From positions 1-59,134 of the IMG/VR virus record IMGVR_UViG_3300046012_000561: a stretch of DNA of 59,134 bases; one strand, written 5' to 3'. The notes under the pieces are model-generated. The model saw nothing but the letters and a program-made list of their open reading frames with translations, ran no database searches and was not told where the DNA came from. Both the position numbers and the translations under genes were made by a program. This document shows, one piece after another, positions 1 to 59,134 of this stretch. Numbering within the stretch: position 1 is the first letter of the stretch; each line of letters starts with the position of its first letter. Source of the stretch: a virus.

Positions 1-789
1 GGGCGCGCCCCGGACGCCGCAGATGAAAGCGAGATCGGCGGTCGGGCCGGCCGCCAAGGTCGCCGCTAGTATGGGCAGAATTGGGAGCGAGACGGTCATC
101 AGCCCTTGACCCTTCTCTGTCTGCAAGGTGGCGACGCCATCGCGGACATGCTGGCGGCCGATGGTCACCAAGTCGCCGCGGCGCAGGCCGGTATAAAGCA
201 GGACGTCGAGCCACACTCGTTGCCTGGTGCCGATGGGCCATTTCACCTGGTAGCGGTCCACCTCGTCCTCGGTCCAGATCGGAAAGCCCTGCGTCTTCTT
301 CTTGGGGAAGGCTTTGATGCCGATGGTGGGGTCCGTCTTCACATGCCCGGCCACAACTGCCCAGCGATAGACCGCGCGCATGATGACAAGAAAGCCCTTA
401 GCCTGTGATGGTGTGGCGGATCGGTTGTCGCGACCGCCCACAATGTCGTCCGGGCGTATGTCGGCGACAGCCACACTCCCGCTCTTGGCGATCACCTTGG
501 CCATGATGTTCTCGCGCTGGCGGCGGGTGCTGCGCTTCAGGCCGGTCCAGGCGCCGGTCTCGCGGAACCGATCCCACAGCCATGTCAGAGAGCCGGATGA
601 AGGCTTGGAGCGCGTCGGATGCTTCAGCGGGGCTCCAGCCAGGGCGGCCTGATACTGGGCCTCGAACTCGGGGGTGCCGAATTCGGCGGTTATGCGGGTG
701 CGCGCGCCCTTCCCCTTGCGGAAATACCAGACCAGCTTTCCGTGCTGGGTGCGCTGGCGCTGGAGGTGGGGAGGCCGGGGACGGGGCAT
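1..789 (-). CDS. int: Tyrosine-type site-specific integrase (3' end outside window)
   Basis: Phage integrase that would catalyse attP x attB recombination. The frame from the ATG at 787-789 stays open to base 1, so at least 263 residues are present and the C-terminus is cut off by the window edge. Visible parts are a basic N-terminal arm-type region, a SAM-like core-binding region around residues 65-150 and the start of the catalytic domain. The box I motif TGLRRGDL holds the first catalytic Arg and is followed by a short strand with a Lys (LQTEKGQ). The HxxR box and the Tyr nucleophile would lie beyond the edge. It is the last gene of the leftward early operon, 8 bp after the preceding stop, with no strong Shine-Dalgarno, so coupling is likely. 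Confidence 0.93.
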   Translation of the reverse strand, partial: MPRPRPPHLQRQRTQHGKLVWYFRKGKGARTRITAEFGTPEFEAQYQAALAGAPLKHPTRSKPSSGSLTWLWDRFRETGAWTGLKRSTRRQRENIMAKVIAKSGSVAVADIRPDDIVGGRDNRSATPSQAKGFLVIMRAVYRWAVVAGHVKTDPTIGIKAFPKKKTQGFPIWTEDEVDRYQVKWPIGTRQRVWLDVLLYTGLRRGDLVTIGRQHVRDGVATLQTEKGQGLMTVSLPILPILAATLAAGPTADLAFICGVRGAP

Positions 790-797
790 TGGCCGGA

Positions 798-986
798 TCA
801 AAGGTCGATTCTCCTGCGCGGGCCAAGCTGCTCAGGGGTTTTCCCGTGCGGATGCACCCCAGCCGGTGTCAGGCGGATGGTGCCGTCCGGCAGGATGTCC
901 ACAGACATTTCCGCCCCCGCCTTGGCGGCGGCGGCGATGGCGCGGCGGATATCGGCCTGGGTGAAGCGGGCAGGGCGGCGGCTCAT
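798..986 (-). CDS. Small conserved phage protein next to integrase
   Basis: A 62-residue protein beginning with a basic segment (MSRRPARFTQADIRRAI), followed by an Ala-rich helix and a strand ending PDGTIRL. Short proteins with a FTQADxxRAI...PDGTIR pattern are common beside alphaproteobacterial phage integrases; their function is not known to me. The helix plus basic start might bind DNA, for example as an excisionase-like accessory, but I see no winged-helix signature. The start overlaps the upstream stop (ATGA). Confidence 0.75.
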   Translation of the reverse strand: MSRRPARFTQADIRRAIAAAAKAGAEMSVDILPDGTIRLTPAGVHPHGKTPEQLGPRRRIDL

Positions 987-1204
987 GTCCCCATCCTGGC
1001 CAGGGCGCATTTCGGGCCGCAGTAACCCTCGATGGCGGCTGTGTTGTCGGCGTTGGACCGGAAATAGAGCGGGGCGCGGATAGTCCATTCGCGGGCTGGG
1101 CGTTCGCCTCTGGTGCGGCTGAACGGCGCCACACCCTCGAAGAAGGGGTGATCGATGCAGGCGGTGGGGACGCCGCAGCCGGCGCAGCGATCGAGCGCCA
1201 TCAT
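983..1204 (-). CDS. Small Cys-rich hypothetical protein
   Basis: A 73-residue protein with an N-terminal CAGCG pair and a C-terminal CGPKC pair, a layout that suggests one zinc knuckle closed by both ends. No family is recognised. It starts at tandem ATGs (1204 and 1201) that overlap the stop of the upstream gene, and its own stop overlaps the next start, so it is part of a continuously coupled string of genes. Confidence 0.7.
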   Translation of the reverse strand: MMALDRCAGCGVPTACIDHPFFEGVAPFSRTRGERPAREWTIRAPLYFRSNADNTAAIEGYCGPKCALARMGT

Positions 1205-1470
1205 ATTGGCAGCGCCCCTTGGGCCGGGCCTGGGGGCGTGCCGCGCGGATGACTGGGGCAATGGTCCAGGTCTTCGCCAACGCTGACGGCGCATTGCTTG
1301 CACAGCGGCTTGTCGCAGGTGCCGCTCTTGCGCGTCGGCGTCGGGAAATCGCAGCGCAGAGGCGCCCACCGAACGCAAGGCTTGTTCGAGCAGCGCACGC
1401 GCGGCCGATTGCCAACGCGCGCGAAGCCGGTCAGGCCGTCCGGAGTGGTGAAGGCAATGTCGGGCATCAC
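1201..1470 (-). CDS. Small Cys-rich hypothetical protein
   Basis: An 89-residue protein with cysteine pairs typical of zinc-binding phage proteins (CDKPLCKQC, plus CSNKPC upstream and an HCPSH tail). It begins PDIAFTTPDGLTGFARVGNRP, a short beta-rich stretch. The CDKPLCxxC plus HCPxH arrangement recurs in small phage proteins of unknown role. It ends with a stop overlapping the next ATG. Confidence 0.7.
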   Translation of the reverse strand: MMPDIAFTTPDGLTGFARVGNRPRVRCSNKPCVRWAPLRCDFPTPTRKSGTCDKPLCKQCAVSVGEDLDHCPSHPRGTPPGPAQGALPI

Positions 1471-1481
1471 CGCTGCGGCTC

Positions 1482-1730
1482 CTATGCTCGAATGGGTGGA
1501 TGGCGAAGGTCGAAGGCCGCAAGCCGCAGGGTGGCGAACTCCATCGCCAGCCAGAACAAGCGATGATCCTCGCCATGCTCGGTCTTGATGGCGTCCATGC
1601 GCGCCAGGTCTTCGTCCCGGATGCGATCACGGTCCTGCTGGCGCTTCCGCGCGTCGAAGTCGCAGGTGCAGAGGCCATAGGTCTCCACCGTGATAAGCTG
1701 GCAGTCCGCGCGGTGGTCAATCTGTTCCAT
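1482..1730 (-). CDS. Hypothetical protein
   Basis: An 82-residue, charged, mainly helical protein. A central segment rich in Arg, Asp and Glu (DARKRQQDRDRIRDEDLARM) looks like a short coiled coil, preceded by CTCDF. No domain is recognised. It sits 11 bp upstream of the next gene, inside the leftward operon. Confidence 0.6.
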   Translation of the reverse strand: MEQIDHRADCQLITVETYGLCTCDFDARKRQQDRDRIRDEDLARMDAIKTEHGEDHRLFWLAMEFATLRLAAFDLRHPPIRA

Positions 1731-1742
1731 CTTGGCGCTCCA

Positions 1743-1850
1743 CTAGATTTTCCGTTTGCCGCGAAGGCAGCGCCACGCCAGCACAAGGCCGATAAATCCG
1801 CCCACCAGCACTTGCGCCACTTCGGCCCCGATTTTGTGTCTCAGCTTCAC
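1743..1850 (-). CDS. Small single-span membrane peptide
   Basis: A 35-codon frame from GTG at 1848-1850 to TAG at 1743-1745. The product has a basic start (MKLRHK), one hydrophobic segment (VAQVLVGGFIGLVLAW) and a basic tail ending GKRKI, the layout of a one-pass membrane peptide. It fills the gap between two better supported genes and begins 12 bp after the upstream stop in the same frame, so it could be translated by coupling. No strong Shine-Dalgarno is visible, so the call is tentative. Confidence 0.4.
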   Translation of the reverse strand: MKLRHKIGAEVAQVLVGGFIGLVLAWRCLRGKRKI

Positions 1851-1862
1851 CGTGTCGGCTCG

Positions 1863-2180
1863 CTATTCGCTGGTGGTTTCGGTGACGGGGGGCATCGCCC
1901 ATTCGATCTTGCGCGCTCCGAACTCAATCTTCAGGTCCATCGCCAGCGCAAGGTCCGAAACTTGGTTCATGTCGTTGCCGGTTCCTTCGACAAGATCGTA
2001 AAGCCACTTGCGGACAGTCTCGGTCGGCTCATTCAGCCTGTTGGCTATTTCATCAAACCCCATGTCTTCTTCCGCCATTGCGCGGATGATGACGGACGCA
2101 ACGCGGCGTTTGGTTTTCCTGCGCGCCGACTCGATGGCCTGCGTCGGGATCAATCCTCTGTTCTTTGCCTGCATTGTCAT
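1863..2180 (-). CDS. Small helix-turn-helix-like protein
   Basis: A 105-residue protein. The central segment (MGFDEIANRLNEPTETVRKW) reads as a helix-turn-helix of the type that recognises DNA through a TETVRKW helix. A more acidic C-terminus (LAMDLKIEF) resembles segments seen downstream of phage XRE-like domains. It is probably a regulatory protein. The upstream GAGGAG is only 2 nt from the first ATG, so the second ATG (2172-2174, two codons in) may be the true start. Confidence 0.72.
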   Translation of the reverse strand: MTMQAKNRGLIPTQAIESARRKTKRRVASVIIRAMAEEDMGFDEIANRLNEPTETVRKWLYDLVEGTGNDMNQVSDLALAMDLKIEFGARKIEWAMPPVTETTSE

Positions 2181-2186
2181 GGCTCC

Positions 2187-2420
2187 TCAGTCTTCTAGGT
2201 GGAGGTTGACGGACAGCAGGTCCATCTTCCGGCTGCTGTTGCGTTCATTCCACCGCTCAGCGGCGACGTGCGGCTGGTGGCCCGTCACCATCGGGGAGAC
2301 ATGGCAGCTATTATCGCGGCACAGGATTGCGACCTTGGCGGGACCGCCGCCGTGCCATTTCACCATGCGCGGAGTGCTGCCACAGAACGGGCACTTTTTG
2401 ATAAGCCATTTCTTTCCCAT
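2187..2420 (-). CDS. Lar-like zinc-finger protein (restriction alleviation family)
   Basis: A 77-residue protein with CPFCGS near the N-terminus, a second metal pair (CRDNSC) and the closing AAERWNERN motif. This is the Lar / DUF-type pattern CPFCG...C..C...A..WN.R found in many phage early operons. Lar of Rac prophage modulates type I restriction; whether this small relative does so is unknown. A GGAGG sits about 9 nt before the ATG. Confidence 0.75.
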   Translation of the reverse strand: MGKKWLIKKCPFCGSTPRMVKWHGGGPAKVAILCRDNSCHVSPMVTGHQPHVAAERWNERNSSRKMDLLSVNLHLED

Positions 2421-2433
2421 TCTTGGGCCTCCA

Positions 2434-2685
2434 CTAATTGATTCTGTTGGCGGCGCTGATGCACTCCGCCCAATATGCTATCGCAGCCTTCGCGGCTTGG
2501 CGGGCCATCTCCGCCGCAACCGGGTCGCTGATCGCCAGGCATTGCGCCGGGGTGTAACCATCCGGGCGCGTGATCGTCGGATCCTCGACATGCATCTGCG
2601 CTTCCATGATCCGGCAGGCCAGCTCATCCTCATGGATGGGGATGACGTAGCGGGCCTTAATCTTTTCTGCTTCGGCGCTGTTCAT
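2434..2685 (-). CDS. Hypothetical protein
   Basis: An 83-residue protein, helical, with no recognised domain. It ends AAKAAIAYWAECISAANRIN. The ATG at 2683-2685 was chosen because it follows GGAG at good spacing; the longer frame upstream would overlap the preceding gene. Confidence 0.65.
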   Translation of the reverse strand: MNSAEAEKIKARYVIPIHEDELACRIMEAQMHVEDPTITRPDGYTPAQCLAISDPVAAEMARQAAKAAIAYWAECISAANRIN

Positions 2686-2701
2686 CGAAATTGCTCCATT
2701 C

Positions 2702-2989
2702 CTACCAAAGGTCTTCGCTGAAAAGCTGATTGCCGACATTGAGTGCCGGGTGGTCGATCTGCGGTTGTCCAGCAGCCTTCACAACGCGCAGCGCCTTCCG
2801 GCGATTTACAAACCGCCCCCGGCTCGTGACAAAACCTTGCGCGTCGGGTCCGACGAAAATGTCCTTGCTCACCGTCTCCCAAATGTGGCGCATAACGTCA
2901 CAGTGACGCGCGGGGCGCGGCAGGGTGTAAACGACACCCTTAACGCTGACCGCCGCCGTCTCAACCGTTTCGCCTGCGATGGGGGACAT
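2702..2989 (-). CDS. Conserved phage hypothetical protein
   Basis: A 95-residue protein with the pattern VVYTLPRPARHCDVMRHI and, later, GFVTSRGRFVNRRKAL..VKAAGQ. This pairing (YxLPxPxRHxxVI ... QGFxxxxGRFVxRxEAxxIAxxAGQ) recurs in small early proteins of many phages. The function is unknown to me. The start was fixed by AAGGAG 3 nt before the ATG at 2989; a longer in-frame start exists but lacks such a site. Confidence 0.78.
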   Translation of the reverse strand: MSPIAGETVETAAVSVKGVVYTLPRPARHCDVMRHIWETVSKDIFVGPDAQGFVTSRGRFVNRRKALRVVKAAGQPQIDHPALNVGNQLFSEDLW

Positions 2990-2996
2990 GGGCTCC

Positions 2997-3218
2997 TTAT
3001 TGGTCAGGCAAGGCACGGATTTCTTTGACACAATCCCGCACATCAGCATTAGTGAAAAACCACTTCCGCATGACGCGGATAATTTCATCCCGCATATCAC
3101 AGCGCCCGGCATGTCTTCCGCGCAAGTAGGCCAATTCTAGCGCGCCAGTAACATTGCGGTCCTCGCGCACCCGGTTTTTCCAAGGGCGCTTCAAGTCGGC
3201 TATGGCTTCACTGCTCAT
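2997..3218 (-). CDS. Hypothetical protein
   Basis: A 73-residue basic protein. The middle (ALELAYLRGRHAGRCDMRDEI) is helical and resembles helices of small phage regulators that begin RNVTGALELAYLRG. No further assignment is possible. It is closely spaced with both neighbours in the leftward operon. Confidence 0.65.
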   Translation of the reverse strand: MSSEAIADLKRPWKNRVREDRNVTGALELAYLRGRHAGRCDMRDEIIRVMRKWFFTNADVRDCVKEIRALPDQ

Positions 3219-3227
3219 GAACGCTCC

Positions 3228-3425
3228 TCAGAATTTCAGCGTGTAGCCAAGGCGTAAGATTTCCTTGAGCGCATCGGCGGCGTGCATTCGGCCCGCAAAG
3301 TCGGTGCCGTGGTGATCTTGAACGCAGGTATTGAGATATCCGCGCAGTTCGCGGAATAGGCGTTGATGTTCTGCGCCGTCCGTAAGGTCATACGCGCGCG
3401 CCGGGTTGGGATTTGGGTTAGGCAT
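3228..3425 (-). CDS. Hypothetical protein
   Basis: A 65-residue protein with a Pro-Asn repeat at the start (MPNPNPNPARAYDL), then a helical domain ending LKEILRLGYTLKF. No family is recognised. The 67 bp that follow, before the next frame, hold only a 20-codon open stretch ending EWNGGENPVPETTN, described under rejected items. Confidence 0.62.
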   Translation of the reverse strand: MPNPNPNPARAYDLTDGAEHQRLFRELRGYLNTCVQDHHGTDFAGRMHAADALKEILRLGYTLKF

Positions 3426-3492
3426 AGGGCTCGTCTCTAATTGGTGGTTTCGGGGACGGGGTTTTCACCGCCGTTCCATTCTGTGAAGCCCT

Positions 3493-3672
3493 TCAGGACG
3501 CATCAGAAGGTTGACGGGGATATTTCGGAACCCTGGCGTTGTGCTGGTCGCGCAACACCTTGTCCGCGCCGTGATAGCGGCCCAAGACATACCCCGCGAT
3601 AAACAGCATCAAGGCCAGAGACGCCGCTACAATCTCGCTGGCCGGGTTATGAAGTGTGAATTGCAGATTCAT
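3493..3672 (-). CDS. Small single-span membrane protein
   Basis: A 59-residue product from the ATG at 3670-3672, preceded by AGAGGAAATC. It has one clear transmembrane segment (IVAASLALMLFIAGYVLG) followed by a basic cytoplasmic tail. Small membrane proteins in phage early regions often affect host membranes or superinfection, but nothing specific can be said here. Confidence 0.68.
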   Translation of the reverse strand: MNLQFTLHNPASEIVAASLALMLFIAGYVLGRYHGADKVLRDQHNARVPKYPRQPSDAS

Positions 3673-3681
3673 GATTTCCTC

Positions 3682-3870
3682 TCAAAATTCCGGGGCAACT
3701 GACAGCCGCCATGCCGGTATCCAAACTTCCTTGTGCTCGCCGTTGCACCAATAGGCGCACTGAAATTCCGCCGCGCCTTCGGCCCGATAGAGCGCGCCCA
3801 CCACGACCATTTTGTTGCTCGCGTCTCCGTCCGCGATCACCTTCTGGCCGAAATCGAATTGGTGCTGCAC
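3682..3870 (-). CDS. Hypothetical protein
   Basis: A 62-residue protein starting at GTG (3868-3870) with GAGGAG 7 nt upstream. The sequence (FDFGQKVIADGDASNKMVVVG...WCNGEHKEVWIPAWRL) has the look of a short SH3-like beta barrel of the kind found in small phage proteins, where a FGQxVxA..G..GxVVG segment is followed by CAWCDG. Function unknown. Confidence 0.66.
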   Translation of the reverse strand: MQHQFDFGQKVIADGDASNKMVVVGALYRAEGAAEFQCAYWCNGEHKEVWIPAWRLSVAPEF

Positions 3871-3883
3871 CAGATGCTCCTCG

Positions 3884-4174
3884 TCAGTGAACGCCGTTAA
3901 GGCGCATGTTGCGGTTGTGCTGCGACAAGGCGTCAGCCGTCATCTTGCCGAACTCGCATTGGGCCACCAGCATCGGGTGCGAAGCTCTGACCGTTTCGAC
4001 AGCATGGCGGAAATCCATCTCCCCGCGCTCGACCGCACAGTGGATGCCGTAGTCGCTTTCCAGCTCGCCGGTGAAGCAAGTCAGTAGGTTCGGCACATGC
4101 CCGGCGACATACAGCGGGCAATGCTGGATCGCATCCTTGTGGGGGCAGTCAGCGAAGTTCTTTGCGTGGCGCAC
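3884..4174 (-). CDS. Hypothetical protein
   Basis: A 96-residue protein starting at GTG (4172-4174), which overlaps the upstream TAG by one base. Four Cys and several His residues (ADCPHKDAIQHCPLY) suggest an N-terminal metal site, typical of short phage proteins with CPHxxAIxHCPLY. No function can be assigned. Confidence 0.65.
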   Translation of the reverse strand: MRHAKNFADCPHKDAIQHCPLYVAGHVPNLLTCFTGELESDYGIHCAVERGEMDFRHAVETVRASHPMLVAQCEFGKMTADALSQHNRNMRLNGVH

Positions 4175-4380
4175 TATCGACCCCCGCCACGCGCGGCTAG
4201 CGCCGCTTTGCCCGCTTCGTTAATAAAACACAGCGGGCCATCGACCTCGACCAGGGGCGGGTCTTGCATCCCCAACGTGATGAGGTTCTGCCGGTGCGCT
4301 TCGCTGCACCTGCCAAGATCGGCACGGCGCTGTTGCACCGCCGCCAGGCTCGCCCATTCGTGTCGGTTAAGGTTCGGCAT
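4174..4380 (-). CDS. Hypothetical protein
   Basis: A 68-residue helical protein ending in a basic tail (KAALAARGGGR). The middle, LITLGMQDPPLVEVDGPLCFINEAGKAAL, resembles the C-terminal part of small winged-helix-like proteins, though the match is too weak for a call. Its TAG overlaps the next start by one base. Confidence 0.6.
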   Translation of the reverse strand: MPNLNRHEWASLAAVQQRRADLGRCSEAHRQNLITLGMQDPPLVEVDGPLCFINEAGKAALAARGGGR

Positions 4381-4387
4381 GACGCTC

Positions 4388-4567
4388 CTATTCCTCTATG
4401 CCTTCGCGGCACTCAAAATGACTGTTGCCTTTGCCGACGATGCGGATGCGCGTGGGGTAGCAGGACAGTTTTTCACCGGCCTTCAAAACTGCGAGCTTGT
4501 CATAGCCGCGCACCTTGACCTCCAATTCGGCGGGGCCGTGGTTTTTGATCGTGTGATAGGTGTCCAT
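4388..4567 (-). CDS. Hypothetical protein
   Basis: A 59-residue product from the ATG at 4565-4567, preceded by GAGGAG at good spacing. The sequence (HGPAELEVKVRGYDKLAVLKAGE...TRIRIVGKGN) is beta-rich and lacks any membrane segment. No family is recognised. Confidence 0.66.
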   Translation of the reverse strand: MDTYHTIKNHGPAELEVKVRGYDKLAVLKAGEKLSCYPTRIRIVGKGNSHFECREGIEE

Positions 4568-4578
4568 GAAACGGCTCC

Positions 4579-4767
4579 TCAGGCTGCTGTGACTGTTCTG
4601 GCGTCAAACATAGGATGGCAGGGCGCGTGCCCGACGACGCAGTAGCGAACCTCGCCCGCGTCGTTCACCCATGCGTCACCCGCGAAGGCGTCACCGCGCG
4701 ATATGCGGCGGTCCGCTTCCGGCTGGCGCTTCCAGTTAACGTCTTTGAATGTCGGCCATTTGGTCAT
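4579..4767 (-). CDS. Hypothetical protein
   Basis: A 62-residue protein without recognisable domain. It begins MTKWPTFKDVNWKR and has two Cys and two His in the C-terminal half (CVVGHAPCHPMF). It lies 11 bp after the upstream gene's region and 11 bp before the next gene, in the leftward operon. Confidence 0.58.
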   Translation of the reverse strand: MTKWPTFKDVNWKRQPEADRRISRGDAFAGDAWVNDAGEVRYCVVGHAPCHPMFDARTVTAA

Positions 4768-4782
4768 GGTGGTGATCGCTCG

Positions 4783-5046
4783 CTATCGGTTGGAAGGTTT
4801 GCGGAAGGAAGGGCGGCGGCATGGCGCAATCAACTGTGCCTTGGTGATCGCCGTCATGTCGTCGGCCGTCATGATCCTGGCAATGATTTCGCGGACAGGT
4901 TCGCGCATCGCCTCGACCTCATCGCGCTCGCGCGAATGGCGATGAGGTGCTGCATGAGCCCGCCGGCGTCGAAACTCGCGTCTTTCAATAGCGGTGTGGG
5001 GCTCGCCCTGGTCGAGGCTTGCGGCGGGACCTTTCTGTGACCTCAT
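4783..5046 (-). CDS. Hypothetical protein, possibly frameshifted
   Basis: An 87-codon frame from an ATG (5044-5046) that overlaps the upstream stop. The C-terminal half (DEVEAMREPVREIIARIMTA) reads as a normal helical protein. In the N-terminal half another frame has more GC-rich third positions and a more natural sequence (DASFDAGGLMQHLIAIRAS). This suggests an indel near 4930 has joined two frames, or that the start is wrong. Treat the N-terminus as unreliable. Confidence 0.45.
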   Translation of the reverse strand: MRSQKGPAASLDQGEPHTAIERREFRRRRAHAAPHRHSRERDEVEAMREPVREIIARIMTADDMTAITKAQLIAPCRRPSFRKPSNR

Positions 5047-5393
5047 GGTTGGTCGCCCCCGTCGAACTTGGCCCAATGGGTGATGTTGTCGGCCGCGAGC
5101 TCGTCGCCTTCAGCCGCCCAGCCATAGGCGTGGCGAGTAGGAATCCACCAGACGAAGCCGCGATCATTTTTGCTACGCGTTCGGTACATCTTCCCGTCTT
5201 GGGGGACTGGCGCCAGGGTGATGTCCACCCAGTTGGCGCGCAGGCTGTCATGGACGGCCTGCATCGCCGCCAGTTCCTTGTCGGCGTCTTCCTGTTTCAT
5301 CCGGCCCGACGCCACCCATTTGGGATAGACGTTCTGGCGCATTGCGATCTCGCGCCGGACGCAGCGGATTTGATCGGCGACGGTGACGGTCAC
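5043..5393 (-). CDS. Conserved phage hypothetical protein
   Basis: A 116-residue protein. The first half is helical (TVADQIRCVRREIAMRQNVYPKW), with the pattern QIxxVxREIxxRxxVYPxxV...A..El..M.aV..TL found in small phage proteins. The second half includes a Trp-rich patch (GFVWWIPTRHAYGW). The function is unknown. It overlaps both neighbours by 4 bp. Confidence 0.72.
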   Translation of the reverse strand: MTVTVADQIRCVRREIAMRQNVYPKWVASGRMKQEDADKELAAMQAVHDSLRANWVDITLAPVPQDGKMYRTRSKNDRGFVWWIPTRHAYGWAAEGDELAADNITHWAKFDGGDQP

Positions 5394-5620
5394 GGCAACC
5401 TCCCAAAATAGATGACGCCCCTGGTGAAGAGGCTGTTCGCGGCCTTGGTGCCGACCAGCTTCATGAATTCGCCGGATGTGGTGGCGGCGAGGATTTTTGC
5501 CACCAGGGCCTTGTCCTCATCGGAGGCGCGCGTCTCGTCCATTTGCAGAAGCCCGCGCAGGGCGAAGCAGTTCTGTTCGAGCAGGGTGGGGGCTTGCTGC
5601 GCTTCAGCCAGGGTGGTCAT
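5390..5620 (-). CDS. Hypothetical protein downstream of the HerA-like ATPase
   Basis: A 76-residue protein with no recognised domain. It follows the HerA-like ATPase with a 4-bp ATGA overlap, so it is made with it and may belong to the same functional block. The sequence is mixed helical (LVAKILAATTSGEFMKLVG) with a hydrophobic C-terminus (SLFTRGVIYFGRLP). Confidence 0.62.
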   Translation of the reverse strand: MTTLAEAQQAPTLLEQNCFALRGLLQMDETRASDEDKALVAKILAATTSGEFMKLVGTKAANSLFTRGVIYFGRLP

Positions 5621-7332
5621 GCTGCCAGCACCTCGCGGGCCCAGGCCGACAGGCTCACCATGCCCGGCGACGGCTTCTCGAACACCGTCAGGGTGCAGAG
5701 CGCGCCGATCAGGTTGTTGAAGCCGCCACTGGTGGGGGAATAGTCAGTGGCGGCGGCGAGATCGTCCCTGCTCATGGGGCCGTCCTCCAGCAGCACCGCC
5801 ACAGCCAGTTTCTGCTGCGGTACCGACAGGACGGACATCACCTTGCCCTTGGCCTCGTTCTGGTTCAGGGCGTCATAGGGTGCGCCTTCCGCCAGGGCGA
5901 CATGTCCCGGCTTGGGGATGGTGATGAGGCCCGCCGTATTGAGCTGGCCCAGGAGATTGTTGAAACCTCCCGACGATGGGCTGTAACCCGCAACGCCTGC
6001 CACCTGTGCGCGGCTGGGCTCGTCCGTCCCGACGCTGGCCCAGAATCCGATCGAGGCCAGGACGCGCCGTTGGGGCTGGGGAAGACCGTCTGCGCTGCCT
6101 GCCGACGCCTGCCGGGGGTTCGCGGGGCGCGGCGGGATGGCTCCGGCGGGCGCTGGCGCCGGGATATGGCGGCTCGACCCGACGTTGACCGCCCGCATTT
6201 TCTGCCCAGGGATTGGCTTCCGAGCCGGAACAAGGGCAGGTTCGAACACCGCGCGCCGCGCCGCCAGAAACTCAAACCCAGCCCTGAAGCTGGCCTGGTG
6301 CTGGGCGTCCAGCATGGCGGGGATGGTGTCGCGAACGGCATTGGCGCCTTCCGCGCGCGCCGCCGCCAGTGCCTTTTCCTGGGCCTTATTGTCGGGGGTG
6401 ATAGCTTTTGCGACCGGCTGGGAGGTTTGCGGCGCCGCCTTGGGCTTGTCCTTCTCGGCCAGCTTGGCGGTCATCTGCGCCACGAAGGCCCCCGCCGCCA
6501 CCGGCTTGCGCTTCTCGGCTCCTGGTACCGCCGCGGCCCGCCTGTCCGGGTGCTGGCTGTTCTTGGCCGGCACCTGCAGATGGACCGGCTTCGTCAGGTC
6601 ATTGATGAAGGCCCAGCACTCGCCGGATTTCAGGCTGGGGAGGCTCTCGGCGATTTTCTTTTCTTCGCCTTCCGACAGGTCCAGCAGCGAGATCCACTTC
6701 TTCAGGTCCAGGATCGTGTTCTTGCCCTTTTGGCGGTGGACGAAGACGTTCGCGCAAAGCTCCAGGACTGACTTGTTGAGGTCGGCGCTGCGCTGGTTGA
6801 TGAGGGTACAGCCGAGCTTGGAATTGCCGCCCATGCGGACCAGCTTTTCCACCGCCGAGAACACCAGCATGTCCTGCGGCCGCTGGGGGACAAACTCGGC
6901 CGCTTCCTCGATGAAGATGTGGCGCAGGCCGTGATCGGCGTTCTCATGCAAGAGAATTTCCACCGTCTCGCGCACGATGCGGCGCCAGTCGGCTTTCGAC
7001 ATCTCGATGCTGAACAGGTCCAGCACCAGGCTGACCCCTGCCTCCATCGCGGCCCTGACGATTGCTCCCGCGTTCTTGATGGTCAGAGGCAAGTCGCCAT
7101 GCTTCCCGCCGGCCACCACCACCGGATAGCCCTTACCCCGTCCTGGAATACGAAGGCTGTGCCAGACCCCAATAGGGTCCAGGGCGATGAATGGCACGCT
7201 CGCGTCGTACAGTTCTTCCGCTGCTTCGGTGGCGGTGTAAGTCTTGCCGGAATCGCGTATGCCGAGAATGGCATTAGCCGAGATGGCGTATTCGCTGAGG
7301 GACCAGCCCTTAACGCCAAGGATCGTGGTCAT
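5617..7332 (-). CDS. HerA-like (FtsK/HerA superfamily) ATPase with duplicated C-terminal domain
   Basis: A 571-residue P-loop ATPase of the HerA/DUF87 type, which usually forms hexamers that move DNA for a partner nuclease. Walker A is GIRDSGKTYT (about residues 24-33). Walker B is RHIFIEEAAEFVPQ. A sensor-like segment, LINQRSADLNKSVL, is typical of HerA. An Ala/Pro/Lys-rich linker follows, then two related copies of a domain (about residues 430-570), each carrying YSPxSGGFNNL and likely to be a winged helix. It overlaps the NYN nuclease start by 4 bp, which suggests joint function. The partner and target are not known. Confidence 0.82.
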   Translation of the reverse strand: MTTILGVKGWSLSEYAISANAILGIRDSGKTYTATEAAEELYDASVPFIALDPIGVWHSLRIPGRGKGYPVVVAGGKHGDLPLTIKNAGAIVRAAMEAGVSLVLDLFSIEMSKADWRRIVRETVEILLHENADHGLRHIFIEEAAEFVPQRPQDMLVFSAVEKLVRMGGNSKLGCTLINQRSADLNKSVLELCANVFVHRQKGKNTILDLKKWISLLDLSEGEEKKIAESLPSLKSGECWAFINDLTKPVHLQVPAKNSQHPDRRAAAVPGAEKRKPVAAGAFVAQMTAKLAEKDKPKAAPQTSQPVAKAITPDNKAQEKALAAARAEGANAVRDTIPAMLDAQHQASFRAGFEFLAARRAVFEPALVPARKPIPGQKMRAVNVGSSRHIPAPAPAGAIPPRPANPRQASAGSADGLPQPQRRVLASIGFWASVGTDEPSRAQVAGVAGYSPSSGGFNNLLGQLNTAGLITIPKPGHVALAEGAPYDALNQNEAKGKVMSVLSVPQQKLAVAVLLEDGPMSRDDLAAATDYSPTSGGFNNLIGALCTLTVFEKPSPGMVSLSAWAREVLAA

Positions 7333-7859
7333 GCGGGCTGGGCCTCCCTCGGGGCCTTGGCGGGGCGCAAAAGCCTAGCCTTGATGGGTTCCAGGTCGAA
7401 GAAGTGATCGGCCTGCCGGCGAAGGGCGTCAGCACAGCGAACCTTTACGGTTGCGATAGTCACGCGCTTGCCGTGGCGCTGTAGGGTCTGCACCAATGGA
7501 AGAAATTGCTCATCGCCCGTGCAGAGGATGAGGTGCTGCACGCTATCGGCTATATCGAAGGCAGCGGACGCCAGATCCACCGCCAGGCTGCAATTTCCGA
7601 AGCGGCTATCGCCCCCTCGATCCTGCAACTCCTTCGTCACCACCTCGAAGCCGTGATAGTCGAGGAAGTCGAGCATCTGCCGAAGCGGCCGATATTCGTC
7701 CTGGCCGACAATGTCGATCGAGAAGAAATAGGGCCGGATCAGGTAGCGATCACCTGTCAGCGCCGCCACCAGGGCGAGATAGTCGATTGCCATCCCATCG
7801 CAGCGCAGGGCTGCATGGACGTTCTGGCCGTCGATCAGGATTGCAATGCGTTCTTTCAA
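7329..7859 (-). CDS. NYN (PIN-like) domain nuclease
   Basis: A 176-residue protein of the NYN/LabA family of metal-dependent nucleases, mostly thought to cut RNA. The acidic PIN-like active site is visible: ILIDGQNV near the N-terminus (D10, N13), D95 in SLAVDLASAAFD, and CTGDEQFLPLV (D116), followed by a Rossmann-like strand (GKRVTIATV). The length equals that of a stand-alone NYN domain with a basic C-terminal tail. It overlaps the acyl-carrier-like gene upstream and the HerA-like ATPase downstream by 4 bp each. A paired ATPase and nuclease recalls HerA-nuclease systems, but here the nuclease is of NYN type. Confidence 0.85.
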   Translation of the reverse strand: MKERIAILIDGQNVHAALRCDGMAIDYLALVAALTGDRYLIRPYFFSIDIVGQDEYRPLRQMLDFLDYHGFEVVTKELQDRGGDSRFGNCSLAVDLASAAFDIADSVQHLILCTGDEQFLPLVQTLQRHGKRVTIATVKVRCADALRRQADHFFDLEPIKARLLRPAKAPREAQPA

Positions 7860-8098
7860 AGGGCGCTCTCCACCAGCTTAAACAGGTCTTCGACGGTCAG
7901 GATCGTTGTCACCTGCTCATCAAGCAGGACGACGCCAAAGGCTTCCTCGCAGGCCATGGCGGCTTCCACGATGTCGAGGCTATCCATGCCGAGGTCCATC
8001 ACCAGGTCGTATTCCGGCTTGATGATGCTGCGGTCCCGGCAGGCCTGTTCGGCCAGGATGGTGATGATCTGCTCGCGCAGGTTGGGCTGGCATGTCAT
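7856..8098 (-). CDS. Acyl carrier protein-like
   Basis: An 80-residue acidic four-helix protein with the phosphopantetheine attachment motif DLGMDSLDIVE (Ser40), the length and pattern of a stand-alone acyl carrier protein. Family members carry an acyl or amino-acyl group on a 4'-phosphopantetheine arm. No ketosynthase, ligase or acyltransferase gene is near, so it would need host enzymes, or it may act as a structural or regulatory partner. It is coupled by 4-bp overlaps to an HTH gene upstream and a NYN nuclease downstream. The start at 8098 (MTCQPN) overlaps the upstream stop; the longer frame is unsupported. Confidence 0.85.
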   Translation of the reverse strand: MTCQPNLREQIITILAEQACRDRSIIKPEYDLVMDLGMDSLDIVEAAMACEEAFGVVLLDEQVTTILTVEDLFKLVESAL

Positions 8099-8448
8099 GC
8101 GGCCTCCAGCGCCTTCTCGGCGCGCACTTCGAGGGTGAGGATGCGGATGAGGACGGATGTGCGCGGGCGGCCGATGATCTTGTGAATCTGATATGGGGAC
8201 TTGCCTTCCGCGCCCAGCGCCAGCATCCGGGCGTCTTCTTCGGGGCTGAAGCCGCCACACTCTCGCCGCTTCACTTGGCCCCCGCCCTTCGGCCAGGGGT
8301 CGAGCCCCGCCCGGAGAAGGCGATAATTCACCGCCGACTCCGTAAGGGGAAACCGCGCCACCAGTTGCAGCACCGTCCAGCCTTCATCCTCGAATAGGCG
8401 GATCAGTTCATCGCCCTGTTCGGGCGTGAGCTTCTGGCGGTATTTCAT
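8095..8448 (-). CDS. Helix-turn-helix protein
   Basis: A 117-residue protein that appears to carry two helix-turn-helix units. The first is near residues 12-45 (LIRLFEDEGWTVLQLVARF then TESAVNYRLLRAG). The second is near residues 70-100 (DARMLALGAEGKSPYQIHKI then RPRTSVLIRI), of a GcrA/Myb-like shape. It was read from the ATG at 8446-8448, one base before the stop of the ParB-type gene. It precedes the acyl-carrier/nuclease/ATPase block and overlaps it by 4 bp, so it may regulate or target that block. Confidence 0.72.
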   Translation of the reverse strand: MKYRQKLTPEQGDELIRLFEDEGWTVLQLVARFPLTESAVNYRLLRAGLDPWPKGGGQVKRRECGGFSPEEDARMLALGAEGKSPYQIHKIIGRPRTSVLIRILTLEVRAEKALEAA

Positions 8449-8449
8449 G

Positions 8450-10309
8450 TCACCGCGCCTTTTTCTTGGCGGCCTTGGCCTTGGCGAGCTTCGCGGGCTT
8501 CTTGGCGCTGGGACCGGCATAGACCCGCGTCCGCAGCATCGGGGGGAGCCAGCCGGTGGCCTTGATTGCCGTGATGACGGGCAGGGCCAGCTTGGCCTCG
8601 CCGTCGCCCTCATGGGCTTTGCGCTGATCTTCACCAGCAGCTTCGGCCAGGATGCCGAGAAGGTGCTGCTTGCTGGCGCCGGCGACATAGGGCTTCGGGT
8701 CGAACCGCTTGGCCAGGCCAGCCTGCAGGTTCTTCTCGCCCACCAGGTCCACGATGGCCTGCGCGTCTTTGCTGCCGCTGAGATAGCCCGCCACGTTGCT
8801 GACCTTGCCGACCATGATCGCCAGCTTTCCGGCCAGCTTGTCGACCGGCAGTTTCCGCAGGTTGGCAAAAGCGGCGGCGAAGTCCTTGCCAGGGATCAGA
8901 TCGTCGGTGTGATCGTTGATGTCTTCCCAGGCGATGGCGCTGTTCCACCCGCAATGCTCCAGGGCAACCAAGAACAAGGCGAAAGCATCCTTCGGTTTGG
9001 CGGCGATCAAGTCGGCAAGGACGCTGTCCTGGATATCCCCCAGGTCACGCTCGACGGTCCCGCTGATGTCGGGGGTCTTTGGCGGCTCGGGTTCGCGCGG
9101 GACGGAAACGGCGCCAGACTTCTTCTTCGCCGCCGTTTTCGGCTCGACCTTGCGGACCAGGCCGCCGGTGTAGCTGACGGCGCCCTCGGCGGTGAGCATT
9201 GCAATCACGCCGGACTTGGCCTTCTGCTCGCCGGTAAATGATCGCATGTCACACGCCGTTTCGATCCGGCTTTCCTCGTCACTCAGCCGCCGCTCCAGCA
9301 GGTGGTCCTGTTGGTTCCAGGGCAGCTTGTCGTTGGCCTTCGTTGCCGCCTTGATTTCAGCCAGGCGGGACTTTTCTTCGACGGTCCATTTGCGCGCGAC
9401 ATTCAGCCTTCCATAGCCGTGGTGCATGAAGTTCGGGGCCATCTGGGTTTCCACCCAGGACCAGCCCTGACCTTCCAGGTGGGTGGCAAAGCCCGCCATC
9501 TTGTCCTTGGCCAGCTTCTCCAGCAGCTTCATGTCCTTGACGTTGCCGCCCTCGCCAAAGAAGTCTTCCGTCACCTCGCCCCCAGCGGCGCGGTAGGACT
9601 CGACCCCGACAAAGCCCAGCAGGCGCTTCATCTCCGGTTCTTTGTTCCGCATCAGCGAGCGGCGGATTTTGTTGACCTTGAGCATGAAGCCGTTCGCCAG
9701 GCCGTCATTCAGGGCCTTCACCTGGCTTTCGAAATCCGATGCGATGGTGAAGACTTCGACCAGTTCGCGGGTCAGCTTTCCATCCCGCCATGCGGTGATG
9801 ACCTCCGGGGCCAGAGCGGAGCCGAGCGCGATGGCCTGCTTCACCGCCTTGAGAGTCATGCCGCGCGCCTTGGCGATGTCCTCCGGGGGCGTGTCGGCCG
9901 CCAGCCGGGCGAATGTCGCCGCCTGGTCGGCGGGGTGCAACTGCACCGCCTGATTATCGGCCAGGGAGAGAGACAGGGCCTTCTCAACCGGGATCTGGCC
10001 GTGGTCCTTGATTTCGATGTGGTGGTCCTTCGGCAACCTGCCGGCACCGATCAAGCGTTCATAAGCGAGCCGGCGCCGACCACCGCCGAAGACATAGAAG
10101 ACGCCAGCCTTTTTGGGATGGGTTGCGACCAGGAAGGGGCGAAGCTGCCCGTCCTGCTCGGGCATGAGGCTGGCGGCCAGTTCGTCAATCTCGGCGTCGG
10201 TGTAGGTGAGACGGGCATTGATATTGCCGTCTGGATAGTCCTGGCCGGGCTTGAGCTGGGCCAGGGTGGCGACGCCTATGGCGGCAGAAATCTTGGCATG
10301 CGCGTTCAT
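8450..10309 (-). CDS. Large ParB-type protein
   Basis: A 619-residue protein. The N-terminus has the ParB/sulfiredoxin fold (LPVA-like strands, then VFGGGRRRLAYERLI, the ParB GGxRR box), followed by a ParB helix-turn-helix region (DIAKARGMTLKAVKQAIAL). The long C-terminal half has no clear match and ends in a Lys/Ala-rich tail. ParB-like proteins bind DNA and hydrolyse CTP or, in some phages, cut DNA. No ParA partner is visible, so plasmid-style partition is unlikely. The start at 10309 (MNAHAK) has AGAGGGAAC upstream; the longer frame would overlap the exonuclease gene. Confidence 0.83.
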   Translation of the reverse strand: MNAHAKISAAIGVATLAQLKPGQDYPDGNINARLTYTDAEIDELAASLMPEQDGQLRPFLVATHPKKAGVFYVFGGGRRRLAYERLIGAGRLPKDHHIEIKDHGQIPVEKALSLSLADNQAVQLHPADQAATFARLAADTPPEDIAKARGMTLKAVKQAIALGSALAPEVITAWRDGKLTRELVEVFTIASDFESQVKALNDGLANGFMLKVNKIRRSLMRNKEPEMKRLLGFVGVESYRAAGGEVTEDFFGEGGNVKDMKLLEKLAKDKMAGFATHLEGQGWSWVETQMAPNFMHHGYGRLNVARKWTVEEKSRLAEIKAATKANDKLPWNQQDHLLERRLSDEESRIETACDMRSFTGEQKAKSGVIAMLTAEGAVSYTGGLVRKVEPKTAAKKKSGAVSVPREPEPPKTPDISGTVERDLGDIQDSVLADLIAAKPKDAFALFLVALEHCGWNSAIAWEDINDHTDDLIPGKDFAAAFANLRKLPVDKLAGKLAIMVGKVSNVAGYLSGSKDAQAIVDLVGEKNLQAGLAKRFDPKPYVAGASKQHLLGILAEAAGEDQRKAHEGDGEAKLALPVITAIKATGWLPPMLRTRVYAGPSAKKPAKLAKAKAAKKKAR

Positions 10310-10334
10310 GTCGGTGTTCCCTCTTGGTGGTTGG

Positions 10335-11093
10335 TCAGGCGTTGGTGGTGGGGTTGGCGGCGCGGGCGCGTTCATCCAGCCAGTACCGGGCTGTGAACAT
10401 CGCGTCCTCGTCGAAATCCTTGTCGAGCATCCAGCGCAGGAAGCCGCTGTCCACTTCGGACCAGAGCTTCCAGCGTTCCTTGCCTATGTGGCAGCGGATC
10501 AGCAGGGCTGGCTGGCTGCTGCGCTTCACCAGGTGTTCGATCAGCGCGCCGCCGTTCAGCATGTCCCGCAGGTGGAAGGCGGTCACATAGGCGTCGGGCC
10601 CTGCACGGTGGGCGACGCTGGCGATGCTGCGGTCCAGGCCTTCCGGCTTTCGCGAGTAGCGCAGCGCCTGGTTGGAATGGCTGGGGGCGTCCTTCCAGAT
10701 GCGCAGGGCGCATTTGTAGGTGCAGATCCACTGCTTGCCGCCGGTCATCTCGTCCACGATGAAACTGCGTTCGAAACGGGCATTGTGGGCGGCGAAAAGA
10801 TCAACGGATGGATCGTTCAGGACTGGCGACGTTCCGAGATCAAGCATGGGCGCCCCAAAAACATCCTCGTCGATGATGTGATGGATGGCCGAAACTTCGG
10901 GCGGGATCGGGATGCCCGGATTGATGAGGACGGCGTGCGGGGCCTCGACCACCCACCCGCTGGGGCGCTTCACGCCTTCCAGGAAGTCCTCCTGCATTTC
11001 GGTGGAGACCACATCGCACCAGCCGATCTCGCAAATCTTCGCCTCGGGCGGCTCCATGCCAGTGGTCTCAATGTCGATGACGCGGATTCTCAT
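10335..11093 (-). CDS. DnaQ-like 3'-5' exonuclease (DEDD family)
   Basis: A 252-residue protein opening with RVIDIETTGMEPPEAKICEIGW, the Exo I motif (DxE) of DnaQ/RNase T-type exonucleases. Further signatures are a mid-region AAHNARFERSF (Exo II) and, later, HRAGPDAYVTAFHL (Exo III, H..GPDA). The C-terminal part beyond residue about 190 (FLRWMLDKDFDEDAMFTARYWL) is a segment often fused to phage exonucleases of this type. It likely trims DNA or RNA ends during recombination or host DNA degradation. The start is at 11093, after GGAAGGAAG. Confidence 0.88.
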   Translation of the reverse strand: MRIRVIDIETTGMEPPEAKICEIGWCDVVSTEMQEDFLEGVKRPSGWVVEAPHAVLINPGIPIPPEVSAIHHIIDEDVFGAPMLDLGTSPVLNDPSVDLFAAHNARFERSFIVDEMTGGKQWICTYKCALRIWKDAPSHSNQALRYSRKPEGLDRSIASVAHRAGPDAYVTAFHLRDMLNGGALIEHLVKRSSQPALLIRCHIGKERWKLWSEVDSGFLRWMLDKDFDEDAMFTARYWLDERARAANPTTNA

Positions 11094-11530
11094 GCCTTCT
11101 TCCTTCCGAAGCTGGAGCGTTGCGAGACGGGAGGGCACGCGCACTCATCGGCGTACTGACCGCAGCGGCCGCAGCGCGCATGCACGGGGCCGCCCACCGG
11201 CAAAACCAGAGGTTTCTTGTCCACTCGAAACTTCTCGATGCGCCCTGGATTGTTGGCCTTGGCGCGGCGGTTGCTGCTGCTGCCGGCGGTGGTGGCGCCG
11301 TTGCCATTGGTGATGACCTTGTGGCAATCGGTGTGCGAATAGGCACAGTTGTCGGGCTGGTCCTTGCCGCCGATCGCCAGCTCGTGCAGGTGTTCCTTCT
11401 GGACGTTCTTGGCTTTCAGGTCTTCCGCCTTGAAGACGACCCTGCACCGCTTGCATGGGACGATAGCGCCCTGGGCGATCAGGACCGCCAGGACTTCCAT
11501 TTCCCGAAACTGTCGGCGGCTATGCCCCAT
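11090..11530 (-). CDS. HNH endonuclease-like protein
   Basis: A 146-residue protein with an HNH-like core at about residues 26-75: PCKRC, then KEHLHELAIGGKDQPDNC, then CHKVIT. This is the zinc-bound HNH arrangement with a His-His pair and Asn. The C-terminal basic linker ends in CGRCGQYADECACP, a second zinc knuckle. It may nick DNA; phage HNH proteins serve in packaging, homing or host degradation. It is coupled by overlaps to the exonuclease gene downstream and a small gene upstream. Confidence 0.78.
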   Translation of the reverse strand: MGHSRRQFREMEVLAVLIAQGAIVPCKRCRVVFKAEDLKAKNVQKEHLHELAIGGKDQPDNCAYSHTDCHKVITNGNGATTAGSSSNRRAKANNPGRIEKFRVDKKPLVLPVGGPVHARCGRCGQYADECACPPVSQRSSFGRKKA

Positions 11531-11729
11531 AATAGGTCGCCTCCCGCATCGGCTCCGGGAAATACTTCCGCACCAGGGCGTCAATCCCCAGCTGCGCTTC
11601 CTCGTCGGTGATTTCGATGGTCTTGACGACGCGACCCAGCCGGCACGACATCCTGGGATCGCGCGGCGCGCCATATTCGATGGCATGCATTGGCGTTCCC
11701 ATGTGGAGTTCGCGCTGGAAGCGGGGCAT
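11520..11729 (-). CDS. Hypothetical protein
   Basis: A 69-residue protein overlapping the HNH gene by 11 bp and sharing one base with the upstream stop region. The sequence (KTIEITDEEAQLGIDALVRKYFPEP) has the form of a short helical protein with one strand. No family is recognised. Confidence 0.62.
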   Translation of the reverse strand: MPRFQRELHMGTPMHAIEYGAPRDPRMSCRLGRVVKTIEITDEEAQLGIDALVRKYFPEPMREATYYGA

Positions 11730-12253
11730 CAGGCCGACCTCGCCTGGCGCAGGTCTTCGGTCTTCACCCCGATCATGCTGGCGAGAAACGAGAGGACGTC
11801 GTCCTTTGAACTCTGAAAGTCATCCTTTCCCATGCGGGTGGACTGGGATTGCGCGGTATAGACGGTCACTACCGATCCGGCGGGGGGAATATCCACCACG
11901 GCGAACTCATCCAGGCTTCGGGCAAGGGCTGCCACACGCATGGCATCTGCCCTGGTGCCGCATGTCACGACATGGCTGTTGTGCCAGCCGGTGCGGATCA
12001 GGGCGTATTTGCGAAGGTGATCGGAGCTTGGGAATCGCTCGGCCAGGATTTCCGGCAGGTTCTTCCAAGCGCTTTCCACCGAAGCGAAGTAATGATTGTG
12101 GCTTGCGGTGGAGCGGGCTTCCTGCTCGGTGATGTGATAAATCTCGCCGGCAGCCCACCGCTGCTCAGCCCGCTTCGTCCATGCGGCGTTGACGGGACGC
12201 AGTGCCCGATTGGTCGAGTCCCAATACATCTCGATGGGCACGCCGCTGCTCAT
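11729..12253 (-). CDS. Conserved phage protein of unknown function
   Basis: A 174-residue protein. The N-terminus resembles a short PVN..A..R.....GE.Y.. cap. The core has the pattern NLPEILAERFPSSDHLRKYALIRTGWHN followed by IPPAGSVVTVYTAQSQSTRMGKDDFQSSK. Proteins with this AxRFPSxEHLRKxALIxxGW ... ArSQsxxaMGkxxFqxSK layout are widespread in alphaproteobacterial phages and usually sit near recombination genes. Their role is not established to my knowledge. Confidence 0.78.
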   Translation of the reverse strand: MSSGVPIEMYWDSTNRALRPVNAAWTKRAEQRWAAGEIYHITEQEARSTASHNHYFASVESAWKNLPEILAERFPSSDHLRKYALIRTGWHNSHVVTCGTRADAMRVAALARSLDEFAVVDIPPAGSVVTVYTAQSQSTRMGKDDFQSSKDDVLSFLASMIGVKTEDLRQARSA

Positions 12254-12783
12254 GCCGACCTCGCAAAGTCGCCAAAGTGCAGATTTGCCGCCGCGACATA
12301 AGCCGCATGGGCTAATTCAGGCGTATCAAAAATGCCCAGATGTTTTTGGGTGCCATCAATACAGATCATCGCCTGGAAGCGACCATTCGGCCTGGGTCGG
12401 ACCCCTTTTAGCCCAACCGTATTGCGCTTATTGAGGCGCGAGTTGTGCATATTCGTCGTTTTAGTGGCGCTTCGGAGATTGCACCACTTGTTGTTCAGGC
12501 CATTTCCGTCCCGATGATCGACCAAGGCCGGAGGCCAAGCGCCCGTCATATAGAGCCACGCCAGGGTATGAGCTTCCGTTGTGCGCCCTACAATCGTGAT
12601 CCGCCAATAGGCGCTACCGTCTGGCTTGCTGGACGCCCATCCTGCGGCCTTGCCGGAATACCTCGCGTTCCACTCTTGGCGGGCATTCTGGCGGTGACGC
12701 CATATGAACGCGCCTGTCTCAGGCACATAGGTGAGGATAGATTTCAACGTGGCCTGGTCTAAACGGAGCTTCCATGGGGTCAT
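12250..12783 (-). CDS. HNH homing endonuclease with AP2-type DNA-binding domain
   Basis: A 177-residue protein. An HNH nuclease core lies at about residues 72-117 (HTLAWLYMTG, then VDHRDGNGLNNKWCNLR), followed by an AP2/ERF-like DNA-binding segment at 124-170 (GLKGVRPRPNGRFQAMI, then GIFDTPELAHAAY). This is the classic free-standing phage homing endonuclease architecture. Base composition is a little poorer in GC than the neighbours. It replaces nothing obvious, but sits between the YqaJ nuclease and a conserved gene with 4-bp overlaps at both ends. The start at 12783 overlaps the exonuclease stop. Confidence 0.9.
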   Translation of the reverse strand: MTPWKLRLDQATLKSILTYVPETGAFIWRHRQNARQEWNARYSGKAAGWASSKPDGSAYWRITIVGRTTEAHTLAWLYMTGAWPPALVDHRDGNGLNNKWCNLRSATKTTNMHNSRLNKRNTVGLKGVRPRPNGRFQAMICIDGTQKHLGIFDTPELAHAAYVAAANLHFGDFARSA

Positions 12784-13412
12784 GCGGACGCCCCGCAAGC
12801 ATCGCTAAGGCTACGAATCCTTGCTTCCATCTCGGCAAGCTCTTCATTGAAGAGTGAAACGGCTTTCGCCAACGCGGCGATGTATACTTCATCGCGATAA
12901 ATGCGCGCCTTGAACGGCGGTAATTTCGGCCAAGAGACAACCAAGTCGATCCATTCGCGACCTGCCACCCAAAGGCCACCTTGACATTGAGCCTTATGTT
13001 CTGACGGCGCCTCATTCTTGAGCAGAAGGTCGATCACGATGTGAGGCAGAGCGGATTTGAACTCCACCATGCCGTTCTTCCCAATCAAGCCGTCAGGGCT
13101 GCACCCCTTATCGCCGTTCCGGATGAACCCGACCTGAGTGACCGGCTCATCGTTCATGAAAGCGTACAGGGCGCGCGCCTCATCTTCCTGTTCCTTGCCG
13201 CGCTCCATGTGCGCGTTGGAATAGCTTTCCGCGACGGTGCCCGTAATGCGCTCGCCCACCAGTTCCCGCATGTATTTGGCGCGGGTCAGGCTGGGACCGC
13301 CGCCCTTGCCAGACGCCATGACGGTGGAAAACATCGAGGCAGTCGGAAGTCCAAGGCGGGCCGCATGCCATTCCGGCGTTCCCTGTTCACAATCGAAAAT
13401 CTGGAGCGGCAT
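12780..13412 (-). CDS. YqaJ/lambda-exonuclease-family recombinase
   Basis: A 210-residue 5'-3' exonuclease-type protein of the YqaJ viral recombinase family. It opens with the typical GTPEWHAARLGLPTAS. It carries HMERGKEQEDEAR and the PD-(D/E)xK site GCSPDGLI...MVEFKS (D107, E117, K119), with a downstream Gln-rich helix (KAQCQGGLW). It would degrade one strand at DNA ends to make 3' overhangs for the ERF annealing protein encoded two genes upstream. GAGGAAAAC precedes the ATG. Confidence 0.92.
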   Translation of the reverse strand: MPLQIFDCEQGTPEWHAARLGLPTASMFSTVMASGKGGGPSLTRAKYMRELVGERITGTVAESYSNAHMERGKEQEDEARALYAFMNDEPVTQVGFIRNGDKGCSPDGLIGKNGMVEFKSALPHIVIDLLLKNEAPSEHKAQCQGGLWVAGREWIDLVVSWPKLPPFKARIYRDEVYIAALAKAVSLFNEELAEMEARIRSLSDACGASA

Positions 13413-13419
13413 GTTTTCC

Positions 13420-14328
13420 TCAGTAGGAAATTGCGACGGCGGGAATGGCCTTCTTGGCGATCAGGATCACCACCTGCTTTGCGATTTCCTCGCTCAGCCC
13501 CCCTGCTATGAAGGCAGCGACGGCAGCGCGATTGATTGCAGCCCTGCGGGCGACTTCAGGATCAGGGGCGGGCGCGGGCGGCGCTGCAGCGGGCGCCGAA
13601 GTGGCCGCGGGCTGTTGCTGGCTGGACGCCGGCGGTTCTGGCGCTGCCTCCTGCGGTTTGGCAGCTTCTTCTTCGAGCTCGCGCACCACTGCGGCCTGAC
13701 GATCCGCTTCCGCGCGATCGGCGGCTTCCTGGCGCAGACGGGCCAATTCTGCCCGATCTGCTTCAAGAGTGGTGGCACCGGCCAGGGCTTCGGTCAGAGA
13801 GGCGTGGGCCGCATCCTTCGCCCGCTGGTATTCCGCCTCGAATTCCTCGCAAGCCGGGCCGACTTGGACGCTCTCGACATAGGCCAGGCTTTCTTTCAGG
13901 CCTGCGATGTCCCGCCCGGCGGCATTGCGCGAGAGCTCGTTCAGGAGCGTCAGGGCGTCGGTGTGCTTCTTGACCCGCGCTTCCTCGGCAGCCTCAAAAT
14001 CTGTCAGCGGTTTGCGGACTTCATCCCGCCAGGCATCGAGCGTGTCCTTGATCTTCTTCCGGCAGGCGTCGATCTTTTTCGGGATTTCCTTCTGCTCGTC
14101 GGCCAGGGTCTTGCCGACACCTTCCAGATAGGTTTTGGACTGCGCCACCTTGTACGCCATCGAGGCAATCGCCTTGCGGCTGGCGGCCGTGGTCATGTCG
14201 GGCACGAAGGCCTCAATCTCGGCGCGGATCATCGCGAGGTAGGGATCAATCGCCTTGTCGGTAGTGAAAACCGAGAAGGCGGATTCCTTCGGGATGGTGA
14301 CGAGCTGGGTGGGGGCTTCCGCGTTCAT
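13420..14328 (-). CDS. Coiled-coil protein of the recombination module
   Basis: A 302-residue protein sandwiched between the exonuclease and annealing genes. The first 120 residues are helical with conserved-looking patterns (AASRKAIASMAYKVAQSKTY). A charged helical stretch around 170-220 (EADRAELARLRQEAADRAEA) looks like coiled coil, then comes a Pro/Ala linker and a C-terminal helical domain (NRAAVAAFIAGGLSEEIAKQ). Proteins with this order are frequent beside phage exonuclease/ERF pairs. They may be partners of recombination, but no enzymatic motif is present. The start is at 14328, overlapping the upstream stop. Confidence 0.78.
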   Translation of the reverse strand: MNAEAPTQLVTIPKESAFSVFTTDKAIDPYLAMIRAEIEAFVPDMTTAASRKAIASMAYKVAQSKTYLEGVGKTLADEQKEIPKKIDACRKKIKDTLDAWRDEVRKPLTDFEAAEEARVKKHTDALTLLNELSRNAAGRDIAGLKESLAYVESVQVGPACEEFEAEYQRAKDAAHASLTEALAGATTLEADRAELARLRQEAADRAEADRQAAVVRELEEEAAKPQEAAPEPPASSQQQPAATSAPAAAPPAPAPDPEVARRAAINRAAVAAFIAGGLSEEIAKQVVILIAKKAIPAVAISY

Positions 14329-15155
14329 TTGCCGGTTCCTGTCTGGCCCGCCTTGGAGCCTTTGAGATTGAGGTTGGTGATGGCCTTCTCGTAGTCCTTG
14401 GCCAGAATGTCGGGCACGCTGTCGGCACCCATGAATTTGCAGAACAGTTCGGGGTCTGCCTTCACGCGCGCGATCAGGTCGTTGACCTTTTCCACCTGTT
14501 CGGCGGTCAGCTTCCCGGGATCGCCGCCGGTCTTGCCGTCGTCGTCCTCGCCTTTGAAGTGGAGATTGAGCAATGCCCCGGCGGTGTAGCGCTTGCCATA
14601 AGCGATGCTGGAACCAGTGGCCTGGACATTGTTCTTGCTGCCGGACGTATCCAGCGGCAGCGCCATGACGGATTCTTCGCAATGTCCCAGCTCGTGGGTG
14701 ACCACTGCCGTCACCAGCACTTTGCCGTCTTCCAGATAGCCGGTCTTGTGCGTGAGGGTGAAGCCGTGCCGGTTGAGGATGGGCGTGATCGCCGCGTCAA
14801 TATCCTCCCACTTGGGATAGGGCGTGGTCTGGATCAGGTATGCGTCTGTCTTTTCCTTGCCCTTCTCGTGAATCTTGATGAGGCCGCGCTTCTCGATGAT
14901 CGGAAGTTCCAGCTTCACCTTGAGCATTTCGCGGGTGTAGGCGGCCTTGGCCTCGTCCGCCTTCACCGAGCGGGCCAGGTTGACCAGGGTGGTGATTTTC
15001 TCCGCGCTCACATTCGGATCGAAGGCGGCGCGCTCGATGATGTTCAGCAGCGTTCCAGTTTCGGTGGTCGGCACGGCAGGCAGAGCGGCGGGCACCTGTT
15101 CGGATGTTGGGGCCAATTCGGTCTTCGGCCTTTCGACCAGGGCGGTCTCGCTCAT
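14325..15155 (-). CDS. erf: ERF-family single-strand annealing protein
   Basis: A 276-residue protein of the ERF superfamily (P22 Erf and relatives), which anneals complementary single strands in phage recombination. Characteristic parts are ..VKADEAKAAYTREMLK..KLELPIIEKRG, a PYPKWEDIDAAITPILNRHG segment, and QATGSSIAYGKRYTAGALL. The C-terminus is a helical, Lys-rich tail. It is paired with the YqaJ exonuclease downstream. The start at 15155 (MSETAL) was selected because the longer frame overlaps the upstream gene without a ribosome site. Confidence 0.93.
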   Translation of the reverse strand: MSETALVERPKTELAPTSEQVPAALPAVPTTETGTLLNIIERAAFDPNVSAEKITTLVNLARSVKADEAKAAYTREMLKVKLELPIIEKRGLIKIHEKGKEKTDAYLIQTTPYPKWEDIDAAITPILNRHGFTLTHKTGYLEDGKVLVTAVVTHELGHCEESVMALPLDTSGSKNNVQATGSSIAYGKRYTAGALLNLHFKGEDDDGKTGGDPGKLTAEQVEKVNDLIARVKADPELFCKFMGADSVPDILAKDYEKAITNLNLKGSKAGQTGTGK

Positions 15156-15421
15156 GTCGTCTCCTTGGTGGTGTTGAAATGATCCCGCCCGATAGCGACG
15201 GCGGCGCAATAGGTGATCGGGCTTGCGGGCTTGCCGTAGGTGAAGGGCTGGCCTGCCATGGGCTTGAAGCCGTCCCGGCGCAGGCGGAGCCTGACCAAGG
15301 CAGACGGCGGCGCGGTCAGGACGATGCGGGTTCGGTGGCGACCATCCATGATCGCCATGCCCTCGTATTGCTCGATGAGCCTGGGCGGTTCTTCCGGGGT
15401 CTGGATGGTGCGACGGATCAC
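15152..15421 (-). CDS. Hypothetical protein
   Basis: An 89-residue basic protein beginning at GTG (15419-15421), which overlaps the stop of the upstream gene. The middle (HRTRIVLTAPPSALVRLRLRRDGFKPMAGQPFTY) is beta-rich with an RLRRDGF motif. Short proteins with LR..GFxW......W occur in many phages without known function. Confidence 0.66.
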   Translation of the reverse strand: MIRRTIQTPEEPPRLIEQYEGMAIMDGRHRTRIVLTAPPSALVRLRLRRDGFKPMAGQPFTYGKPASPITYCAAVAIGRDHFNTTKETT

Positions 15422-15618
15422 AGCTGCGGCGCCTGCCAACCGGCGAGAGCCATCAGCCCGCCGCAGACCAGGGCGAGGATTCCCAGCGTCACCAGGACGG
15501 GCAGCACCCACTCCCGGTGCTTGAGATAGACCCGGCGGCGGGTGCCGCTGTGCGTCGCGGGCGGGACGTAGGGCGGCTCGTAGATGGGCTGGAACCTGCC
15601 CTTGAAAGTCGGCGTCAT
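15418..15618 (-). CDS. Small membrane protein
   Basis: A 66-residue protein with a Pro/Tyr-rich cytoplasmic N-terminus (FQPIYEPPYVPP), a basic stretch (RRRVYLKHREW) and one long hydrophobic segment (VLPVLVTLGILALVCGGLMAL). It is a probable inner-membrane protein with an inside N-terminus. An AGGAGG lies 6-7 nt before the ATG at 15618, which fixes the start. Confidence 0.7.
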   Translation of the reverse strand: MTPTFKGRFQPIYEPPYVPPATHSGTRRRVYLKHREWVLPVLVTLGILALVCGGLMALAGWQAPQL

Positions 15619-15631
15619 TGAAGCCTCCTGC

Positions 15632-15952
15632 CTAGCAATCGTTGATCTGCACCAGTTCTTGGTGCTGCCGAACGCGCTCAAGCTGATCCGCGAAGTCGGG
15701 CTGGAAATGCTCGGCTACAGGCCCACGCCCGACGCCGCTGACGGTCTGTGTCCCGCAGCCAGGGCATTCCCAAAGATCGCCCGACCACAATTTGTACGGC
15801 TTCCAGAAAGCCACTTCCGATTTGCCGGGCACTGCCATATGGCGGTCTTGCGTTCCGCACGCAGGGACTTCGGTCGGCATAGCTTCGATAAAGAAGTGGC
15901 CGTTCTTCTTCACTCGGTAGAATCTTTGGCAAGCAATGCAGACAGGTTTCAT
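15632..15952 (-). CDS. Zinc-ribbon-type hypothetical protein
   Basis: A 106-residue protein with two Cys pairs, CIACQRFYR near the N-terminus and CPGCGTQTV near residue 70. This matches a small phage zinc-ribbon of the form C..C.....k.G....E.mp....p..W.pYk.W.gDLWeCpgCG. The role is unknown. The ATG at 15952 follows GGGGGAG. Confidence 0.74.
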   Translation of the reverse strand: MKPVCIACQRFYRVKKNGHFFIEAMPTEVPACGTQDRHMAVPGKSEVAFWKPYKLWSGDLWECPGCGTQTVSGVGRGPVAEHFQPDFADQLERVRQHQELVQINDC

Positions 15953-15953
15953 T

Positions 15954-16100
15954 TCAAAACTCCCCCCTGATTTCCTTGGCGATCTGGCGAAGACGGTCAG
16001 CGACCGAGCCGCGCTTGCCCTTGGCGATGCGGTCCAGCCAGGACGCATAGCTTTCGCGTTCGGCGCCGGTCATGCAGGGCAGCAGCTCGCGGTCCATCAT
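15954..16100 (-). CDS. Small basic hypothetical protein
   Basis: A 48-residue helical product from tandem ATGs at 16100/16097 to TGA at 15954-15956. It reads CMTGAERESYASWLDRIAKG followed by a basic helix with a DRLRQIAKEI core. The start overlaps the upstream stop and the stop abuts the next ATG. Codon use matches the neighbours, supporting a real gene. Confidence 0.62.
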   Translation of the reverse strand: MMDRELLPCMTGAERESYASWLDRIAKGKRGSVADRLRQIAKEIRGEF

Positions 16101-16351
16101 GGCGCGTCGGCCTCGGACTCGCTGGCGTCGATAAAGGCTTGCTGTTCCGGCGTGGGCGTCCAGTCGCGCGGCATCTGGCGCACGGCATCCGCGATCCTGT
16201 CCTGGCGCTCGTCCTCGCGTTCCTCACGATGGCGGCGGCAAAGGCAAATCCATTCTTCCCGCTTCCGCATGTCGGCGATCTGGACGTAGGCCTCTGGCTC
16301 GTCGTCGGTGTCCACCAGGTCGCCGCACCTGGAACAGCGATCAATGCTCAC
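16097..16351 (-). CDS. Small zinc-finger-like protein
   Basis: An 84-residue protein. The N-terminus has CSRCGDLVDTDD and, at about residue 36, CLCRRHREE, forming a likely CxxC..CxCxxH zinc site. The C-terminal half is a charged helix. No specific family is recognised; similar CxxCGxLVDTDxxP proteins are common in phage early operons. Confidence 0.7.
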   Translation of the reverse strand: MSIDRCSRCGDLVDTDDEPEAYVQIADMRKREEWICLCRRHREEREDERQDRIADAVRQMPRDWTPTPEQQAFIDASESEADAP

Positions 16352-16545
16352 TTCATGCCTCCCGCGCCGACGTCATGTTCCAGGACAAGATGTTTTGCGA
16401 TTGCCTGGGCCAGCACCGGATTGTCGTAGGGGCCAATCTGGACGCCCTGGAAATTTCCAGCGATGAAGGCGCGCAGGACCGGGATGGGCGCAGCGGTCAG
16501 CGGCATCTCCTGGTCGTCGTCGAGGGTGATGGTGGGGGCTCTCAT
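16348..16545 (-). CDS. Hypothetical protein
   Basis: A 65-residue protein with no recognised domain (ITLDDDQEMPLTAAPIPVLR..., then NPVLAQAIAKHLVLEHD). The start was placed at 16545 because it overlaps the upstream stop; the longer open frame extends into the preceding gene. Confidence 0.6.
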   Translation of the reverse strand: MRAPTITLDDDQEMPLTAAPIPVLRAFIAGNFQGVQIGPYDNPVLAQAIAKHLVLEHDVGAGGMK

Positions 16546-16925
16546 GGCGCCACCGCGCAGCTGCTGCAGACGTTCGGCGCGGCCCAACTGCAGCCGCCAG
16601 GGCAAGCCCTGTCTTCCGTGCAACCGCACTTGATGCACATTTCAGGCAGGTGGCGCAGGGCATCGCGGCCGGTGACGGTCAGCTTCAGGCGCTGCTTAAA
16701 GCCGGTGCCGACGACCACAAGCTCTGGTGTCGTGCCTGCGAGCAGCTTGCCCACGGCGCTGCCGGAAAATGTGGTGCTGACCGTGACTGACACTTGGCCG
16801 GTGTTGAAGCGATTACGGACTGACGGGCTTCTGGTGGCGCGCCAGCTACGGCCTTCGCGCACCAGCGGATGCCGTGCGGCCTGCAGGAGGCGCGCCATCT
16901 TGGCGGTATAGCGGGCCTGGCTCAT
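16542..16925 (-). CDS. Hypothetical protein with C-terminal zinc knuckle
   Basis: A 127-residue protein. A basic N-terminal helix is followed by a beta-rich middle (VSVTVSTTFSGSAVGKLLAG). The C-terminus is Cys-rich, CIKCGCTEDRACPGGC and CSSC, the CxxCGCxxxxACxGGCxW knuckle seen at the C-termini of various phage and mobile-element proteins. Function unknown. The start at 16925 overlaps the upstream stop. Confidence 0.66.
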   Translation of the reverse strand: MSQARYTAKMARLLQAARHPLVREGRSWRATRSPSVRNRFNTGQVSVTVSTTFSGSAVGKLLAGTTPELVVVGTGFKQRLKLTVTGRDALRHLPEMCIKCGCTEDRACPGGCSWAAPNVCSSCAVAP

Positions 16926-17365
16926 GCCGCACCGTCCGGGCCGTGGAAGTGGTCGCAATGGCGGCAGCAGCCGCGCCCATCGCTCTGGAAATTTTCACAG
17001 ACGGGCTTGCCCGGGCCTTCAATGCCGGTCAGGGCGCGAGCCTTGGTGATCAGGCTGCGCAGCGTGTCCTGGGCGTCGTCGTCGGATTGCTGTAAGGCTT
17101 CCAACCCGCCTTCGCCATCATCTTGCGCCTCGCCGTCCAGCAGTAGGCGGGCGACCAGGGCGGCGAAAGCGTTCAGGCCTTCATGGGCCTGGCCCATCTT
17201 GAGCAGCGCGTCCCGGTCTGCCTCGGTGTGACAGCGCGCGACTTCGCGCCCATCCCTGCCGGCGATGATGCCGAAATCGCCGCTGCCATGACGGGCCGGA
17301 AACCAGCCCTCCCGGTCCCTGCGCTCGATGTCGGCGCCGGCCGCCGCAAGGCGAGGGCTGGTCAT
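16922..17365 (-). CDS. Hypothetical protein
   Basis: A 147-residue protein. The first part (GWFPARHGSGDFGIIAGRDGREVARC) is beta-rich. The middle is helical with an acidic run (DGEAQDDGEGGLEALQQSDDD). The last part has Cys/His residues (GCCRHCDHFHGPDGAA) compatible with a zinc site. No family is recognised. Confidence 0.62.
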   Translation of the reverse strand: MTSPRLAAAGADIERRDREGWFPARHGSGDFGIIAGRDGREVARCHTEADRDALLKMGQAHEGLNAFAALVARLLLDGEAQDDGEGGLEALQQSDDDAQDTLRSLITKARALTGIEGPGKPVCENFQSDGRGCCRHCDHFHGPDGAA

Positions 17366-17727
17366 CAGCCGACCTCCCCAAAATCTGCCGGGACAGTGAC
17401 GACAATGCGCTGGCGCAGTTCGCTGACCAGCTTGAGCGCCTTACAAAGTTCAGCCTCAGCATGGGTCAGGCTGCGCTCGACAAATTCGCGGGAAGATTTG
17501 CGCGCTTCCAAAAGCTCCGAGACAGCGCGATTGATCGCTTCCAAAGCGTCGGCCTGCATTTCAGCAAGCTGACCATCGGCGGCGATGGGGCATTCACCGG
17601 CCCACATATTCGGGCGACCAGGCCAGAACTTGGGGGCCTGAGCGTTCTTGTCTCCGCTCATGCGCCGGAGCGTCAGCCTGTCTTCGGCAGCCTTGGACCA
17701 GGTCGGGATTTCGGCCGCGCTGCTCAT
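17365..17727 (-). CDS. Hypothetical protein
   Basis: A 120-residue mainly helical protein whose C-terminal half (INRAVSELLEARKSSREFVE...) looks like a coiled coil. No recognised domain. The start at 17727 overlaps the stop of the first gene of the leftward operon by 4 bp. Confidence 0.6.
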   Translation of the reverse strand: MSSAAEIPTWSKAAEDRLTLRRMSGDKNAQAPKFWPGRPNMWAGECPIAADGQLAEMQADALEAINRAVSELLEARKSSREFVERSLTHAEAELCKALKLVSELRQRIVVTVPADFGEVG

Positions 17728-17966
17728 GGCGTCACCGCCTTGAACGGGCCCATGTGGAGACCCAGCAGATGCCCGCAGGTGCAATACTGATCTACCGGGA
17801 AATAGGCCTGGGCGCGCGGCCTGGGATTGCCACACGGCCTTCTGCCATAGGCCGTCGCATAGGGGTTGCGCGGCTGCAGGGGCAGGGGAGGGGAGAGTTT
17901 GGCGGCGCGCTGGTCGGCGGCATCGAAGGCGGCCTGGAGGCGTGTCTGGCGGTCTGTGGCGGGCAT
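17724..17966 (-). CDS. First gene of the leftward early operon, hypothetical
   Basis: An 80-residue protein: a helical N-terminus (LQAAFDAADQRAAKLS), a Pro-rich centre and a terminal CTCGHLLGLH motif that could bind metal. It is the promoter-proximal gene of the long minus-strand operon, starting 57 bp from the -10 element proposed below. The ATG at 17966 has AAGGA 8 nt upstream; an ATG three codons earlier is too close to that site. Confidence 0.62.
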   Translation of the reverse strand: MPATDRQTRLQAAFDAADQRAAKLSPPLPLQPRNPYATAYGRRPCGNPRPRAQAYFPVDQYCTCGHLLGLHMGPFKAVTP

Positions 17967-18022
17967 ATTCCCCATCCTTCTCAAGGGCTGGCCCGGCAAC
18001 CCGGGCTCAAATCAGCCATGGG

Positions 18023-18051
18023 ACGATAGTGGGACGTATCCCATCCTTCAA
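18023..18051 (-). promoter_or_regulatory. Leftward early promoter (PL-like)
   Basis: Read on the minus strand, TTGAAG (18046-18051) and TATCGT (18023-18028) are separated by exactly 17 bp, giving a fair sigma-70-type promoter pointing into the leftward operon. One 14-bp operator fills the spacer and another lies just upstream of the -35, so the bound repressor would block it. The assignment rests on sequence only. Confidence 0.55.
18030..18043. promoter_or_regulatory. Repressor operator OL1-like
   Basis: The dyad TGGGACGTATCCCA lies in the spacer of the leftward promoter. It matches the operator consensus built from the five sites in this immunity region (TGGGA-N4-TCCCA, with at least one TGGGAC half). 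Confidence 0.75.
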
Positions 18052-18065
18052 TGGGACAAATCCCA
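18052..18065. promoter_or_regulatory. Repressor operator OL2-like
   Basis: The dyad TGGGACAAATCCCA is identical to the site at 19332-19345. It is centred 22 bp from the neighbouring operator, about two helical turns, which would allow cooperative binding of repressor dimers on one face of the DNA. Confidence 0.75.
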
Positions 18066-18130
18066 TTTTGTTGGGAAATGCGACCGTGCGACCCTCACGA
18101 CCGGGGACCAATCCTGGAAAGGCTTTTGAA

Positions 18131-18367
18131 ATGAGGGTGATCGGCGTGGCGGTTTTGTCCGCTCTTAGCCTGTCGGGATGCTCTTCAGGGGTGGCAGAAT
18201 ATGCCGGTCAGCCCGGCGCCCAGGCGGCTTATGACAAGTGCTGGGAGAAGGCGTACGCATTGCCCATCACCCAGCAAGCGGGCAGCAGCCCATTTTTGGT
18301 GGCAGCCATGGAAGGCGATTATGTGGATCAGTGCATGAGAGCGGCTGGTTTTCGACCAGGCAGCTAA
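18131..18367 (+). CDS. Small lipoprotein in the immunity region
   Basis: A 78-residue product with a lipoprotein signal: basic start, hydrophobic core (VIGVAVLSALSLSGCSS) and lipobox LSGC with Cys17 as the lipid anchor. The mature part is short, with two more Cys that may form a disulfide. It lies between the two operator clusters and reads away from the leftward promoter, so it is a candidate lysogenic-conversion or superinfection-exclusion factor; that is inference from position. GGAAAGG precedes the ATG. Its stop overlaps the convergent gene. Confidence 0.74.
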   Translation: MRVIGVAVLSALSLSGCSSGVAEYAGQPGAQAAYDKCWEKAYALPITQQAGSSPFLVAAMEGDYVDQCMRAAGFRPGS

Positions 18368-18600
18368 GGGACTGGTGCCGGCAAAGAAGCCTCTCGCACC
18401 CGATAACAGCCGGTTCTTGGCGTTGCACACAGCCAAACCGTCCCAGTGATTCGATTGATCACCCAAAAGCGGCCACCGGCCGGTATCCCAGTATAAATAC
18501 CGCCTAAAAATACGGCAGCCAGCAGCGCCAGGCCCCCGATTGCCATCAACACCCGGCCGTCGCCTATCGTGCCCCAGCAGCGTCGGACAGCTTCAAACAC
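18364..18600 (-). CDS. Small membrane protein downstream of the repressor
   Basis: A 78-residue protein starting at GTG (18598-18600), which overlaps the 3' end of the repressor gene by 8 bp. After a short helical start it has one strong transmembrane stretch (LMAIGGLALLAAVFLGGIYTG) and a basic, Cys-containing C-terminal part. Because it is co-transcribed with the repressor it should be made in the lysogen; an accessory immunity role is possible but unproven. Confidence 0.6.
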   Translation of the reverse strand: MFEAVRRCWGTIGDGRVLMAIGGLALLAAVFLGGIYTGIPAGGRFWVINRITGTVWLCATPRTGCYRVREASLPAPVP

Positions 18601-19270
18601 CGTAAAGCTCTCCCCAAGGCACGACCCTGTGGATTGCTTGAATGTCCTTCCGTTGGAAGGCCAATGTCCGCTTGGGCTCAAACTGTTGGAGCGTGATAGT
18701 TTTAGAATTCACAGCGATAAGTTGCTTTATGAAGGCCCGCGGCGCCTCGCCAGCCTTTTGGGGCCGCATCTGGACCACCACAAAGTCCTCGATTTGATAT
18801 GGTTGTCCGGGATGGACGTACACGGGCGTTCCGCTTTTTGCCCACGGCCACATGGAGTTACCGACCACATAGAGGGCATAGGCCTCCCGAATCCCGTAAA
18901 GGCGAGGAGGCCGTTTGACGTAATCTATAGGCCCACTATTGAACTCGAATTCGCCATCGTCTCCGCATTGAGCCGCTCCAAGAACCGGCATATCGCGCGG
19001 CATCAGGTCAAAGCGAGGCATGTCGCGCAAATCTGGGCGGTCGCCACCAGGCGAGGCAGATCCCGGCGGAGGCTCAAGAAACCAATCCGTTATCGGGATT
19101 CCCAAGGCGTTTGAGAGCTTCTCGGCATTGGGAATTTGAGGGGTTACACCCCTCTCAAGAACATCGCGTAAGAAGGTTGAATTGAGCTTTCCGCGCCGGG
19201 CAATCGGTGCCCATTCCTTCCCAGCGACCAGTTCTCGCAGCAAGTCTCGCCAGTTAGCCCGAATCTTCAT
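18593..19270 (-). CDS. CI-type phage repressor with S24 (LexA-like) peptidase domain
   Basis: A 225-residue repressor. The N-terminal part (about residues 15-65) is a helix-turn-helix of the XRE/bacteriophage CI type. The C-terminal part is a LexA/UmuD-type self-cleaving domain: the cleavage region LGAAQCGDD (Cys102-Gly103, like the UmuD bond), the catalytic Ser139 in VVGNSM, and Lys182 in FIKQL. RecA-stimulated self-cleavage would release lysogeny. It starts at the ATG 19268-19270 and has almost no leader. Operators lie just upstream, so it should control its own synthesis and the divergent cro-like gene. Confidence 0.93.
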   Translation of the reverse strand: MKIRANWRDLLRELVAGKEWAPIARRGKLNSTFLRDVLERGVTPQIPNAEKLSNALGIPITDWFLEPPPGSASPGGDRPDLRDMPRFDLMPRDMPVLGAAQCGDDGEFEFNSGPIDYVKRPPRLYGIREAYALYVVGNSMWPWAKSGTPVYVHPGQPYQIEDFVVVQMRPQKAGEAPRAFIKQLIAVNSKTITLQQFEPKRTLAFQRKDIQAIHRVVPWGELYGV

Positions 19271-19286
19271 GGTGGTTGGACGGTAA

Positions 19287-19300
19287 TGGGCTCCGTCCCA
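19287..19300. promoter_or_regulatory. Repressor operator OR3-like
   Basis: The imperfect dyad TGGGCTCCGTCCCA, whose consensus TGGGAC half is on the minus strand. It is the operator closest to the repressor start (17 bp away) and would cover the -10 region of the repressor promoter, the position of lambda OR3. Confidence 0.68.
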
Positions 19301-19309
19301 TGGGCGAAA

Positions 19310-19323
19310 AGGGAAGTGTCCCA
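19310..19323. promoter_or_regulatory. Repressor operator OR2-like
   Basis: AGGGAAGTGTCCCA, with its consensus half on the minus strand. It ends exactly before the -35 of the rightward promoter and is centred 23 bp from the site at 19287-19300 and 22 bp from that at 19332-19345. Confidence 0.7.
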
Positions 19324-19353
19324 TTGACAAATGGGACAAATCCCACCCATCTT
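19324..19353 (+). promoter_or_regulatory. Rightward early promoter (PR-like)
   Basis: A perfect TTGACA (19324-19329) is followed after 18 bp by CATCTT (19348-19353). Transcription would begin near 19360, at or within a base or two of the cro-like ATG, so that mRNA may be leaderless. The spacer is occupied by an operator. The -10 is weak, so the exact start is uncertain. Confidence 0.55.
19332..19345. promoter_or_regulatory. Repressor operator OR1-like
   Basis: TGGGACAAATCCCA, the same sequence as the leftward site at 18052-18065. It sits in the spacer of the rightward promoter, the position expected for a primary blocking operator. Confidence 0.75.
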
Positions 19354-19359
19354 GGGATG

Positions 19360-19608
19360 ATGTCGGATCACCAGCCAAAATCGCTACTCCAGGAAATCGA
19401 GGAATTTCTCAGTCGGCAAGATTTGGGGATGACCGAAACTGCATTCGGCATTGCAGCCCTGAAAGACGGCAAGCTCATCCCAAATCTGCGCAATGGTCGG
19501 CGCCTTTGGCCTGAGACCGAAGCCAAAGTCAGAAATTTCATCGCTAGTGAGATCAAAAGGCTGAGCGAAGAGGCGCCGGAAAAGCGGCGCCGAGGGGCCC
19601 TCGCATAA
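19360..19608 (+). CDS. Cro-like DNA-binding protein
   Basis: An 82-residue protein divergent from the repressor gene. The helical sequence (LLQEIEEFLSRQDLGMTETAFG, then NLRNGRRLWPETEAKVRNFI) is a small one-domain helix-turn-helix typical of alphaproteobacterial phage Cro-like proteins and their chromosomal relatives. It begins at tandem ATGs (19357, 19360), with the operator array directly upstream and essentially no leader. By position it should compete with the repressor for the operators. Confidence 0.78.
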   Translation: MSDHQPKSLLQEIEEFLSRQDLGMTETAFGIAALKDGKLIPNLRNGRRLWPETEAKVRNFIASEIKRLSEEAPEKRRRGALA

Positions 19609-19676
19609 TGACGGCGCTGGGGGCCCTGAAGATTGCAGCCGAGCTTCGCCGTCATGCGGGGGCGCCACGCCCATGA
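19608..19676 (+). CDS. Very short ORF in early right operon
   Basis: A 22-codon frame beginning with an ATG that overlaps the cro-like stop (TAATG) and ending on the next ATG. The short, helical product (ALGALKIAAELRRHAG) could be a leader that maintains translational coupling rather than a functional protein. The call rests on the unbroken chain of stop-start overlaps. Confidence 0.35.
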   Translation: MTALGALKIAAELRRHAGAPRP

Positions 19677-19795
19677 CGCTGCTGGGGGCTGAACAAATCC
19701 TTGCATTCACCTTCGCCGCGCTGTTGCCGCTTTCCGGCGTGGCCACGATCCTCGCCGTGATCTGTGATGCTTTTCGTCATCGGGTGCGGCCATGA
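19673..19795 (+). CDS. Short membrane peptide in early right operon
   Basis: A 40-codon frame linked by 4-bp overlaps at both ends. The product is almost wholly one hydrophobic segment (ILAFTFAALLPLSGVATILA) with a basic tail (FRHRVRP), so it is a single-pass membrane peptide if made. Function unknown. Confidence 0.45.
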   Translation: MTLLGAEQILAFTFAALLPLSGVATILAVICDAFRHRVRP

Positions 19796-20244
19796 GGGGG
19801 GGGCCTCGCGGCGGCGCGCGTCAGACAGAAACGCTGGAATTCATCCGCGCCCATCTCAGAGCGCATGGCATCGGCCCATCGCTGGACGAGATCGCTTCCG
19901 CCATCGGCTATGCTTCCAAGTCCTGTGCCCATCGCGTCGTGGACAAGCTGGTCCGGGACGGCCGCATTGTCAGATTGACCAACAGGGCGCGCGGGATCGA
20001 CTTGGTTGAGTCCGAACAGGATCACCTTGCCGATTGTGCATGTGGTCGGTGTGAGGAGCGCCGCTATCTCGCTGGTCTCAAGCTCGTGCAGAGCCTGAAA
20101 GTCGAGCCGCCAGTCGCGGTCCGCATCGCCTTCTGCACCAACATTCGCCCCCTTCCCAATTCCACGCGCGCTGCCTTCCTCGGTAGCGATTGCCGTGGAG
20201 CCGCCCCGCGCACGCGAGCGGCTGTTCCCCGGAGCGCAAAGTGA
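19792..20244 (+). CDS. LexA-type winged-helix protein without protease domain
   Basis: A 150-residue protein. Residues about 10-70 match the N-terminal winged helix of LexA (RQTETLEFIRAHLRAHGIGP, then SKSCAHRVVDKLVRDGRI). The S24 catalytic domain is absent; instead there is CACGRCEERRYL and a low-complexity, Arg-rich tail that could be partly out of phase. It may bind LexA-like boxes in the host or phage and so modulate SOS genes. The frame beyond about residue 100 is less certain. Confidence 0.72.
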   Translation: MRGGPRGGARQTETLEFIRAHLRAHGIGPSLDEIASAIGYASKSCAHRVVDKLVRDGRIVRLTNRARGIDLVESEQDHLADCACGRCEERRYLAGLKLVQSLKVEPPVAVRIAFCTNIRPLPNSTRAAFLGSDCRGAAPRTRAAVPRSAK

Positions 20245-20405
20245 TGGGCCGCGCCCGCGCTTCGCTTCGGGGCCTTCATTCCGGGGAGGGCGCATTCGCG
20301 TCTGCCTCGAATAGCGAGCGCCAGGACAATGAGCCTGGCGCCAGGGGTTTGGTGAAACAAGCCATGCGGTTGCGTGGCGGAACCGAGGGTGAGTTCCAAT
20401 GGTGA
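20244..20405 (+). CDS. Small hypothetical protein
   Basis: A 53-residue frame that starts on the upstream stop (TGATG) and ends in the start region of the next gene (ATGGTGA). The sequence is polar (SASNSERQDNEPGARGLVKQ) with no recognised domain. It may be real, but codon bias is weaker than around it. Confidence 0.4.
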   Translation: MGRARASLRGLHSGEGAFASASNSERQDNEPGARGLVKQAMRLRGGTEGEFQW

Positions 20406-20812
20406 GACAGGCAACGAAGCGGAACGGGACAACTGGTGCACCTTCAACAACTAGTGTCCCGGTCAACGAGCGCGATGCCGCGCTCGAATTTTCCGCCGTG
20501 ATTATCCCCTTCAGCTACGGGGAGTTAGCCAGCGCTTCCAAGCGCGGCAAGGAAGCGGCGAAGAAGTGGAAGGAAGGGCGATCCCTGCCTTCCGCCTGGT
20601 CGATGCTCAACATGGCCAGGGACATCCCCGCCGTGCGCGCCTGGATGATGGCGAAGCTGGGCGACACCCCGCACATGCAGTTCAACAGCGCCCAGGGAAT
20701 CGATGTGCTGGCGCGCGCCATGCAATCCCTTGCCCATCTGCCTGGGCCAGACGGCGATGCCATCCGCGCCCTCATGCAGGGCGCCCAGATCAAGCCGGGC
20801 GGTCGCGCATGA
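20399..20812 (+). CDS. Putative early regulator
   Basis: A 137-residue protein. The central segment (YGELASASKRGKEAAKKWKEG, then LPSAWSMLNMARDIPAVRAWM) follows the pattern of phage helix-turn-helix proteins of the form ..SKGSVSxWKxGRxxPSxxxLxxLAR. Its position after the cro-like gene suggests a CII-type or other early regulatory role; this is inference. No other motif is present. Confidence 0.62.
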   Translation: MVRQATKRNGTTGAPSTTSVPVNERDAALEFSAVIIPFSYGELASASKRGKEAAKKWKEGRSLPSAWSMLNMARDIPAVRAWMMAKLGDTPHMQFNSAQGIDVLARAMQSLAHLPGPDGDAIRALMQGAQIKPGGRA

Positions 20813-20877
20813 TCGGCGCGAAGGTACATCTGTTGGGCGTCCAGCCCACAACATGCTTCCCGGTGCGGCGCCCATGA
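20809..20877 (+). CDS. Very short ORF
   Basis: A 22-codon frame linked to both neighbours by 4-bp overlaps (GCATGA and CCATGATG). The product has no recognisable feature. It is listed because the chain of overlaps would otherwise be broken; it may serve only for coupling. Confidence 0.3.
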   Translation: MIGAKVHLLGVQPTTCFPVRRP

Positions 20878-21155
20878 TGCGCTTCACACCGGCCAAGCCG
20901 CACCGCCCCTTCCACCAGCCGCCGGGGCGGGAGAATGCGAGGGGCTTCACCGAATACGCGATGGTCAGGGCCATCGTCGCCCAAGTCACCGAGAGGGCGC
21001 TGCTGCTGACCAACGAGAGCGTGACGGTCCCGGTGTGGGTGCCCCGCTCCAGACTTCAGTCGGGCTCCAGGGCCATGACGATGGGCGCAATCCGGGGACA
21101 GGAAATCGCCGTGCAGGTCGAGCTTCAATTCGCGCTGGATCAACGCCTGGTCTGA
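20874..21155 (+). CDS. Hypothetical protein
   Basis: A 93-residue basic protein. The C-terminal part (ERALLLTNESVTVPVWVPRS, then GQEIAVQVELQFALDQ) is strand-rich and resembles a short OB-like or SH3-like fold. No match to a named family. It starts at tandem ATGs (20874, 20877). Confidence 0.62.
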   Translation: MMRFTPAKPHRPFHQPPGRENARGFTEYAMVRAIVAQVTERALLLTNESVTVPVWVPRSRLQSGSRAMTMGAIRGQEIAVQVELQFALDQRLV

Positions 21156-21229
21156 ATTCAGCCGCAGGGGCGCGCGGCAGTAGCAGCGCCTCAGACATTT
21201 ATCCGCAGCACGCGGGGAGGGTAAGCAGA

Positions 21230-21874
21230 ATGGCAAAATCCAAAACGGCCGGGACGAGGGCGGGGCGCGCTCGAAGGGGCAAAGGCGAATCCATGACCGA
21301 GGCGAAGGCGTCGGCTGTGGAAGTCCGCGTGCCGGTAAACCAAGGCGATCTTATGTTGCCCGCGCCGGACGATTACCAGCATCACAAGAAGTCGATCTTG
21401 GGCGCGCTGGAAAAGAAGGAAACGGCAAATTCCTTTTATCGAAACTGCCTGAAGAGGGCTCAGCAGGCGGGCGTGGATACCGACGCACTCTTGGAAGCCC
21501 ATCGCATCGTCCGCGCCAACGATCCGCGCGCCACAGCCAACAAACTCAACCAGTTGGCCTTCGCGCTGGAACAGGAGGGTTTCTCCATCCACATCACCGT
21601 TCACGACACGCTGGCGGGAGACGAAATGGATTTGATTTATCGCCGATTCTATCAGGACGGTAAGGCCGGCAAGAGCCTCGATTGCCGCTATCCTGTCGGA
21701 AGCGATCTGGCGACCCAAGCGGCCCGCGCTTGGCGTCATGGCATGGCACTGAACGCCGGGACCAGCATCGAGGACTCCAACACGGTGGTGGACGAAGACA
21801 CCGCCGCCCAGGAAGCCAAGCTCCCGCCGCCGCCGAAGATGGTCACCACAGAAGGGCAGGCTCTGCACTCCTGA
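21230..21874 (+). CDS. Early protein with GapR-like helical and RMF-like C-terminal segments
   Basis: A 214-residue protein. A Lys/Arg-rich start is followed by a helical stretch (SILGALEKKETANSFYRNCLK, then GVDTDALLEAHRIVRANDP) that resembles the GapR/DUF2312-type pattern of alphaproteobacterial chromatin proteins. The C-terminal half (YQDGKAGKSLDCRYP, then ARAWRHGMAL) has the form of the RMF/CrpP-like motif (..YREGyxAG..G...NPYP....a.aW..Gw). Both matches are weak. GGAGGG precedes the ATG at 21230. Confidence 0.6.
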   Translation: MAKSKTAGTRAGRARRGKGESMTEAKASAVEVRVPVNQGDLMLPAPDDYQHHKKSILGALEKKETANSFYRNCLKRAQQAGVDTDALLEAHRIVRANDPRATANKLNQLAFALEQEGFSIHITVHDTLAGDEMDLIYRRFYQDGKAGKSLDCRYPVGSDLATQAARAWRHGMALNAGTSIEDSNTVVDEDTAAQEAKLPPPPKMVTTEGQALHS

Positions 21875-21876
21875 CC

Positions 21877-22116
21877 ATGCTGACCAGCGCCGCCATCTCC
21901 GAGGTTTTCGAGGAAGTCTGCCGCCGCTATTCGCAGGCCGTGAGGGATCACGACCGGACGCGAGGTGGGATGGGCTCCGTGGAACGCGGAGAGGCGGCGC
22001 TGGCCACGCGCCAAGCCATCGAGGCCGAGTTCAAGCGCTGCTTCCGGCCCATCGCAATCTTCGATTGGGACCGCGTGGAGCGCGCCGCCAAGGGCGATCT
22101 GGGGGATTTGCGATGA
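21877..22116 (+). CDS. Hypothetical protein
   Basis: A 79-residue helical protein beginning MLTSAAISEVFEEVCRRYS and ending in IAIFDWDRVERAAKG. No recognised domain. The next gene (RusA-like) starts on its stop, so the two are coupled. Confidence 0.6.
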   Translation: MLTSAAISEVFEEVCRRYSQAVRDHDRTRGGMGSVERGEAALATRQAIEAEFKRCFRPIAIFDWDRVERAAKGDLGDLR

Positions 22117-22604
22117 CCCATAGCTTCACCATTCCCGGCAGGTTGATCGGAAAGGGCAGGCCGAAGTTTTCCAAGGCGGGGGGTTTCGTGCGCGTCTATA
22201 CGCCCGAGAAGACCCGCAACTGCGAAGCGATGGTCCGCAGCTTCGGCTTGGAGGCGATGGGCCATACCCCGCCGCTGGCCGGCCCCGTCTGGCTGTCCGT
22301 CCATTCCAGCATCATCCCGCCGCCGTCCTGGTCGAAGAAGAGACGCGCTGCCGCCACTTTCGTCACCGGCAAGCCAGACCTAGACAATGTGCTGAAGCTG
22401 GTGGGCGATTCTCTCAACGGCGTCTGCTGGGTGGATGATAGCCAAATCAGCGCCGTGTTCTTCGTGCGCACCTACACGCTCGACCAGGCCGAGATGGTCA
22501 AGGTGCAATTCGGCGAGATCACCGACGATCACAACGCCGTCGCCTTTGAGCGCCCGGCAGGCATTCCCGAAGAGATGCCGCTTTTTGCAGGGGCGGGACC
22601 ATGA
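22113..22604 (+). CDS. rusA: RusA-family Holliday junction resolvase
   Basis: A 163-residue protein with the RusA fold and its conserved acidic residues: GKPDLDNVLKLVGDSLNG (D89, D91) followed by VCWVDDSQI (D108/D109). Near the N-terminus FTIPGRLIGKGRPKFS matches the family's opening. RusA resolves four-way junctions that would form during phage recombination and replication. It lies in the early right operon, overlapping both neighbours by 4 bp. Confidence 0.92.
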   Translation: MTHSFTIPGRLIGKGRPKFSKAGGFVRVYTPEKTRNCEAMVRSFGLEAMGHTPPLAGPVWLSVHSSIIPPPSWSKKRRAAATFVTGKPDLDNVLKLVGDSLNGVCWVDDSQISAVFFVRTYTLDQAEMVKVQFGEITDDHNAVAFERPAGIPEEMPLFAGAGP

Positions 22605-23875
22605 GCAAGCTCGTCGCGCTCGCCACCCTCCAATTCGAAGTCCCGCCCACGCCATCGAAAGACCTGGGCAAGCGGGGCGAACTCCGGTGGATCCCGCTGT
22701 CGCGGCTGATGGTGGACGAGACCTATCAGCGCCCCATCGAGGCCGCGGGCAAGAAGAACATTCGCCGGATCATCGAAGAATTCCACTGGACCAAATTCGG
22801 CCCGCTGATCGTCTCCCCCAGGCATGGCGGGGTCTATGCCATCATTGACGGCCAGCACCATGCCGTCGCCGCTGCACTTCATGGCGGCGTGCCGGAAGTG
22901 CCGTGCTGGGTTCTGGATTGCACGCCCGAGGAAGAGGCGCGCGCCTTCTCCACCATCAACGGCATCGTGACGCGCGTTCACCCGCAATATCTGTTCCGGG
23001 CCAGGATCGACTCTGGGGATGCTGGCGCAGTCGCGGCCGACGAGGCCGCCTGCGCCGCTGGCGCCCGCATCATGCCGTACCCGCAGGCCTCGCATCAGCT
23101 CAAGGTCGGTGAAACCCTCGCAGGCAGGACCATCGAGCTTGCCCTGGGCCGCTATGGCCGAGAGGCGGTGGTGACCGCCATGGAATTGATCACCAGGACG
23201 GGCGATGGCAATCCCGGCATGTTGCGCGCCGATCTAATCGACGGCTTCGCGGAATGCCTTTTCACCCATCCGAAATGGCTGGCCAACAAGACGGGCATTC
23301 GCCTTAGCGTCGAAGCCCGAGGTCTGCGTACCATTTATGCCGACGCGATGAAGGCCTGCGCTTCGCTGACGTGGCGCACCATCAAATCGCAAGTCTCGTC
23401 CGGCCTGGCTGAGCTGCTGCATGAACGGCATGGCGACGGAGGGAAAGCCTCCACGCCGCAAAAAACCCTGGGGGTCCAGGTCCGCGAGCAGGCCCGGCGG
23501 GAACACGATCAGCAGTCGCGGCCGACGAGGCCGCCTGCGCCGCCGGCTGAACCTCCCCAACCGCAGCACGCGCCGCTGGCGGCTTCCACGGCCCAGCCGG
23601 AAGCGAAGAAGCATTATCCCGCCGTCATCCGTCGCCCCATGCCCATCTTCGCGCCCACAAGCAACGAACAGGAACGGGTCGGCGTGGACCTGGACCATCA
23701 GGGTAAGTTCAAGATCACCACCTATCTGCTCCGCAAGGGCCACATGGCTACTGCGCAGGGCGTGGGCTACCGCATCGACGGCCGCTATCACGATCTGGAC
23801 GAAGCGCTGGAAGTGGTCAATCGCCATCGCGCGAAAGCTGATCTGCCTGACCTCAAAAGAGGGGGCGTGGTCTGA
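22601..23875 (+). CDS. ParB-like nuclease-domain protein
   Basis: A 424-residue protein. The N-terminal 130 residues form a ParB/sulfiredoxin-like domain (WIPLSRLMVDETYQRP, then IIDGQHHAVAAALHG; the usual GGxRR box is DGQHH here, as in many phage ParB-type nucleases). The middle is helical and the last third has a Pro/Gln-rich linker then a small strand-rich domain (HMATAQGVGYRIDG). The function is likely DNA binding or nicking. It overlaps the resolvase stop and the methylase start. Confidence 0.78.
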   Translation: MSKLVALATLQFEVPPTPSKDLGKRGELRWIPLSRLMVDETYQRPIEAAGKKNIRRIIEEFHWTKFGPLIVSPRHGGVYAIIDGQHHAVAAALHGGVPEVPCWVLDCTPEEEARAFSTINGIVTRVHPQYLFRARIDSGDAGAVAADEAACAAGARIMPYPQASHQLKVGETLAGRTIELALGRYGREAVVTAMELITRTGDGNPGMLRADLIDGFAECLFTHPKWLANKTGIRLSVEARGLRTIYADAMKACASLTWRTIKSQVSSGLAELLHERHGDGGKASTPQKTLGVQVREQARREHDQQSRPTRPPAPPAEPPQPQHAPLAASTAQPEAKKHYPAVIRRPMPIFAPTSNEQERVGVDLDHQGKFKITTYLLRKGHMATAQGVGYRIDGRYHDLDEALEVVNRHRAKADLPDLKRGGVV

Positions 23876-24510
23876 TGGACTGGCAGTTCGGCGCCCTCAA
23901 GATGTTCGGCTATGACCTGATCGTGGCGGACCCGCCCTGGCGCTTCGATCTTTTCCGCGAGGAGACAGGCAGCGAGAAGGGGCCGGCGCATCATTACGGG
24001 ACGATGGCGCTGGAGGACATCAAGGCCCTGCGCGTGGGCGACTTGGCGGGGAAGGATTGTCTCCTGCTGCTCTGGACCTGCGGGTGGGCGATGGCGACGG
24101 GCCAGGCCCAGGACGTAGCGCGCGCCTGGGGCTTCCAGCCGAAAAGCGAAATCATCTGGAACAAGCGCACCGCGACCGGGAAGTGGCGGCTGGGGACGGG
24201 TTATCGGGTCCGCACCATGCACGAGCCGATTTTGCTCTGCACCGTCGGCAACCCGATCCACGCGGCTTTTCCATCTGCCTTTGATGGCCTGGCGCGCGAA
24301 CATTCTCGCAAGCCCGAAAAGTTCTACCAGCTGATCGACAAGCACGCGCCGTTGCTGAAGGGCCGGGCCGATCTTTTCAGCCGCGCCACGCGCAAGGGAT
24401 GGGATGGCTGGGGCTTCGAAGTCGGGAAGTTTGACGCGCCGCCAAAAGAGGCAGGGAAGCCGTCGCCCCCCCCCGCATCAGCCTCCCGTTCGGATAGGCG
24501 GGCAGCATGA
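23875..24510 (+). CDS. MT-A70 family DNA N6-adenine methyltransferase
   Basis: A 211-residue protein with the DPPW catalytic tetrad (residues 19-22) of MT-A70-type adenine methylases and the typical HYGTMALEDIKAL and WGFQPKSEIIWNK segments. The late motif PEKFYQLIDKHAPLLKGRADLFSR is also family-like. It would methylate adenine in phage or host DNA, a common protection against restriction. The C-terminal 25 residues are a Pro/Ser-rich tail. No cognate nuclease is next to it, so it is probably an orphan enzyme. Confidence 0.92.
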   Translation: MDWQFGALKMFGYDLIVADPPWRFDLFREETGSEKGPAHHYGTMALEDIKALRVGDLAGKDCLLLLWTCGWAMATGQAQDVARAWGFQPKSEIIWNKRTATGKWRLGTGYRVRTMHEPILLCTVGNPIHAAFPSAFDGLAREHSRKPEKFYQLIDKHAPLLKGRADLFSRATRKGWDGWGFEVGKFDAPPKEAGKPSPPPASASRSDRRAA

Positions 24511-24608
24511 AAAAGATTACGCCCAATTCCGCCCATTTCCGCCTACCGGACCGAGCCGGCGGCGGCGATGGTGGCACGGTATTTTACGGAGGGGACACAT
24601 GTTCATAG
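24507..24608 (+). CDS. Short ORF between methylase and HNH gene
   Basis: A 33-codon frame that starts on the methylase stop and ends 9 bp inside the HNH gene. The product is polar and Gly-rich with no motif (ITPNSAHFRLPDRAGG). It could be a real small protein, but the only support is the overlap pattern. Confidence 0.35.
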   Translation: MKKITPNSAHFRLPDRAGGGDGGTVFYGGDTCS

Positions 24609-25174
24609 TTGAATATGACGACGGCCTGAATTTGCTGGTGGGGCCCAAGGGGGATTGGCGGCGCTTCGAGTATGGCGGGTTCGACTTTTACGCAGTGGTC
24701 GCATTGTCAGATTGGGAGCCCGTCGTTCGCCTGATCGCTGAGCGGATCGGCCTGGATGTCGATCTTTGCATTGCTCGGATCGGTGAAGGCCGACGCGATC
24801 AAGCGGAATTCGTCGGCTTTTTGGACGAATTGGAGGCCGACAGGAATGCCCTCTACTACGACATCGAGCGCAATGTTTACGCGATTGCTGAAATTCGTCG
24901 GATTGCTGCTGACTATCGCAACGTAAAAGCCGCGCGAGAAGCGAAGAAGATTCATACTCAGCGCCGGCGTGCGCAGTTCGACCGTGTGCGCGACGATCTT
25001 GTTCTGAAACTGCTGGCTGCTGGCCGGGCTTACGTCTGTACCAAGGATGGGTGCGCGGTGAACAACAACCTCACCGTCGATCACATCACAGCGCTCAGCA
25101 AAGGCGGGACCGACGATCTGGTCAACCTTCAGTTCCTGTGTGCTCCGCACAACAGCGAGAAAGGCGACCGCTAG
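24599..25174 (+). CDS. HNH endonuclease
   Basis: A 191-residue protein. The N-terminal 140 residues have no recognised fold, with a long charged helix at about 85-140. The C-terminus is an HNH nuclease: YVCTKDGC, then TVDHITALSKGGTDDLVNLQFLC and HNSEKGD. The layout and the position between methylase and replication initiator fit a free-standing homing or phage-exclusion HNH enzyme. GGAGGGG stands 5 nt before the ATG. Codon use is less GC-rich than the genes on either side, a sign of separate acquisition. Confidence 0.84.
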   Translation: MFIVEYDDGLNLLVGPKGDWRRFEYGGFDFYAVVALSDWEPVVRLIAERIGLDVDLCIARIGEGRRDQAEFVGFLDELEADRNALYYDIERNVYAIAEIRRIAADYRNVKAAREAKKIHTQRRRAQFDRVRDDLVLKLLAAGRAYVCTKDGCAVNNNLTVDHITALSKGGTDDLVNLQFLCAPHNSEKGDR

Positions 25175-25179
25175 AAAAA

Positions 25180-26130
25180 ATGGCGCGCAAGACCGACAAT
25201 TACCGCTACGCGATCATCCCTGCCGGCGCCATCACCGATGCGCGGGTTGAACCGCGTGCGCTTCAGGTCCTGTGCCTCTTGGGTCGCCATGCCAATGACA
25301 ATGGCTGGTGCCGGCGCAGCCAGGTCAAGATGGCCGAGGAGCTGAATTGCGGGCGCACCACGATCAATCGCGCCATCGATCTGCTGGTGGAAACTGGCTA
25401 TGTCGAGCGGAAGGAAGAGGGGCGCGGAAGCGCAAAACCCCAGCCTGGCAAGCAGCCTTTCGCGGCATACTCATATCGGGTCCGGCTCGACCGATCCGAC
25501 AAGGAAATTCAAGACGTTACGGAGGGGGGTGTCTATGAGCGGACACCTGATGGGGGGTGTCAACCAGTGGACAGGGGGGTGTCCACCCAGGCGGACACGG
25601 GGGTGTCCACATCACGGACACCCTTAACAGAACATACCCCTTCTAAAGATGCCCCTGTTGAACAGGAAGAGGGCCGGGCTTCGCCGGCCCCCGAAGCGGT
25701 CCAAGCCGATCTTCTCGGTGACGATCCTTCCAAGCCCCTTTCCCCAGCTGAGACCTTGAACGCGGCCTATGCCGCCTACGAGGAAGCCCGTCAGCGCACC
25801 GGCTGGTCGAAGGTCCAGATGCGGACGGGCGCCCGCGATGCTGCCTTGCGAGCCCGGCTGAAAGAAGCGGGTGGCCTGCAGGGCTGGCACGCCGCCATCG
25901 CCAGAGCCGAGGCCAGCGATTTCTGTTGCGGGCGGGCGCCGCCTGGGCATGGACGCACCAAGGCGTTCATGGCCGATTTCGACAAGCTGACGCAGCAATC
26001 ATTTTTCGTGAAGTTGATGGAGGGCAAGTATGACAACCGCGAAGGTGGCAAAGGGCCAAGCGGTGGCGGTGGCGGAATCCTCGAAGTCGCTGCCCGCCGA
26101 GCAGCCGATCGCGCTGCCGCCGGTTCTTAG
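25180..26130 (+). CDS. Replication initiator (lambda O-like, winged helix) containing iterons
   Basis: A 316-residue protein. Residues about 10-80 form a winged helix-turn-helix (EPRALQVLCLLGRHANDNGW, then CGRTTINRAIDLLVETGYV), as in phage O-type initiators and helix_turn_helix_36 proteins. A Gly/Val/Thr-rich linker at residues 115-148 is encoded by the iteron repeats, and a C-terminal helical domain follows that would contact the helicase loader. It starts at ATG 25180, just after the HNH stop, and overlaps the next gene by 101 bp. The origin inside the gene is the lambda O arrangement. Confidence 0.82.
   Translation: MARKTDNYRYAIIPAGAITDARVEPRALQVLCLLGRHANDNGWCRRSQVKMAEELNCGRTTINRAIDLLVETGYVERKEEGRGSAKPQPGKQPFAAYSYRVRLDRSDKEIQDVTEGGVYERTPDGGCQPVDRGVSTQADTGVSTSRTPLTEHTPSKDAPVEQEEGRASPAPEAVQADLLGDDPSKPLSPAETLNAAYAAYEEARQRTGWSKVQMRTGARDAALRARLKEAGGLQGWHAAIARAEASDFCCGRAPPGHGRTKAFMADFDKLTQQSFFVKLMEGKYDNREGGKGPSGGGGGILEVAARRAADRAAAGS
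25524..25622. repeat. Four iterons inside the initiator gene, probable replication origin
   Basis: GGGGGGTGTC occurs at 25524, 25552 and 25574, with a CGGGGGTGTC copy at 25598 (intervals 28, 22, 24). Each copy is followed after 6-8 bp by GGACA(C/G), so every unit is also an inverted repeat (GTGTC ... GGACAC); the last has GGTGTCC facing GGACACC. This resembles the lambda ori iterons within gene O. The 80 bp that follow, including the run after 25622, are less GC-rich. Confidence 0.75.
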
Positions 26131-26767
26131 CGAGGAACGGCGCACCGATGGATTCCGCTCTCGCATGTGGGGCGTGCGGAAGCTGAAGCCTGGCGAAGAG
26201 GTGCCGGTGAAGTGGGCCCTGGCGCATCTGGAAATGCGCGATGTTCCCACGACCTCCACACAAATCGACTGGCATATCGGAAGGCTGCTCAGCCATTGGG
26301 ACAACAGCCGGACCACCGCTGCCGTCCAGAACGAGCAGCTGGCGGACTGGGAGATTGACCTGGCCCCCTATGCCGAAGCGCACATTGCCGAGGCCTGCGC
26401 GATTTGGCGGCGGACGCAGGTTTTCAAGCCAAAAATTGCCGAGATCATCACCCTGGTCGAGAACTTCCAGTTTCGAGACAGGGAAAATGCCCGGCGCTGC
26501 CGCGTCCTTCTCGGTCTGCAGGAGCCGAGGTCTTTTGAGAGAATCCCGCCAGCTTCCAAAAATTCTCCAGCCGATCCATCCAAGGCCGCGGCAATAATGG
26601 AAAAGCTCAGCGCGCTCTTTCCCTCTCGACGCAAGCCGGAGCCGGCGCCGCGCGTGCCGATCGACAGAAGCGCGATCAAGAAAGACCTGGACAGCCGCGA
26701 TCCTGTTGCCGTCGAGAAGCTGAGGGCATTTCGCCCGGCAGCAGCACCAGCCGAGAAAAACCCATGA
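26030..26767 (+). CDS. Putative replication accessory (helicase-loader-like) protein
   Basis: A 245-residue protein starting 101 bp before the end of the initiator gene, with GGAGGGCAAGT before its ATG. The middle (WEIDLAPYAEAHIAEACAIW, then FKPKIAEIITLVENF) resembles the helical region of phage replication proteins that follow the initiator (W.RdlapyPe.ai..Ac..W......PtpaEi). A lambda P-like role is inferred from order rather than a solid match. The C-terminus is basic. Confidence 0.55.
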   Translation: MTTAKVAKGQAVAVAESSKSLPAEQPIALPPVLSEERRTDGFRSRMWGVRKLKPGEEVPVKWALAHLEMRDVPTTSTQIDWHIGRLLSHWDNSRTTAAVQNEQLADWEIDLAPYAEAHIAEACAIWRRTQVFKPKIAEIITLVENFQFRDRENARRCRVLLGLQEPRSFERIPPASKNSPADPSKAAAIMEKLSALFPSRRKPEPAPRVPIDRSAIKKDLDSRDPVAVEKLRAFRPAAAPAEKNP

Positions 26768-27459
26768 CCGACACCGGTCGAAAGAATTTGATTACCATCG
26801 GCGAGCGCGCCATCTATGAGTTGCAGCGCAAATTGCAGCCGGAAGCAGTAAAGCTCACGCCTTGGCAGCTCGCCGCGGCCGTGGTGGATTCCATACCAGG
26901 CCGCAAATGGTATGCCGTCGCGTGCAAGGAATTCCAGGAGCGCCGGGCTGCCTCCGAGCTGGGGGAGCGCAAGGTCGAGTTCTACCGGCCCAAATTCTTT
27001 CGCCACCCCGATGATGAAGACTACCATTTGGGCGCGATGGGCTTCCGCTTCACTGGATATGTCCTGGTCCATATCGATGTGCGCGCCGGAGAGCATACCG
27101 TCGTCAAGCACACGCCGGGGGTCGATGATTTTGTGAAGGGGGCGACGGGCGGCGGCGACACGCTCTATCCCCTGCCGGCAGATGCCGTGCTGCTCTTTCG
27201 GCAATTCGAGGAGGGCGACTTTGACCGCGTGACGCTGAAGAAGCCCGGCCAACGCGAAGACCTCTATCCGGGCTGCCAGGTGCGGGTGGACGATGAAACC
27301 CACCACCTGCATGGCCACCAAGGCACCCTCATGGTTCTGGACCGTCACGCCGCAAAAATCATGATCGGTCTGTCGAGCATTGATTGGACCCTCGACCCCG
27401 CCATTCTGAGAAAAGTTGAGGCGCCGAAGCCGGCGAAGAAGGGGGAGAAGGCGGCGTGA
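26764..27459 (+). CDS. NusG-like transcription factor (NGN + KOW)
   Basis: A 231-residue protein. After an N-terminal extension of about 45 residues comes an NGN domain: RKWYAVACKEFQERRAASEL, then VEFYRPKFF, GYVLVHIDV and HTVVKHTPGVDDFV. A C-terminal KOW-like stretch follows (LYPGCQVRVDDETHHLHGHQ, then GTLMVLDRHAAKIMIGLS). This is the NusG/RfaH domain order. NusG paralogs bind RNA polymerase and can act as antiterminators. Its location at the end of the early right operon, before hairpins that precede the late genes, suggests a Q-like role; that is inference. Confidence 0.8.
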   Translation: MTDTGRKNLITIGERAIYELQRKLQPEAVKLTPWQLAAAVVDSIPGRKWYAVACKEFQERRAASELGERKVEFYRPKFFRHPDDEDYHLGAMGFRFTGYVLVHIDVRAGEHTVVKHTPGVDDFVKGATGGGDTLYPLPADAVLLFRQFEEGDFDRVTLKKPGQREDLYPGCQVRVDDETHHLHGHQGTLMVLDRHAAKIMIGLSSIDWTLDPAILRKVEAPKPAKKGEKAA

Positions 27460-27587
27460 GCATCAAGCCCCCAATCTGCCGGGTCTGCAAAGTCGCGGAA
27501 TACAATCACCGCTGCATGGGCGCGCTGGAGATCAAGACAAAGGCTCCGGCGCCGAAGGCTGCCAAAAACAAAAAGCCGCGCGCATGA
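27456..27587 (+). CDS. Short zinc-knuckle-like protein
   Basis: A 43-residue product from GTG (27456-27458), which overlaps the NusG-like stop, to TGA overlapping the next ATG. It has CRVCKVAEYNHRC, a compact Cys set, and a Lys/Ala-rich tail. GGGGGAG lies 8-9 nt upstream. Function unknown. Confidence 0.55.
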   Translation: MSIKPPICRVCKVAEYNHRCMGALEIKTKAPAPKAAKNKKPRA

Positions 27588-27811
27588 TCTTCACCGGCCG
27601 CTGGTTCACTGACCTGATGAAGTGGATGTTCGGCCGCGACTGGCCTTCCGAGGCTGGGCGGCGACTGGGCCTCAACCGCAATACCATGATGCGGTGGGGA
27701 AAGTCGGGGCCGCCCAAGGGGAAACTGCCGGCGGTTCTGCAGATGCTCGAGGATCATATTGGCTTGGGCGGCACCTATTACGACCAGCTCAGGCGCCACA
27801 TGATGGACTGA
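27584..27811 (+). CDS. Helix-turn-helix protein at end of early right operon
   Basis: A 75-residue protein read from the ATG at 27584. The sequence WPSEAGRRLGLNRNTMMRWG is a compact helix-turn-helix, and the remainder is helical (LPAVLQMLEDHIGLGG). It resembles small phage or chromosomal Cro/C1-like regulators. It is the last early gene before the control segment that leads to the late region, so it may regulate the switch. Confidence 0.68.
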   Translation: MIFTGRWFTDLMKWMFGRDWPSEAGRRLGLNRNTMMRWGKSGPPKGKLPAVLQMLEDHIGLGGTYYDQLRRHMMD

Positions 27812-27862
27812 AATCTGTGGCTCTGGTGCTACATTGAAAACGCGGTTTTTCCACCCCTCCTA

Positions 27863-27891
27863 TTGACGGCAGAATCAAAAAGCTGAATACC
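27863..27891 (+). promoter_or_regulatory. Possible late promoter
   Basis: In the 136-bp gap before the GIY-YIG ORF, TTGACG (27863-27868) is followed after 17 bp by AATACC (27886-27891). The -35 is good and the -10 poor, so it may need an activator. The rest of the gap shows nothing else I can name. Confidence 0.3.
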
Positions 27892-27947
27892 TGTCCGCAC
27901 ATAGCCGATTTGCGCGGGCGTTTTCGAGAACCCCGATTGCCGGAGGC

Positions 27948-28289
27948 ATGGTGAAATCATCTCAGCCCAATCTCATAAGCCTAGATCAGGCAAAGAGAAT
28001 CTCGCATCCGATCATCTATGCCCTCTACGATGGGGCCGGCATGTTTTATGTTGGCAAGACGATGATGCCGTGTTCCCGTTTCTACCAGCACCGCACGGAG
28101 CCCTCGAACAACCAGCACCTGAGGCGGCGCATTAAGGCTGCCGGCGATGCACTAAGGGTGGAAATTCTCGCCCATCGGCCGCCGGACCTGAGCCAAGCGA
28201 AAGCGGGCTTCTGGCAGTACCGGGGAAGTACAACCCGCGAAATCAGCGGCTTCGGCGGGAATAATCGGATCGGTAGCTCAGCCGGATAG
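27948..28289 (+). CDS. GIY-YIG nuclease-like protein, probably degenerate
   Basis: A 113-residue frame. The GIY-YIG core appears as IIYALYDGAGMFYVGKT (about residues 22-38), followed by RFYQHR, where a conserved Arg normally sits. The helix that should carry the catalytic Glu reads LSQAKAGFW, with Lys/Ala at the usual AE position, and the last residues are encoded by a tRNA-like sequence. This suggests a former homing nuclease that is inactive or altered at its C-terminus. GGAGG stands before the ATG. It has no clear partner. Confidence 0.62.
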   Translation: MVKSSQPNLISLDQAKRISHPIIYALYDGAGMFYVGKTMMPCSRFYQHRTEPSNNQHLRRRIKAAGDALRVEILAHRPPDLSQAKAGFWQYRGSTTREISGFGGNNRIGSSAG

Positions 28290-28326
28290 AGCGCTCCCAC
28301 ACTCCCACAATCGCCATTCCTGATCC
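28267..28326 (+). tRNA. tRNA-like relic (5' half plus acceptor pairing)
   Basis: The stretch from 28274 reads TAGCTCAGCCGGATAGAGC, a textbook T8-A9 plus D-arm. The preceding seven bases GGATCGG (28267-28273) can pair with CTGATCC (28320-28326) with one G-T wobble. Between them there is room for only about 27 nt, the CTCCC half of an anticodon stem lacks its partner, and no TTCGA T-loop is present. It is therefore a truncated or degenerate tRNA gene, not a functional one. Confidence 0.5.
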
Positions 28327-28346
28327 CGCCTTGCGGCCGGATGCTT

Positions 28347-28363
28347 GCCCTTCTTGGGCTTTT
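28347..28363 (+). terminator. Weak hairpin with T-run
   Basis: GCCC (28347-28350), a five-base loop, GGGC (28356-28359) and TTTT form a short terminator-like hairpin in the leader of the late operon. The stem is only 4 bp, so efficiency is doubtful. Confidence 0.35.
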
Positions 28364-28376
28364 CCTCCCCCAACTT

Positions 28377-28410
28377 GGCCCGGCTGGTTTCGGCTTGCCG
28401 GGCCACTTTT
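28377..28410 (+). terminator. Terminator or attenuator ahead of the late operon
   Basis: A perfect 8-bp stem GGCCCGGC / GCCGGGCC (28377-28384 and 28397-28404) with a 12-nt loop is followed by ACTTTT. It is only 17 bp upstream of the first late gene, so it looks like a barrier that late transcription must read through. Confidence 0.62.
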
Positions 28411-28426
28411 CCCAAAGGAACGCCGC

Positions 28427-28786
28427 ATGGATCCCGCCCAGATGACGCCGCCTGCCGATGGCACGGATGCGCCCGCACCTCCCGATTCCGACATGGCCCC
28501 CAAGGTTGTCGCCACCATCCTCGACAATGGCGATGGCACCTACCAGCTCGTGAAGGGCGAATACGGCGCCGAGCCGATGGAGGGCGCCGCTCCCGGTGGC
28601 GAGGATGCAGCCCCGGCTGGCGAGACTTTCGACAGCATCGGCGCCGTCCTGAAAGGCGTCATGGACTGCCTCAAGGAAAACGACGGCACCGGCGAAGGCA
28701 AGGCCCAGGCCAGCTTCAACGAGGGCTTCAACGGCTTCGGCCAGACCGGCGATTCCGGCTCCGAGCCTAATCCCCCAAACCCCTGA
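28427..28786 (+). CDS. First late-operon gene, acidic hypothetical protein
   Basis: A 119-residue acidic, Gly/Pro/Asp-rich protein (DNGDGTYQLVKGEYG, then FNEGFNGFGQTGDSGS). It lacks membrane or signal segments and no family is recognised. AAAGGAA stands before the ATG at 28427, immediately after the hairpin described above. Confidence 0.62.
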   Translation: MDPAQMTPPADGTDAPAPPDSDMAPKVVATILDNGDGTYQLVKGEYGAEPMEGAAPGGEDAAPAGETFDSIGAVLKGVMDCLKENDGTGEGKAQASFNEGFNGFGQTGDSGSEPNPPNP

Positions 28787-29001
28787 TGGGCCTTCACCGG
28801 CTGCCAGGCGATGCAGAGCCGCACCGGATTTACGGCTGCGAGCGCTTCGGCCCACCGCTTCCCGGTTCCGGACCCATCCTCAGCCTCGTGCAATGGGATG
28901 GCGGTCTCGTCGCTGTCCGGCAAACCAACTCATTCCCGCCTTATGCCGCCTACATCTGGCACCACGGCGATACCGAATGGGACCGAATCTGGATCCACTG
29001 A
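28786..29001 (+). CDS. Hypothetical protein
   Basis: A 71-residue protein starting on the upstream stop (TGATG) and ending on the next ATG (TGATG again). The C-terminal half is aromatic-rich (YAAYIWHHGDTEWDRIWIH). No family is recognised; the overlaps and codon use support a gene. Confidence 0.55.
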   Translation: MGLHRLPGDAEPHRIYGCERFGPPLPGSGPILSLVQWDGGLVAVRQTNSFPPYAAYIWHHGDTEWDRIWIH

Positions 29002-29441
29002 TGGAACACACCCGCCTCAAGCCCGCTTCCGGCGTAAATCATGCCGTACATGCGGCCCAGGCTGTTGCCGATGACGGCGGTTCCCCCCGCCAACAGATCG
29101 ATGCGGCCAGGGCGGTATCCGGCCAGCGCCTCGGCTATCTCCCGCACCAGGGATCGCGCCAGAAGGCCAGAACGTTGGCGCGGATGCAGGCCGCCCACGA
29201 GAAGGCCGCTCCCATCGCCACCCACCCCTTCCAGCTTCTGCACAGCATGGGATGCGGAAACCCGGCCTTCTTCCTCACCACCATGCCGGGGGCCGGCGAT
29301 CCCATTTCATCCGCCGATTGCCTCTTCCCGAATGGCGAACGTCCGCAACGCGAAACCGCGATCACCTGCGGCTCTTGCGGCGAGGTCATGCCCATCATTG
29401 ACGTTTGCCGCGCCAACATCACCCACCGCCAGCCGTCGTGA
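29001..29441 (+). CDS. Hypothetical protein with C-terminal zinc knuckle
   Basis: A 146-residue protein, helical and basic in the middle (KARTLARMQAAHEKAAPIAT), with TCGSCGEVMPIIDVC near the end, a likely zinc knuckle. It lies directly before the terminase small subunit, whose GTG start overlaps its stop, so it may be a packaging-linked accessory; this is only positional. Confidence 0.6.
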   Translation: MEHTRLKPASGVNHAVHAAQAVADDGGSPRQQIDAARAVSGQRLGYLPHQGSRQKARTLARMQAAHEKAAPIATHPFQLLHSMGCGNPAFFLTTMPGAGDPISSADCLFPNGERPQRETAITCGSCGEVMPIIDVCRANITHRQPS

Positions 29442-29992
29442 CACCAAAGCCGCCCGTAAAGGCCGGCACCAGCAAGTCCGCCGCCGCCAAGCGCTGCCAA
29501 GCCTTCATCAACGCCTATCTGACCAATGGCCGGAACGGCACTCAGGCCGCAATCAGCGCTGGTTGTCCGCCTGCTGGCGCTGCCGTCCAAGCCGCCCGCT
29601 GGCTTAAGGATGATAAGATTGCCGCCCAGGTGGCGGAACGCACACTGGAAGTCCAAGCAATCTCGGGACTTACGGCAGAGCGCACCCTTCAGGAAATCGG
29701 GCGCCTGGCCTATTTCGACAGCCGGAAGTTGTTCCGCGCCGACGGCAGCATGGTTCCCGTCCACGAGATGGACGACGACACCGCCGCGGCCGTCGCCTCA
29801 GTTGAGCACGAGGACATCACGCTCAAGGAAGGTGAGAACGCCCGCGTCATTGGCAGCACCAAGAAGCTGAAGCTGCACAGCAAGACCGCAGCCTTGGAAA
29901 TGGCCATGCGCCACCTGGGCCTTTACGAGAAGGACAACCGCCAGCGTGGGCCTGACTTGGCGTTGCAGGTTGTTTTGATGGGGCCCGAATGA
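29438..29992 (+). CDS. terS: Terminase small subunit
   Basis: A 184-residue protein with the features of phage terminase small subunits (Terminase_2 type). The N-terminal DNA-binding region KRCQAFINAYLTNGRNGTQA is followed by GCPPAGAAVQAARWLKDD, the usual helix-turn-helix that binds pac or cos DNA. A helical oligomerisation region and a C-terminal HSKTAALEMAMRHLGLYEKD follow. It would recognise phage DNA and load the large subunit encoded two genes later. The GTG at 29438 overlaps the upstream stop; an ATG at 29405 is an alternative. Confidence 0.9.
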   Translation: MTPKPPVKAGTSKSAAAKRCQAFINAYLTNGRNGTQAAISAGCPPAGAAVQAARWLKDDKIAAQVAERTLEVQAISGLTAERTLQEIGRLAYFDSRKLFRADGSMVPVHEMDDDTAAAVASVEHEDITLKEGENARVIGSTKKLKLHSKTAALEMAMRHLGLYEKDNRQRGPDLALQVVLMGPE

Positions 29993-30219
29993 AGCCGCCG
30001 AAATGTCGGACCTGTGGCAAGGAAGAGTGGCAGCATACTTGCGGGCCGGCGATCGTTCTGCCCCGGGCCAGTGCCGGCGTGATCGTCGGTGTTACGATTG
30101 GAGACGGGGCAATCGTAACGCAGCCTGCCGGAAAGCCACGCGGCCATAGATCGCGCGTCCACAAATCTGGTGCGGATCGACAGAAGGCCTACCGCTCCCG
30201 CAAGGCTTCCAAGGCATGA
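29989..30219 (+). CDS. Small basic protein between terminase genes
   Basis: A 76-residue protein with CRTCGKEEWQHTC near the N-terminus, a likely zinc finger, and a strongly basic C-terminus (RGHRSRVHKSGADRQKAYRS). It overlaps both terminase genes by 4 bp. It probably binds nucleic acid. No family name can be given. Confidence 0.6.
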   Translation: MKPPKCRTCGKEEWQHTCGPAIVLPRASAGVIVGVTIGDGAIVTQPAGKPRGHRSRVHKSGADRQKAYRSRKASKA

Positions 30220-31568
30220 CGGCGGTCCTGGCCCCGGCCCCGCCCGAAGTCCTGAAGATCAACATCCCCCGCCGCTTCGGCTTCCTGCTGGAGATGCACG
30301 ACTACAAGGTCCTGTATGGTGGCCGTGACGGGCTGAAGTCCTGGAACGTGGCCAACGCCATCCTGGCCCTGGGCGCAAACCAGAAGCTTCGCATCTTCGT
30401 CGGCCGCGAGGTGATGAAGTCCCTGGCGGATTCGGCGCACAAGCTGCTCTCGGACCGAATTGAAGCGCTGGGCCTGGCTGGCTTCTACACCATCTTCGAG
30501 AACAAGATCCGGGGCCGCAACGGCACCGAGATTAGCTATGTCGGGATGAGCGATCTCACCGACGACAACCTCAAATCCCTTGAGGGCGCGGACATATTCT
30601 GGGCGGAAGAGGCCCAAGGCGTCAGCGAGGGAAGCTGGCGCAAAGTGCTGCCGACCATTCGCAAGCCGGGATCAGAGGTCTGGGTATCGTTCAATCCCGA
30701 TATGTTGGACGGCGCCACCTATCAGCGTTTCGTGGTCAATCCACCGCCTGGCACCATCGTGGTCAAGACCGGCTGGGAATACACCAAGGCCTGCGGCTTC
30801 TTCACCGACAAGATGGAAACCCTCCGGGCCCACGACGAAAAGACCCTTCCGCGAGAGGATTACGACAATATCTGGGGCGGAAAGCCCCGTGTGGCGGTCA
30901 AGGGCGCCATCTACAGCCGCGAAGTTGTCCAGATGGTCGAGGAACGGCGGTTTCGGCCCACGCCCTATGACCCCCGCTTTCCGGTGGATGTGATCTGGGA
31001 CTTGGGCTGGAACGACGCGATGGTCCAGATATTCGTCCAGAAGGTCTCGCCCACGGCCCTCAACGTCATCAACTACCGGGAAGACAGCGGCCGCCGGTAT
31101 GACGAACTGATCGAGGAGCGCCGGGCCTTCCGTTACCGCTATGGCTGGGACTGGCTGCCGCACGATGGGGCCCACGCCAATCCCCAGACCGGTAAGACCG
31201 CCAAGCAGACGCTTCAGGGTCTTGGGTGTTGCGCCAGGGTGTTGGAGCGGACAGGCACCGAGCCCCGCATTAAAGCCGCCCGCCAGATGTTCCCGCGCAT
31301 CTACATCGACGACACGGCGCGCGAAGTCTCAACCGGCTTTCTCGGCGCTGCCCGCCTGATGGAATGCCTGAAGAAATACCGGCGCAATGTTCCAGAAACC
31401 ACGGGCGAGCCCGGCACTCCGGTGCATGACGAATTCAGTCACGGGTGCGATGCTTTCGGCGCGGTTGCCGAGATCGTGGACAAGATCAGCAGCGAATTTG
31501 TCATGGCTGCGCCGCCGCCTCTCCCCGCCTTCCACAGCACCGATGCTGCGATGGGGCCATTAGGCTAG
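30216..31568 (+). CDS. terL: Terminase large subunit (PBSX-like)
   Basis: A 450-residue packaging motor. The Walker A-like loop is VLYGGRDGLKSW (residues 32-43, with the GRDGxKS variant common in PBSX-type terminases). Walker B is ADIFWAEEAQ (residues 125-134). The C-terminal RNase H-like nuclease carries VIWDLGWND (D262) and a late HDEFSHGCDA acidic motif. It pumps DNA into the prohead and cuts concatemers. It follows the small subunit and precedes the structural genes. Confidence 0.95.
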   Translation: MTAVLAPAPPEVLKINIPRRFGFLLEMHDYKVLYGGRDGLKSWNVANAILALGANQKLRIFVGREVMKSLADSAHKLLSDRIEALGLAGFYTIFENKIRGRNGTEISYVGMSDLTDDNLKSLEGADIFWAEEAQGVSEGSWRKVLPTIRKPGSEVWVSFNPDMLDGATYQRFVVNPPPGTIVVKTGWEYTKACGFFTDKMETLRAHDEKTLPREDYDNIWGGKPRVAVKGAIYSREVVQMVEERRFRPTPYDPRFPVDVIWDLGWNDAMVQIFVQKVSPTALNVINYREDSGRRYDELIEERRAFRYRYGWDWLPHDGAHANPQTGKTAKQTLQGLGCCARVLERTGTEPRIKAARQMFPRIYIDDTAREVSTGFLGAARLMECLKKYRRNVPETTGEPGTPVHDEFSHGCDAFGAVAEIVDKISSEFVMAAPPPLPAFHSTDAAMGPLG

Positions 31569-31595
31569 GCCCGCGCAGCCAAAAGCGGAGTTCAC

Positions 31596-32222
31596 ATGAG
31601 CAAAGTCACCTATCAGAGCTACACGAACACTGCCCTGGACGCGAAGGGCATTGCCGATGACGTCGCCTATGCTGGCGGTGGCTATGTCCTCACCACGAAC
31701 GGCGCGGCCGACAATCTGGGCCACCTGATCACTATCCTGGGCAACACCGCGACCGACCAAAGCGGCAAGACTTTCACGGTCACCGGTACCGACGCCAATG
31801 ACCGTCCGATGACCGAGGGCATTGCCGGTCCCAACGGCAACGTCACGGTCACCACCACGAAGTATTTCAAGACCGTCACCAGCGTGACCGTCAGCGCAAC
31901 GACCGGCGCTGAGACCTTCGACATCGGCTGGACGGCTGCTGCCGTCGGCGCGGAAATCGCCCTCGATTACACCCGCGATCCCGTCATCAACACCGGAGTT
32001 TTCTGCCGCGTCCCTTCCGGCACACCGGGTTACGGTCTCGAATTCACGGGGGACGCGACACCGGCCGGGCTCGATTCCACCTCATGGCTTGCCCACGCCA
32101 CGATCGCGGGCAAGACCGCGACATTCGCCGGTGCGATCACCACCCCGGTGCTGGCCATCCGCCTGAAATTCTCCACCGCCGGGCCGGTCAACATGACCGT
32201 CATCGAACCGTTCAGGTCTTAG
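31596..32222 (+). CDS. Virion decoration-type or structural protein
   Basis: A 208-residue Thr/Gly/Val-rich beta protein without Cys-rich or membrane segments (TGTDANDRPMTEGIAGPNG, then TTKYFKTVTSVTVSA). Such beta-rich proteins between terminase and portal are usually capsid decoration or fibre-like proteins. It shares the FTVTGTDANDRPMTE-type repeats of the next structural gene at low similarity. GGAG precedes the ATG. Its TAG falls inside the left direct repeat of the Endonuclease VII insertion. Confidence 0.66.
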   Translation: MSKVTYQSYTNTALDAKGIADDVAYAGGGYVLTTNGAADNLGHLITILGNTATDQSGKTFTVTGTDANDRPMTEGIAGPNGNVTVTTTKYFKTVTSVTVSATTGAETFDIGWTAAAVGAEIALDYTRDPVINTGVFCRVPSGTPGYGLEFTGDATPAGLDSTSWLAHATIAGKTATFAGAITTPVLAIRLKFSTAGPVNMTVIEPFRS

Positions 32223-32744
32223 CCGACCCTACGAATGAGAACGCAGGTATTCGATAGCCGCCGCGAGCAGTTCTATCTGGTGCCGGAACATCCCGATCCC
32301 GCGATTGCAGTCGTTGCAAAGCAGTCCTCTCGTCTTGCCAGTCTCGTGACAGTGGTCGAGGTCCAAGCGCCGCCCCTTTGGGGTCTTCGTCGTTTTACAA
32401 ATCGCGCACTTCCCGTTTTGTGCTGTGTGCATCGCAGCGTAAGTGCCAATCGGAACGCCGTAATTATGCAGCAGCATTTTATCCGCAGCCCTCTCCGGGT
32501 AGAGCTTGCGGAACGCCTTCTGCCGCGCGCTCGCTCTTTTGTTGTAGTCCTCAAGATTGCGAAGTCGCCACTTTCGCTGTGTTTCTCGATTATATGCGCG
32601 GTGGCAGGGAACGCACACAGTCGTGCTCCTAGTCCACCTAAAATCGTCGAGTGGCCGAGATTCTTTGCATTTAGAGCAAACGCGCATCGTGATTACGCGT
32701 GTGCACTGCGTCTACGCGTAATGTCAACTCCATTCAGGTCTTAG
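32208..32744. mobile_element. Inserted homing-nuclease segment bounded by direct repeats
   Basis: A 15-bp sequence at 32208-32222 recurs at 32730-32744 with one mismatch (core TTCAGGTCTTAG). The period is 522 bp. The left copy contains the stop codon of the upstream structural gene. The right copy runs straight into the ribosome site GGAG of the next gene, so deleting one repeat plus the insert restores a normal stop-GGAG-ATG junction. Confidence 0.72.
32229..32687 (-). CDS. Recombination endonuclease VII-like (His-Me finger) nuclease
   Basis: A 152-residue protein on the strand opposite to all surrounding late genes. The N-terminus has two CxxC pairs (CSKC, CVPC). The C-terminal half is the Endonuclease VII fold: GKCAIC, then RRLDLDHCHETGKTRGLLC, then CNRGIG, with H112 as the likely catalytic His and four Cys (94, 97, 124, 127) binding zinc. 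Its GC content is visibly lower than its neighbours. Together with the repeats that flank it, this marks a recently inserted homing-type gene. Confidence 0.9.
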   Translation of the reverse strand: MRVCSKCKESRPLDDFRWTRSTTVCVPCHRAYNRETQRKWRLRNLEDYNKRASARQKAFRKLYPERAADKMLLHNYGVPIGTYAAMHTAQNGKCAICKTTKTPKGRRLDLDHCHETGKTRGLLCNDCNRGIGMFRHQIELLAAAIEYLRSHS

Positions 32745-32753
32745 GAGTTCCCC

Positions 32754-33638
32754 ATGACCGTCCCTCCCTTCAGAGCCTTCCGCTCCACGGTGACACCGCC
32801 CAACGAGCGGAACATCAACCCCACCGACAAGTGGCTGGTTGACCCGCGCACGGGCTGCCCGGTCGGCCTGCTCAATCCCATGGCCAATGGCGCCGACGCG
32901 CGTTTCACGCCGGTGAACCTGACCGCGGCCCAAATCGCGACCCCCACCTCCCTCATGCTGGTTGACCTGGATGCCACCTATCGTCTCGAATCCGCGCCCT
33001 ATACCCGCTACATGTCGAACGGCACGGCCCTGGTCAGCCGGGACAATTCCACCCAGGTGCAGAGCGTTACCCTTCGGGCTCCTCTCCCCGCCGATGTCGA
33101 GGCGATTGTCGAGGCGGTCACGCCCAGCAATGTCGCCCTCACCATCGCCGCCCAGCCCGTCCATGCCCGCAAGCTGCAATATGACATCGTCATCGGCACG
33201 GCCACGACCACCAAGATCACGGCCGGTACCCTGACCACGGTCGGCTTCGACCAGGATGGGAACGCGATCACCGAGGTGATTTCCCTGATCACGCTCGACA
33301 GCGTGAACATCCCGTCCGCCTATGCCTGGAGTTCTGTCACTTCCTCGACCGTGGCAGGATATGTCGCCTCTGGCTCGGGGACGGGCAATACCCTCAGCGT
33401 CGGGTTGACCGATGATTTCGGGATGCCGACGGGCAGGGGCACGGTCAACAGCTTCGAGGCTGTGGCCATCACCACGACCACCACCGACTTCACCGGCGGC
33501 ACCGTGGTTTCGGCTCCCGATGATGTCTCGGCCGCCACTGTGGATGCCACGGCCAGGACGATTGCCCCGGATACCGCCCCCGACGCGGACGGCCTGATCG
33601 ACTTCCAGTTCACCTACGCCTTCTCCTTCACGGGCTAA
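32754..33638 (+). CDS. Virion structural protein
   Basis: A 294-residue Thr/Ala/Val-rich protein. The N-terminal 100 residues (NINPTDKWLVDPRTGCPVGL) are followed by repeated beta-type segments such as TEVISLITLDSVN, TTTDFTGGTVVS and QFTYAFSFTG. It resembles decoration or head-fibre proteins. It probably formed one block with the preceding structural gene before the Endonuclease VII insertion. GGAG lies 6 nt before the ATG. Confidence 0.64.
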   Translation: MTVPPFRAFRSTVTPPNERNINPTDKWLVDPRTGCPVGLLNPMANGADARFTPVNLTAAQIATPTSLMLVDLDATYRLESAPYTRYMSNGTALVSRDNSTQVQSVTLRAPLPADVEAIVEAVTPSNVALTIAAQPVHARKLQYDIVIGTATTTKITAGTLTTVGFDQDGNAITEVISLITLDSVNIPSAYAWSSVTSSTVAGYVASGSGTGNTLSVGLTDDFGMPTGRGTVNSFEAVAITTTTTDFTGGTVVSAPDDVSAATVDATARTIAPDTAPDADGLIDFQFTYAFSFTG

Positions 33639-33643
33639 CCCCG

Positions 33644-33931
33644 ATGGATTTGCCCTTCGTCCGCCAGTATCCCAACGGGCGACGCGCGCTGGCGACCATC
33701 AGCGTGGCGGATGACGTTGGCCACCTGGGCAAGAAGTTCATCGCCCTGGGGGGCGCCTATGTCTGCGAGATTCTGCCGAGCGGGTATGCCCGCATAGCGG
33801 CCTGCCTCGAAGGCAAGGACGGCAAGCAGCAGGATGTTGAGCAGGACGCCTGCGAGAATGGGCCCGGCCTTCCCGAAGCGGTTGAGCGCCTGGTTCGGGC
33901 CTCCGTCCAGCACATCGAGACGCACGGGTGA
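33644..33931 (+). CDS. Hypothetical late protein
   Basis: A 95-residue protein whose N-terminal half is strand-rich (VRQYPNGRRALATISV) and C-terminal half helical. It sits directly before the portal gene, whose GTG start overlaps its stop. Similar short proteins with FVxQYxNGR occur in this position in related phages; the function is unknown to me. Confidence 0.68.
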   Translation: MDLPFVRQYPNGRRALATISVADDVGHLGKKFIALGGAYVCEILPSGYARIAACLEGKDGKQQDVEQDACENGPGLPEAVERLVRASVQHIETHG

Positions 33932-36375
33932 GAGATGACCTTCAGGACTTGCCCGATGAAGTGAGAGACGAAATCGCCCCCCACATGGACGGGGACGGCG
34001 AGAATTCAATCCTGGATTTGCTGAGCCAGGCCATTGCCGCCAAGCGCGACGAAGCCAAGAAAGCGCGCCTGACTTCCGGTATCGAGATGGCCTGGAAGGA
34101 ATGCGAGGAGGCTTACGCGGGGATCGACGACGCCAACCGGGCGGAATTCGCGGGCGCCAACTGGTCCAAGCCGATGGCTTTGCAAGGCCCGGTCACCACC
34201 GGCCGGCGCGATCCCAGTCCCGACGTCAAATCCACGGCTTTCGTTCCTATCACCGCAAGATATGTGGATGCGGGCGCGGCCAAGCTGGGGGAAATCCTTC
34301 TGCCGGCCGACGACAAGGCCTTCAGCTTTACCGAAACCCCCGTTCCCGACCTGATCCGCGGCAAGGAAGATACCCGCCAGGTTCTCCACGACGGGATGGG
34401 CAATGTCCCGCTCACCCGCAACGCCAAGCCGGGCGAGGCCGTTCCTCAGGTGGGCGCTCCCATCCCTGCCGGTGTCGCATCCGCGGCTTTGCCCACATCG
34501 CTTTCAGGCATGATGGCCGCCCAGGCCCAGCCTCCGCAGCCCCAGGACCTTCGGGCTGGTCTTCCTGGCCAACCTGGTCAAGCAGGACCGCCCCAGGTCC
34601 CCCTCACGGTCAAGGACCTGGCCGAAGAAGCCATCGAGTTCGCGCGCAAGAAGGCCAAGAAGGCTGAGACGCGCATCTATGACTGGATGGTGGAGTGCCA
34701 GTACGCCGCTGAAATGCGGAAGGTGATTTTCGATTCCGCCCGTATCGGCGTCGGTGTGCTGAAGGGTCCGTTCCCCAAGGCCGTGCGGAATGTGGCGCTG
34801 TCCACTTCGTCCGCCTCGTCCATCGAAATCGAGATTTCCAACCGGCTGCTGCCCGCCTGCAAATGGGCTGACCCCTGGAATATCTTTCCAGATCCCGCCT
34901 GTGGAGAAAACATCCACGACGGCGACTTCATCTTCGAGCGGGACTTCCTTTCCCCGCGCCAGGTCCGCGACCTGAAGAATGAGCCGGGCTATATCGCTGC
35001 CCAGATCGACAAGGCCCTGGAAGAGGGGCCCCAGGGCAACGTCACCGACACTGAAAGGCCCTCGACCACCACCGACCCCGGCAAGTCCATGAAGGGGCGC
35101 TTCGAGGTCTGGTACTATTACGGCACGATTTCACGGGAGCAGATGGGCTGTGCTTGCAGCGCGGCCGGAAAGCCCCTCAGCACCAAGGAATTGCCGCCGG
35201 ATCGCAACGAAGTCTTTGTCATCGTCACCTTGATCAACGACAAGGCGGTCAGAGCTACCTTCAACCCGCTGGATTCGGGATCGTTCCCCTATCATTCGGT
35301 CCCCTGGCAGAGGCGCGCTGGTTACTGGGCCGGCAAAGGCGTTTCCGAGCAAATCCGCACCGCCCAGCGGATGGTCAATGCCGCCACCCGAGGGATGCTC
35401 AACAACGCGGGCTTCAGCGCCGGTGTTCAGGTGGTCATCGACCGAAGCTGCATTTCCCCGGCGGATAGCGTCTGGATCATCACGCCCAACAAAATCTGGA
35501 ACAAGACCGGGGACAGCCCCGGCGATGACGTCCGCAAGGGCTTCAGCCTCTTCAAGATACCGAACTGCACCCCGCAGCTTATGTCGATTGTGGAATATGC
35601 CCTGAAGCTGGCGGAGGAATCGACCTCGATCCCGCTTATTACCCAGGGACAATCCGGCCCCACCACACCGGACACTTTCGGCGCCGCCCAGTTGCAGAAC
35701 AACAACGCCAACCAGCTTCTGCGCTCCATCGGCTATACCTTCGACGACTTCATCACCGAGCCCGTGGTGCGGCAGTACTACGAATATCTCCTGCTTGATC
35801 CCGATGTCCCCGACGACGAGAAGGGCGACTTCACGATCAACGCGCATGGGTCGGTTGCCCTGGTTGAAAGGGCCATTGCCGACCAGACGATTGCCCAGCT
35901 TCTGCCGCTCTCGCTCAATCCGGCCTACGGCCTGGACCCGAAGCGGGCTATGAAGCAGACGATCAAGTCCAAGCGGCTCGATCCAATGGAATTTGAATTC
36001 ACGCCAGAGGAACAGCAGAAGATCGACAGCCAGCCGCCTCCTCCTCCTCCCGCCGTCGCTGCCGCCCAAGTGCGCGCCGCCTCGGACGAGAAGATCGCCG
36101 CCGAAGACCGGCAACTGGACGAGAAGGAATTGCTGTCCGGCTCGACGGTTGAGCTTCACGCCCTCGACCTGAAGCGGGAACTGGCGATGCTCGATTACGC
36201 AAATCGAAACAACATGAACCTGGACTCCGTGAAATCCGAGCTGGCCAGGACCGCCATGACACTGAAGGCCCAGCAGCAGATGAGCGATGATGGGCGGCAC
36301 AGGGCACCCCAAGTAGCGAATCCTGCCGCCGAACCTCCCGGCCGCGCCCCTAACGGCAAAGCCTTCCAGCAATGA
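33928..36375 (+). CDS. Portal protein (podovirus-type)
   Basis: An 815-residue protein of a length and composition typical of head-to-tail portal proteins of large podoviruses. The N-terminal half holds regions such as NWSKPMALQGPVTTGRRD and VKSTAFVPITARYVDAGAAK. Then come a long Pro/Gln/Gly-rich insert (residues about 165-220), a core with WADPWNIFPDPACGENI and DFIFERDFLSPRQVRDL, and the LITQGQSGPTTPDTFGAAQL helical region. The C-terminal 150 residues are a Gln/Asp-rich coiled coil. Twelve copies would form the DNA-entry ring. It starts at GTG overlapping the upstream stop. Confidence 0.88.
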   Translation: MRDDLQDLPDEVRDEIAPHMDGDGENSILDLLSQAIAAKRDEAKKARLTSGIEMAWKECEEAYAGIDDANRAEFAGANWSKPMALQGPVTTGRRDPSPDVKSTAFVPITARYVDAGAAKLGEILLPADDKAFSFTETPVPDLIRGKEDTRQVLHDGMGNVPLTRNAKPGEAVPQVGAPIPAGVASAALPTSLSGMMAAQAQPPQPQDLRAGLPGQPGQAGPPQVPLTVKDLAEEAIEFARKKAKKAETRIYDWMVECQYAAEMRKVIFDSARIGVGVLKGPFPKAVRNVALSTSSASSIEIEISNRLLPACKWADPWNIFPDPACGENIHDGDFIFERDFLSPRQVRDLKNEPGYIAAQIDKALEEGPQGNVTDTERPSTTTDPGKSMKGRFEVWYYYGTISREQMGCACSAAGKPLSTKELPPDRNEVFVIVTLINDKAVRATFNPLDSGSFPYHSVPWQRRAGYWAGKGVSEQIRTAQRMVNAATRGMLNNAGFSAGVQVVIDRSCISPADSVWIITPNKIWNKTGDSPGDDVRKGFSLFKIPNCTPQLMSIVEYALKLAEESTSIPLITQGQSGPTTPDTFGAAQLQNNNANQLLRSIGYTFDDFITEPVVRQYYEYLLLDPDVPDDEKGDFTINAHGSVALVERAIADQTIAQLLPLSLNPAYGLDPKRAMKQTIKSKRLDPMEFEFTPEEQQKIDSQPPPPPPAVAAAQVRAASDEKIAAEDRQLDEKELLSGSTVELHALDLKRELAMLDYANRNNMNLDSVKSELARTAMTLKAQQQMSDDGRHRAPQVANPAAEPPGRAPNGKAFQQ

Positions 36376-36593
36376 CCGACAAAATCTCCGACCCCTTCGT
36401 TCTGTCCCCGGCAGAGCGAGCCAGCCCGCTTTGGCATCGGCTTCTTGAACACCTCGAAACCGAGCTGAAGAACAAGCGCGGCAAGAACGACGGGATCGAC
36501 AACACCGAACAGCAGACCGCGGCCCTTCGCGGTCACATCACATGCCTTCGGGGGCTTATCGCCCTTGGGGATGATCCGCCGCTCGTCGAGTGA
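36372..36593 (+). CDS. Small late protein
   Basis: A 73-residue helical protein (LWHRLLEHLETELKNKRGKN, then TEQQTAALRGHITCLRGL) starting on the portal stop. Short helical genes between portal and scaffold are common in these phages; no function can be given. Confidence 0.68.
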   Translation: MTDKISDPFVLSPAERASPLWHRLLEHLETELKNKRGKNDGIDNTEQQTAALRGHITCLRGLIALGDDPPLVE

Positions 36594-36650
36594 CGGAAGG
36601 ACAGTACCGGCCACGGCAACGCGCGTCGGACTTAAGGAGCACACCAGTCA

Positions 36651-37517
36651 ATGAACCCTGAAGATGTGGAAGACGTTGAAGATTCCGCAGCGCTGGACGC
36701 AATGAATTCCGGCTTTGACCAACCCGCCACCCCAGACCCGACGACACCGCCGGCAAAGGAAGTGAAAGGCGGCAAAGCCCCAGAAGTACCGGCCAAGGTG
36801 GAAACACCCCCGGCCACTCCCGCGCCCGAATATGTGCAGATCACCAAGGAGCAGTTCGCGTCCTTCGAGTCCGCCGCCGCCAAGGTGACGGAATTCGGGC
36901 CGAAGCTGGACCGGGCCCTGGGCACATTCGGCAACGTCCAACAGATCGTGAAGGACTTGCAAGCCGCCACCCCCAAGGGAATGGAGATCGAGCTACCGCC
37001 CGATGTCGTTTCCGAAATGGAGGCGGAATTCCCCGAAATCGCTGACCATCTCCGCAAGTCCCTGGCGAAAGCCTTGAAGGGGCTACGCGGAACGGGCGGC
37101 GAAAAGGGTGCGGGCCTGGATCAGGACGCAATCAACAAACTGGTGAGTGAAGGGCGCAGCGCCTACGAAGTCGAAGCGCTGGAAGACGCCCATCCCAAAT
37201 GGCGTGAAATTGTCGGGGCGGTGGATGCGGCGGGAAACCCCGACGCCAACCACCCTTTCAGGAAGTGGCTCGCGGAACAGCCGGCCGAGTATCAGCAAAA
37301 GATCAACTCGACCCACAACGCCGCGATCATCTCCAGGGCCATCGACAAGTTCCAAGCCGCGATCAAGACGCCTCCCGCCAAAGAGCCAAAGCCCCCCGAG
37401 GGCAACTCTCGTCGGGAAGTTCTCCGCGCCGCCGTCCAACCGAAAGGCGACGGTGGCCAATCCCCACCCGCCAACTCAGCCGAAGACCCCTTCCTCGAAG
37501 GGTTCAAGTCGGGCTGA
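36651..37517 (+). CDS. Scaffolding-type protein
   Basis: A 288-residue acidic, largely helical protein with a Pro/Thr-rich N-terminal linker (residues about 25-65). A coiled-coil-like stretch follows at about 70-110 (FASFESAAAKVTEFG, LDRALGTFGNVQQI), and the C-terminus is basic and helical. The position directly before the major capsid gene and the composition fit an assembly scaffold. AAGGAG stands before its ATG. Confidence 0.75.
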   Translation: MNPEDVEDVEDSAALDAMNSGFDQPATPDPTTPPAKEVKGGKAPEVPAKVETPPATPAPEYVQITKEQFASFESAAAKVTEFGPKLDRALGTFGNVQQIVKDLQAATPKGMEIELPPDVVSEMEAEFPEIADHLRKSLAKALKGLRGTGGEKGAGLDQDAINKLVSEGRSAYEVEALEDAHPKWREIVGAVDAAGNPDANHPFRKWLAEQPAEYQQKINSTHNAAIISRAIDKFQAAIKTPPAKEPKPPEGNSRREVLRAAVQPKGDGGQSPPANSAEDPFLEGFKSG

Positions 37518-37557
37518 CGCGGCCTTTTGCGCTTAACCGCGCACACGGAGCACCCCC

Positions 37558-38628
37558 ATGGGTATTCAAACCTTTAGCCTGGACCCCGCGCGAATCGGGA
37601 AGTTCAAGGGCCAAATCCTGAAGCATGCCGTTCCGTTCGAAGTTCTTGGGCGCGCCGGCCGTCAGGTCCAGATGCCCAAGAACAATTCCGACACCTATGT
37701 CGCCCGCCGCTGGCTGCCCTATGGCGCCACCGCCACTACCGCATCGTCCCAGAACCAGTTCTTCCAGAACGCGGACGGTGATCGTGGTCAGGCGATGGTG
37801 CAGGCCAACCAGGCCCAGGAAGGCGTCACCCCGGCGCCGGACAGCATCGCGCCGATCGACATCACCGTGGTGATGCAGCAGTACTCCTGCCTCTACGGCT
37901 TCACCGACAAGACCTACGACCTCTACGAAGACGATATCCCCAAGGCGATGATCGAGCAGGTTGGCGAGCGCGTCACGCTGGTCAACGAGATGATCATCTA
38001 TGGGGCGCTCCGGGCCTGCACGAACCAGTATTTCGGCGGGACGGGCACCACGGTCGCCACGGTCAACGGGGCCATCTCCCTCGGCCTGGTCCGCAAGATC
38101 GCCAAGAACTTGCAGGCCAACCACGGCAAGCCGGTCAACAAGATGCTGAAGGCCGGGGCGAACTTCGACACCAGCGCCGTGGCGGAAGGCTTCACCGTCT
38201 ATTCGCACACCGACCTGGAGCCGGATATTCGCGACCTGCCGAACTTCACCCCGGTTGAGAAATATGCGACCGGCACCGCGATGCCCAACGAGATCGGCAA
38301 GTGCGAGCGGTTCCGCTTCATCACGTCGCCTGATCTGCCGTCCCTGCAGAACGCGGGCGCGGCTGTGGGCGCCACCGGCCTCTACTCCACCACGGGCGCT
38401 CTGATCGACGCCTATCCCTTCATCGTGACGGCCCAGGATGCCTGGTCCCAGATTGCGGTGCGCGGGCTGAAGTCGCTCGACCCCACCTTCCTGCCCCCCG
38501 GCGAGAAGTCCAAGTCCGACCCCCTTGGCCAGCGCGGCTACTGCGGTTCGATCTGGTGGAAGGCCGTCATGATCGAGAATCCCGGCTGGATGGCCGTGGG
38601 TTTCGTCGGCGTCCGGACGCTCTCGTAA
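37558..38628 (+). CDS. Major capsid protein, N4-gp56 family
   Basis: A 356-residue protein of the N4-gp56 (HK97-fold) major capsid family. Typical parts are LKHAVPFEVLGRAGRQVQMP, RRWLPYG and VMQQYSCLYGFTDKTYDLYEDD in the N-terminal half. A central EKYATGTAMPNEIGKCERFRFITSP region and the terminal AVMIENPGWMAVGFVGVRT follow. Many copies form the icosahedral shell. It follows the scaffold gene and carries its own ribosome site (GGAG). Confidence 0.94.
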   Translation: MGIQTFSLDPARIGKFKGQILKHAVPFEVLGRAGRQVQMPKNNSDTYVARRWLPYGATATTASSQNQFFQNADGDRGQAMVQANQAQEGVTPAPDSIAPIDITVVMQQYSCLYGFTDKTYDLYEDDIPKAMIEQVGERVTLVNEMIIYGALRACTNQYFGGTGTTVATVNGAISLGLVRKIAKNLQANHGKPVNKMLKAGANFDTSAVAEGFTVYSHTDLEPDIRDLPNFTPVEKYATGTAMPNEIGKCERFRFITSPDLPSLQNAGAAVGATGLYSTTGALIDAYPFIVTAQDAWSQIAVRGLKSLDPTFLPPGEKSKSDPLGQRGYCGSIWWKAVMIENPGWMAVGFVGVRTLS

Positions 38629-38666
38629 CAGGGCGATGGCCTAACCTCTAAGGAAAGGACATCTCC

Positions 38667-39191
38667 ATGTTCCTCTACGACACCCTGGTGCATGGGCTGG
38701 AAGGAATCGCCAATTCCACCACCCAGTACATCATCCGCAATCTGTTCTTCCCGCTCTTTGCTCGCCAGACCTCCCGCGCCCTCAACAGCGCGGGCCTGGT
38801 GATCAAGACGGGGGGCAGCGCCGTCGCCAAGACGGGTTCCGCCGCCTGCTACCTGCTTGCCAATGGCATCCTGCAAAAGATCGCGGCTGCCACGGACATG
38901 CCGGCGCTGTCGGGGACTGTGGCCAACGCCGCCTTCAACGTCTTCTGCTTCTTCATCGACTCCGCGGGGACCGTCACCTCGCAGATCGGGACGGCAGGAG
39001 CCACGCTGGCGGCGGTGCAGTTTCCGCAGTTCGCCGTCAAGCAGGCGTTGGTCGGGTTCATCGTCATCAACCCGACGGGCACCGGCGATTTCGTGGGTGG
39101 CACAACCGCTCTCGACGATGGGACGGTTGTTCCCAACGCGGCCTATGTCAGCGCCATTGGCGGCTTCGACCCCTACTGCCTGCTCGGCTGA
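38667..39191 (+). CDS. Small virion structural protein
   Basis: A 174-residue Ala/Thr/Gly-rich protein with alternating small hydrophobic segments (GLVIKTGGSAVAKTGSA, then VGFIVINPTGTGDFVGGT), a composition seen in decoration or minor head proteins right after the major capsid gene. The next gene has similar composition, so the two may be distant duplicates. GGAAAGGA precedes the ATG. Confidence 0.65.
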   Translation: MFLYDTLVHGLEGIANSTTQYIIRNLFFPLFARQTSRALNSAGLVIKTGGSAVAKTGSAACYLLANGILQKIAAATDMPALSGTVANAAFNVFCFFIDSAGTVTSQIGTAGATLAAVQFPQFAVKQALVGFIVINPTGTGDFVGGTTALDDGTVVPNAAYVSAIGGFDPYCLLG

Positions 39192-39239
39192 TCGCCCTCC
39201 AGGCTTCCCCCTCACCTCTCTTTTGAAAGGACCATCCAG

Positions 39240-39728
39240 ATGGATGTTCAATCCGCCGCTCCTCAGACTCTGTGCCTGAGTTACATCACGCTCGCCGCCG
39301 GTTCGACCTCGACGCTCTCGAATACCGGCACCACCACCTACGGCATCCTGGGCAAGGCCTACACCAAGGCGGCCATGTCCAATGCTACCACGCCCACCAC
39401 GGACGCCGCGACCGGCCTGGCCTTCCTGCCCGTGCCGGCCAACTACGGCTCGATCTTCATGATCGGGTTCAATGCGGCGGCCGCTCTCAAGTGCGTCCAG
39501 GGCACTGTCGTGCCCCTGAACAATCTCGGCGCCTTCATCAATGCCCCGAATTGGGGCGCCGTCCCGAATGACTTCTGCCCGGTGGGCTATGTCGTCATCA
39601 AGGCGGGTGCGACCGCCAGCTCCGCGCCGGGCTGGCTGTTCGGCACCAACGACATGGCCTCGGTGACGGGAATTACTTATACTTTTGGGAATCTGATCGG
39701 TATTACTGGTCGGCCCCAAATCGCGTGA
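39240..39728 (+). CDS. Small virion structural protein
   Basis: A 162-residue Thr/Ala/Gly-rich protein resembling the preceding gene in tone (LSYITLAAGSTSTLSNTGTT, then FIMIGFNAAAALKCVQGTVV, then YVVIKAGATASSAPGW). It is probably another decoration or minor capsid component. Its last 20 codons are AT-richer than the rest. A strong hairpin follows within 10 bp of the stop. Confidence 0.64.
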   Translation: MDVQSAAPQTLCLSYITLAAGSTSTLSNTGTTTYGILGKAYTKAAMSNATTPTTDAATGLAFLPVPANYGSIFMIGFNAAAALKCVQGTVVPLNNLGAFINAPNWGAVPNDFCPVGYVVIKAGATASSAPGWLFGTNDMASVTGITYTFGNLIGITGRPQIA

Positions 39729-39734
39729 AGAAAT

Positions 39735-39769
39735 CGGCGGCGGTGGAGAAATCTGCCGCCGCCGTCTTT
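39735..39769 (+). terminator. Hairpin terminator after the capsid genes
   Basis: CGGCGGCGG (39735-39743) and CCGCCGCCG (39756-39764) form a 9-bp GC stem around a 12-nt loop, followed by TCTTTG. It could reduce read-through from the abundant capsid message into the tail genes. The T-run is imperfect. Confidence 0.6.
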
Positions 39770-39809
39770 GCCTCCCCTCAAAATCGAAACCTGAAACCAG
39801 GAGCCTCCC

Positions 39810-40319
39810 ATGGGCCGCCAAGCCGTCAAGCACGTCCACACCGATGACATCAAGATCGACCAGTTGCCGGACACTTCCGCCGACCTGAAGAACCGGGAGC
39901 CGGAAATCATCCAGTGCGATCCCGCCGTCATCGACAAGGATTACATGGCGGAACTGGCCTTCAACGAGGAGCGGGTGACCATCCGCATCGAGCCTTCCTC
40001 CGAGAAGAACGCCCCCACCGCCATCTTCTGCGCCGTCAATGGCAAGGGCTGCGAAATCTGGGACTATCGCCGTGGCCAGTGGGTCGAGAAGCAGTACATC
40101 CCAATCGGCATCGAGGTCACCGTCAAGCGCAAGTATGTGGCCGTCCTCGCCAGCGCCAAGAGCACCAACGTCACCACCAAGCATGACGACATCGGCGCCG
40201 AGATCATCCAGAACCGCGAGACGCGCATTACCAGCGGCCTCTGCACCTTCTCGGTGACGGAAGACAAGAGCCCGAAAGGCCACGCTTGGTTGACCGCGCT
40301 ACGGCAGCGCAACTTCTGA
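39810..40319 (+). CDS. Late structural or assembly protein
   Basis: A 169-residue protein, charged and strand-rich, with no membrane segment. ..EPSSEKNAPTAIFCAVNGKG, then ..RRGQWVEKQYIPIGIEVTVKRKYVAVL is a pattern seen in head proteins that follow the major capsid gene of N4-gp56-type phages. The function is uncertain; it may be a head-tail or decoration component. Confidence 0.66.
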   Translation: MGRQAVKHVHTDDIKIDQLPDTSADLKNREPEIIQCDPAVIDKDYMAELAFNEERVTIRIEPSSEKNAPTAIFCAVNGKGCEIWDYRRGQWVEKQYIPIGIEVTVKRKYVAVLASAKSTNVTTKHDDIGAEIIQNRETRITSGLCTFSVTEDKSPKGHAWLTALRQRNF

Positions 40320-40366
40320 TCCCGACCTTCGTGCCCCCCACCGCCATCATCCCAATGGGGTAGCCC

Positions 40367-41080
40367 ATGGATTTCCTTTCCCTGGGACAGCAACTCGTCC
40401 TCCAGTGCGGCATCTCCGGCAGCCTCAGCACCATGCAGAACCAGACCGGCGAATTCGGCCGGGTGGTGAACTGGATCGGGCGGGCCTGGAACGAACTCCA
40501 GACCAAGCACGATGACTGGGACTGGATGCGGTCGAGCAATCTACTCGGGGCTGGCGTCAGTTTTGTCACGGTGGCGGGTCAAGCGGTTTATCCGTTGGGG
40601 GTTGCTCCTGGGAATGTCGGTATTACCGCTGCCGTCTTCGGCAAATGGGACGAGACAACATTCCGGGCCTTCACCACCAGCGTGGGTTTTCAGGACGAAA
40701 CCTTCCTCGATCCCATCGACTATGATGACTGGCGCGACGCCTACATGTACGGGGCGATGCGGACGGTCCAGACAAGGCCTGTTGCGGTCGCGATAGGGCC
40801 GAACAAGTCGGTCTGCCTGGGGCCTCCATCGGACGGTACCTACACTGTCACCGGGGATTATTTCACCGCGCCAACTGCCATGTCGGCCGACAATTCAGAA
40901 CCGACGGGCCTCCCCGCACAATTCCAAATGCTCATCGTCTATAAGGCGATGCAGTATTACGCCGCCTACGAGTCCGCGCCCGAAGTGCAGGCGGCCGGAG
41001 ACGCTGGCTGGAAAACTCTTCTTCCCCAGCTTGAATCCATCCAGGCCGTGCGTGTCGGCTTTGCCGGTGCGCTGGCGTGA
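40367..41080 (+). CDS. Head-tail adaptor protein
   Basis: A 237-residue protein. The N-terminal half (GQQLVLQCGISGS..., then WIGRAWNELQTKHDDWDWM) and the later LPAQFQMLIVYKAMQYYAAYESAPEV match the pattern of podovirus adaptor proteins that attach below the portal (P22 gp4-like). It lies between the capsid block and the large tail protein, as expected. Confidence 0.78.
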   Translation: MDFLSLGQQLVLQCGISGSLSTMQNQTGEFGRVVNWIGRAWNELQTKHDDWDWMRSSNLLGAGVSFVTVAGQAVYPLGVAPGNVGITAAVFGKWDETTFRAFTTSVGFQDETFLDPIDYDDWRDAYMYGAMRTVQTRPVAVAIGPNKSVCLGPPSDGTYTVTGDYFTAPTAMSADNSEPTGLPAQFQMLIVYKAMQYYAAYESAPEVQAAGDAGWKTLLPQLESIQAVRVGFAGALA

Positions 41081-43185
41081 GACCTTCCAGCTACGCGCCC
41101 GTCAAGCCCAGCCTGACCAGGCTCGGCGGAGGAGTCACAGGCCAAGGCATTGCCTATCCGGGTGGTCTGGACCAAACCACGCCAAGCCTTTCGCTTCAGC
41201 CTGGGGCGCTTCGCGGCGTCATCAACTTCGAGTGCAGCCAGGCCGGGGGATATGCCCGCATCCAGGGCTATGAGCGTTTCGATGGCCAGCCCGCGCCCAG
41301 TGCGGCTCTCTACACCATCGTCCAGGTCACAGCTTTCACCAATATCCCCGTACTGGGACAGACCCTCACACAGGCCACTTCGGGAGCCACTGGCGAAATC
41401 ATAGCCGTCAACAACGTGGCAGATGCCTATTACGTTGCACTGACCAAGGTCACCGGCGGCTTCGATTACACACATGCGGTATCGGTTGGGGCTACCCCGA
41501 TAGGGAACGCAATCGCCCCCACGGTCTCGATCACCCCTCTGGTCAACGCGCAGTATCTGGCTCTGGCCGCTGATGTGTACCGGGCCGATATTGGAGCGGT
41601 CCCAGGCTCGGGAGACATTCTCGACGTCTTCACGATGGCCTTCAGCAACGTGGATCGGGTCTATGCCTTTCGGGCCAATTCGGGTGGTACCGCGGTCGAT
41701 CTGTACAAGAGTACCGCTCTAGGATGGGTCCAGATTCCGTTCTACGACACGGTGTCCTTCAGCAGCGGGGGAACAGTCATCCCGCTCGACGGCGCGACCC
41801 TGACGCAAAGCGGGGTAACCGCCACGGTCAAGCGGGTCATGACCGCATCGGGAGGTTGGGCCGGATCCGATGCTGCTGGGGCATTTGTCATTACCGCCCC
41901 GGTCGGGGGCAATTTCACCGGCGGGAGTGCAACGCTTTCTGGAGGAGCCGCCGTCACCCTCGACGGCGCGGAAACCGCCATCACCATGCTTCCCGGCGGG
42001 ACATTCGAACACGCCAAGTACAATTTCTCGGGCCAGTCCACCACGCGCCGGGTCTATGGCTGCGATGGGGTGAACAAGGCTTATGAATTCGACGGCGATA
42101 CGCTGGCTCCAATCACCACCAGCTTGAGCCCTGATCAACCTTCACACATCGCCTGCCACAAGAACTTCCTCTTTCTCGCGCAGGACAGCTCGATCATCTA
42201 CAGCGCCGTGGGTCTTCCCTTCTTCTGGGGGACAGGAGCGGGTGAAATAGCTGCGGGCGATATTGTGACAGCGATGATCACGCTCCCCGGCGATCAAAGC
42301 GCGGCAACGCTGTCGGTCTTTGGCCAGGGCAACACCTACATGCTGTATGGGACAGGGCCCAGCGATTTCAACTTCGTCACCTTCAATACCGGGACCGGAG
42401 CACTTCCCCGCAGCGTCCAGAATCTATTCGACACCTTCGTGTTCGACTATCTGGGTGTGCTCACACTTCGGACCTCGCTCAACTTCGGCAACTTCGCGCC
42501 CAACACCCTCACCAAGAACATCCTGCCGTTCATCCTGGCGCAGAGAACCAAACTGGTCTGTTCCAGCATCCAGCGCAGCAAGAGCCAGTATCGCGTCTTC
42601 TTCAGCGATGGGTATGGCCTGTGGCTGACGGCGGTGAACCAGCAATATCTCGGGGCGACGGTCGTCTCGTTTCCAAATCCCGTTTCCTGCTGCGATGAAG
42701 GCGAGACCATTTCCGGAAATGAGGTTTCCTATTTTGGCTCCAGGGATGGGCTTGGTTACATCTACCAGATGGATTCGGGACCATCCTTCGACGGGGCCAA
42801 TCTCGACGCCTATGTGACCCTGGCGTGGGATGCGCTCAAGAGCCCGAGGCTTCTGAAGCGCTTCCGCCGCGCCAGCATCGAAATGCAGGGCACCGGCTAT
42901 GCTGCCATCAACTTCGGCTATCAACTTGGATATGGCTCAGCCGACATCGGCCAACCGAACGACACCTCCTATCCCTCCAACTTCTCAGCGCCCTATTGGG
43001 ATTCCTTCGTCTGGGATGCGTTCGTGTGGGACGGGCAGACCTTGATGCCGACGGATGTTGGCATGACGGGAACTGCGGAAAACGTCCAGGTCACGATCCG
43101 GTCCACCACCAATTACATCGAGGCCTACAATCTGAATTCGCTGATCTACCAGTACAGCGACAGACGCCAGATGCGTTCAGGCTGA
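41077..43185 (+). CDS. Large tail protein (tail stabilisation/hub type)
   Basis: A 702-residue protein starting at GTG overlapping the adaptor stop. The first 60 residues (GVINFECSQAGGYARIQGYERFDGQPAPS) and a middle of beta-propeller-like segments (HIACHKNFLFLAQDSSIIYSAV, then ITLPGDQSAATLSVFGQGNT) match proteins annotated as podovirus tail or packaged-DNA-stabilisation components (P22 gp10-like position). Near its C-terminus it contains YWDSFVWDAFVWDG, the same Trp-Asp repeat that fills the next gene. Confidence 0.72.
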   Translation: MRPSSYAPVKPSLTRLGGGVTGQGIAYPGGLDQTTPSLSLQPGALRGVINFECSQAGGYARIQGYERFDGQPAPSAALYTIVQVTAFTNIPVLGQTLTQATSGATGEIIAVNNVADAYYVALTKVTGGFDYTHAVSVGATPIGNAIAPTVSITPLVNAQYLALAADVYRADIGAVPGSGDILDVFTMAFSNVDRVYAFRANSGGTAVDLYKSTALGWVQIPFYDTVSFSSGGTVIPLDGATLTQSGVTATVKRVMTASGGWAGSDAAGAFVITAPVGGNFTGGSATLSGGAAVTLDGAETAITMLPGGTFEHAKYNFSGQSTTRRVYGCDGVNKAYEFDGDTLAPITTSLSPDQPSHIACHKNFLFLAQDSSIIYSAVGLPFFWGTGAGEIAAGDIVTAMITLPGDQSAATLSVFGQGNTYMLYGTGPSDFNFVTFNTGTGALPRSVQNLFDTFVFDYLGVLTLRTSLNFGNFAPNTLTKNILPFILAQRTKLVCSSIQRSKSQYRVFFSDGYGLWLTAVNQQYLGATVVSFPNPVSCCDEGETISGNEVSYFGSRDGLGYIYQMDSGPSFDGANLDAYVTLAWDALKSPRLLKRFRRASIEMQGTGYAAINFGYQLGYGSADIGQPNDTSYPSNFSAPYWDSFVWDAFVWDGQTLMPTDVGMTGTAENVQVTIRSTTNYIEAYNLNSLIYQYSDRRQMRSG

Positions 43186-43385
43186 TGGCCTGCGAACCGC
43201 TCCCGCTGTGGGACCAGATCGAATGGGACAATTTCCAGTTTGATGCGCCGGTGCTTGCGAGCATGGCCTGGGACGAATTCGGCTGGGACGGATTTGTCTG
43301 GGACGACTTCAGCATCGTGCAGCCGGATTGGGACAATTTCTCCTGGGATGGTTTCGCCTGGGACAAAGAACTCGTGAGGTGCTGA
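43185..43385 (+). CDS. Trp-Asp repeat peptide
   Basis: A 66-residue protein with eight Trp, each followed by Asp, in a WDxFxWDxF pattern (AWDEFGWDGFVWDDF, then DWDNFSWDGFAWDKE). It starts on the stop of the large tail protein, which ends with the same kind of repeat. It is acidic and lacks Lys until the last residues. The unit recurs about every five residues, so it could form a stacked aromatic strand or a knob on the tail. I know the motif from phage tail proteins but not its function. Confidence 0.75.
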   Translation: MACEPLPLWDQIEWDNFQFDAPVLASMAWDEFGWDGFVWDDFSIVQPDWDNFSWDGFAWDKELVRC

Positions 43386-43386
43386 A

Positions 43387-44973
43387 GTGAGCAACGATTT
43401 CTATGAGGCTTCTGGCGCGCCCGGTACGGGCTCGGCGGGTTCATCCTCGGTCATGCGCGCCGAATTCCAACTTATTCAGGACGGCTTCGACCTGATGCCG
43501 GGATTGACGGCGGGTACCGCTGTCATCGTCAATCCCGCAGGAACGGGCCTGACCAATACCGTTGGCACTTTGCTGCTGGCCGGCAACCTGGCTCTCACCG
43601 GTGCCTTCAACACCACCTTCGTCCAGCAGGCGACGGGAATTTTCACGCTTCCCGCTGCGACCGACACTTTGGTGGGACGGGACAGCACGGACACGCTCAC
43701 CAACAAGAGCATGTCGGGCAGCGACAACACCTTCACCAACCTTCCGGCCAGTGGAGTGACCGGTGTGCTTGCGGGGGCGAATGGCGGCACTGGCGTCGCC
43801 AACAGCGGCAAGACCCTGACCATTGGTGCCTCGTTCACGCTCAATGGAGGAGGCACCCTATCGGTCGCGTCGGGAAAATCGCTCACAGCATCCAACACGC
43901 TGACATTTACCGGCACGGATAGTTCCAGTGTGGCTTTTGGTGCTGGCGGCACAGTTTCCTATACCGCAAGCTCAGTCGCGTCCATCACCGGTACCGCGAA
44001 CGAAATCACCGCGTCAGCATCAACCGGAGCGGTCACGCTTTCTCTGCCATCATCTCTGACATTCACCGGCAAGACCGTGACAGGTGGCACGTTTGCCAAC
44101 CCAACTCTTACGACACCGGCTCTTGGCGTGGCGACAGGAACGACGCTTGCGCTCAACGGTGCTTCTGTTGTTTCTAATTCTGATCTTACAGCCGCGAACA
44201 ACATCACTGTTGGCGGCAATGTTATCAGTAATGGCCTTGTTGCTGGACCTACTGGCGGCCTGATTGTTACGACCAGCAGCACGGCTCCGCTTAGAATTAA
44301 ATACACCAGCGGCGGCTCAGACGCCAAGGACTACCGTTGGATCGCTGATACTAGCAGCCTTGCGTTCACGCTTGTTAATGACGCGGGCAACCTAACCAAT
44401 CCGGCGCTGACATTCACGCGCAGCGGAACGACCTTGACGGGCATTACGATTCAGTCCGGCTCCACGCTGACGTATGGCGGAAAAACCATCGGAGCGACAC
44501 CAACCGGCACCGGCAATATGGTGCTGAGCGCCAGCCCGACATTCACAGGCACTCTCGCGGCGGCGGCAGCGAATTTCAGTGGCAATGTCGGGGTTGGCGG
44601 CGATGGCTTTGCCGTCTCGAATTACAACACGCTGTCGCTGAACCCTGGCACCACCGGCAGCGTCATCAACTGGATGCGGAGCGGCGCAGCCACGGCGCAG
44701 ATTTACGAAAACGCCACCAGCTTCAACATAGGGTCGGCGGCAGCTATTCCGGTTAACATTGTCGTTGGTGGCAGCGTTTATGCCACTTTTACTACCGGCG
44801 GCTTTGGTTTTGGCACGGCAACATTCGGCACCAGCGCGGCTAACGTGTTGGCAATAGCGAATGGAACGGCTCCGGCCAGCAGCCCCACCGGCATCGGCCA
44901 ACTCTATGTCGAAAGCGGCGCGCTGAAATATCGCGGCAGCAGCGGCACAGTCACAACTCTGGGAGTGGCCTAA
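43387..44973 (+). CDS. Tail fibre protein
   Basis: A 528-residue Gly/Thr/Ser/Ala-rich beta protein. Phage-tail-repeat-like segments occur throughout (TDTLTNKSMSGSDNTFTNLP, TGVLAGANGGTGVANSGKTL). The last residues (GQLYVESGALKYRGSSGTVTTLGVA-like) form a typical trimeric fibre tip. No intramolecular chaperone such as Peptidase_S74 is present. It starts at GTG, with GAGGTGC upstream. The segment 44140-44420 uses more A/T-ending codons, so part of the fibre looks acquired separately, as expected for a host-range protein. Confidence 0.84.
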   Translation: MSNDFYEASGAPGTGSAGSSSVMRAEFQLIQDGFDLMPGLTAGTAVIVNPAGTGLTNTVGTLLLAGNLALTGAFNTTFVQQATGIFTLPAATDTLVGRDSTDTLTNKSMSGSDNTFTNLPASGVTGVLAGANGGTGVANSGKTLTIGASFTLNGGGTLSVASGKSLTASNTLTFTGTDSSSVAFGAGGTVSYTASSVASITGTANEITASASTGAVTLSLPSSLTFTGKTVTGGTFANPTLTTPALGVATGTTLALNGASVVSNSDLTAANNITVGGNVISNGLVAGPTGGLIVTTSSTAPLRIKYTSGGSDAKDYRWIADTSSLAFTLVNDAGNLTNPALTFTRSGTTLTGITIQSGSTLTYGGKTIGATPTGTGNMVLSASPTFTGTLAAAAANFSGNVGVGGDGFAVSNYNTLSLNPGTTGSVINWMRSGAATAQIYENATSFNIGSAAAIPVNIVVGGSVYATFTTGGFGFGTATFGTSAANVLAIANGTAPASSPTGIGQLYVESGALKYRGSSGTVTTLGVA

Positions 44974-45125
44974 TGGAAATCGAAGCCCAGGACTACATCA
45001 ACGCCATCACGGCCCAGCGCAATGAACTGCATGAGCAGGTCGCCATGCTCCGCGCCTATGTGGCGAAGCTGGAGCGCAAGGTGATGGAACTCATCACCCC
45101 CGCAGCCGATCCCAAACCGGAATAG
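44973..45125 (+). CDS. Small coiled-coil protein after the tail fibre
   Basis: A 50-residue product whose ATG overlaps the tail-fibre stop (TAATG). It is a helical heptad-like chain (INAITAQRNELHEQVAMLRA, then LERKVMELI) with a Pro tail. It could be a fibre-associated chaperone or connector. Its place directly behind the fibre gene is the only functional hint. Confidence 0.65.
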   Translation: MEIEAQDYINAITAQRNELHEQVAMLRAYVAKLERKVMELITPAADPKPE

Positions 45126-45129
45126 CAGC

Positions 45130-46581
45130 ATGACGGCTACCCAGACCATCCCCCCACCTCCCACGATGCCGCCCCTGGCTCCTCCGCCTGGGCTGATCAA
45201 CGCCGCCCCCGGCGTGAGCACGACCGTGCCGGGGACTTCTCCGGTCGGAGCACCAGGCTCCGGCGCTCCCGTCACCAGCTATAATCCCGCCAGTGCGACG
45301 GCAACGGACGCGACCGCTTCGGCCTATACGCCCAACGATTACACGGTCAACCCGAACCAGACCGTCGCCAGCCAACTCAAGGACATCATCGCGTCAGGTT
45401 CCCCCCTGATGCAGCAGGCGGAACAGAGAGCGCGCGAGCAGATGAACTCGCGCGGCCTGATCAATTCCTCCATAGGAATCCAGGCCGGGCACGAGGCGGT
45501 CATCTCGTCCGCCCTTCCCATCGCCACCGCCGACGCGGCCACCTATGACCGTGCCGCGACGAATACCGTGGCAGGGCAGAATGCGGCGCTGGCTGCGAAG
45601 GCGGCGGCGGAGAACACCGCCTCCATCAACAATTCCGGTTTGGATACCCAGACCAGCCAGGTCAACGCTGGCGCCGCGAACGCGGCCATGGGCAAAGCCG
45701 CGGATGCTTCCAATACGGTTGCTCTCACGGCCCAGCAGATTCAGGGCTCGACCAACATCGCGGAAATCCAGTCCGCGACCAGCAAGGCGATTGCCCAGAT
45801 TCAGTCGGATACCACCCTCTCTGCCCAGGACAAGCAGAACCAGAGTTCGCAGTTGATCGCCGCTATCCAGTCCAACACCACGCTCTCGGTGCAGGACAAG
45901 CAGGACCTGACCCAGCTTGCCCTTCAGTCCTCCCAGGCCAATTTGCAGACCTATCTCGGCCAGCTTTCGGCCAATACTCAGCTCACCGCCCAGCAGATTT
46001 CCACCGAGGCTTCCAAGGCCATCGCGGACGCCAACAATCTCACCCAGCAGGCGATTGCCAGGGTCCAGGCCGATTCCTCGCTTTCTATTGAGCAGCAGAG
46101 GGAAATTTCCGCCCAGCTTCTCGCCTCGATGAACAACGACAATGCGGTGAAGGTCCAGCAGCTTCAGAACGCCGGCAACATTGCCAGCCTCAATGCCGAT
46201 GGAACCGTGAAGATGGCGCTGGCCAATCTCACCGCCGCCAACAATACCCTCCTGCGGACATCACAGGGGGCAGCCGATATTTACAGCCAGGGCCTGGCCT
46301 ACATGTCCAGCATCCTCACCAACACGAACATGTCGGCGGATCAGAAGCAGATAGCCCTTAATAATGGCGTCCAGCAAATGAACGACGCGCTTTCGGTGAT
46401 GAGCAAAATTGCGGGGATTCCCGAACTGACCTCTACCCTGGTGTTCGGCCCCCTCACGGGAGCATCCGCTACCGACACCACGGGACCGCAGCCCAACGAG
46501 AACGGCCTGATCGACAAGGGCGATGGTACATTCACCAACGCAGAAGGTGTTCCGACCGACGCCAACGGCAGACCGCTCTAA
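45130..46581 (+). CDS. Internal virion/ejection-type protein
   Basis: A 483-residue protein: a Pro-rich start (residues 8-45), then a long Gln/Asn/Ala-rich helical body. Three imperfect copies of a 15-residue unit of the form (I/V)Qx(D/N)(T/S)(T/S)LSxQDKQ are visible near residues 225-330. This is the composition of internal virion proteins ejected with DNA in podoviruses. The C-terminal part (LIDKGDGTFTNAEGVPTD) is acidic. No transglycosylase motif is present. Confidence 0.7.
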   Translation: MTATQTIPPPPTMPPLAPPPGLINAAPGVSTTVPGTSPVGAPGSGAPVTSYNPASATATDATASAYTPNDYTVNPNQTVASQLKDIIASGSPLMQQAEQRAREQMNSRGLINSSIGIQAGHEAVISSALPIATADAATYDRAATNTVAGQNAALAAKAAAENTASINNSGLDTQTSQVNAGAANAAMGKAADASNTVALTAQQIQGSTNIAEIQSATSKAIAQIQSDTTLSAQDKQNQSSQLIAAIQSNTTLSVQDKQDLTQLALQSSQANLQTYLGQLSANTQLTAQQISTEASKAIADANNLTQQAIARVQADSSLSIEQQREISAQLLASMNNDNAVKVQQLQNAGNIASLNADGTVKMALANLTAANNTLLRTSQGAADIYSQGLAYMSSILTNTNMSADQKQIALNNGVQQMNDALSVMSKIAGIPELTSTLVFGPLTGASATDTTGPQPNENGLIDKGDGTFTNAEGVPTDANGRPL

Positions 46582-46584
46582 GGA

Positions 46585-46959
46585 ATGGAGCGGGGCGAAC
46601 TTCTCGACATTCTCTGGACCCAGGCCGAGCCGATCCTATTCATCACCCGCGAAGAATTCGACGCCGCCAAGATGGGCTGGGATATTCGGGGTTTTGAGAT
46701 CGACGGGCAGCTTGCCATCATCACCGTCCAGAAAGGCCCGGAATTCCACTTCACCACGCTGGGGACCGGCAAGAAAATCCCGCTGCGGATGATGAAAGAA
46801 TTTCTCGTTCCCATCATACAAGAGCATGGTTTTGCTTTCACCCGTACTCCGCACGAAGACACCAGACAGCAGCGCTTCAACCGCCGCTTCGGCTTTGTCC
46901 AAGTTGGCGAAGATGCGCTCGACATCCACTACCGCCTCGAAAGGCTTCCCCATGCCTAA
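46585..46959 (+). CDS. GNAT-like internal virion protein
   Basis: A 124-residue protein. The end (TPHEDTRQQRFNRRFGFVQVG) is the pattern of acetyltransferase-like (GNAT fold) proteins in podovirus virions (..pH.dpR..RFnkrfGFv..), and the middle has LAIITVQKGPEFHFTTLGTG. Related small proteins sit among ejection genes of T7-like and N4-gp56-type phages. Whether it is enzymatic is unknown. Confidence 0.68.
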   Translation: MERGELLDILWTQAEPILFITREEFDAAKMGWDIRGFEIDGQLAIITVQKGPEFHFTTLGTGKKIPLRMMKEFLVPIIQEHGFAFTRTPHEDTRQQRFNRRFGFVQVGEDALDIHYRLERLPHA

Positions 46960-46974
46960 CGGAAGGGATTCCAC

Positions 46975-47994
46975 ATGCCCGTCATAGCCATTGTCGCCGC
47001 CGTCGGCTCTCTTGCTCTGGGAGGGGCGACTGCTATTGGCGCCGTCCTGGCCGGTACCGCCACGTTGGGCATGACGCTCACAGCCGTCGCTACGGTTGGA
47101 GCAACCTTGGGCGCCATCGGCGCCATCACGCACGACAAAACCTTGAGTACCGTCGGCATGGTGATGGGCGGGGTTGGTGGTATCGGATCTCTCGCTGCAA
47201 ATGCGGGTCTGTTCGGGGCCAGCGCCACCACGGAGAGTTTGTTCGGGAGCGGGGCCGACCTCGCGGACGTTACCAGCACCCCAATGAATGCTGGTATGGC
47301 TGCTGAATTCGCCGCCGATCCCCTGGCTCCCGTCATGAGTACTCCCGTCGCAAGCGGAGTTGCATCCTCGGTCGGCTATTCCGGTCTCGCCGCAAATTCC
47401 GGCGCCTATACCAACATCATCGACACGCTTGGCAATGTGAACGCGCCCGTGCCTGACGTGGCCGCGCCCATCAATGCGCCAGACCCCTCTGCCATCCCCG
47501 GCACGACGCCGAATCCCACCAGCGTTGACACCAGCGTGGTCAATCCCGGCGCTCAGGCCGGCATGATCAACACGCCAACGCCCGAAACCGTCACGGCGTC
47601 AGCGCCGAAGATTACTGGCGCCCCCGCTGATCCCCTGGCGCCGGTCGTTTCGACACCGATGAATGCCAAGATGGCGGCCCTGCAACCGCGGTCTTACCTT
47701 CAAGAACTTGGCGACTTTGTCCGCGACGACAAGAGCGGCATGGTGAAGTACGGGTTGATCCAAGCCGGATCCTCCCTCATCAGCGGCATGTTCGACCAGG
47801 TCGAGCCCGCGCAGATCGAGGCCTTGAACGCCCAGGCCGCTGCGAACCGGGCCGTCGCCAGCATGAGCCAGCTTCAGCAGGACAATTTGAAGCAACCCCT
47901 CCCCACCGCTCGGCGCATCACGCCCGCGCCTGTAACGGGAGCCCCCGCAACCGGCATGATCAATTCTCCTGTGACGGGCCAGGTGGCGGCATGA
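46975..47994 (+). CDS. Internal virion protein with hydrophobic N-terminus
   Basis: A 339-residue protein. The first 90 residues are strongly hydrophobic and Gly/Ala-rich (AIVAAVGSLALGGATAIGAV, then VGATLGAIGAI), consistent with membrane insertion. The middle is Pro/Thr/Asn-rich and the C-terminal region contains QAGSSLISGMFDQVEPAQIEALNAQAAANRAVASM. It fits an ejection-type protein that inserts into the host envelope during DNA delivery. Confidence 0.68.
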   Translation: MPVIAIVAAVGSLALGGATAIGAVLAGTATLGMTLTAVATVGATLGAIGAITHDKTLSTVGMVMGGVGGIGSLAANAGLFGASATTESLFGSGADLADVTSTPMNAGMAAEFAADPLAPVMSTPVASGVASSVGYSGLAANSGAYTNIIDTLGNVNAPVPDVAAPINAPDPSAIPGTTPNPTSVDTSVVNPGAQAGMINTPTPETVTASAPKITGAPADPLAPVVSTPMNAKMAALQPRSYLQELGDFVRDDKSGMVKYGLIQAGSSLISGMFDQVEPAQIEALNAQAAANRAVASMSQLQQDNLKQPLPTARRITPAPVTGAPATGMINSPVTGQVAA

Positions 47995-48533
47995 GCCTGA
48001 TCAACAGTCCTCTCAAGAACAATGTCCTGAAGGCCGCCGAGGCGAAGCTGGAAAGCCAGATTCCGCCGAAGCAGCGCGACAACTTCCTGAAGGTGGTCGT
48101 GTCGGGAATGCGCGTGGGCCTCCAAGGCGGGGACAAAAGCATCCTGGCCGGACTGAAGCAGAGCAAGGATCCGATCAAGGATTGCGCGCTGGGTGCCGTC
48201 AATCTCGTGACGCTGCTGTCCAAGCAATCGCGCGGCACCATGCCGGTGGAAGCGGCGATTACGGGAGCCATGGCCCTCATGCTTCAGGCCCTGGACTTCG
48301 CGGACAAGGCCGGAATCGCCAAAGTCGGGAATGAAGAACTGGTGCAGGCCACCAAGTACTTCACCGACTTCATCATGGAGCGTCTTGGCATCAGCAAGCA
48401 GATGCTGGCCCATGCCGCGCAGAAGGTCACCGCCATGACCAAGAACCCGGAGCAGATGCAGAAGATCAAGCTCGCCGCCGGTGTTGAGAAAGCCCCAGGG
48501 GCGCAATCCCCCACCCCAGGACCCGCACAATGA
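47991..48533 (+). CDS. Virion-associated helical protein
   Basis: A 180-residue helical protein. NVLKAAEAKLESQIPPKQRDNFLKVVVSGMRVGL at the start and LVTLLSKQSRGTMPVEAAITGAMALMLQALDFA later match a conserved protein that accompanies ejection genes in podoviruses of this kind. The function is unknown. It overlaps both neighbours by 4 bp. Confidence 0.7.
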   Translation: MSLINSPLKNNVLKAAEAKLESQIPPKQRDNFLKVVVSGMRVGLQGGDKSILAGLKQSKDPIKDCALGAVNLVTLLSKQSRGTMPVEAAITGAMALMLQALDFADKAGIAKVGNEELVQATKYFTDFIMERLGISKQMLAHAAQKVTAMTKNPEQMQKIKLAAGVEKAPGAQSPTPGPAQ

Positions 48534-49330
48534 CCGGCCTCATCAACAGCATTGGGCGCGGCCTTTCCAAGATGGGCGGGGCCATAGCTGCTTCCGCAGG
48601 CGCAGCGGCCCTCGAAGCCCAGCGCGAATCCCTGGAGCAGGACCGGTTGAAGCTTGCTGACCAGCTTTCTGGCGCGCGTGAAAGTGCCGGACGGATTCAA
48701 GAGGATAGCCTGATCGGTGCCCGCGAAAGCAAGGGGCGCAAGGAGACGGACACCTATCTCGCCAGCAGCCAGCAGCGCCAGGCAGATTTCGACACTGCCA
48801 AGGATGCCCGCACCCGGCAGGACCGGTTGGATGAAATCCAGGCCCAGGGCGATGAATCCCGCAAGACGGATCGGGAACAACACGGCCTCAGCGCCAACGA
48901 CGTTACCAACTACCAGGTCACGGATGATGGTGAAGTTGTCGGCTTCACCCGTGGCGGCAAATCCGTGAAGACGGGCGTCAACACCGCGTCCATGACCAGC
49001 GCGGACAAGCTCCTGTTCAACAGCCTGTTGGCCAGCAACACGACAAAGACAAAATCCACCAACCCTCTTGAAGGCGACACGGTTTCGGAGACGGTCAATA
49101 CCGTCGGGCTTGCAAAGGCGCTGAAGAATAGTGGCTCGCCAGCCCTGCAAAAGATCGGAAGCCGTCTCGATACCGGGCCGAAGGATTCATCCATGCCGAC
49201 CAAGCCCAAGGGCTCCGGCACCAAGGCCGACCCCTTCCAGGCTTCCAGCCAGCACGAAGTGGACTGGTTCAAGAACAGCGCGCCAGCGGGGACCATCATC
49301 TCCGTCGATGGAACCCTCTACACGAAGTAG
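48530..49330 (+). CDS. Virion-associated coiled-coil protein
   Basis: A 266-residue protein. The N-terminus (GRGLSKMGGAIAASAGAAALEAQ) is followed by a long charged helix (RESLEQDRLKLADQLSGARE). The C-terminal third is polar and probably flexible until a small domain ending IISVDGTLYTK. It precedes the giant virion protein and fits the ejection gene cluster. Confidence 0.66.
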   Translation: MTGLINSIGRGLSKMGGAIAASAGAAALEAQRESLEQDRLKLADQLSGARESAGRIQEDSLIGARESKGRKETDTYLASSQQRQADFDTAKDARTRQDRLDEIQAQGDESRKTDREQHGLSANDVTNYQVTDDGEVVGFTRGGKSVKTGVNTASMTSADKLLFNSLLASNTTKTKSTNPLEGDTVSETVNTVGLAKALKNSGSPALQKIGSRLDTGPKDSSMPTKPKGSGTKADPFQASSQHEVDWFKNSAPAGTIISVDGTLYTK

Positions 49331-49339
49331 GAGCGGCCA

Positions 49340-52300
49340 ATGGCCCTTGATCTGGCTGGCCTTAAGCCAGTTGGCGATGCGCCGCGCTTCGATGTGGGCG
49401 GCCTAAAGCCGCTCGATGTAGCGCCGGATCGCTCCTTCGCTGATGTTCGGCAAGGCTCGATTGACGATAACGAGGCAGACCGCTTCCGCGCCGTGAAAAC
49501 GATGGCCGCGGCGGCGTCGCCCAATGAGAGCGACTGGCTCGATCTGGGCAAGAAGGCGCTGGAAAACGGCTGGACCAGCTTTCGCCAGGCGGCGGGCGGT
49601 ATCGCCCAATATGCCGGCGAGAACATGCCGGCCCCTTACGGCGCCGATGTCCCGATGGGCTTTGCCGAGAGTGCCCAGGCGGAGAACCTTTCCAAGGCCA
49701 TGAAGGGGAGCGTCGCGATTTCTGGATCGCCCGCCAATATCGGAAAGGCGATTTATGACGCCGCCACTGCCGACATCAAAGCCAATGCCCCCAAGCTGAA
49801 CGAAGGCAGCGCGAAGGATTACGCTTATCAGGCCGGCACATCGCTTGTGCAGATGATTCCGACTTTGGCGGCGTCTCTCGCCACGGGAAGCCCGGCACCC
49901 GGCTTGGCGCTGATGGGTGGCCAAGTCGCCGGCCAGCAATACGGGCAGGCCCGCAATGAGAGCGGTCGCAGCCCCGACCAGGCCGGCGTCGATGCCATGT
50001 TCTACGCCTTGGCCGAGACCATCCCCGAACAAATCCCCCTCGGCATCCTGATGAAGCCAGGCGGCAAATTCCTGCCCAGGCTGCTCAAGACGATGGGCGC
50101 CGAGGGCCTTCAGGAAGCCTTCACCCAGGTTCTGGAATCCGGGTACGACAAGGGCACCGTCAGCCCCGACATGACATGGGGCGATGCGTTCCGGCAAGTT
50201 CGGGACGCGGGCATTGTCGGCGCTGTCATGGGCGGCGGCTTGGGCGCAGCGGCCCACCCCTTCACGCGGGGAGGGGCCGAGGAGCCCAAGCCCGAACCGG
50301 AAGCGCCGCCTGCGGCCGAACCCGGCCCGCAGGTCGAGCCCCTTTCCACCCAGGGCCTGACGCCCCTAGAAGCGCCTCCCGAGGCTGCTCCCGTCCCGAC
50401 CGCGGCAAAGGTCATCCCCAACGAAGAACCCCTATACGACGCCACTGGGGAGTCCCAGATCGGCTGGCATGATCGGGCGACCGGCCGCATCCGCATGCTG
50501 GAGAAGCAGCCGGAGGAGGTGGCCAGGGCTGTCATGGACGCGCCCAGCCTGCACGATGCCATTGCCACGGCGGAGGCAGAAGCGTTTGCGCCCGTGCACG
50601 GCCTGCCGGAAGACGTCGCGCCGCCGGTGGAGAGCGATCTCGTTGTGCCGCCCGCGCCGCTGGAGCGCGTCGAGCCGGTGCCGCTGGCGCCCGTCTCCAG
50701 CCTCGAAACCCCGGCGGTGGCCAGCGCCGGCGAAATGCCGCCCGCCGCCCGGGCCCCCGAGGGGATCACCCCTGCCGCCAGTGAAATCAATGCCTTGGCC
50801 GAAGAACAGCCCCAGGAGGAGATCACCCCCCCGCCAGCCCGCACCGGCCGCGTCCGTGGCCTTCCCCGCCGGCTGACCAAGGGCCCCGAAGACGCCGCCA
50901 TGTTCCTGGCTTCCCAAGGCGGCATCCGAAACGACGAAGGCCATGACCTTGTTAAGGGGCGGGGCCTGCAACAGTTCGTGCCCGGGCTTGGCCCCCTGAT
51001 CCGCCCCAAGGGCATGACCATAGACGCCGCCGGGCAAAAGCTCTGGGAAGCCGGGTTCTTTGGCCAGGTCGATCATGGGGAAGGCGTCAGGGAGGCCAAC
51101 GGGCCAACCGAGGCCGATGTCCTGGAACTGTTGGAGCGCACCGGCCGGGGTGGTGACGGCCGCCCCACAAAGGTCTTCCGCCCTGGTGACGCCGCGGACA
51201 TCGAAATCGCGCGGGAGGGCGAGCGAGTGGCCGAGGCCAATGCCAGCGTCCTGGAAGACGTTCACAACTACGCCAAGAGCCTGAGCGAAACCCTGACGGA
51301 AGCCGAGGCGGACCAGATTGTCAGCGACATGGTCGCCCACGGCATCGATGCCGAATCCGCCGTGGTCGAACACCTTGAACGCAAGGCTATCCAGGAGGAC
51401 AATGAGGACCATGCAGATGCAGCAATCCAGCCCGCGCCCCAGGCCCACCCTGTCGTTGAAAGAGCGCCAGGCGTTGATCGAGCGGCTGGAAGCGGGGTCC
51501 AAGAACCCGAAGCTGTCCCCGGAAACGAGGGCGGCCCGCAAATCGAGAGCGAACCAGCTCAGGCGGATTCAGGAACTTCGGATCAGCCAGAAGCGGAAGT
51601 AGCCTCCCAGCCAGAGGGTATTCCGCCGCTACCGCATGGCAATGGGTCCTGGGTCATTGTGGACCGCGCCACCGGGCATGCCGCCGCCGAGATTTTCAAG
51701 GGCGACAAGGCGATCAGCCGCGTCAACCTGGAACGGTACAAGGCCGTCCCCGCCGGGGAATATCTGGCCAGCCTGAATAAGGCCAAGGCCCTCACCATCC
51801 CGTCCGAACTGAAGCCGCTGGCCACCGAACCGGGTGCGCTCGACGGGCAGGGCAGAGCCGTTCCCCAGACCATCGCTCCCGGCGCAGACCGCAGCGCTAT
51901 CCAGCTTTCAGCGGCGCGTGAAGCCGCCGGTCATGGACTCTCCACCACCAAGGTCCAGCAGAAAGACGCTGGCGGCATGTTCGCGGCGCCGGAGGAAAAG
52001 GCCACGGACCTGTTCGAGGCGTCCCCCAAGGTGGAACAGGCCGACAATGAACGCCCGATGGCGCAACGCCGGGAAACGGTTTTTGACTGGGGCAACGAGG
52101 GCGGCGGCTCACGCGTCACCAAGATCGGCCCCACCGAAATCACCTATGGCATCGGCAAGGACAAGACGGCAGAACTGACGCTGGTCCGAACCGCCAAGGG
52201 AAGTCGAAAGCAGGGCGCGGCGCGCGCCGCAGTCGAGCAATTCTTGCGTGAAGCTGACGCGCGCGGATATGCCGTTCACCTCACCGCCGATCCGATGGAG

Positions 52301-55300
52301 CCCACCGTCAGCCGCAGTCGGCTGAAGAACTTTTACAAAACGCTGGGTTTCGTCGAGAACCGTGGCCGAACCCGCGACTTCAGCACCCGGGCGGGAATGA
52401 TCCGCGAGCCGCAAAGCGCACCTCTTCCGCAGCGCCCCACTCCCCGGATCACCGACACCTTCACTCCTGAATTCAAGGCCAAGCGCCGTGAGGTGGAGAA
52501 GGAACTGCGGGCTCGGCTGGAAAAGCTAGGGCTCCATGACATCGGCCTCAGGATTTCCGACGCCACCGCTATCGACGGCGAGCCCGTCAACGGCCATTAT
52601 TACCGCAAGGTGATTGCGGTCGCTCTGGATGCTCCCAATCCCATCGGCACCTTCAACCATGAGGCCGTGCATGCGACACGCGCCCTGGGCCTTTTCACAA
52701 AGTCCGAATGGTCTATGCTGGCCAATCGCGCCGCAAAGGACTGGCACTCCCGCTTCGACATCGGCAACCGCTATAGCGAATTCTCGGAAGACCAGCAGAA
52801 TGAAGAGGCTATTGCAGAAGCTTTTCAGGCTTGGACCAAAGACCAAGGCACCCAGAAAGGCACCATCGCCCGAATCTTTCACAAAGTGCGGGACGCCCTA
52901 TCTGCAATCGGGAACGCGCTTAAGGGCCAAGGCTTCGACACCACCGACCGCATCTTCCAGCGGCTCGACACCGGAGAAGTAGGAAGCCGCGAGCGGCCAA
53001 GCACCAAGCCGCCTGAAGCATCCGGCCCGGTGGCCGAGCGCCGCCGCGAGACCGGCCCCTTCAGCCGTCTCGGCGTCGAACCCAACGAAGGCATTTCCGA
53101 TTACCTGACCGATTCCTCGCTGTCCCTGGCTGAAAAGCTGAAGGGCGCGGCATCGCCGCAAGTTCTCAGCGAAAGCGTGGACCGCTGGCGCCGCCTGTTC
53201 CAGGACCGGTTTATTCCTCTTCTCCGCACCCAGCAGGCCATCGAGAAGCAGACCGGCAAGAAGCTGGCTTTGGAGAGCAATCCCTATCTCGCTGAGGAAC
53301 TATCCTCCGGCCGCAAGGGTGCGAAGCTGGAAGACCTGTCGGAGAAGATGGTTCGGCCTCTCATGGCCAACATGGCATCGCGCAATATCACGCTGCCGGA
53401 ATTGGAAACTTATCTCTACGCGCGCCACGCCCCAGAGCGAAACTCTCACATCGCCCAGATCAATCAGGAATTTGCGGGCGATATGCTGAAGGAAGAAGGC
53501 GCCGGATCCGGCATGACCAACGCCGACGCCGCGCAAATCATGCAGGCGGTGAAGGCTTCCGGCAAAGAGAAAGACCTGAAGGCCTTGGCCGGCATGGTGG
53601 ACAAGATTCTCGACTTTGGCCTGAGAGAGCGGGTTTCCGGCGGGCTCATGTCACAGGACCAGGCCGATACCTGGCGCGCGACCTTCCAGAATTATGTCCC
53701 GCTGCGGGGTAAGGCCGAAGTGGACGGTTCGGAAATTGATCGGCCGCGCTTTGGCCGCGGCATCAATATCCGGGGCGCGGAAAGCCAAAGGGCATTCGGC
53801 AGAAACTCGAAGGCCAAGGACATTCTCGCCTATTCGATCATGCAGGCGGAGGAAGCCATTGTCCGGGCCGAGACCAACAAGGTGGGCCAATCCTTCTACG
53901 AACTGGCGAAGGAAAATCCCAATCCGGACTTCTGGAAGGTGGACAAGATCACCGAGCGCCCGGTCTGGAACGAGGCCAAGGGACAAGTCGAATATCGTCC
54001 CGTTGATCGCCTCCTGGCCGAGGACAAGGACTACACCGTCTCCCTGAAGATCGACGGCACCGAACACCGCGTCACCCTCAACCGCGACAATCCCAATGCG
54101 GTGGAACTGGCCAAGTCCATGCGGAACCTCGACAGCGACAAGATGGGTGCGCTCCTTCGCGCCTTCAGTCACGTCAATCGCCTTCTCAGCCATGTGAACA
54201 CGACTCTCAACCCGGAATTCGTCATCACCAATGCCTTCCGCGACGCACAGACCGCGCTCACCAATCTGGCAGGGGAGGAGCAAAAGGGCATCATCTCTGG
54301 AACGCTGAAGGATTATCTGCCGGCGGTGAGGGCCGCCACGCGCGGCGCCTTCGGCAAGACCGATGGCGACTGGGGCAAGTGGTACAATGAATTCCGGGAG
54401 AATGGCGGCCGGGTCTATTTCAACTCGACCGACAATGTTGCCGAAATCCGGGACCGGATCGAGCATGATCTGTCGCGGCTCGCGGCTGGGAAATCTCCCC
54501 AGAGCACCCTTACGGCCATCAAAAATTTCATCGGGAAAACCAATCTGGGTGTCGAAAATGGAATCCGACTCGCGGCCTTCAAGAACGCCCGCGAGCGGGG
54601 AATGTCACCAGAGGAAGCCGCCAGCCTCGCCAAGAACCTGACCGTCAATTTCAACCGGCGCGGCGAACTCGGCCCGCTGATGAATTCGCTCTATCTGTTC
54701 TACAACGCCTCGGTGCAGGGAACGGCGCGGCTCCTGCTGGCCATGAAATCCCCGCGCGTCCGCAAGGTGCTGTATTCCGCTGCAATCATGGGCGCCACCC
54801 TCGACATCCTGAATTCTCTCACCAGCGGAGATGATGACGACGGCGAGAAGTATTACGACAAGATCAGCGACTTCGAGAAGCGCCACAACCTCATCATCAT
54901 GGACCCGACCTCGGACAAGGGGCGCTATTTCAAGCTGCCGCTGCCCTATGGGTACAACGTCTTTTTCGGCATGGGCCGCAATGCCTCCGAAATCTTCCGC
55001 GGCAAACCGGTTACGCGGGCTTTCACCGATCTGGCAGTGACGGCGGTGGACGCCTTCAACCCGATTGGTGGAACCGAAAGCCTCCTCAATCTCATCGCGC
55101 CCACAGTGCTTGATCCCATTGTGGACCTGTCCAGGAACAAGGATTACACCGGCAGGCCCATCATGCCGGATCAACCGCAATACGGTCCGAAGGAAGCAGA
55201 GCACAATCGCTATTGGGGAACGGTTTCTCCCTTGGCTAAACACATCACCGATTTCCTCAATCAGGCCTCTGGTGGCGACGATGTTGTTCCGGGGAAAATC

Positions 55301-55807
55301 GACGTATCCCCCGAAGTGCTGGACTATCTCTTCGGCCAGGTGACGGGTGCGGCAGGAACCTTCTACAGCCGCCTGGCCAATCTCGTTCCAAGGCTGGCGG
55401 ACCCCACTTCCACCGTCTCCTACAATGACATTCCGCTCGCAAGGAAAGTCTCGGGTGGCAAGCCCATCTGGTACGACAAGCAAATGTTCTATGAGCGCGC
55501 CGATTCCATCGAGGAAGCCTATCAGCGGGCTAAGGATTATGGCCTTAAGGGAGATGGTGAAGGCCGACGCGAGTTCATCCAGGAAAACCGGGCCGCGATC
55601 ACCATGCGGCCCTACGCCGAGCGGGCCCGGTCTGCCCTGGCCGATGTGCGGAAGAAGCGCAACGCCTTGGCCATGCTCTCAGAACGCGGCGGAATCGGGA
55701 AAGACGCCTACAACACCCGCGTCAATGCCCTTCAGGACAAAGAGCAGGCCATCATCAGCCAGTTTAACAAGGTCTATCTGGGGAAGGGCCTTCCCTCGGA
55801 GCCTTAG
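49340..55807 (+). CDS. Giant polyvalent virion protein (HEAVH motif, GNAT-like segment, LPD38-like region)
   Basis: A 2155-residue protein, the largest gene here. The N-terminal 320 residues are helical with hydrophobic stretches; a long Pro/Glu/Ala linker spans about residues 320-510. A GNAT-like stretch (GSRKQGAARAAVEQFL, YKTLGFVENRG) lies near 945-1015. The motif HEAVH at 1107-1111 has the HExxH form of zinc peptidases, with NEEAIAEAFQAW downstream. From about 1600 to 1900 (HVNRLLSHVNTTLNPEFVIT, then LTVNFNRRGELGPL) the sequence matches the LPD38 type of large polyvalent protein. It is probably ejected with DNA. I see no transglycosylase motif. Confidence 0.83.
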   Translation: MALDLAGLKPVGDAPRFDVGGLKPLDVAPDRSFADVRQGSIDDNEADRFRAVKTMAAAASPNESDWLDLGKKALENGWTSFRQAAGGIAQYAGENMPAPYGADVPMGFAESAQAENLSKAMKGSVAISGSPANIGKAIYDAATADIKANAPKLNEGSAKDYAYQAGTSLVQMIPTLAASLATGSPAPGLALMGGQVAGQQYGQARNESGRSPDQAGVDAMFYALAETIPEQIPLGILMKPGGKFLPRLLKTMGAEGLQEAFTQVLESGYDKGTVSPDMTWGDAFRQVRDAGIVGAVMGGGLGAAAHPFTRGGAEEPKPEPEAPPAAEPGPQVEPLSTQGLTPLEAPPEAAPVPTAAKVIPNEEPLYDATGESQIGWHDRATGRIRMLEKQPEEVARAVMDAPSLHDAIATAEAEAFAPVHGLPEDVAPPVESDLVVPPAPLERVEPVPLAPVSSLETPAVASAGEMPPAARAPEGITPAASEINALAEEQPQEEITPPPARTGRVRGLPRRLTKGPEDAAMFLASQGGIRNDEGHDLVKGRGLQQFVPGLGPLIRPKGMTIDAAGQKLWEAGFFGQVDHGEGVREANGPTEADVLELLERTGRGGDGRPTKVFRPGDAADIEIAREGERVAEANASVLEDVHNYAKSLSETLTEAEADQIVSDMVAHGIDAESAVVEHLERKAIQEDNEDHADAAIQPAPQAHPVVERAPGVDRAAGSGVQEPEAVPGNEGGPQIESEPAQADSGTSDQPEAEVASQPEGIPPLPHGNGSWVIVDRATGHAAAEIFKGDKAISRVNLERYKAVPAGEYLASLNKAKALTIPSELKPLATEPGALDGQGRAVPQTIAPGADRSAIQLSAAREAAGHGLSTTKVQQKDAGGMFAAPEEKATDLFEASPKVEQADNERPMAQRRETVFDWGNEGGGSRVTKIGPTEITYGIGKDKTAELTLVRTAKGSRKQGAARAAVEQFLREADARGYAVHLTADPMEPTVSRSRLKNFYKTLGFVENRGRTRDFSTRAGMIREPQSAPLPQRPTPRITDTFTPEFKAKRREVEKELRARLEKLGLHDIGLRISDATAIDGEPVNGHYYRKVIAVALDAPNPIGTFNHEAVHATRALGLFTKSEWSMLANRAAKDWHSRFDIGNRYSEFSEDQQNEEAIAEAFQAWTKDQGTQKGTIARIFHKVRDALSAIGNALKGQGFDTTDRIFQRLDTGEVGSRERPSTKPPEASGPVAERRRETGPFSRLGVEPNEGISDYLTDSSLSLAEKLKGAASPQVLSESVDRWRRLFQDRFIPLLRTQQAIEKQTGKKLALESNPYLAEELSSGRKGAKLEDLSEKMVRPLMANMASRNITLPELETYLYARHAPERNSHIAQINQEFAGDMLKEEGAGSGMTNADAAQIMQAVKASGKEKDLKALAGMVDKILDFGLRERVSGGLMSQDQADTWRATFQNYVPLRGKAEVDGSEIDRPRFGRGINIRGAESQRAFGRNSKAKDILAYSIMQAEEAIVRAETNKVGQSFYELAKENPNPDFWKVDKITERPVWNEAKGQVEYRPVDRLLAEDKDYTVSLKIDGTEHRVTLNRDNPNAVELAKSMRNLDSDKMGALLRAFSHVNRLLSHVNTTLNPEFVITNAFRDAQTALTNLAGEEQKGIISGTLKDYLPAVRAATRGAFGKTDGDWGKWYNEFRENGGRVYFNSTDNVAEIRDRIEHDLSRLAAGKSPQSTLTAIKNFIGKTNLGVENGIRLAAFKNARERGMSPEEAASLAKNLTVNFNRRGELGPLMNSLYLFYNASVQGTARLLLAMKSPRVRKVLYSAAIMGATLDILNSLTSGDDDDGEKYYDKISDFEKRHNLIIMDPTSDKGRYFKLPLPYGYNVFFGMGRNASEIFRGKPVTRAFTDLAVTAVDAFNPIGGTESLLNLIAPTVLDPIVDLSRNKDYTGRPIMPDQPQYGPKEAEHNRYWGTVSPLAKHITDFLNQASGGDDVVPGKIDVSPEVLDYLFGQVTGAAGTFYSRLANLVPRLADPTSTVSYNDIPLARKVSGGKPIWYDKQMFYERADSIEEAYQRAKDYGLKGDGEGRREFIQENRAAITMRPYAERARSALADVRKKRNALAMLSERGGIGKDAYNTRVNALQDKEQAIISQFNKVYLGKGLPSEP
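51402..51602 (+). CDS. Out-of-frame gene embedded in the giant virion gene
   Basis: A 66-residue frame shifted +1 from the giant protein, opening with ATG at 51402 directly after AGGAGGACA, a perfect Shine-Dalgarno at good spacing. Its product is basic and helical (LSLKERQALIERLEAGSKNP, then RAARKSRANQLRRIQELRIS). Over this stretch the third positions of this frame are GC-rich, while those of the giant frame become poor in GC, the opposite of the rest of the gene. That suggests real selection on this frame. No family is known to me. It could also be an older gene that was fused through. Confidence 0.6.
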   Translation: MRTMQMQQSSPRPRPTLSLKERQALIERLEAGSKNPKLSPETRAARKSRANQLRRIQELRISQKRK

Positions 55808-55896
55808 TTCGGCCGGAACACCGCCGCCACGAAGCTGACGGCCGCATAGAGCAGCACCAGGAACAGCCCGACAGTTTCAGTCCGTGGTTTCGGCAT
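55804..55896 (-). CDS. Short membrane peptide, minus strand
   Basis: A 30-codon frame whose TAA overlaps the end of the giant gene on the other strand. The product is one hydrophobic segment (VGLFLVLLYAAVSFVAAVF) with a basic start (MPKPRTE). GAGGGGCC precedes the ATG. It may be a membrane peptide tied to lysis or immunity, but both the strand and the size make it tentative. Confidence 0.42.
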   Translation of the reverse strand: MPKPRTETVGLFLVLLYAAVSFVAAVFRPN

Positions 55897-55902
55897 GGCC
55901 CC

Positions 55903-55983
55903 TCAGTAGAAAACAACAAAGTGAATGAAGGCGAGGAGAAACACCGCGCCGGTTGCAAACTCGATCCAAAATCCTCGCGGCAT
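55903..55983 (-). CDS. Short membrane peptide, minus strand
   Basis: A 26-codon frame just upstream of the preceding peptide. The product is basic at the start (MPRGFWIEF) and then wholly hydrophobic (VFLLAFIHFVVFY). AAAAGGGCG stands before its ATG. The two peptides may be co-expressed against the direction of the late operon. Confidence 0.4.
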   Translation of the reverse strand: MPRGFWIEFATGAVFLLAFIHFVVFY

Positions 55984-56020
55984 GCGCCCTTTTACCCCAA
56001 CCCAGCCCAAAGGTGAACCT

Positions 56021-56184
56021 ATGGACGGCCACCAATATACCGCGCATTTCGAGGCTACGGGCGGCAAGCCCATTCTCAAGGCTTACCCATACCTGCTTCC
56101 GCGGAGCAGATCGCCAAGGCCATCTTCCGGGCTGCCGACAAGAAGGCCAAGCCCAAGAAACCCAAGCCAAAGCCCGCTCACTGA
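56021..56184 (+). pseudogene. Small gene broken by a frameshift
   Basis: An ATG at 56021 after AAAGGTGA opens a frame (HQYTAHFEATGGKPILKA) that loses coding character near 56085. From there the -1 frame continues with a convincing end (PASAEQIAKAIFRAADKKAK, then a Lys/Pro tail) to TGA at 56182-56184. Joined, they give about 54 residues. The total length is one base short of a whole number of codons, as expected for a -1 slip or an indel. Confidence 0.5.
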
Positions 56185-56189
56185 GGGTT

Positions 56190-56387
56190 CTGTCTAGTTT
56201 CGTATATAATTCCCCTTTTAATTTAGGGCAATCGCGCCTCGCCGGCTTTCACAACATGCTGGACGCGATCCGTGCCGCAGACTGGCAGCGCGCGCATGAT
56301 GAACTGCTTGACAGCGATTATGCCCGGCAGACCAAGACGCGGGCGCAGACGAACGCGAAAGTCCTGCTGACAGGAGAATGGCCGTGA
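56190..56387 (+). pseudogene. C-terminal remnant of a phage lysozyme
   Basis: An open frame that begins within non-coding sequence and ends at TGA 56385-56387. The readable product (SSFVYNSPFNLG, then FHNMLDAIRAADWQRAHDELL, then DSDYARQTKTRAQTNAKVLL) matches the C-terminal helices of phage muramidases of the R/T4 lysozyme type, where LDSxYARQTxxRAxxNAxLL is a recurring pattern. The N-terminal catalytic Glu domain is missing, so it is a truncated endolysin. A short peptide from ATG 56256 could still be made. Confidence 0.58.
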
Positions 56388-56602
56388 AGCTGGTTGATGA
56401 CGCGAACACGCTCTGGAAACGCTGGTCCACCCGAATAGCAGCTTCACAAGCTGGCCTCATGCTGTTCTGGCTGGGCTTGCCGGATGACTGGCGCGAGGCG
56501 GTCCCCCGCTGGGGAATTGCCGTGGTGGTGGCGCTGTTCGCCTTCGCCTTCATCAGCGCGCAGGCGGTAAGCCAGCCCAAGCTCAGGAAGGACGGGCAAT
56601 GA
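56384..56602 (+). CDS. Holin-like membrane protein
   Basis: A 72-residue protein with an amphipathic, charged N-terminus (KLVDDANTLWKRWSTRIAAS), hydrophobic segments (AGLMLFWLGL and IAVVVALFAFAFISAQ) and a basic C-terminal tail, the layout of class II-like phage holins of the DUF7940 type (kL..dw......WS.r.a). It would open the inner membrane for the endolysin. The GTG start (56384) has AGGAG 7 nt upstream, while an ATG at 56378 is too close to it. Confidence 0.75.
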   Translation: MKLVDDANTLWKRWSTRIAASQAGLMLFWLGLPDDWREAVPRWGIAVVVALFAFAFISAQAVSQPKLRKDGQ

Positions 56603-56773
56603 CCTATCAAATCACCAACGAGCCGCCGCACGAGATTAAGGGGGGGGAACCTTATTTCCTGTTTCACTTTAGAAAATGACGCGGGCGCTCGCTATCACAT
56701 CCGCGCCGATGAGCTGTGCTGGTTTCTCATGGCGGTGCTGGATAAGCGCCTGGCCGCCTTGGAAGGGGCGTAG
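56599..56773 (+). pseudogene. Small lysis-region gene with a G8 tract frameshift
   Basis: An ATG at 56599 (overlapping the holin stop) opens a frame that meets a run of eight G at 56640-56647 and soon stops at 56677-56679 (26 codons). With one G fewer the frame continues to TAG at 56771-56773 and encodes a plausible 57-residue protein (TLENDAGARYHIRADELCWF, then LMAVLDKRLAALEGA). The gene is off by one base as read, either by slippage in the tract or a sequencing error. Function unknown. Confidence 0.62.
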
Positions 56774-56777
56774 GATC

Positions 56778-57317
56778 ATGGAGATCAGTGGCCCCGCCTG
56801 GTGCGCGATGTTTCCCACCAGCGAAAGCCTGGAAGACCTCTGCCCGGCCTTCCGGTCTGATGTCGCAGGTTTCATCGGCGCGTTGCGCGCGGGTGGAGCT
56901 TCGGTGTCGATTGCCGCCACCTATCGCCCACCGCAGCGGGCCTATCTCATGCACTGGGCCTGCATGATCGGCACGGGTGGGCAAGACCCGGCTGCGATAC
57001 CGGTGATGCCCGGCGTGGAAATCGACTGGACCCATGGCGGTGATCGTGTGTCCGCCAAGGCTGCGGCCAAGGCGATGATGGCCGGGTATAATATCGCGTT
57101 CCCCGCCGCCCTGGTCAGCCGCCACACCCAGAGGCGGGCGATCGACATGACCATCCATGTCCCTGCCGGTGCCACCATCATCCCCCATCTGGGCTTGCCT
57201 GTTCGCTTCGCGGAATCCTGCGACGGCATGGATCCACGCCTCCATGCCATCGGCAAGACCTTCGGCGTCATCAAGCTGGTATCCGACAGGCCGCATTGGT
57301 CTGACGATGGGCATTGA
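56778..57317 (+). CDS. Peptidoglycan endopeptidase endolysin (M15-like)
   Basis: A 179-residue protein. The zinc ligands of an M15-type D-Ala peptidase fold are visible: SRHTQRRAIDMTI (His116, Asp123) and RPHWSDDG (His173). It would cut peptide bonds in peptidoglycan. No signal peptide or cell-wall-binding domain is seen, so it needs the holin. It lies between holin and spanins, and with the lysozyme reduced to a remnant it is the likely active endolysin. Confidence 0.83.
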   Translation: MEISGPAWCAMFPTSESLEDLCPAFRSDVAGFIGALRAGGASVSIAATYRPPQRAYLMHWACMIGTGGQDPAAIPVMPGVEIDWTHGGDRVSAKAAAKAMMAGYNIAFPAALVSRHTQRRAIDMTIHVPAGATIIPHLGLPVRFAESCDGMDPRLHAIGKTFGVIKLVSDRPHWSDDGH

Positions 57318-57329
57318 CGGGGGACAACC

Positions 57330-57599
57330 ATGAGCGACGGCGGCGTTCCAAATCTCACCAGCCTGAAGATCGAGAACCCGAAGCTGCGGGATGTCGCCGC
57401 CTTCATCGGTGAGGTCGCGCGGCCGTTCGCCATCATCATCACCGCCGGCTGCGCGGGATGGTCTTCGATCACCCTGGCGCTGAAGGTCAACAGCACAGAA
57501 GCAGCGGTCTTCATCGGCGCGGTCTATCTCGGTGTGGGCTCGCTCTACATCGGCAAGGCCTGGGAAAAGGTCACGCAGATCAAGCAGGGAGGTTCCTGA
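57330..57599 (+). CDS. Membrane protein of the lysis region
   Basis: An 89-residue protein. After a 25-residue polar N-terminus come two hydrophobic stretches (FAIIITAGCAGWSSITLAL and AAVFIGAVYLGVGSLYIG) and a short basic tail, giving two transmembrane helices. It could be a second holin or a pinholin. The inner spanin starts on its stop. Confidence 0.72.
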   Translation: MSDGGVPNLTSLKIENPKLRDVAAFIGEVARPFAIIITAGCAGWSSITLALKVNSTEAAVFIGAVYLGVGSLYIGKAWEKVTQIKQGGS

Positions 57600-58090
57600 T
57601 GGCCGGACCACTGGGACTTGCGGAAGAGGCTGCCGAAGTCGCCATGCCGGGCCTCAAGATCGGGAAGTGGATCGTGGTCGGCATCGTGGCGCTGATTCTG
57701 GCCGGGCTTGCCGGATGGGTAATCTGGAAGCTGTTCTTCGCCCAACACGCGGCCGAGCAGAAATCCGCCATCGTCCAGGCCCAAGGCCAGGGCGAAATCG
57801 ACAAGGCCGGTGCGCTGGCCGGACAGGATGCCGTCCCCATCATCGTCAAGAACTACAACACCGGCGCCGCCATCGACGCCAAAACGCAGGAGGCCATCCG
57901 TGACATTCTCAAAGCCCAGGGCGCAGCGCAGGCTATTGATCCTGCTGTCGCTGACCTTGGTCGCCGCGCTATCTGCCTGCGTACAAGCGCCGCCGGTCTT
58001 CTTGAATGCCAACACCTGTTCGAGCCTGATACCGGAGGACTGGTACATGACGGGGATTCCCAGCCTTCCCCCGCCGCAGAAAGGCGATGA
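57599..58090 (+). CDS. Inner-membrane spanin (Rz-like)
   Basis: A 163-residue protein with one N-terminal transmembrane helix (KWIVVGIVALILAGLAGWVI) and a long helical periplasmic part (HAAEQKSAIVQAQGQGEIDK, then TQEAIRDILKAQG), as in Rz-type i-spanins. The C-terminal part overlaps the outer spanin in another frame; residues after about 120 are probably shaped by that overlap. It pairs with the lipoprotein encoded within it to disrupt the outer membrane at lysis. Confidence 0.72.
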   Translation: MAGPLGLAEEAAEVAMPGLKIGKWIVVGIVALILAGLAGWVIWKLFFAQHAAEQKSAIVQAQGQGEIDKAGALAGQDAVPIIVKNYNTGAAIDAKTQEAIRDILKAQGAAQAIDPAVADLGRRAICLRTSAAGLLECQHLFEPDTGGLVHDGDSQPSPAAERR

Positions 58091-58253
58091 CACGGCGGGG
58101 GCCTGGATTTCCTTCGGGGTCGGTGAAAGCGGCCAGCTTGACAAGGCAAACGGGCAGACGCGCGATGCGGTCAGCATCGTGAAGAAATGCGAGGCGCGGG
58201 ACCAGGCGGCGGCTGACGCCATGAAGCCGAAGCCCTGGTTCCAGTTTTGGTGA
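57900..58253 (+). CDS. Outer-membrane lipoprotein spanin (Rz1-like), overlapping Rz
   Basis: A 117-residue product in the +1 frame relative to the inner spanin, starting at GTG 57900 with AGGAGG 6-7 nt upstream. It has a lipoprotein signal (RRLLILLSLTLVAALSAC) with Cys27 as the anchor and a soluble part containing IPSLPPPQKGDDTAGAW. The Pro-rich patch and the overlap with Rz fit an o-spanin. It shares about 190 bp with the i-spanin gene. Confidence 0.78.
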   Translation: MTFSKPRAQRRLLILLSLTLVAALSACVQAPPVFLNANTCSSLIPEDWYMTGIPSLPPPQKGDDTAGAWISFGVGESGQLDKANGQTRDAVSIVKKCEARDQAAADAMKPKPWFQFW

Positions 58254-58282
58254 GCGGCATCGATCCGCGGGAAGGGCTGCCG

Positions 58283-58624
58283 ATGCCGGATGATGTACAG
58301 CGTGCCCTTGGCCGCATCGAAGGAACGCAGAGTCAAATTCTTGCGGAGCTAAAAAGTCTCCGATCCGATTTTTGCGAGCACAAGAATGATGACCAGAGAA
58401 ATTTTTCCGGCGTGCGAAAACTCTTCTTCGAAAAGCTGGAAGAGCAGAACAAGACCCGTGAAAACCATCTGGGCGAACAAGACCGCAAGCTGGATGCGCT
58501 GAAGCAGGATTCAGACCGTGCCAAGGGCGCGGGTTGGGTAATCCTGGGCCTGCTTGGCGGCTTGGCGACTTTCGTGGGCGGGGCCGTGCTGGCCGTCATC
58601 AGCGGGTGGATCAAAGTGCATTAG
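58283..58624 (+). CDS. Helical membrane protein (DUF1515-like)
   Basis: A 113-residue protein: a long helix with heptad pattern (VQRALGRIEGTQSQILAELK, then KLEEQNKTRENHLGEQDRKL) and one C-terminal transmembrane segment (WVILGLLGGLATFVGGAVL). It resembles small phage proteins annotated as DUF1515. GGAAGGG precedes the ATG at 58283, so this start is preferred to the in-frame GTG at 58250 or TTG at 58247 that overlap the spanin stop. Confidence 0.7.
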   Translation: MPDDVQRALGRIEGTQSQILAELKSLRSDFCEHKNDDQRNFSGVRKLFFEKLEEQNKTRENHLGEQDRKLDALKQDSDRAKGAGWVILGLLGGLATFVGGAVLAVISGWIKVH

Positions 58625-58647
58625 CTGATTGCCGAATCGATAGATTG

Positions 58648-58682
58648 AAAGCCCTGCCGGGGAAGCCCGGTGGGGCTTTTTT
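58648..58682 (+). terminator. Rho-independent terminator ending the late operon
   Basis: AAGCCC (58649-58654) and CCGGG (58657-58661) pair with CCCGG (58666-58670) and GGGCTT (58673-58678) with a 2-nt internal bulge and a small loop, followed by TTTT. The stem of about 11 bp with a T-run is a strong terminator directly after the last late gene. Confidence 0.85.
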
Positions 58683-58686
58683 CGTT

Positions 58687-58896
58687 TCAGGGCGGCAGGA
58701 TGTCGGCAGGCCAGCATTTCGAGCAGAAGAACCGCGTCGGTTCGTGCCAGCTTCCAGAGACCGCCCAGACCGTCGTCTCGTAGCAGGTGAAGCCGCAACG
58801 GCAGGTTGGCTTCGGCGCCGCCGGCCGGGCCTGCTCAGCCTCCTGTGACGCCCTGATCCTTGCGAGCTTTTCCTGGTGGGGGCGGGGATTGGACAT
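58687..58896 (-). CDS. Small zinc-finger-like protein
   Basis: A 69-residue protein on the minus strand, convergent with the lysis genes. It has a basic, helical N-terminus and two Cys pairs (CRCGFTC and CSKC), a likely zinc site. It resembles the small Cys-rich proteins of the leftward operon. Function unknown. Confidence 0.62.
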   Translation of the reverse strand: MSNPRPHQEKLARIRASQEAEQARPAAPKPTCRCGFTCYETTVWAVSGSWHEPTRFFCSKCWPADILPP

Positions 58897-59134
58897 GGCG
58901 CGATTCTCTTGGGCCTGGGCGGGCCGGGTTCGCAGCCGGTAGCGGTATATAGAGCGGGGAACAGGGCGAGAACAACGGGTGAGGGGGCCGAAAGGAATTG
59001 CCTTTGCGGTTCAAAGGGCCCGAAAACGCCCTCACCTTTATGTAAGTCGTTGAAATCCTAGGTCAGATGGCAAAACCCTAGGGCGCACCATTCAATTTCT
59101 AGGCGCCTGAAATCGTTGCTGAAATCTGCCTTTC
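58897..59134. other. Right-edge non-coding segment with spaced CTAGG motifs
   Basis: I see no gene here. CTAGG occurs at 59058, 59078 and 59099, spaced 20 and 21 bp, each preceded by a TGAAAT-, AAAAC- or AATTT-like AT-rich stretch; TGAAATC also recurs at 59051, 59108 and 59120. The segment is the leader of the minus-strand gene at 58687. It could hold protein-binding sites, for example for integrase or a regulator, but no attachment core can be defined without the other end. Confidence 0.35.

Follow-up and report, generated by a model that had tools for sequence, protein, structure and literature searches.

Four consecutive genes of a tailed phage, encoding an HTH protein, an acyl carrier protein (ACP), an NYN protein and a HerA-like ATPase, raise the question of whether they constitute a single unit or are merely adjacent members of a longer operon. 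The initial annotation had treated them as a coupled block, and suggested a prophage-borne anti-phage or counter-defence system. The window, i.e., the whole stretch of DNA analysed, is the 59,134-bp IMG/VR virus record IMGVR_UViG_3300046012_000561; its relevant features are collected in Table 1.

Genomic context and extent of the operon

The genes for the terminase large subunit and portal, and the capsid region, were situated rightward of ~30 kb. The portal matched that of a Manatee Spring phage (40% identity over 87%), with further matches among Roseobacter and Rhizobium phages, and because of these matches and a G+C content of 62% we infer an alphaproteobacterial host. A single 2155-aa open frame at 49340–55807 probably encodes a large protein that is either internal to the virion or multidomain. 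The leftward operon spanned ~15 kb to 2 kb and carried genes for Erf, YqaJ, an HNH protein, a DnaQ-type exonuclease and a ParB-like protein, followed by the block, p76 and p116. The S24-type repressor gene upstream of it was flanked by two 35-bp repeats (80% identical, at 18031–18065 and 19311–19345) with TCCCAT/ATGGGA palindromes, which are likely to be operators. The presence of this repressor agreed with the description of the block as prophage-borne, but the record, which may be incomplete, yielded no tyrosine integrase.

Table 1. Positions of the block and associated genes in the window
Feature	Position (bp)	Strand	Remarks
HTH protein, 117 aa	8095..8448	-	phrog_323 'D5-like', E 2.4e-6
ACP, stand-alone, 80 aa, Ser40 in DSL	7856..8098	-	phrog_5934, E 2e-16; PF00550
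NYN/LabA-like protein, 176 aa, TTG start	7329..7859	-	PF01936
HerA-like compact translocase	5617..7332	-	RecA/FtsK-HerA core and C-terminal repeats
p76, small protein of no assigned function	5390..5620	-	directly 3' of HerA in L012 and L013 too
p116	5043..5393	-	after p76 in L013 too
ParB-like protein	8450..10309	-	67% identical to the gene that immediately precedes NYN in L013, a homology also used to set the start
DnaQ-type (RNase_T/DEDD) exonuclease, same leftward operon	10335..11144	-	directly before NYN in L012
YqaJ-type recombination exonuclease, same leftward operon	12780..13412	-
Erf-type single-strand annealing protein, same leftward operon	14325..15209	-	start approximate
S24-type (CI/LexA-like) repressor, upstream of leftward operon	18593..19378	-	start approximate

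The coordinates, frames and order of the four genes were confirmed on the sequence, as were the three 4-bp overlaps that join them: ATGA between HTH and ACP, TTGA between ACP and NYN (where TTG is the start codon) and ATGA between NYN and HerA. These overlaps had been the basis for regarding the four genes as coupled, but the chain extended beyond them, with ATGA joining HerA to p76 and GTGA joining p76 to p116; the ParB-like gene lay 1 bp upstream of the HTH gene. Since the overlaps run on through p76 and p116, a 4-bp overlap cannot serve to delimit these four genes as a unit, and the block is a slice of the operon rather than a closed unit. The same continuation favours the alternative that the genes are neighbours by chance, i.e., that the early operon is a mosaic in which HTH, ACP, NYN and HerA are independent, and 4-bp overlaps are a product of compact phage coding.

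Structure of the HerA-like ATPase

The ATPase possessed a Walker A motif (GIRDSGKT) at residues 24–31 and a Walker B motif (IFIEEA). Its structural model (pLDDT 86.9, pTM 0.57) comprised a RecA/FtsK-HerA core at ~1–270, a long helix and low-confidence linker at ~280–362, and two C-terminal helix-turn-helix-like repeats at 419–571, most blocks of which had pLDDT >90 in the model of the full protein. The core matched HerA (8xav_A) with Z 27.0 over 244 residues and an rmsd of 2.5. It aligned to HerA chains only from HerA residue ~120 onward, i.e., without the HAS barrel, and no such N-terminal barrel was present in the ATPase, where the open frame extended just ~14 codons upstream of the start and the Walker A motif begins so early. 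On this model, the protein is a compact motor of the FtsK/HerA kind with a C-terminal pair of winged-helix-like repeats, which the initial annotation had also noted. Of 38 HerA-family relatives, 23 matched PF01935 and one matched Pfam FtsK_SpoIIIE, while winged-helix Pfam models matched single relatives only; the window ATPase itself fell below PF01935.

The HerA-NurA, HerA-SIR2 and HerA-DUF4297 systems share with the window an FtsK/HerA-type RecA motor core and a nuclease-fold neighbour in the operon. Unlike them, the window ATPase has no HAS barrel, the domain that holds NurA in the archaeal HerA-NurA complex (PMC12977600), and carries two C-terminal winged-helix-like repeats instead. Its neighbours are NYN, with an incomplete catalytic set, and p76, rather than NurA, SIR2 or DUF4297. 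FtsK/SpoIIIE-type translocases provide the other likeness, in that they combine a motor with a C-terminal winged-helix DNA-reading module (predicted here); in FtsK it is the C-terminal winged-helix gamma domain that reads DNA. The window core nevertheless resembled that of HerA (Z 27) more than that of FtsK (Z 16), and the protein differs in having two repeats and no membrane part. Direct repeats within the leftmost 20 kb of the window offered no obvious target for the winged-helix-like tail.

The core also spanned 199 of the 205 residues of STIV B204, a small packaging motor (Z 21.7). This likeness to a packaging NTPase (Z ~21), together with the packaging ATPases among the viral-library matches, might suggest that the ATPase serves as an accessory motor for genome packaging. 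That seems highly improbable, given that an ordinary terminase large subunit and portal are encoded in the late region of the same phage, that the ATPase gene belongs to the early leftward operon, and that relatives of the ATPase occur on plasmids.

The NYN protein and the case for defence

The NYN protein matched PF01936 (E 4.4e-22) and its model (pLDDT 90.2) displayed the same fold as LabA/VPA0982-type NYN proteins, aligning with VPA0982 (2qip) over 156 residues at Z 21.2 and 30% identity, and with the MARF1 NYN at Z 17.4. In a study of CRISPR-associated NYN proteins, D14, D92 and D115 of Vpa0982 were named as conserved active residues (PMC11346440). Unlike these proteins, the window NYN has no equivalent of D92: D10 and D116 were kept, but the middle position was occupied by Ala93 or, when aligned with phmmer, by Ser91. 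Judged on the sequence, D95, two residues beyond Ala93, could substitute for the missing residue. An Asp occupied the middle position in 16 of 20 other viral NYN sequences of the alignment, and in none of the three HerA-linked NYNs (from the window and from loci L012 and L013, described below); two of these three, L012 and L013, additionally had Asn at the third Asp position. As this Asn was also seen in unlinked NYNs, it is no proof of a dead enzyme. The earlier description of a NYN nuclease retaining its acidic residues was therefore accurate for D10 and D116, but not for the middle Asp of the triad.

These features bear on the idea of an anti-phage or counter-defence complex, carried by a prophage, in which NYN replaces NurA, SIR2 or DUF4297. 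HerA and a nuclease-fold gene do share one transcription unit here, HerA is used by known defence pairs (PMC11291478), and PADLOC returned matches, weak and partial, to HerA and NYN models. Yet the ATPase has no HAS barrel, the element that docks NurA in HerA-NurA; the catalytic set of NYN is incomplete, and worse in L012 and L013; and the genes sit among Erf, YqaJ and DnaQ, not in an accessory island. We consider a defence function improbable, and the proposal gained no positive support. A HerA-plus-nuclease neighbourhood need not mean defence.

Linkage of the genes in other phages

Single-protein queries with HerA and NYN against IMG/VR gave no matches, and alignment queries were needed. Among 81 HerA-family loci compared from IMG/VR (best 80 of 389 in the first scan), none contained the full four-gene set, and only two, L012 and L013, had NYN beside HerA. 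Nor did any of 80 phage ACP loci, or any of 26 NYN loci, combine the four genes. The supposed four-gene unit was thus seen nowhere else among the loci compared, which, by the criterion that the initial annotation itself had set, refutes it as a unit; L012 and L013 were also the only ones of the 26 NYN loci with HerA next to NYN. In both, the order was NYN-HerA-p76, preceded directly by a DnaQ-type gene in L012 and by a ParB-like gene in L013. An order of YqaJ, then DnaQ and/or ParB, then NYN, HerA and p76 was common to the window, L012 and L013, while the intervening genes changed. NYN identity among the three was 29–48%. The NYN-HerA-p76 sub-cassette was therefore supported by two divergent relatives, although the linkage is possibly plain common descent, because only three phages are concerned and much of the operon is shared.

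Counts from whole records revealed no enrichment, since Pfam matches to NYN occurred in two of 50 HerA records and none of 40 random records (p = 0.5). A ParB-like gene was found near HerA in 13 further loci besides the window, and scans for ParB and close HerA relatives yielded one extra relative, L366, which had DUF5131 and no NYN. NYN was absent from the next-closest HerA relatives, L015–L019, as well. In the genome contigs searched, there was no HerA relative closer than ~30–37% identity. A literature search found no open paper that combined ACP, 'phage genome' and NYN.

Independent exchange of motor and tail

Comparison of the three ATPases gave opposite results for their two ends. The window motor (residues 1–260) was 76% identical to that of L012 and 32% identical to that of L013, while the tail (416–571) was 18% identical to L012 and 75% identical to L013. 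By these identities, motor and tail have recombined independently among the three phages, as would suit a motor whose DNA-reading tails can be exchanged. NYN identity to the window (35% for L012, 29% for L013) tracked neither part closely, arguing against a finely co-evolved interface between NYN and motor; equally, the pairing of 76%-identical motor cores with 35%-identical NYNs argues against a tight, obligate complex.

A chance neighbourhood would account for this lack of co-divergence, for the free swapping of genes between YqaJ and NYN in the relatives, and for the absence of NYN from L015–L019 and L366. It does not sit well with the persistence of the NYN-HerA-p76 order in three phages despite 29–48% NYN identity, nor with the rarity of NYN in phages otherwise (0/40 random records). 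We regard it as rather unlikely, while giving it appreciable weight.

The acyl carrier protein and HTH gene

The ACP matched PF00550 (E 3.6e-9; 37.2 bits against a cut-off of 20.8) with Ser40 inside GMDSLDIV (MDSLD), which verified that it is a stand-alone ACP with an intact DSL serine. Using a five-member ACP alignment as query, 80 phage ACP loci were retrieved, and none had HerA or NYN within ~8 kb. The serine was widely kept in these relatives, with a DS-hydrophobic motif in 86 of 87 phage ACP matches among the loci by a loose text test; retention of the serine is the normal state of solitary phage ACPs. An ACP-like protein at 632–895 of L088 had Thr in place of the phosphopantetheine serine (LDTLDW). 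The neighbours of phage ACPs varied by phage group, and included lysozyme and ribonucleotide-reductase-like genes (named by eye from their sequences).

Solitary phage ACPs have been reported before, their function being termed unclear or the genes being described as auxiliary genes of lipid metabolism (PMC8224337, PMC5463345). Those of phrog_5934, acpP of roseobacter prophages and gp32 of Erythrobacter phage R6L are likewise single ACP genes with a DSL serine in a phage operon; the window ACP differs in lying between an HTH gene and NYN, and has no fab genes alongside. Both ACP and HTH were absent at the NYN-HerA position in L012 and L013. No relatives of the HTH protein were found in any fetched locus, and none near HerA, with one weak phage match elsewhere.

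The ACP might nonetheless be a working part of the system, its phosphopantetheinylated form binding and regulating HerA or NYN. The serine motif from which that modification is predicted is intact, the gene overlaps tightly with NYN, and in L025, an unrelated HerA phage, the HerA gene is followed in a row by genes for a DnaQ-like exonuclease and for an ACP whose DSL is intact (7914–10602). Such a role is very improbable, since neither NYN-HerA relative has an ACP, the 80 other phage ACP loci are without HerA and NYN, and in whole records Pfam matches to ACP occurred in just two of 50 HerA records (one far from HerA, the other L025), against 0/40 random records. L025 is the best remaining lead for a link between ACP and HerA, but a single case is too few to claim one. 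Most likely, the ACP gene belongs to a known type of phage auxiliary gene and is a passenger here.

Possible function of the NYN-HerA-p76 cassette

The explanation that we tentatively prefer, at a little under an even chance, is that NYN-HerA-p76 is a real unit within the early recombination operon that runs leftward in this tailed phage, that HTH and ACP were later additions between ParB and NYN, and that the product is a DNA translocase with an exchangeable tail and an atypical NYN as its accessory. The ATPase would form a ring that pumps double-stranded DNA, like FtsK/HerA motors, while the winged-helix tail may read DNA sequence or load the motor, by comparison with the FtsK gamma domain. 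Such a motor could aid phage genome processing, recombination or partition alongside Erf, YqaJ, the DnaQ-type exonuclease and the ParB-like protein. NYN would be either a weak nuclease or a nucleic-acid-binding adaptor. The ACP, presumably charged by host enzymes, would have a target of its own, either the lipid metabolism of the host or a single host protein.

A more specific version, which we think unlikely, would have the catalytically atypical NYN stand in for the lost HAS barrel, as the subunit for loading or docking, on a motor with a swappable, sequence-reading tail; this would be a new HerA partnership in phage recombination or partition. 

HerA motors are familiar mainly from end resection in archaea and from anti-phage complexes in bacteria. 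A large family of phages and plasmids in which the docking barrel has been lost and exchangeable winged-helix tails have been acquired would represent a second way of steering the same motor. For phage biologists, it would provide a translocase that can be tested, encoded in early recombination operons and present on hundreds of viral contigs.

Associations of the wider HerA family

Viral contigs accounted for 389 of 436 pattern matches to the HerA family, and relatives were also present in 29 plasmid records and 47 genome loci. A link between the family and YqaJ was rejected, as YqaJ occurred in 6/50 HerA records and 6/40 random records; a general recombination role for the HerA family is therefore unsupported. 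DUF5131, by contrast, was found in 15 of 50 HerA records against two of 40 random records (Fisher p = 0.003), often side by side with HerA, and this association of the wider family was firmer than that of NYN-HerA-p76. DUF5131 genes (Gp37/Gp68-like, 'IEWTDATWNP..C...C..C') stood beside HerA-family genes in many phages, for example at 4211–5347 in L049, 5997–7097 in L366 and 2836–3897 in L005.
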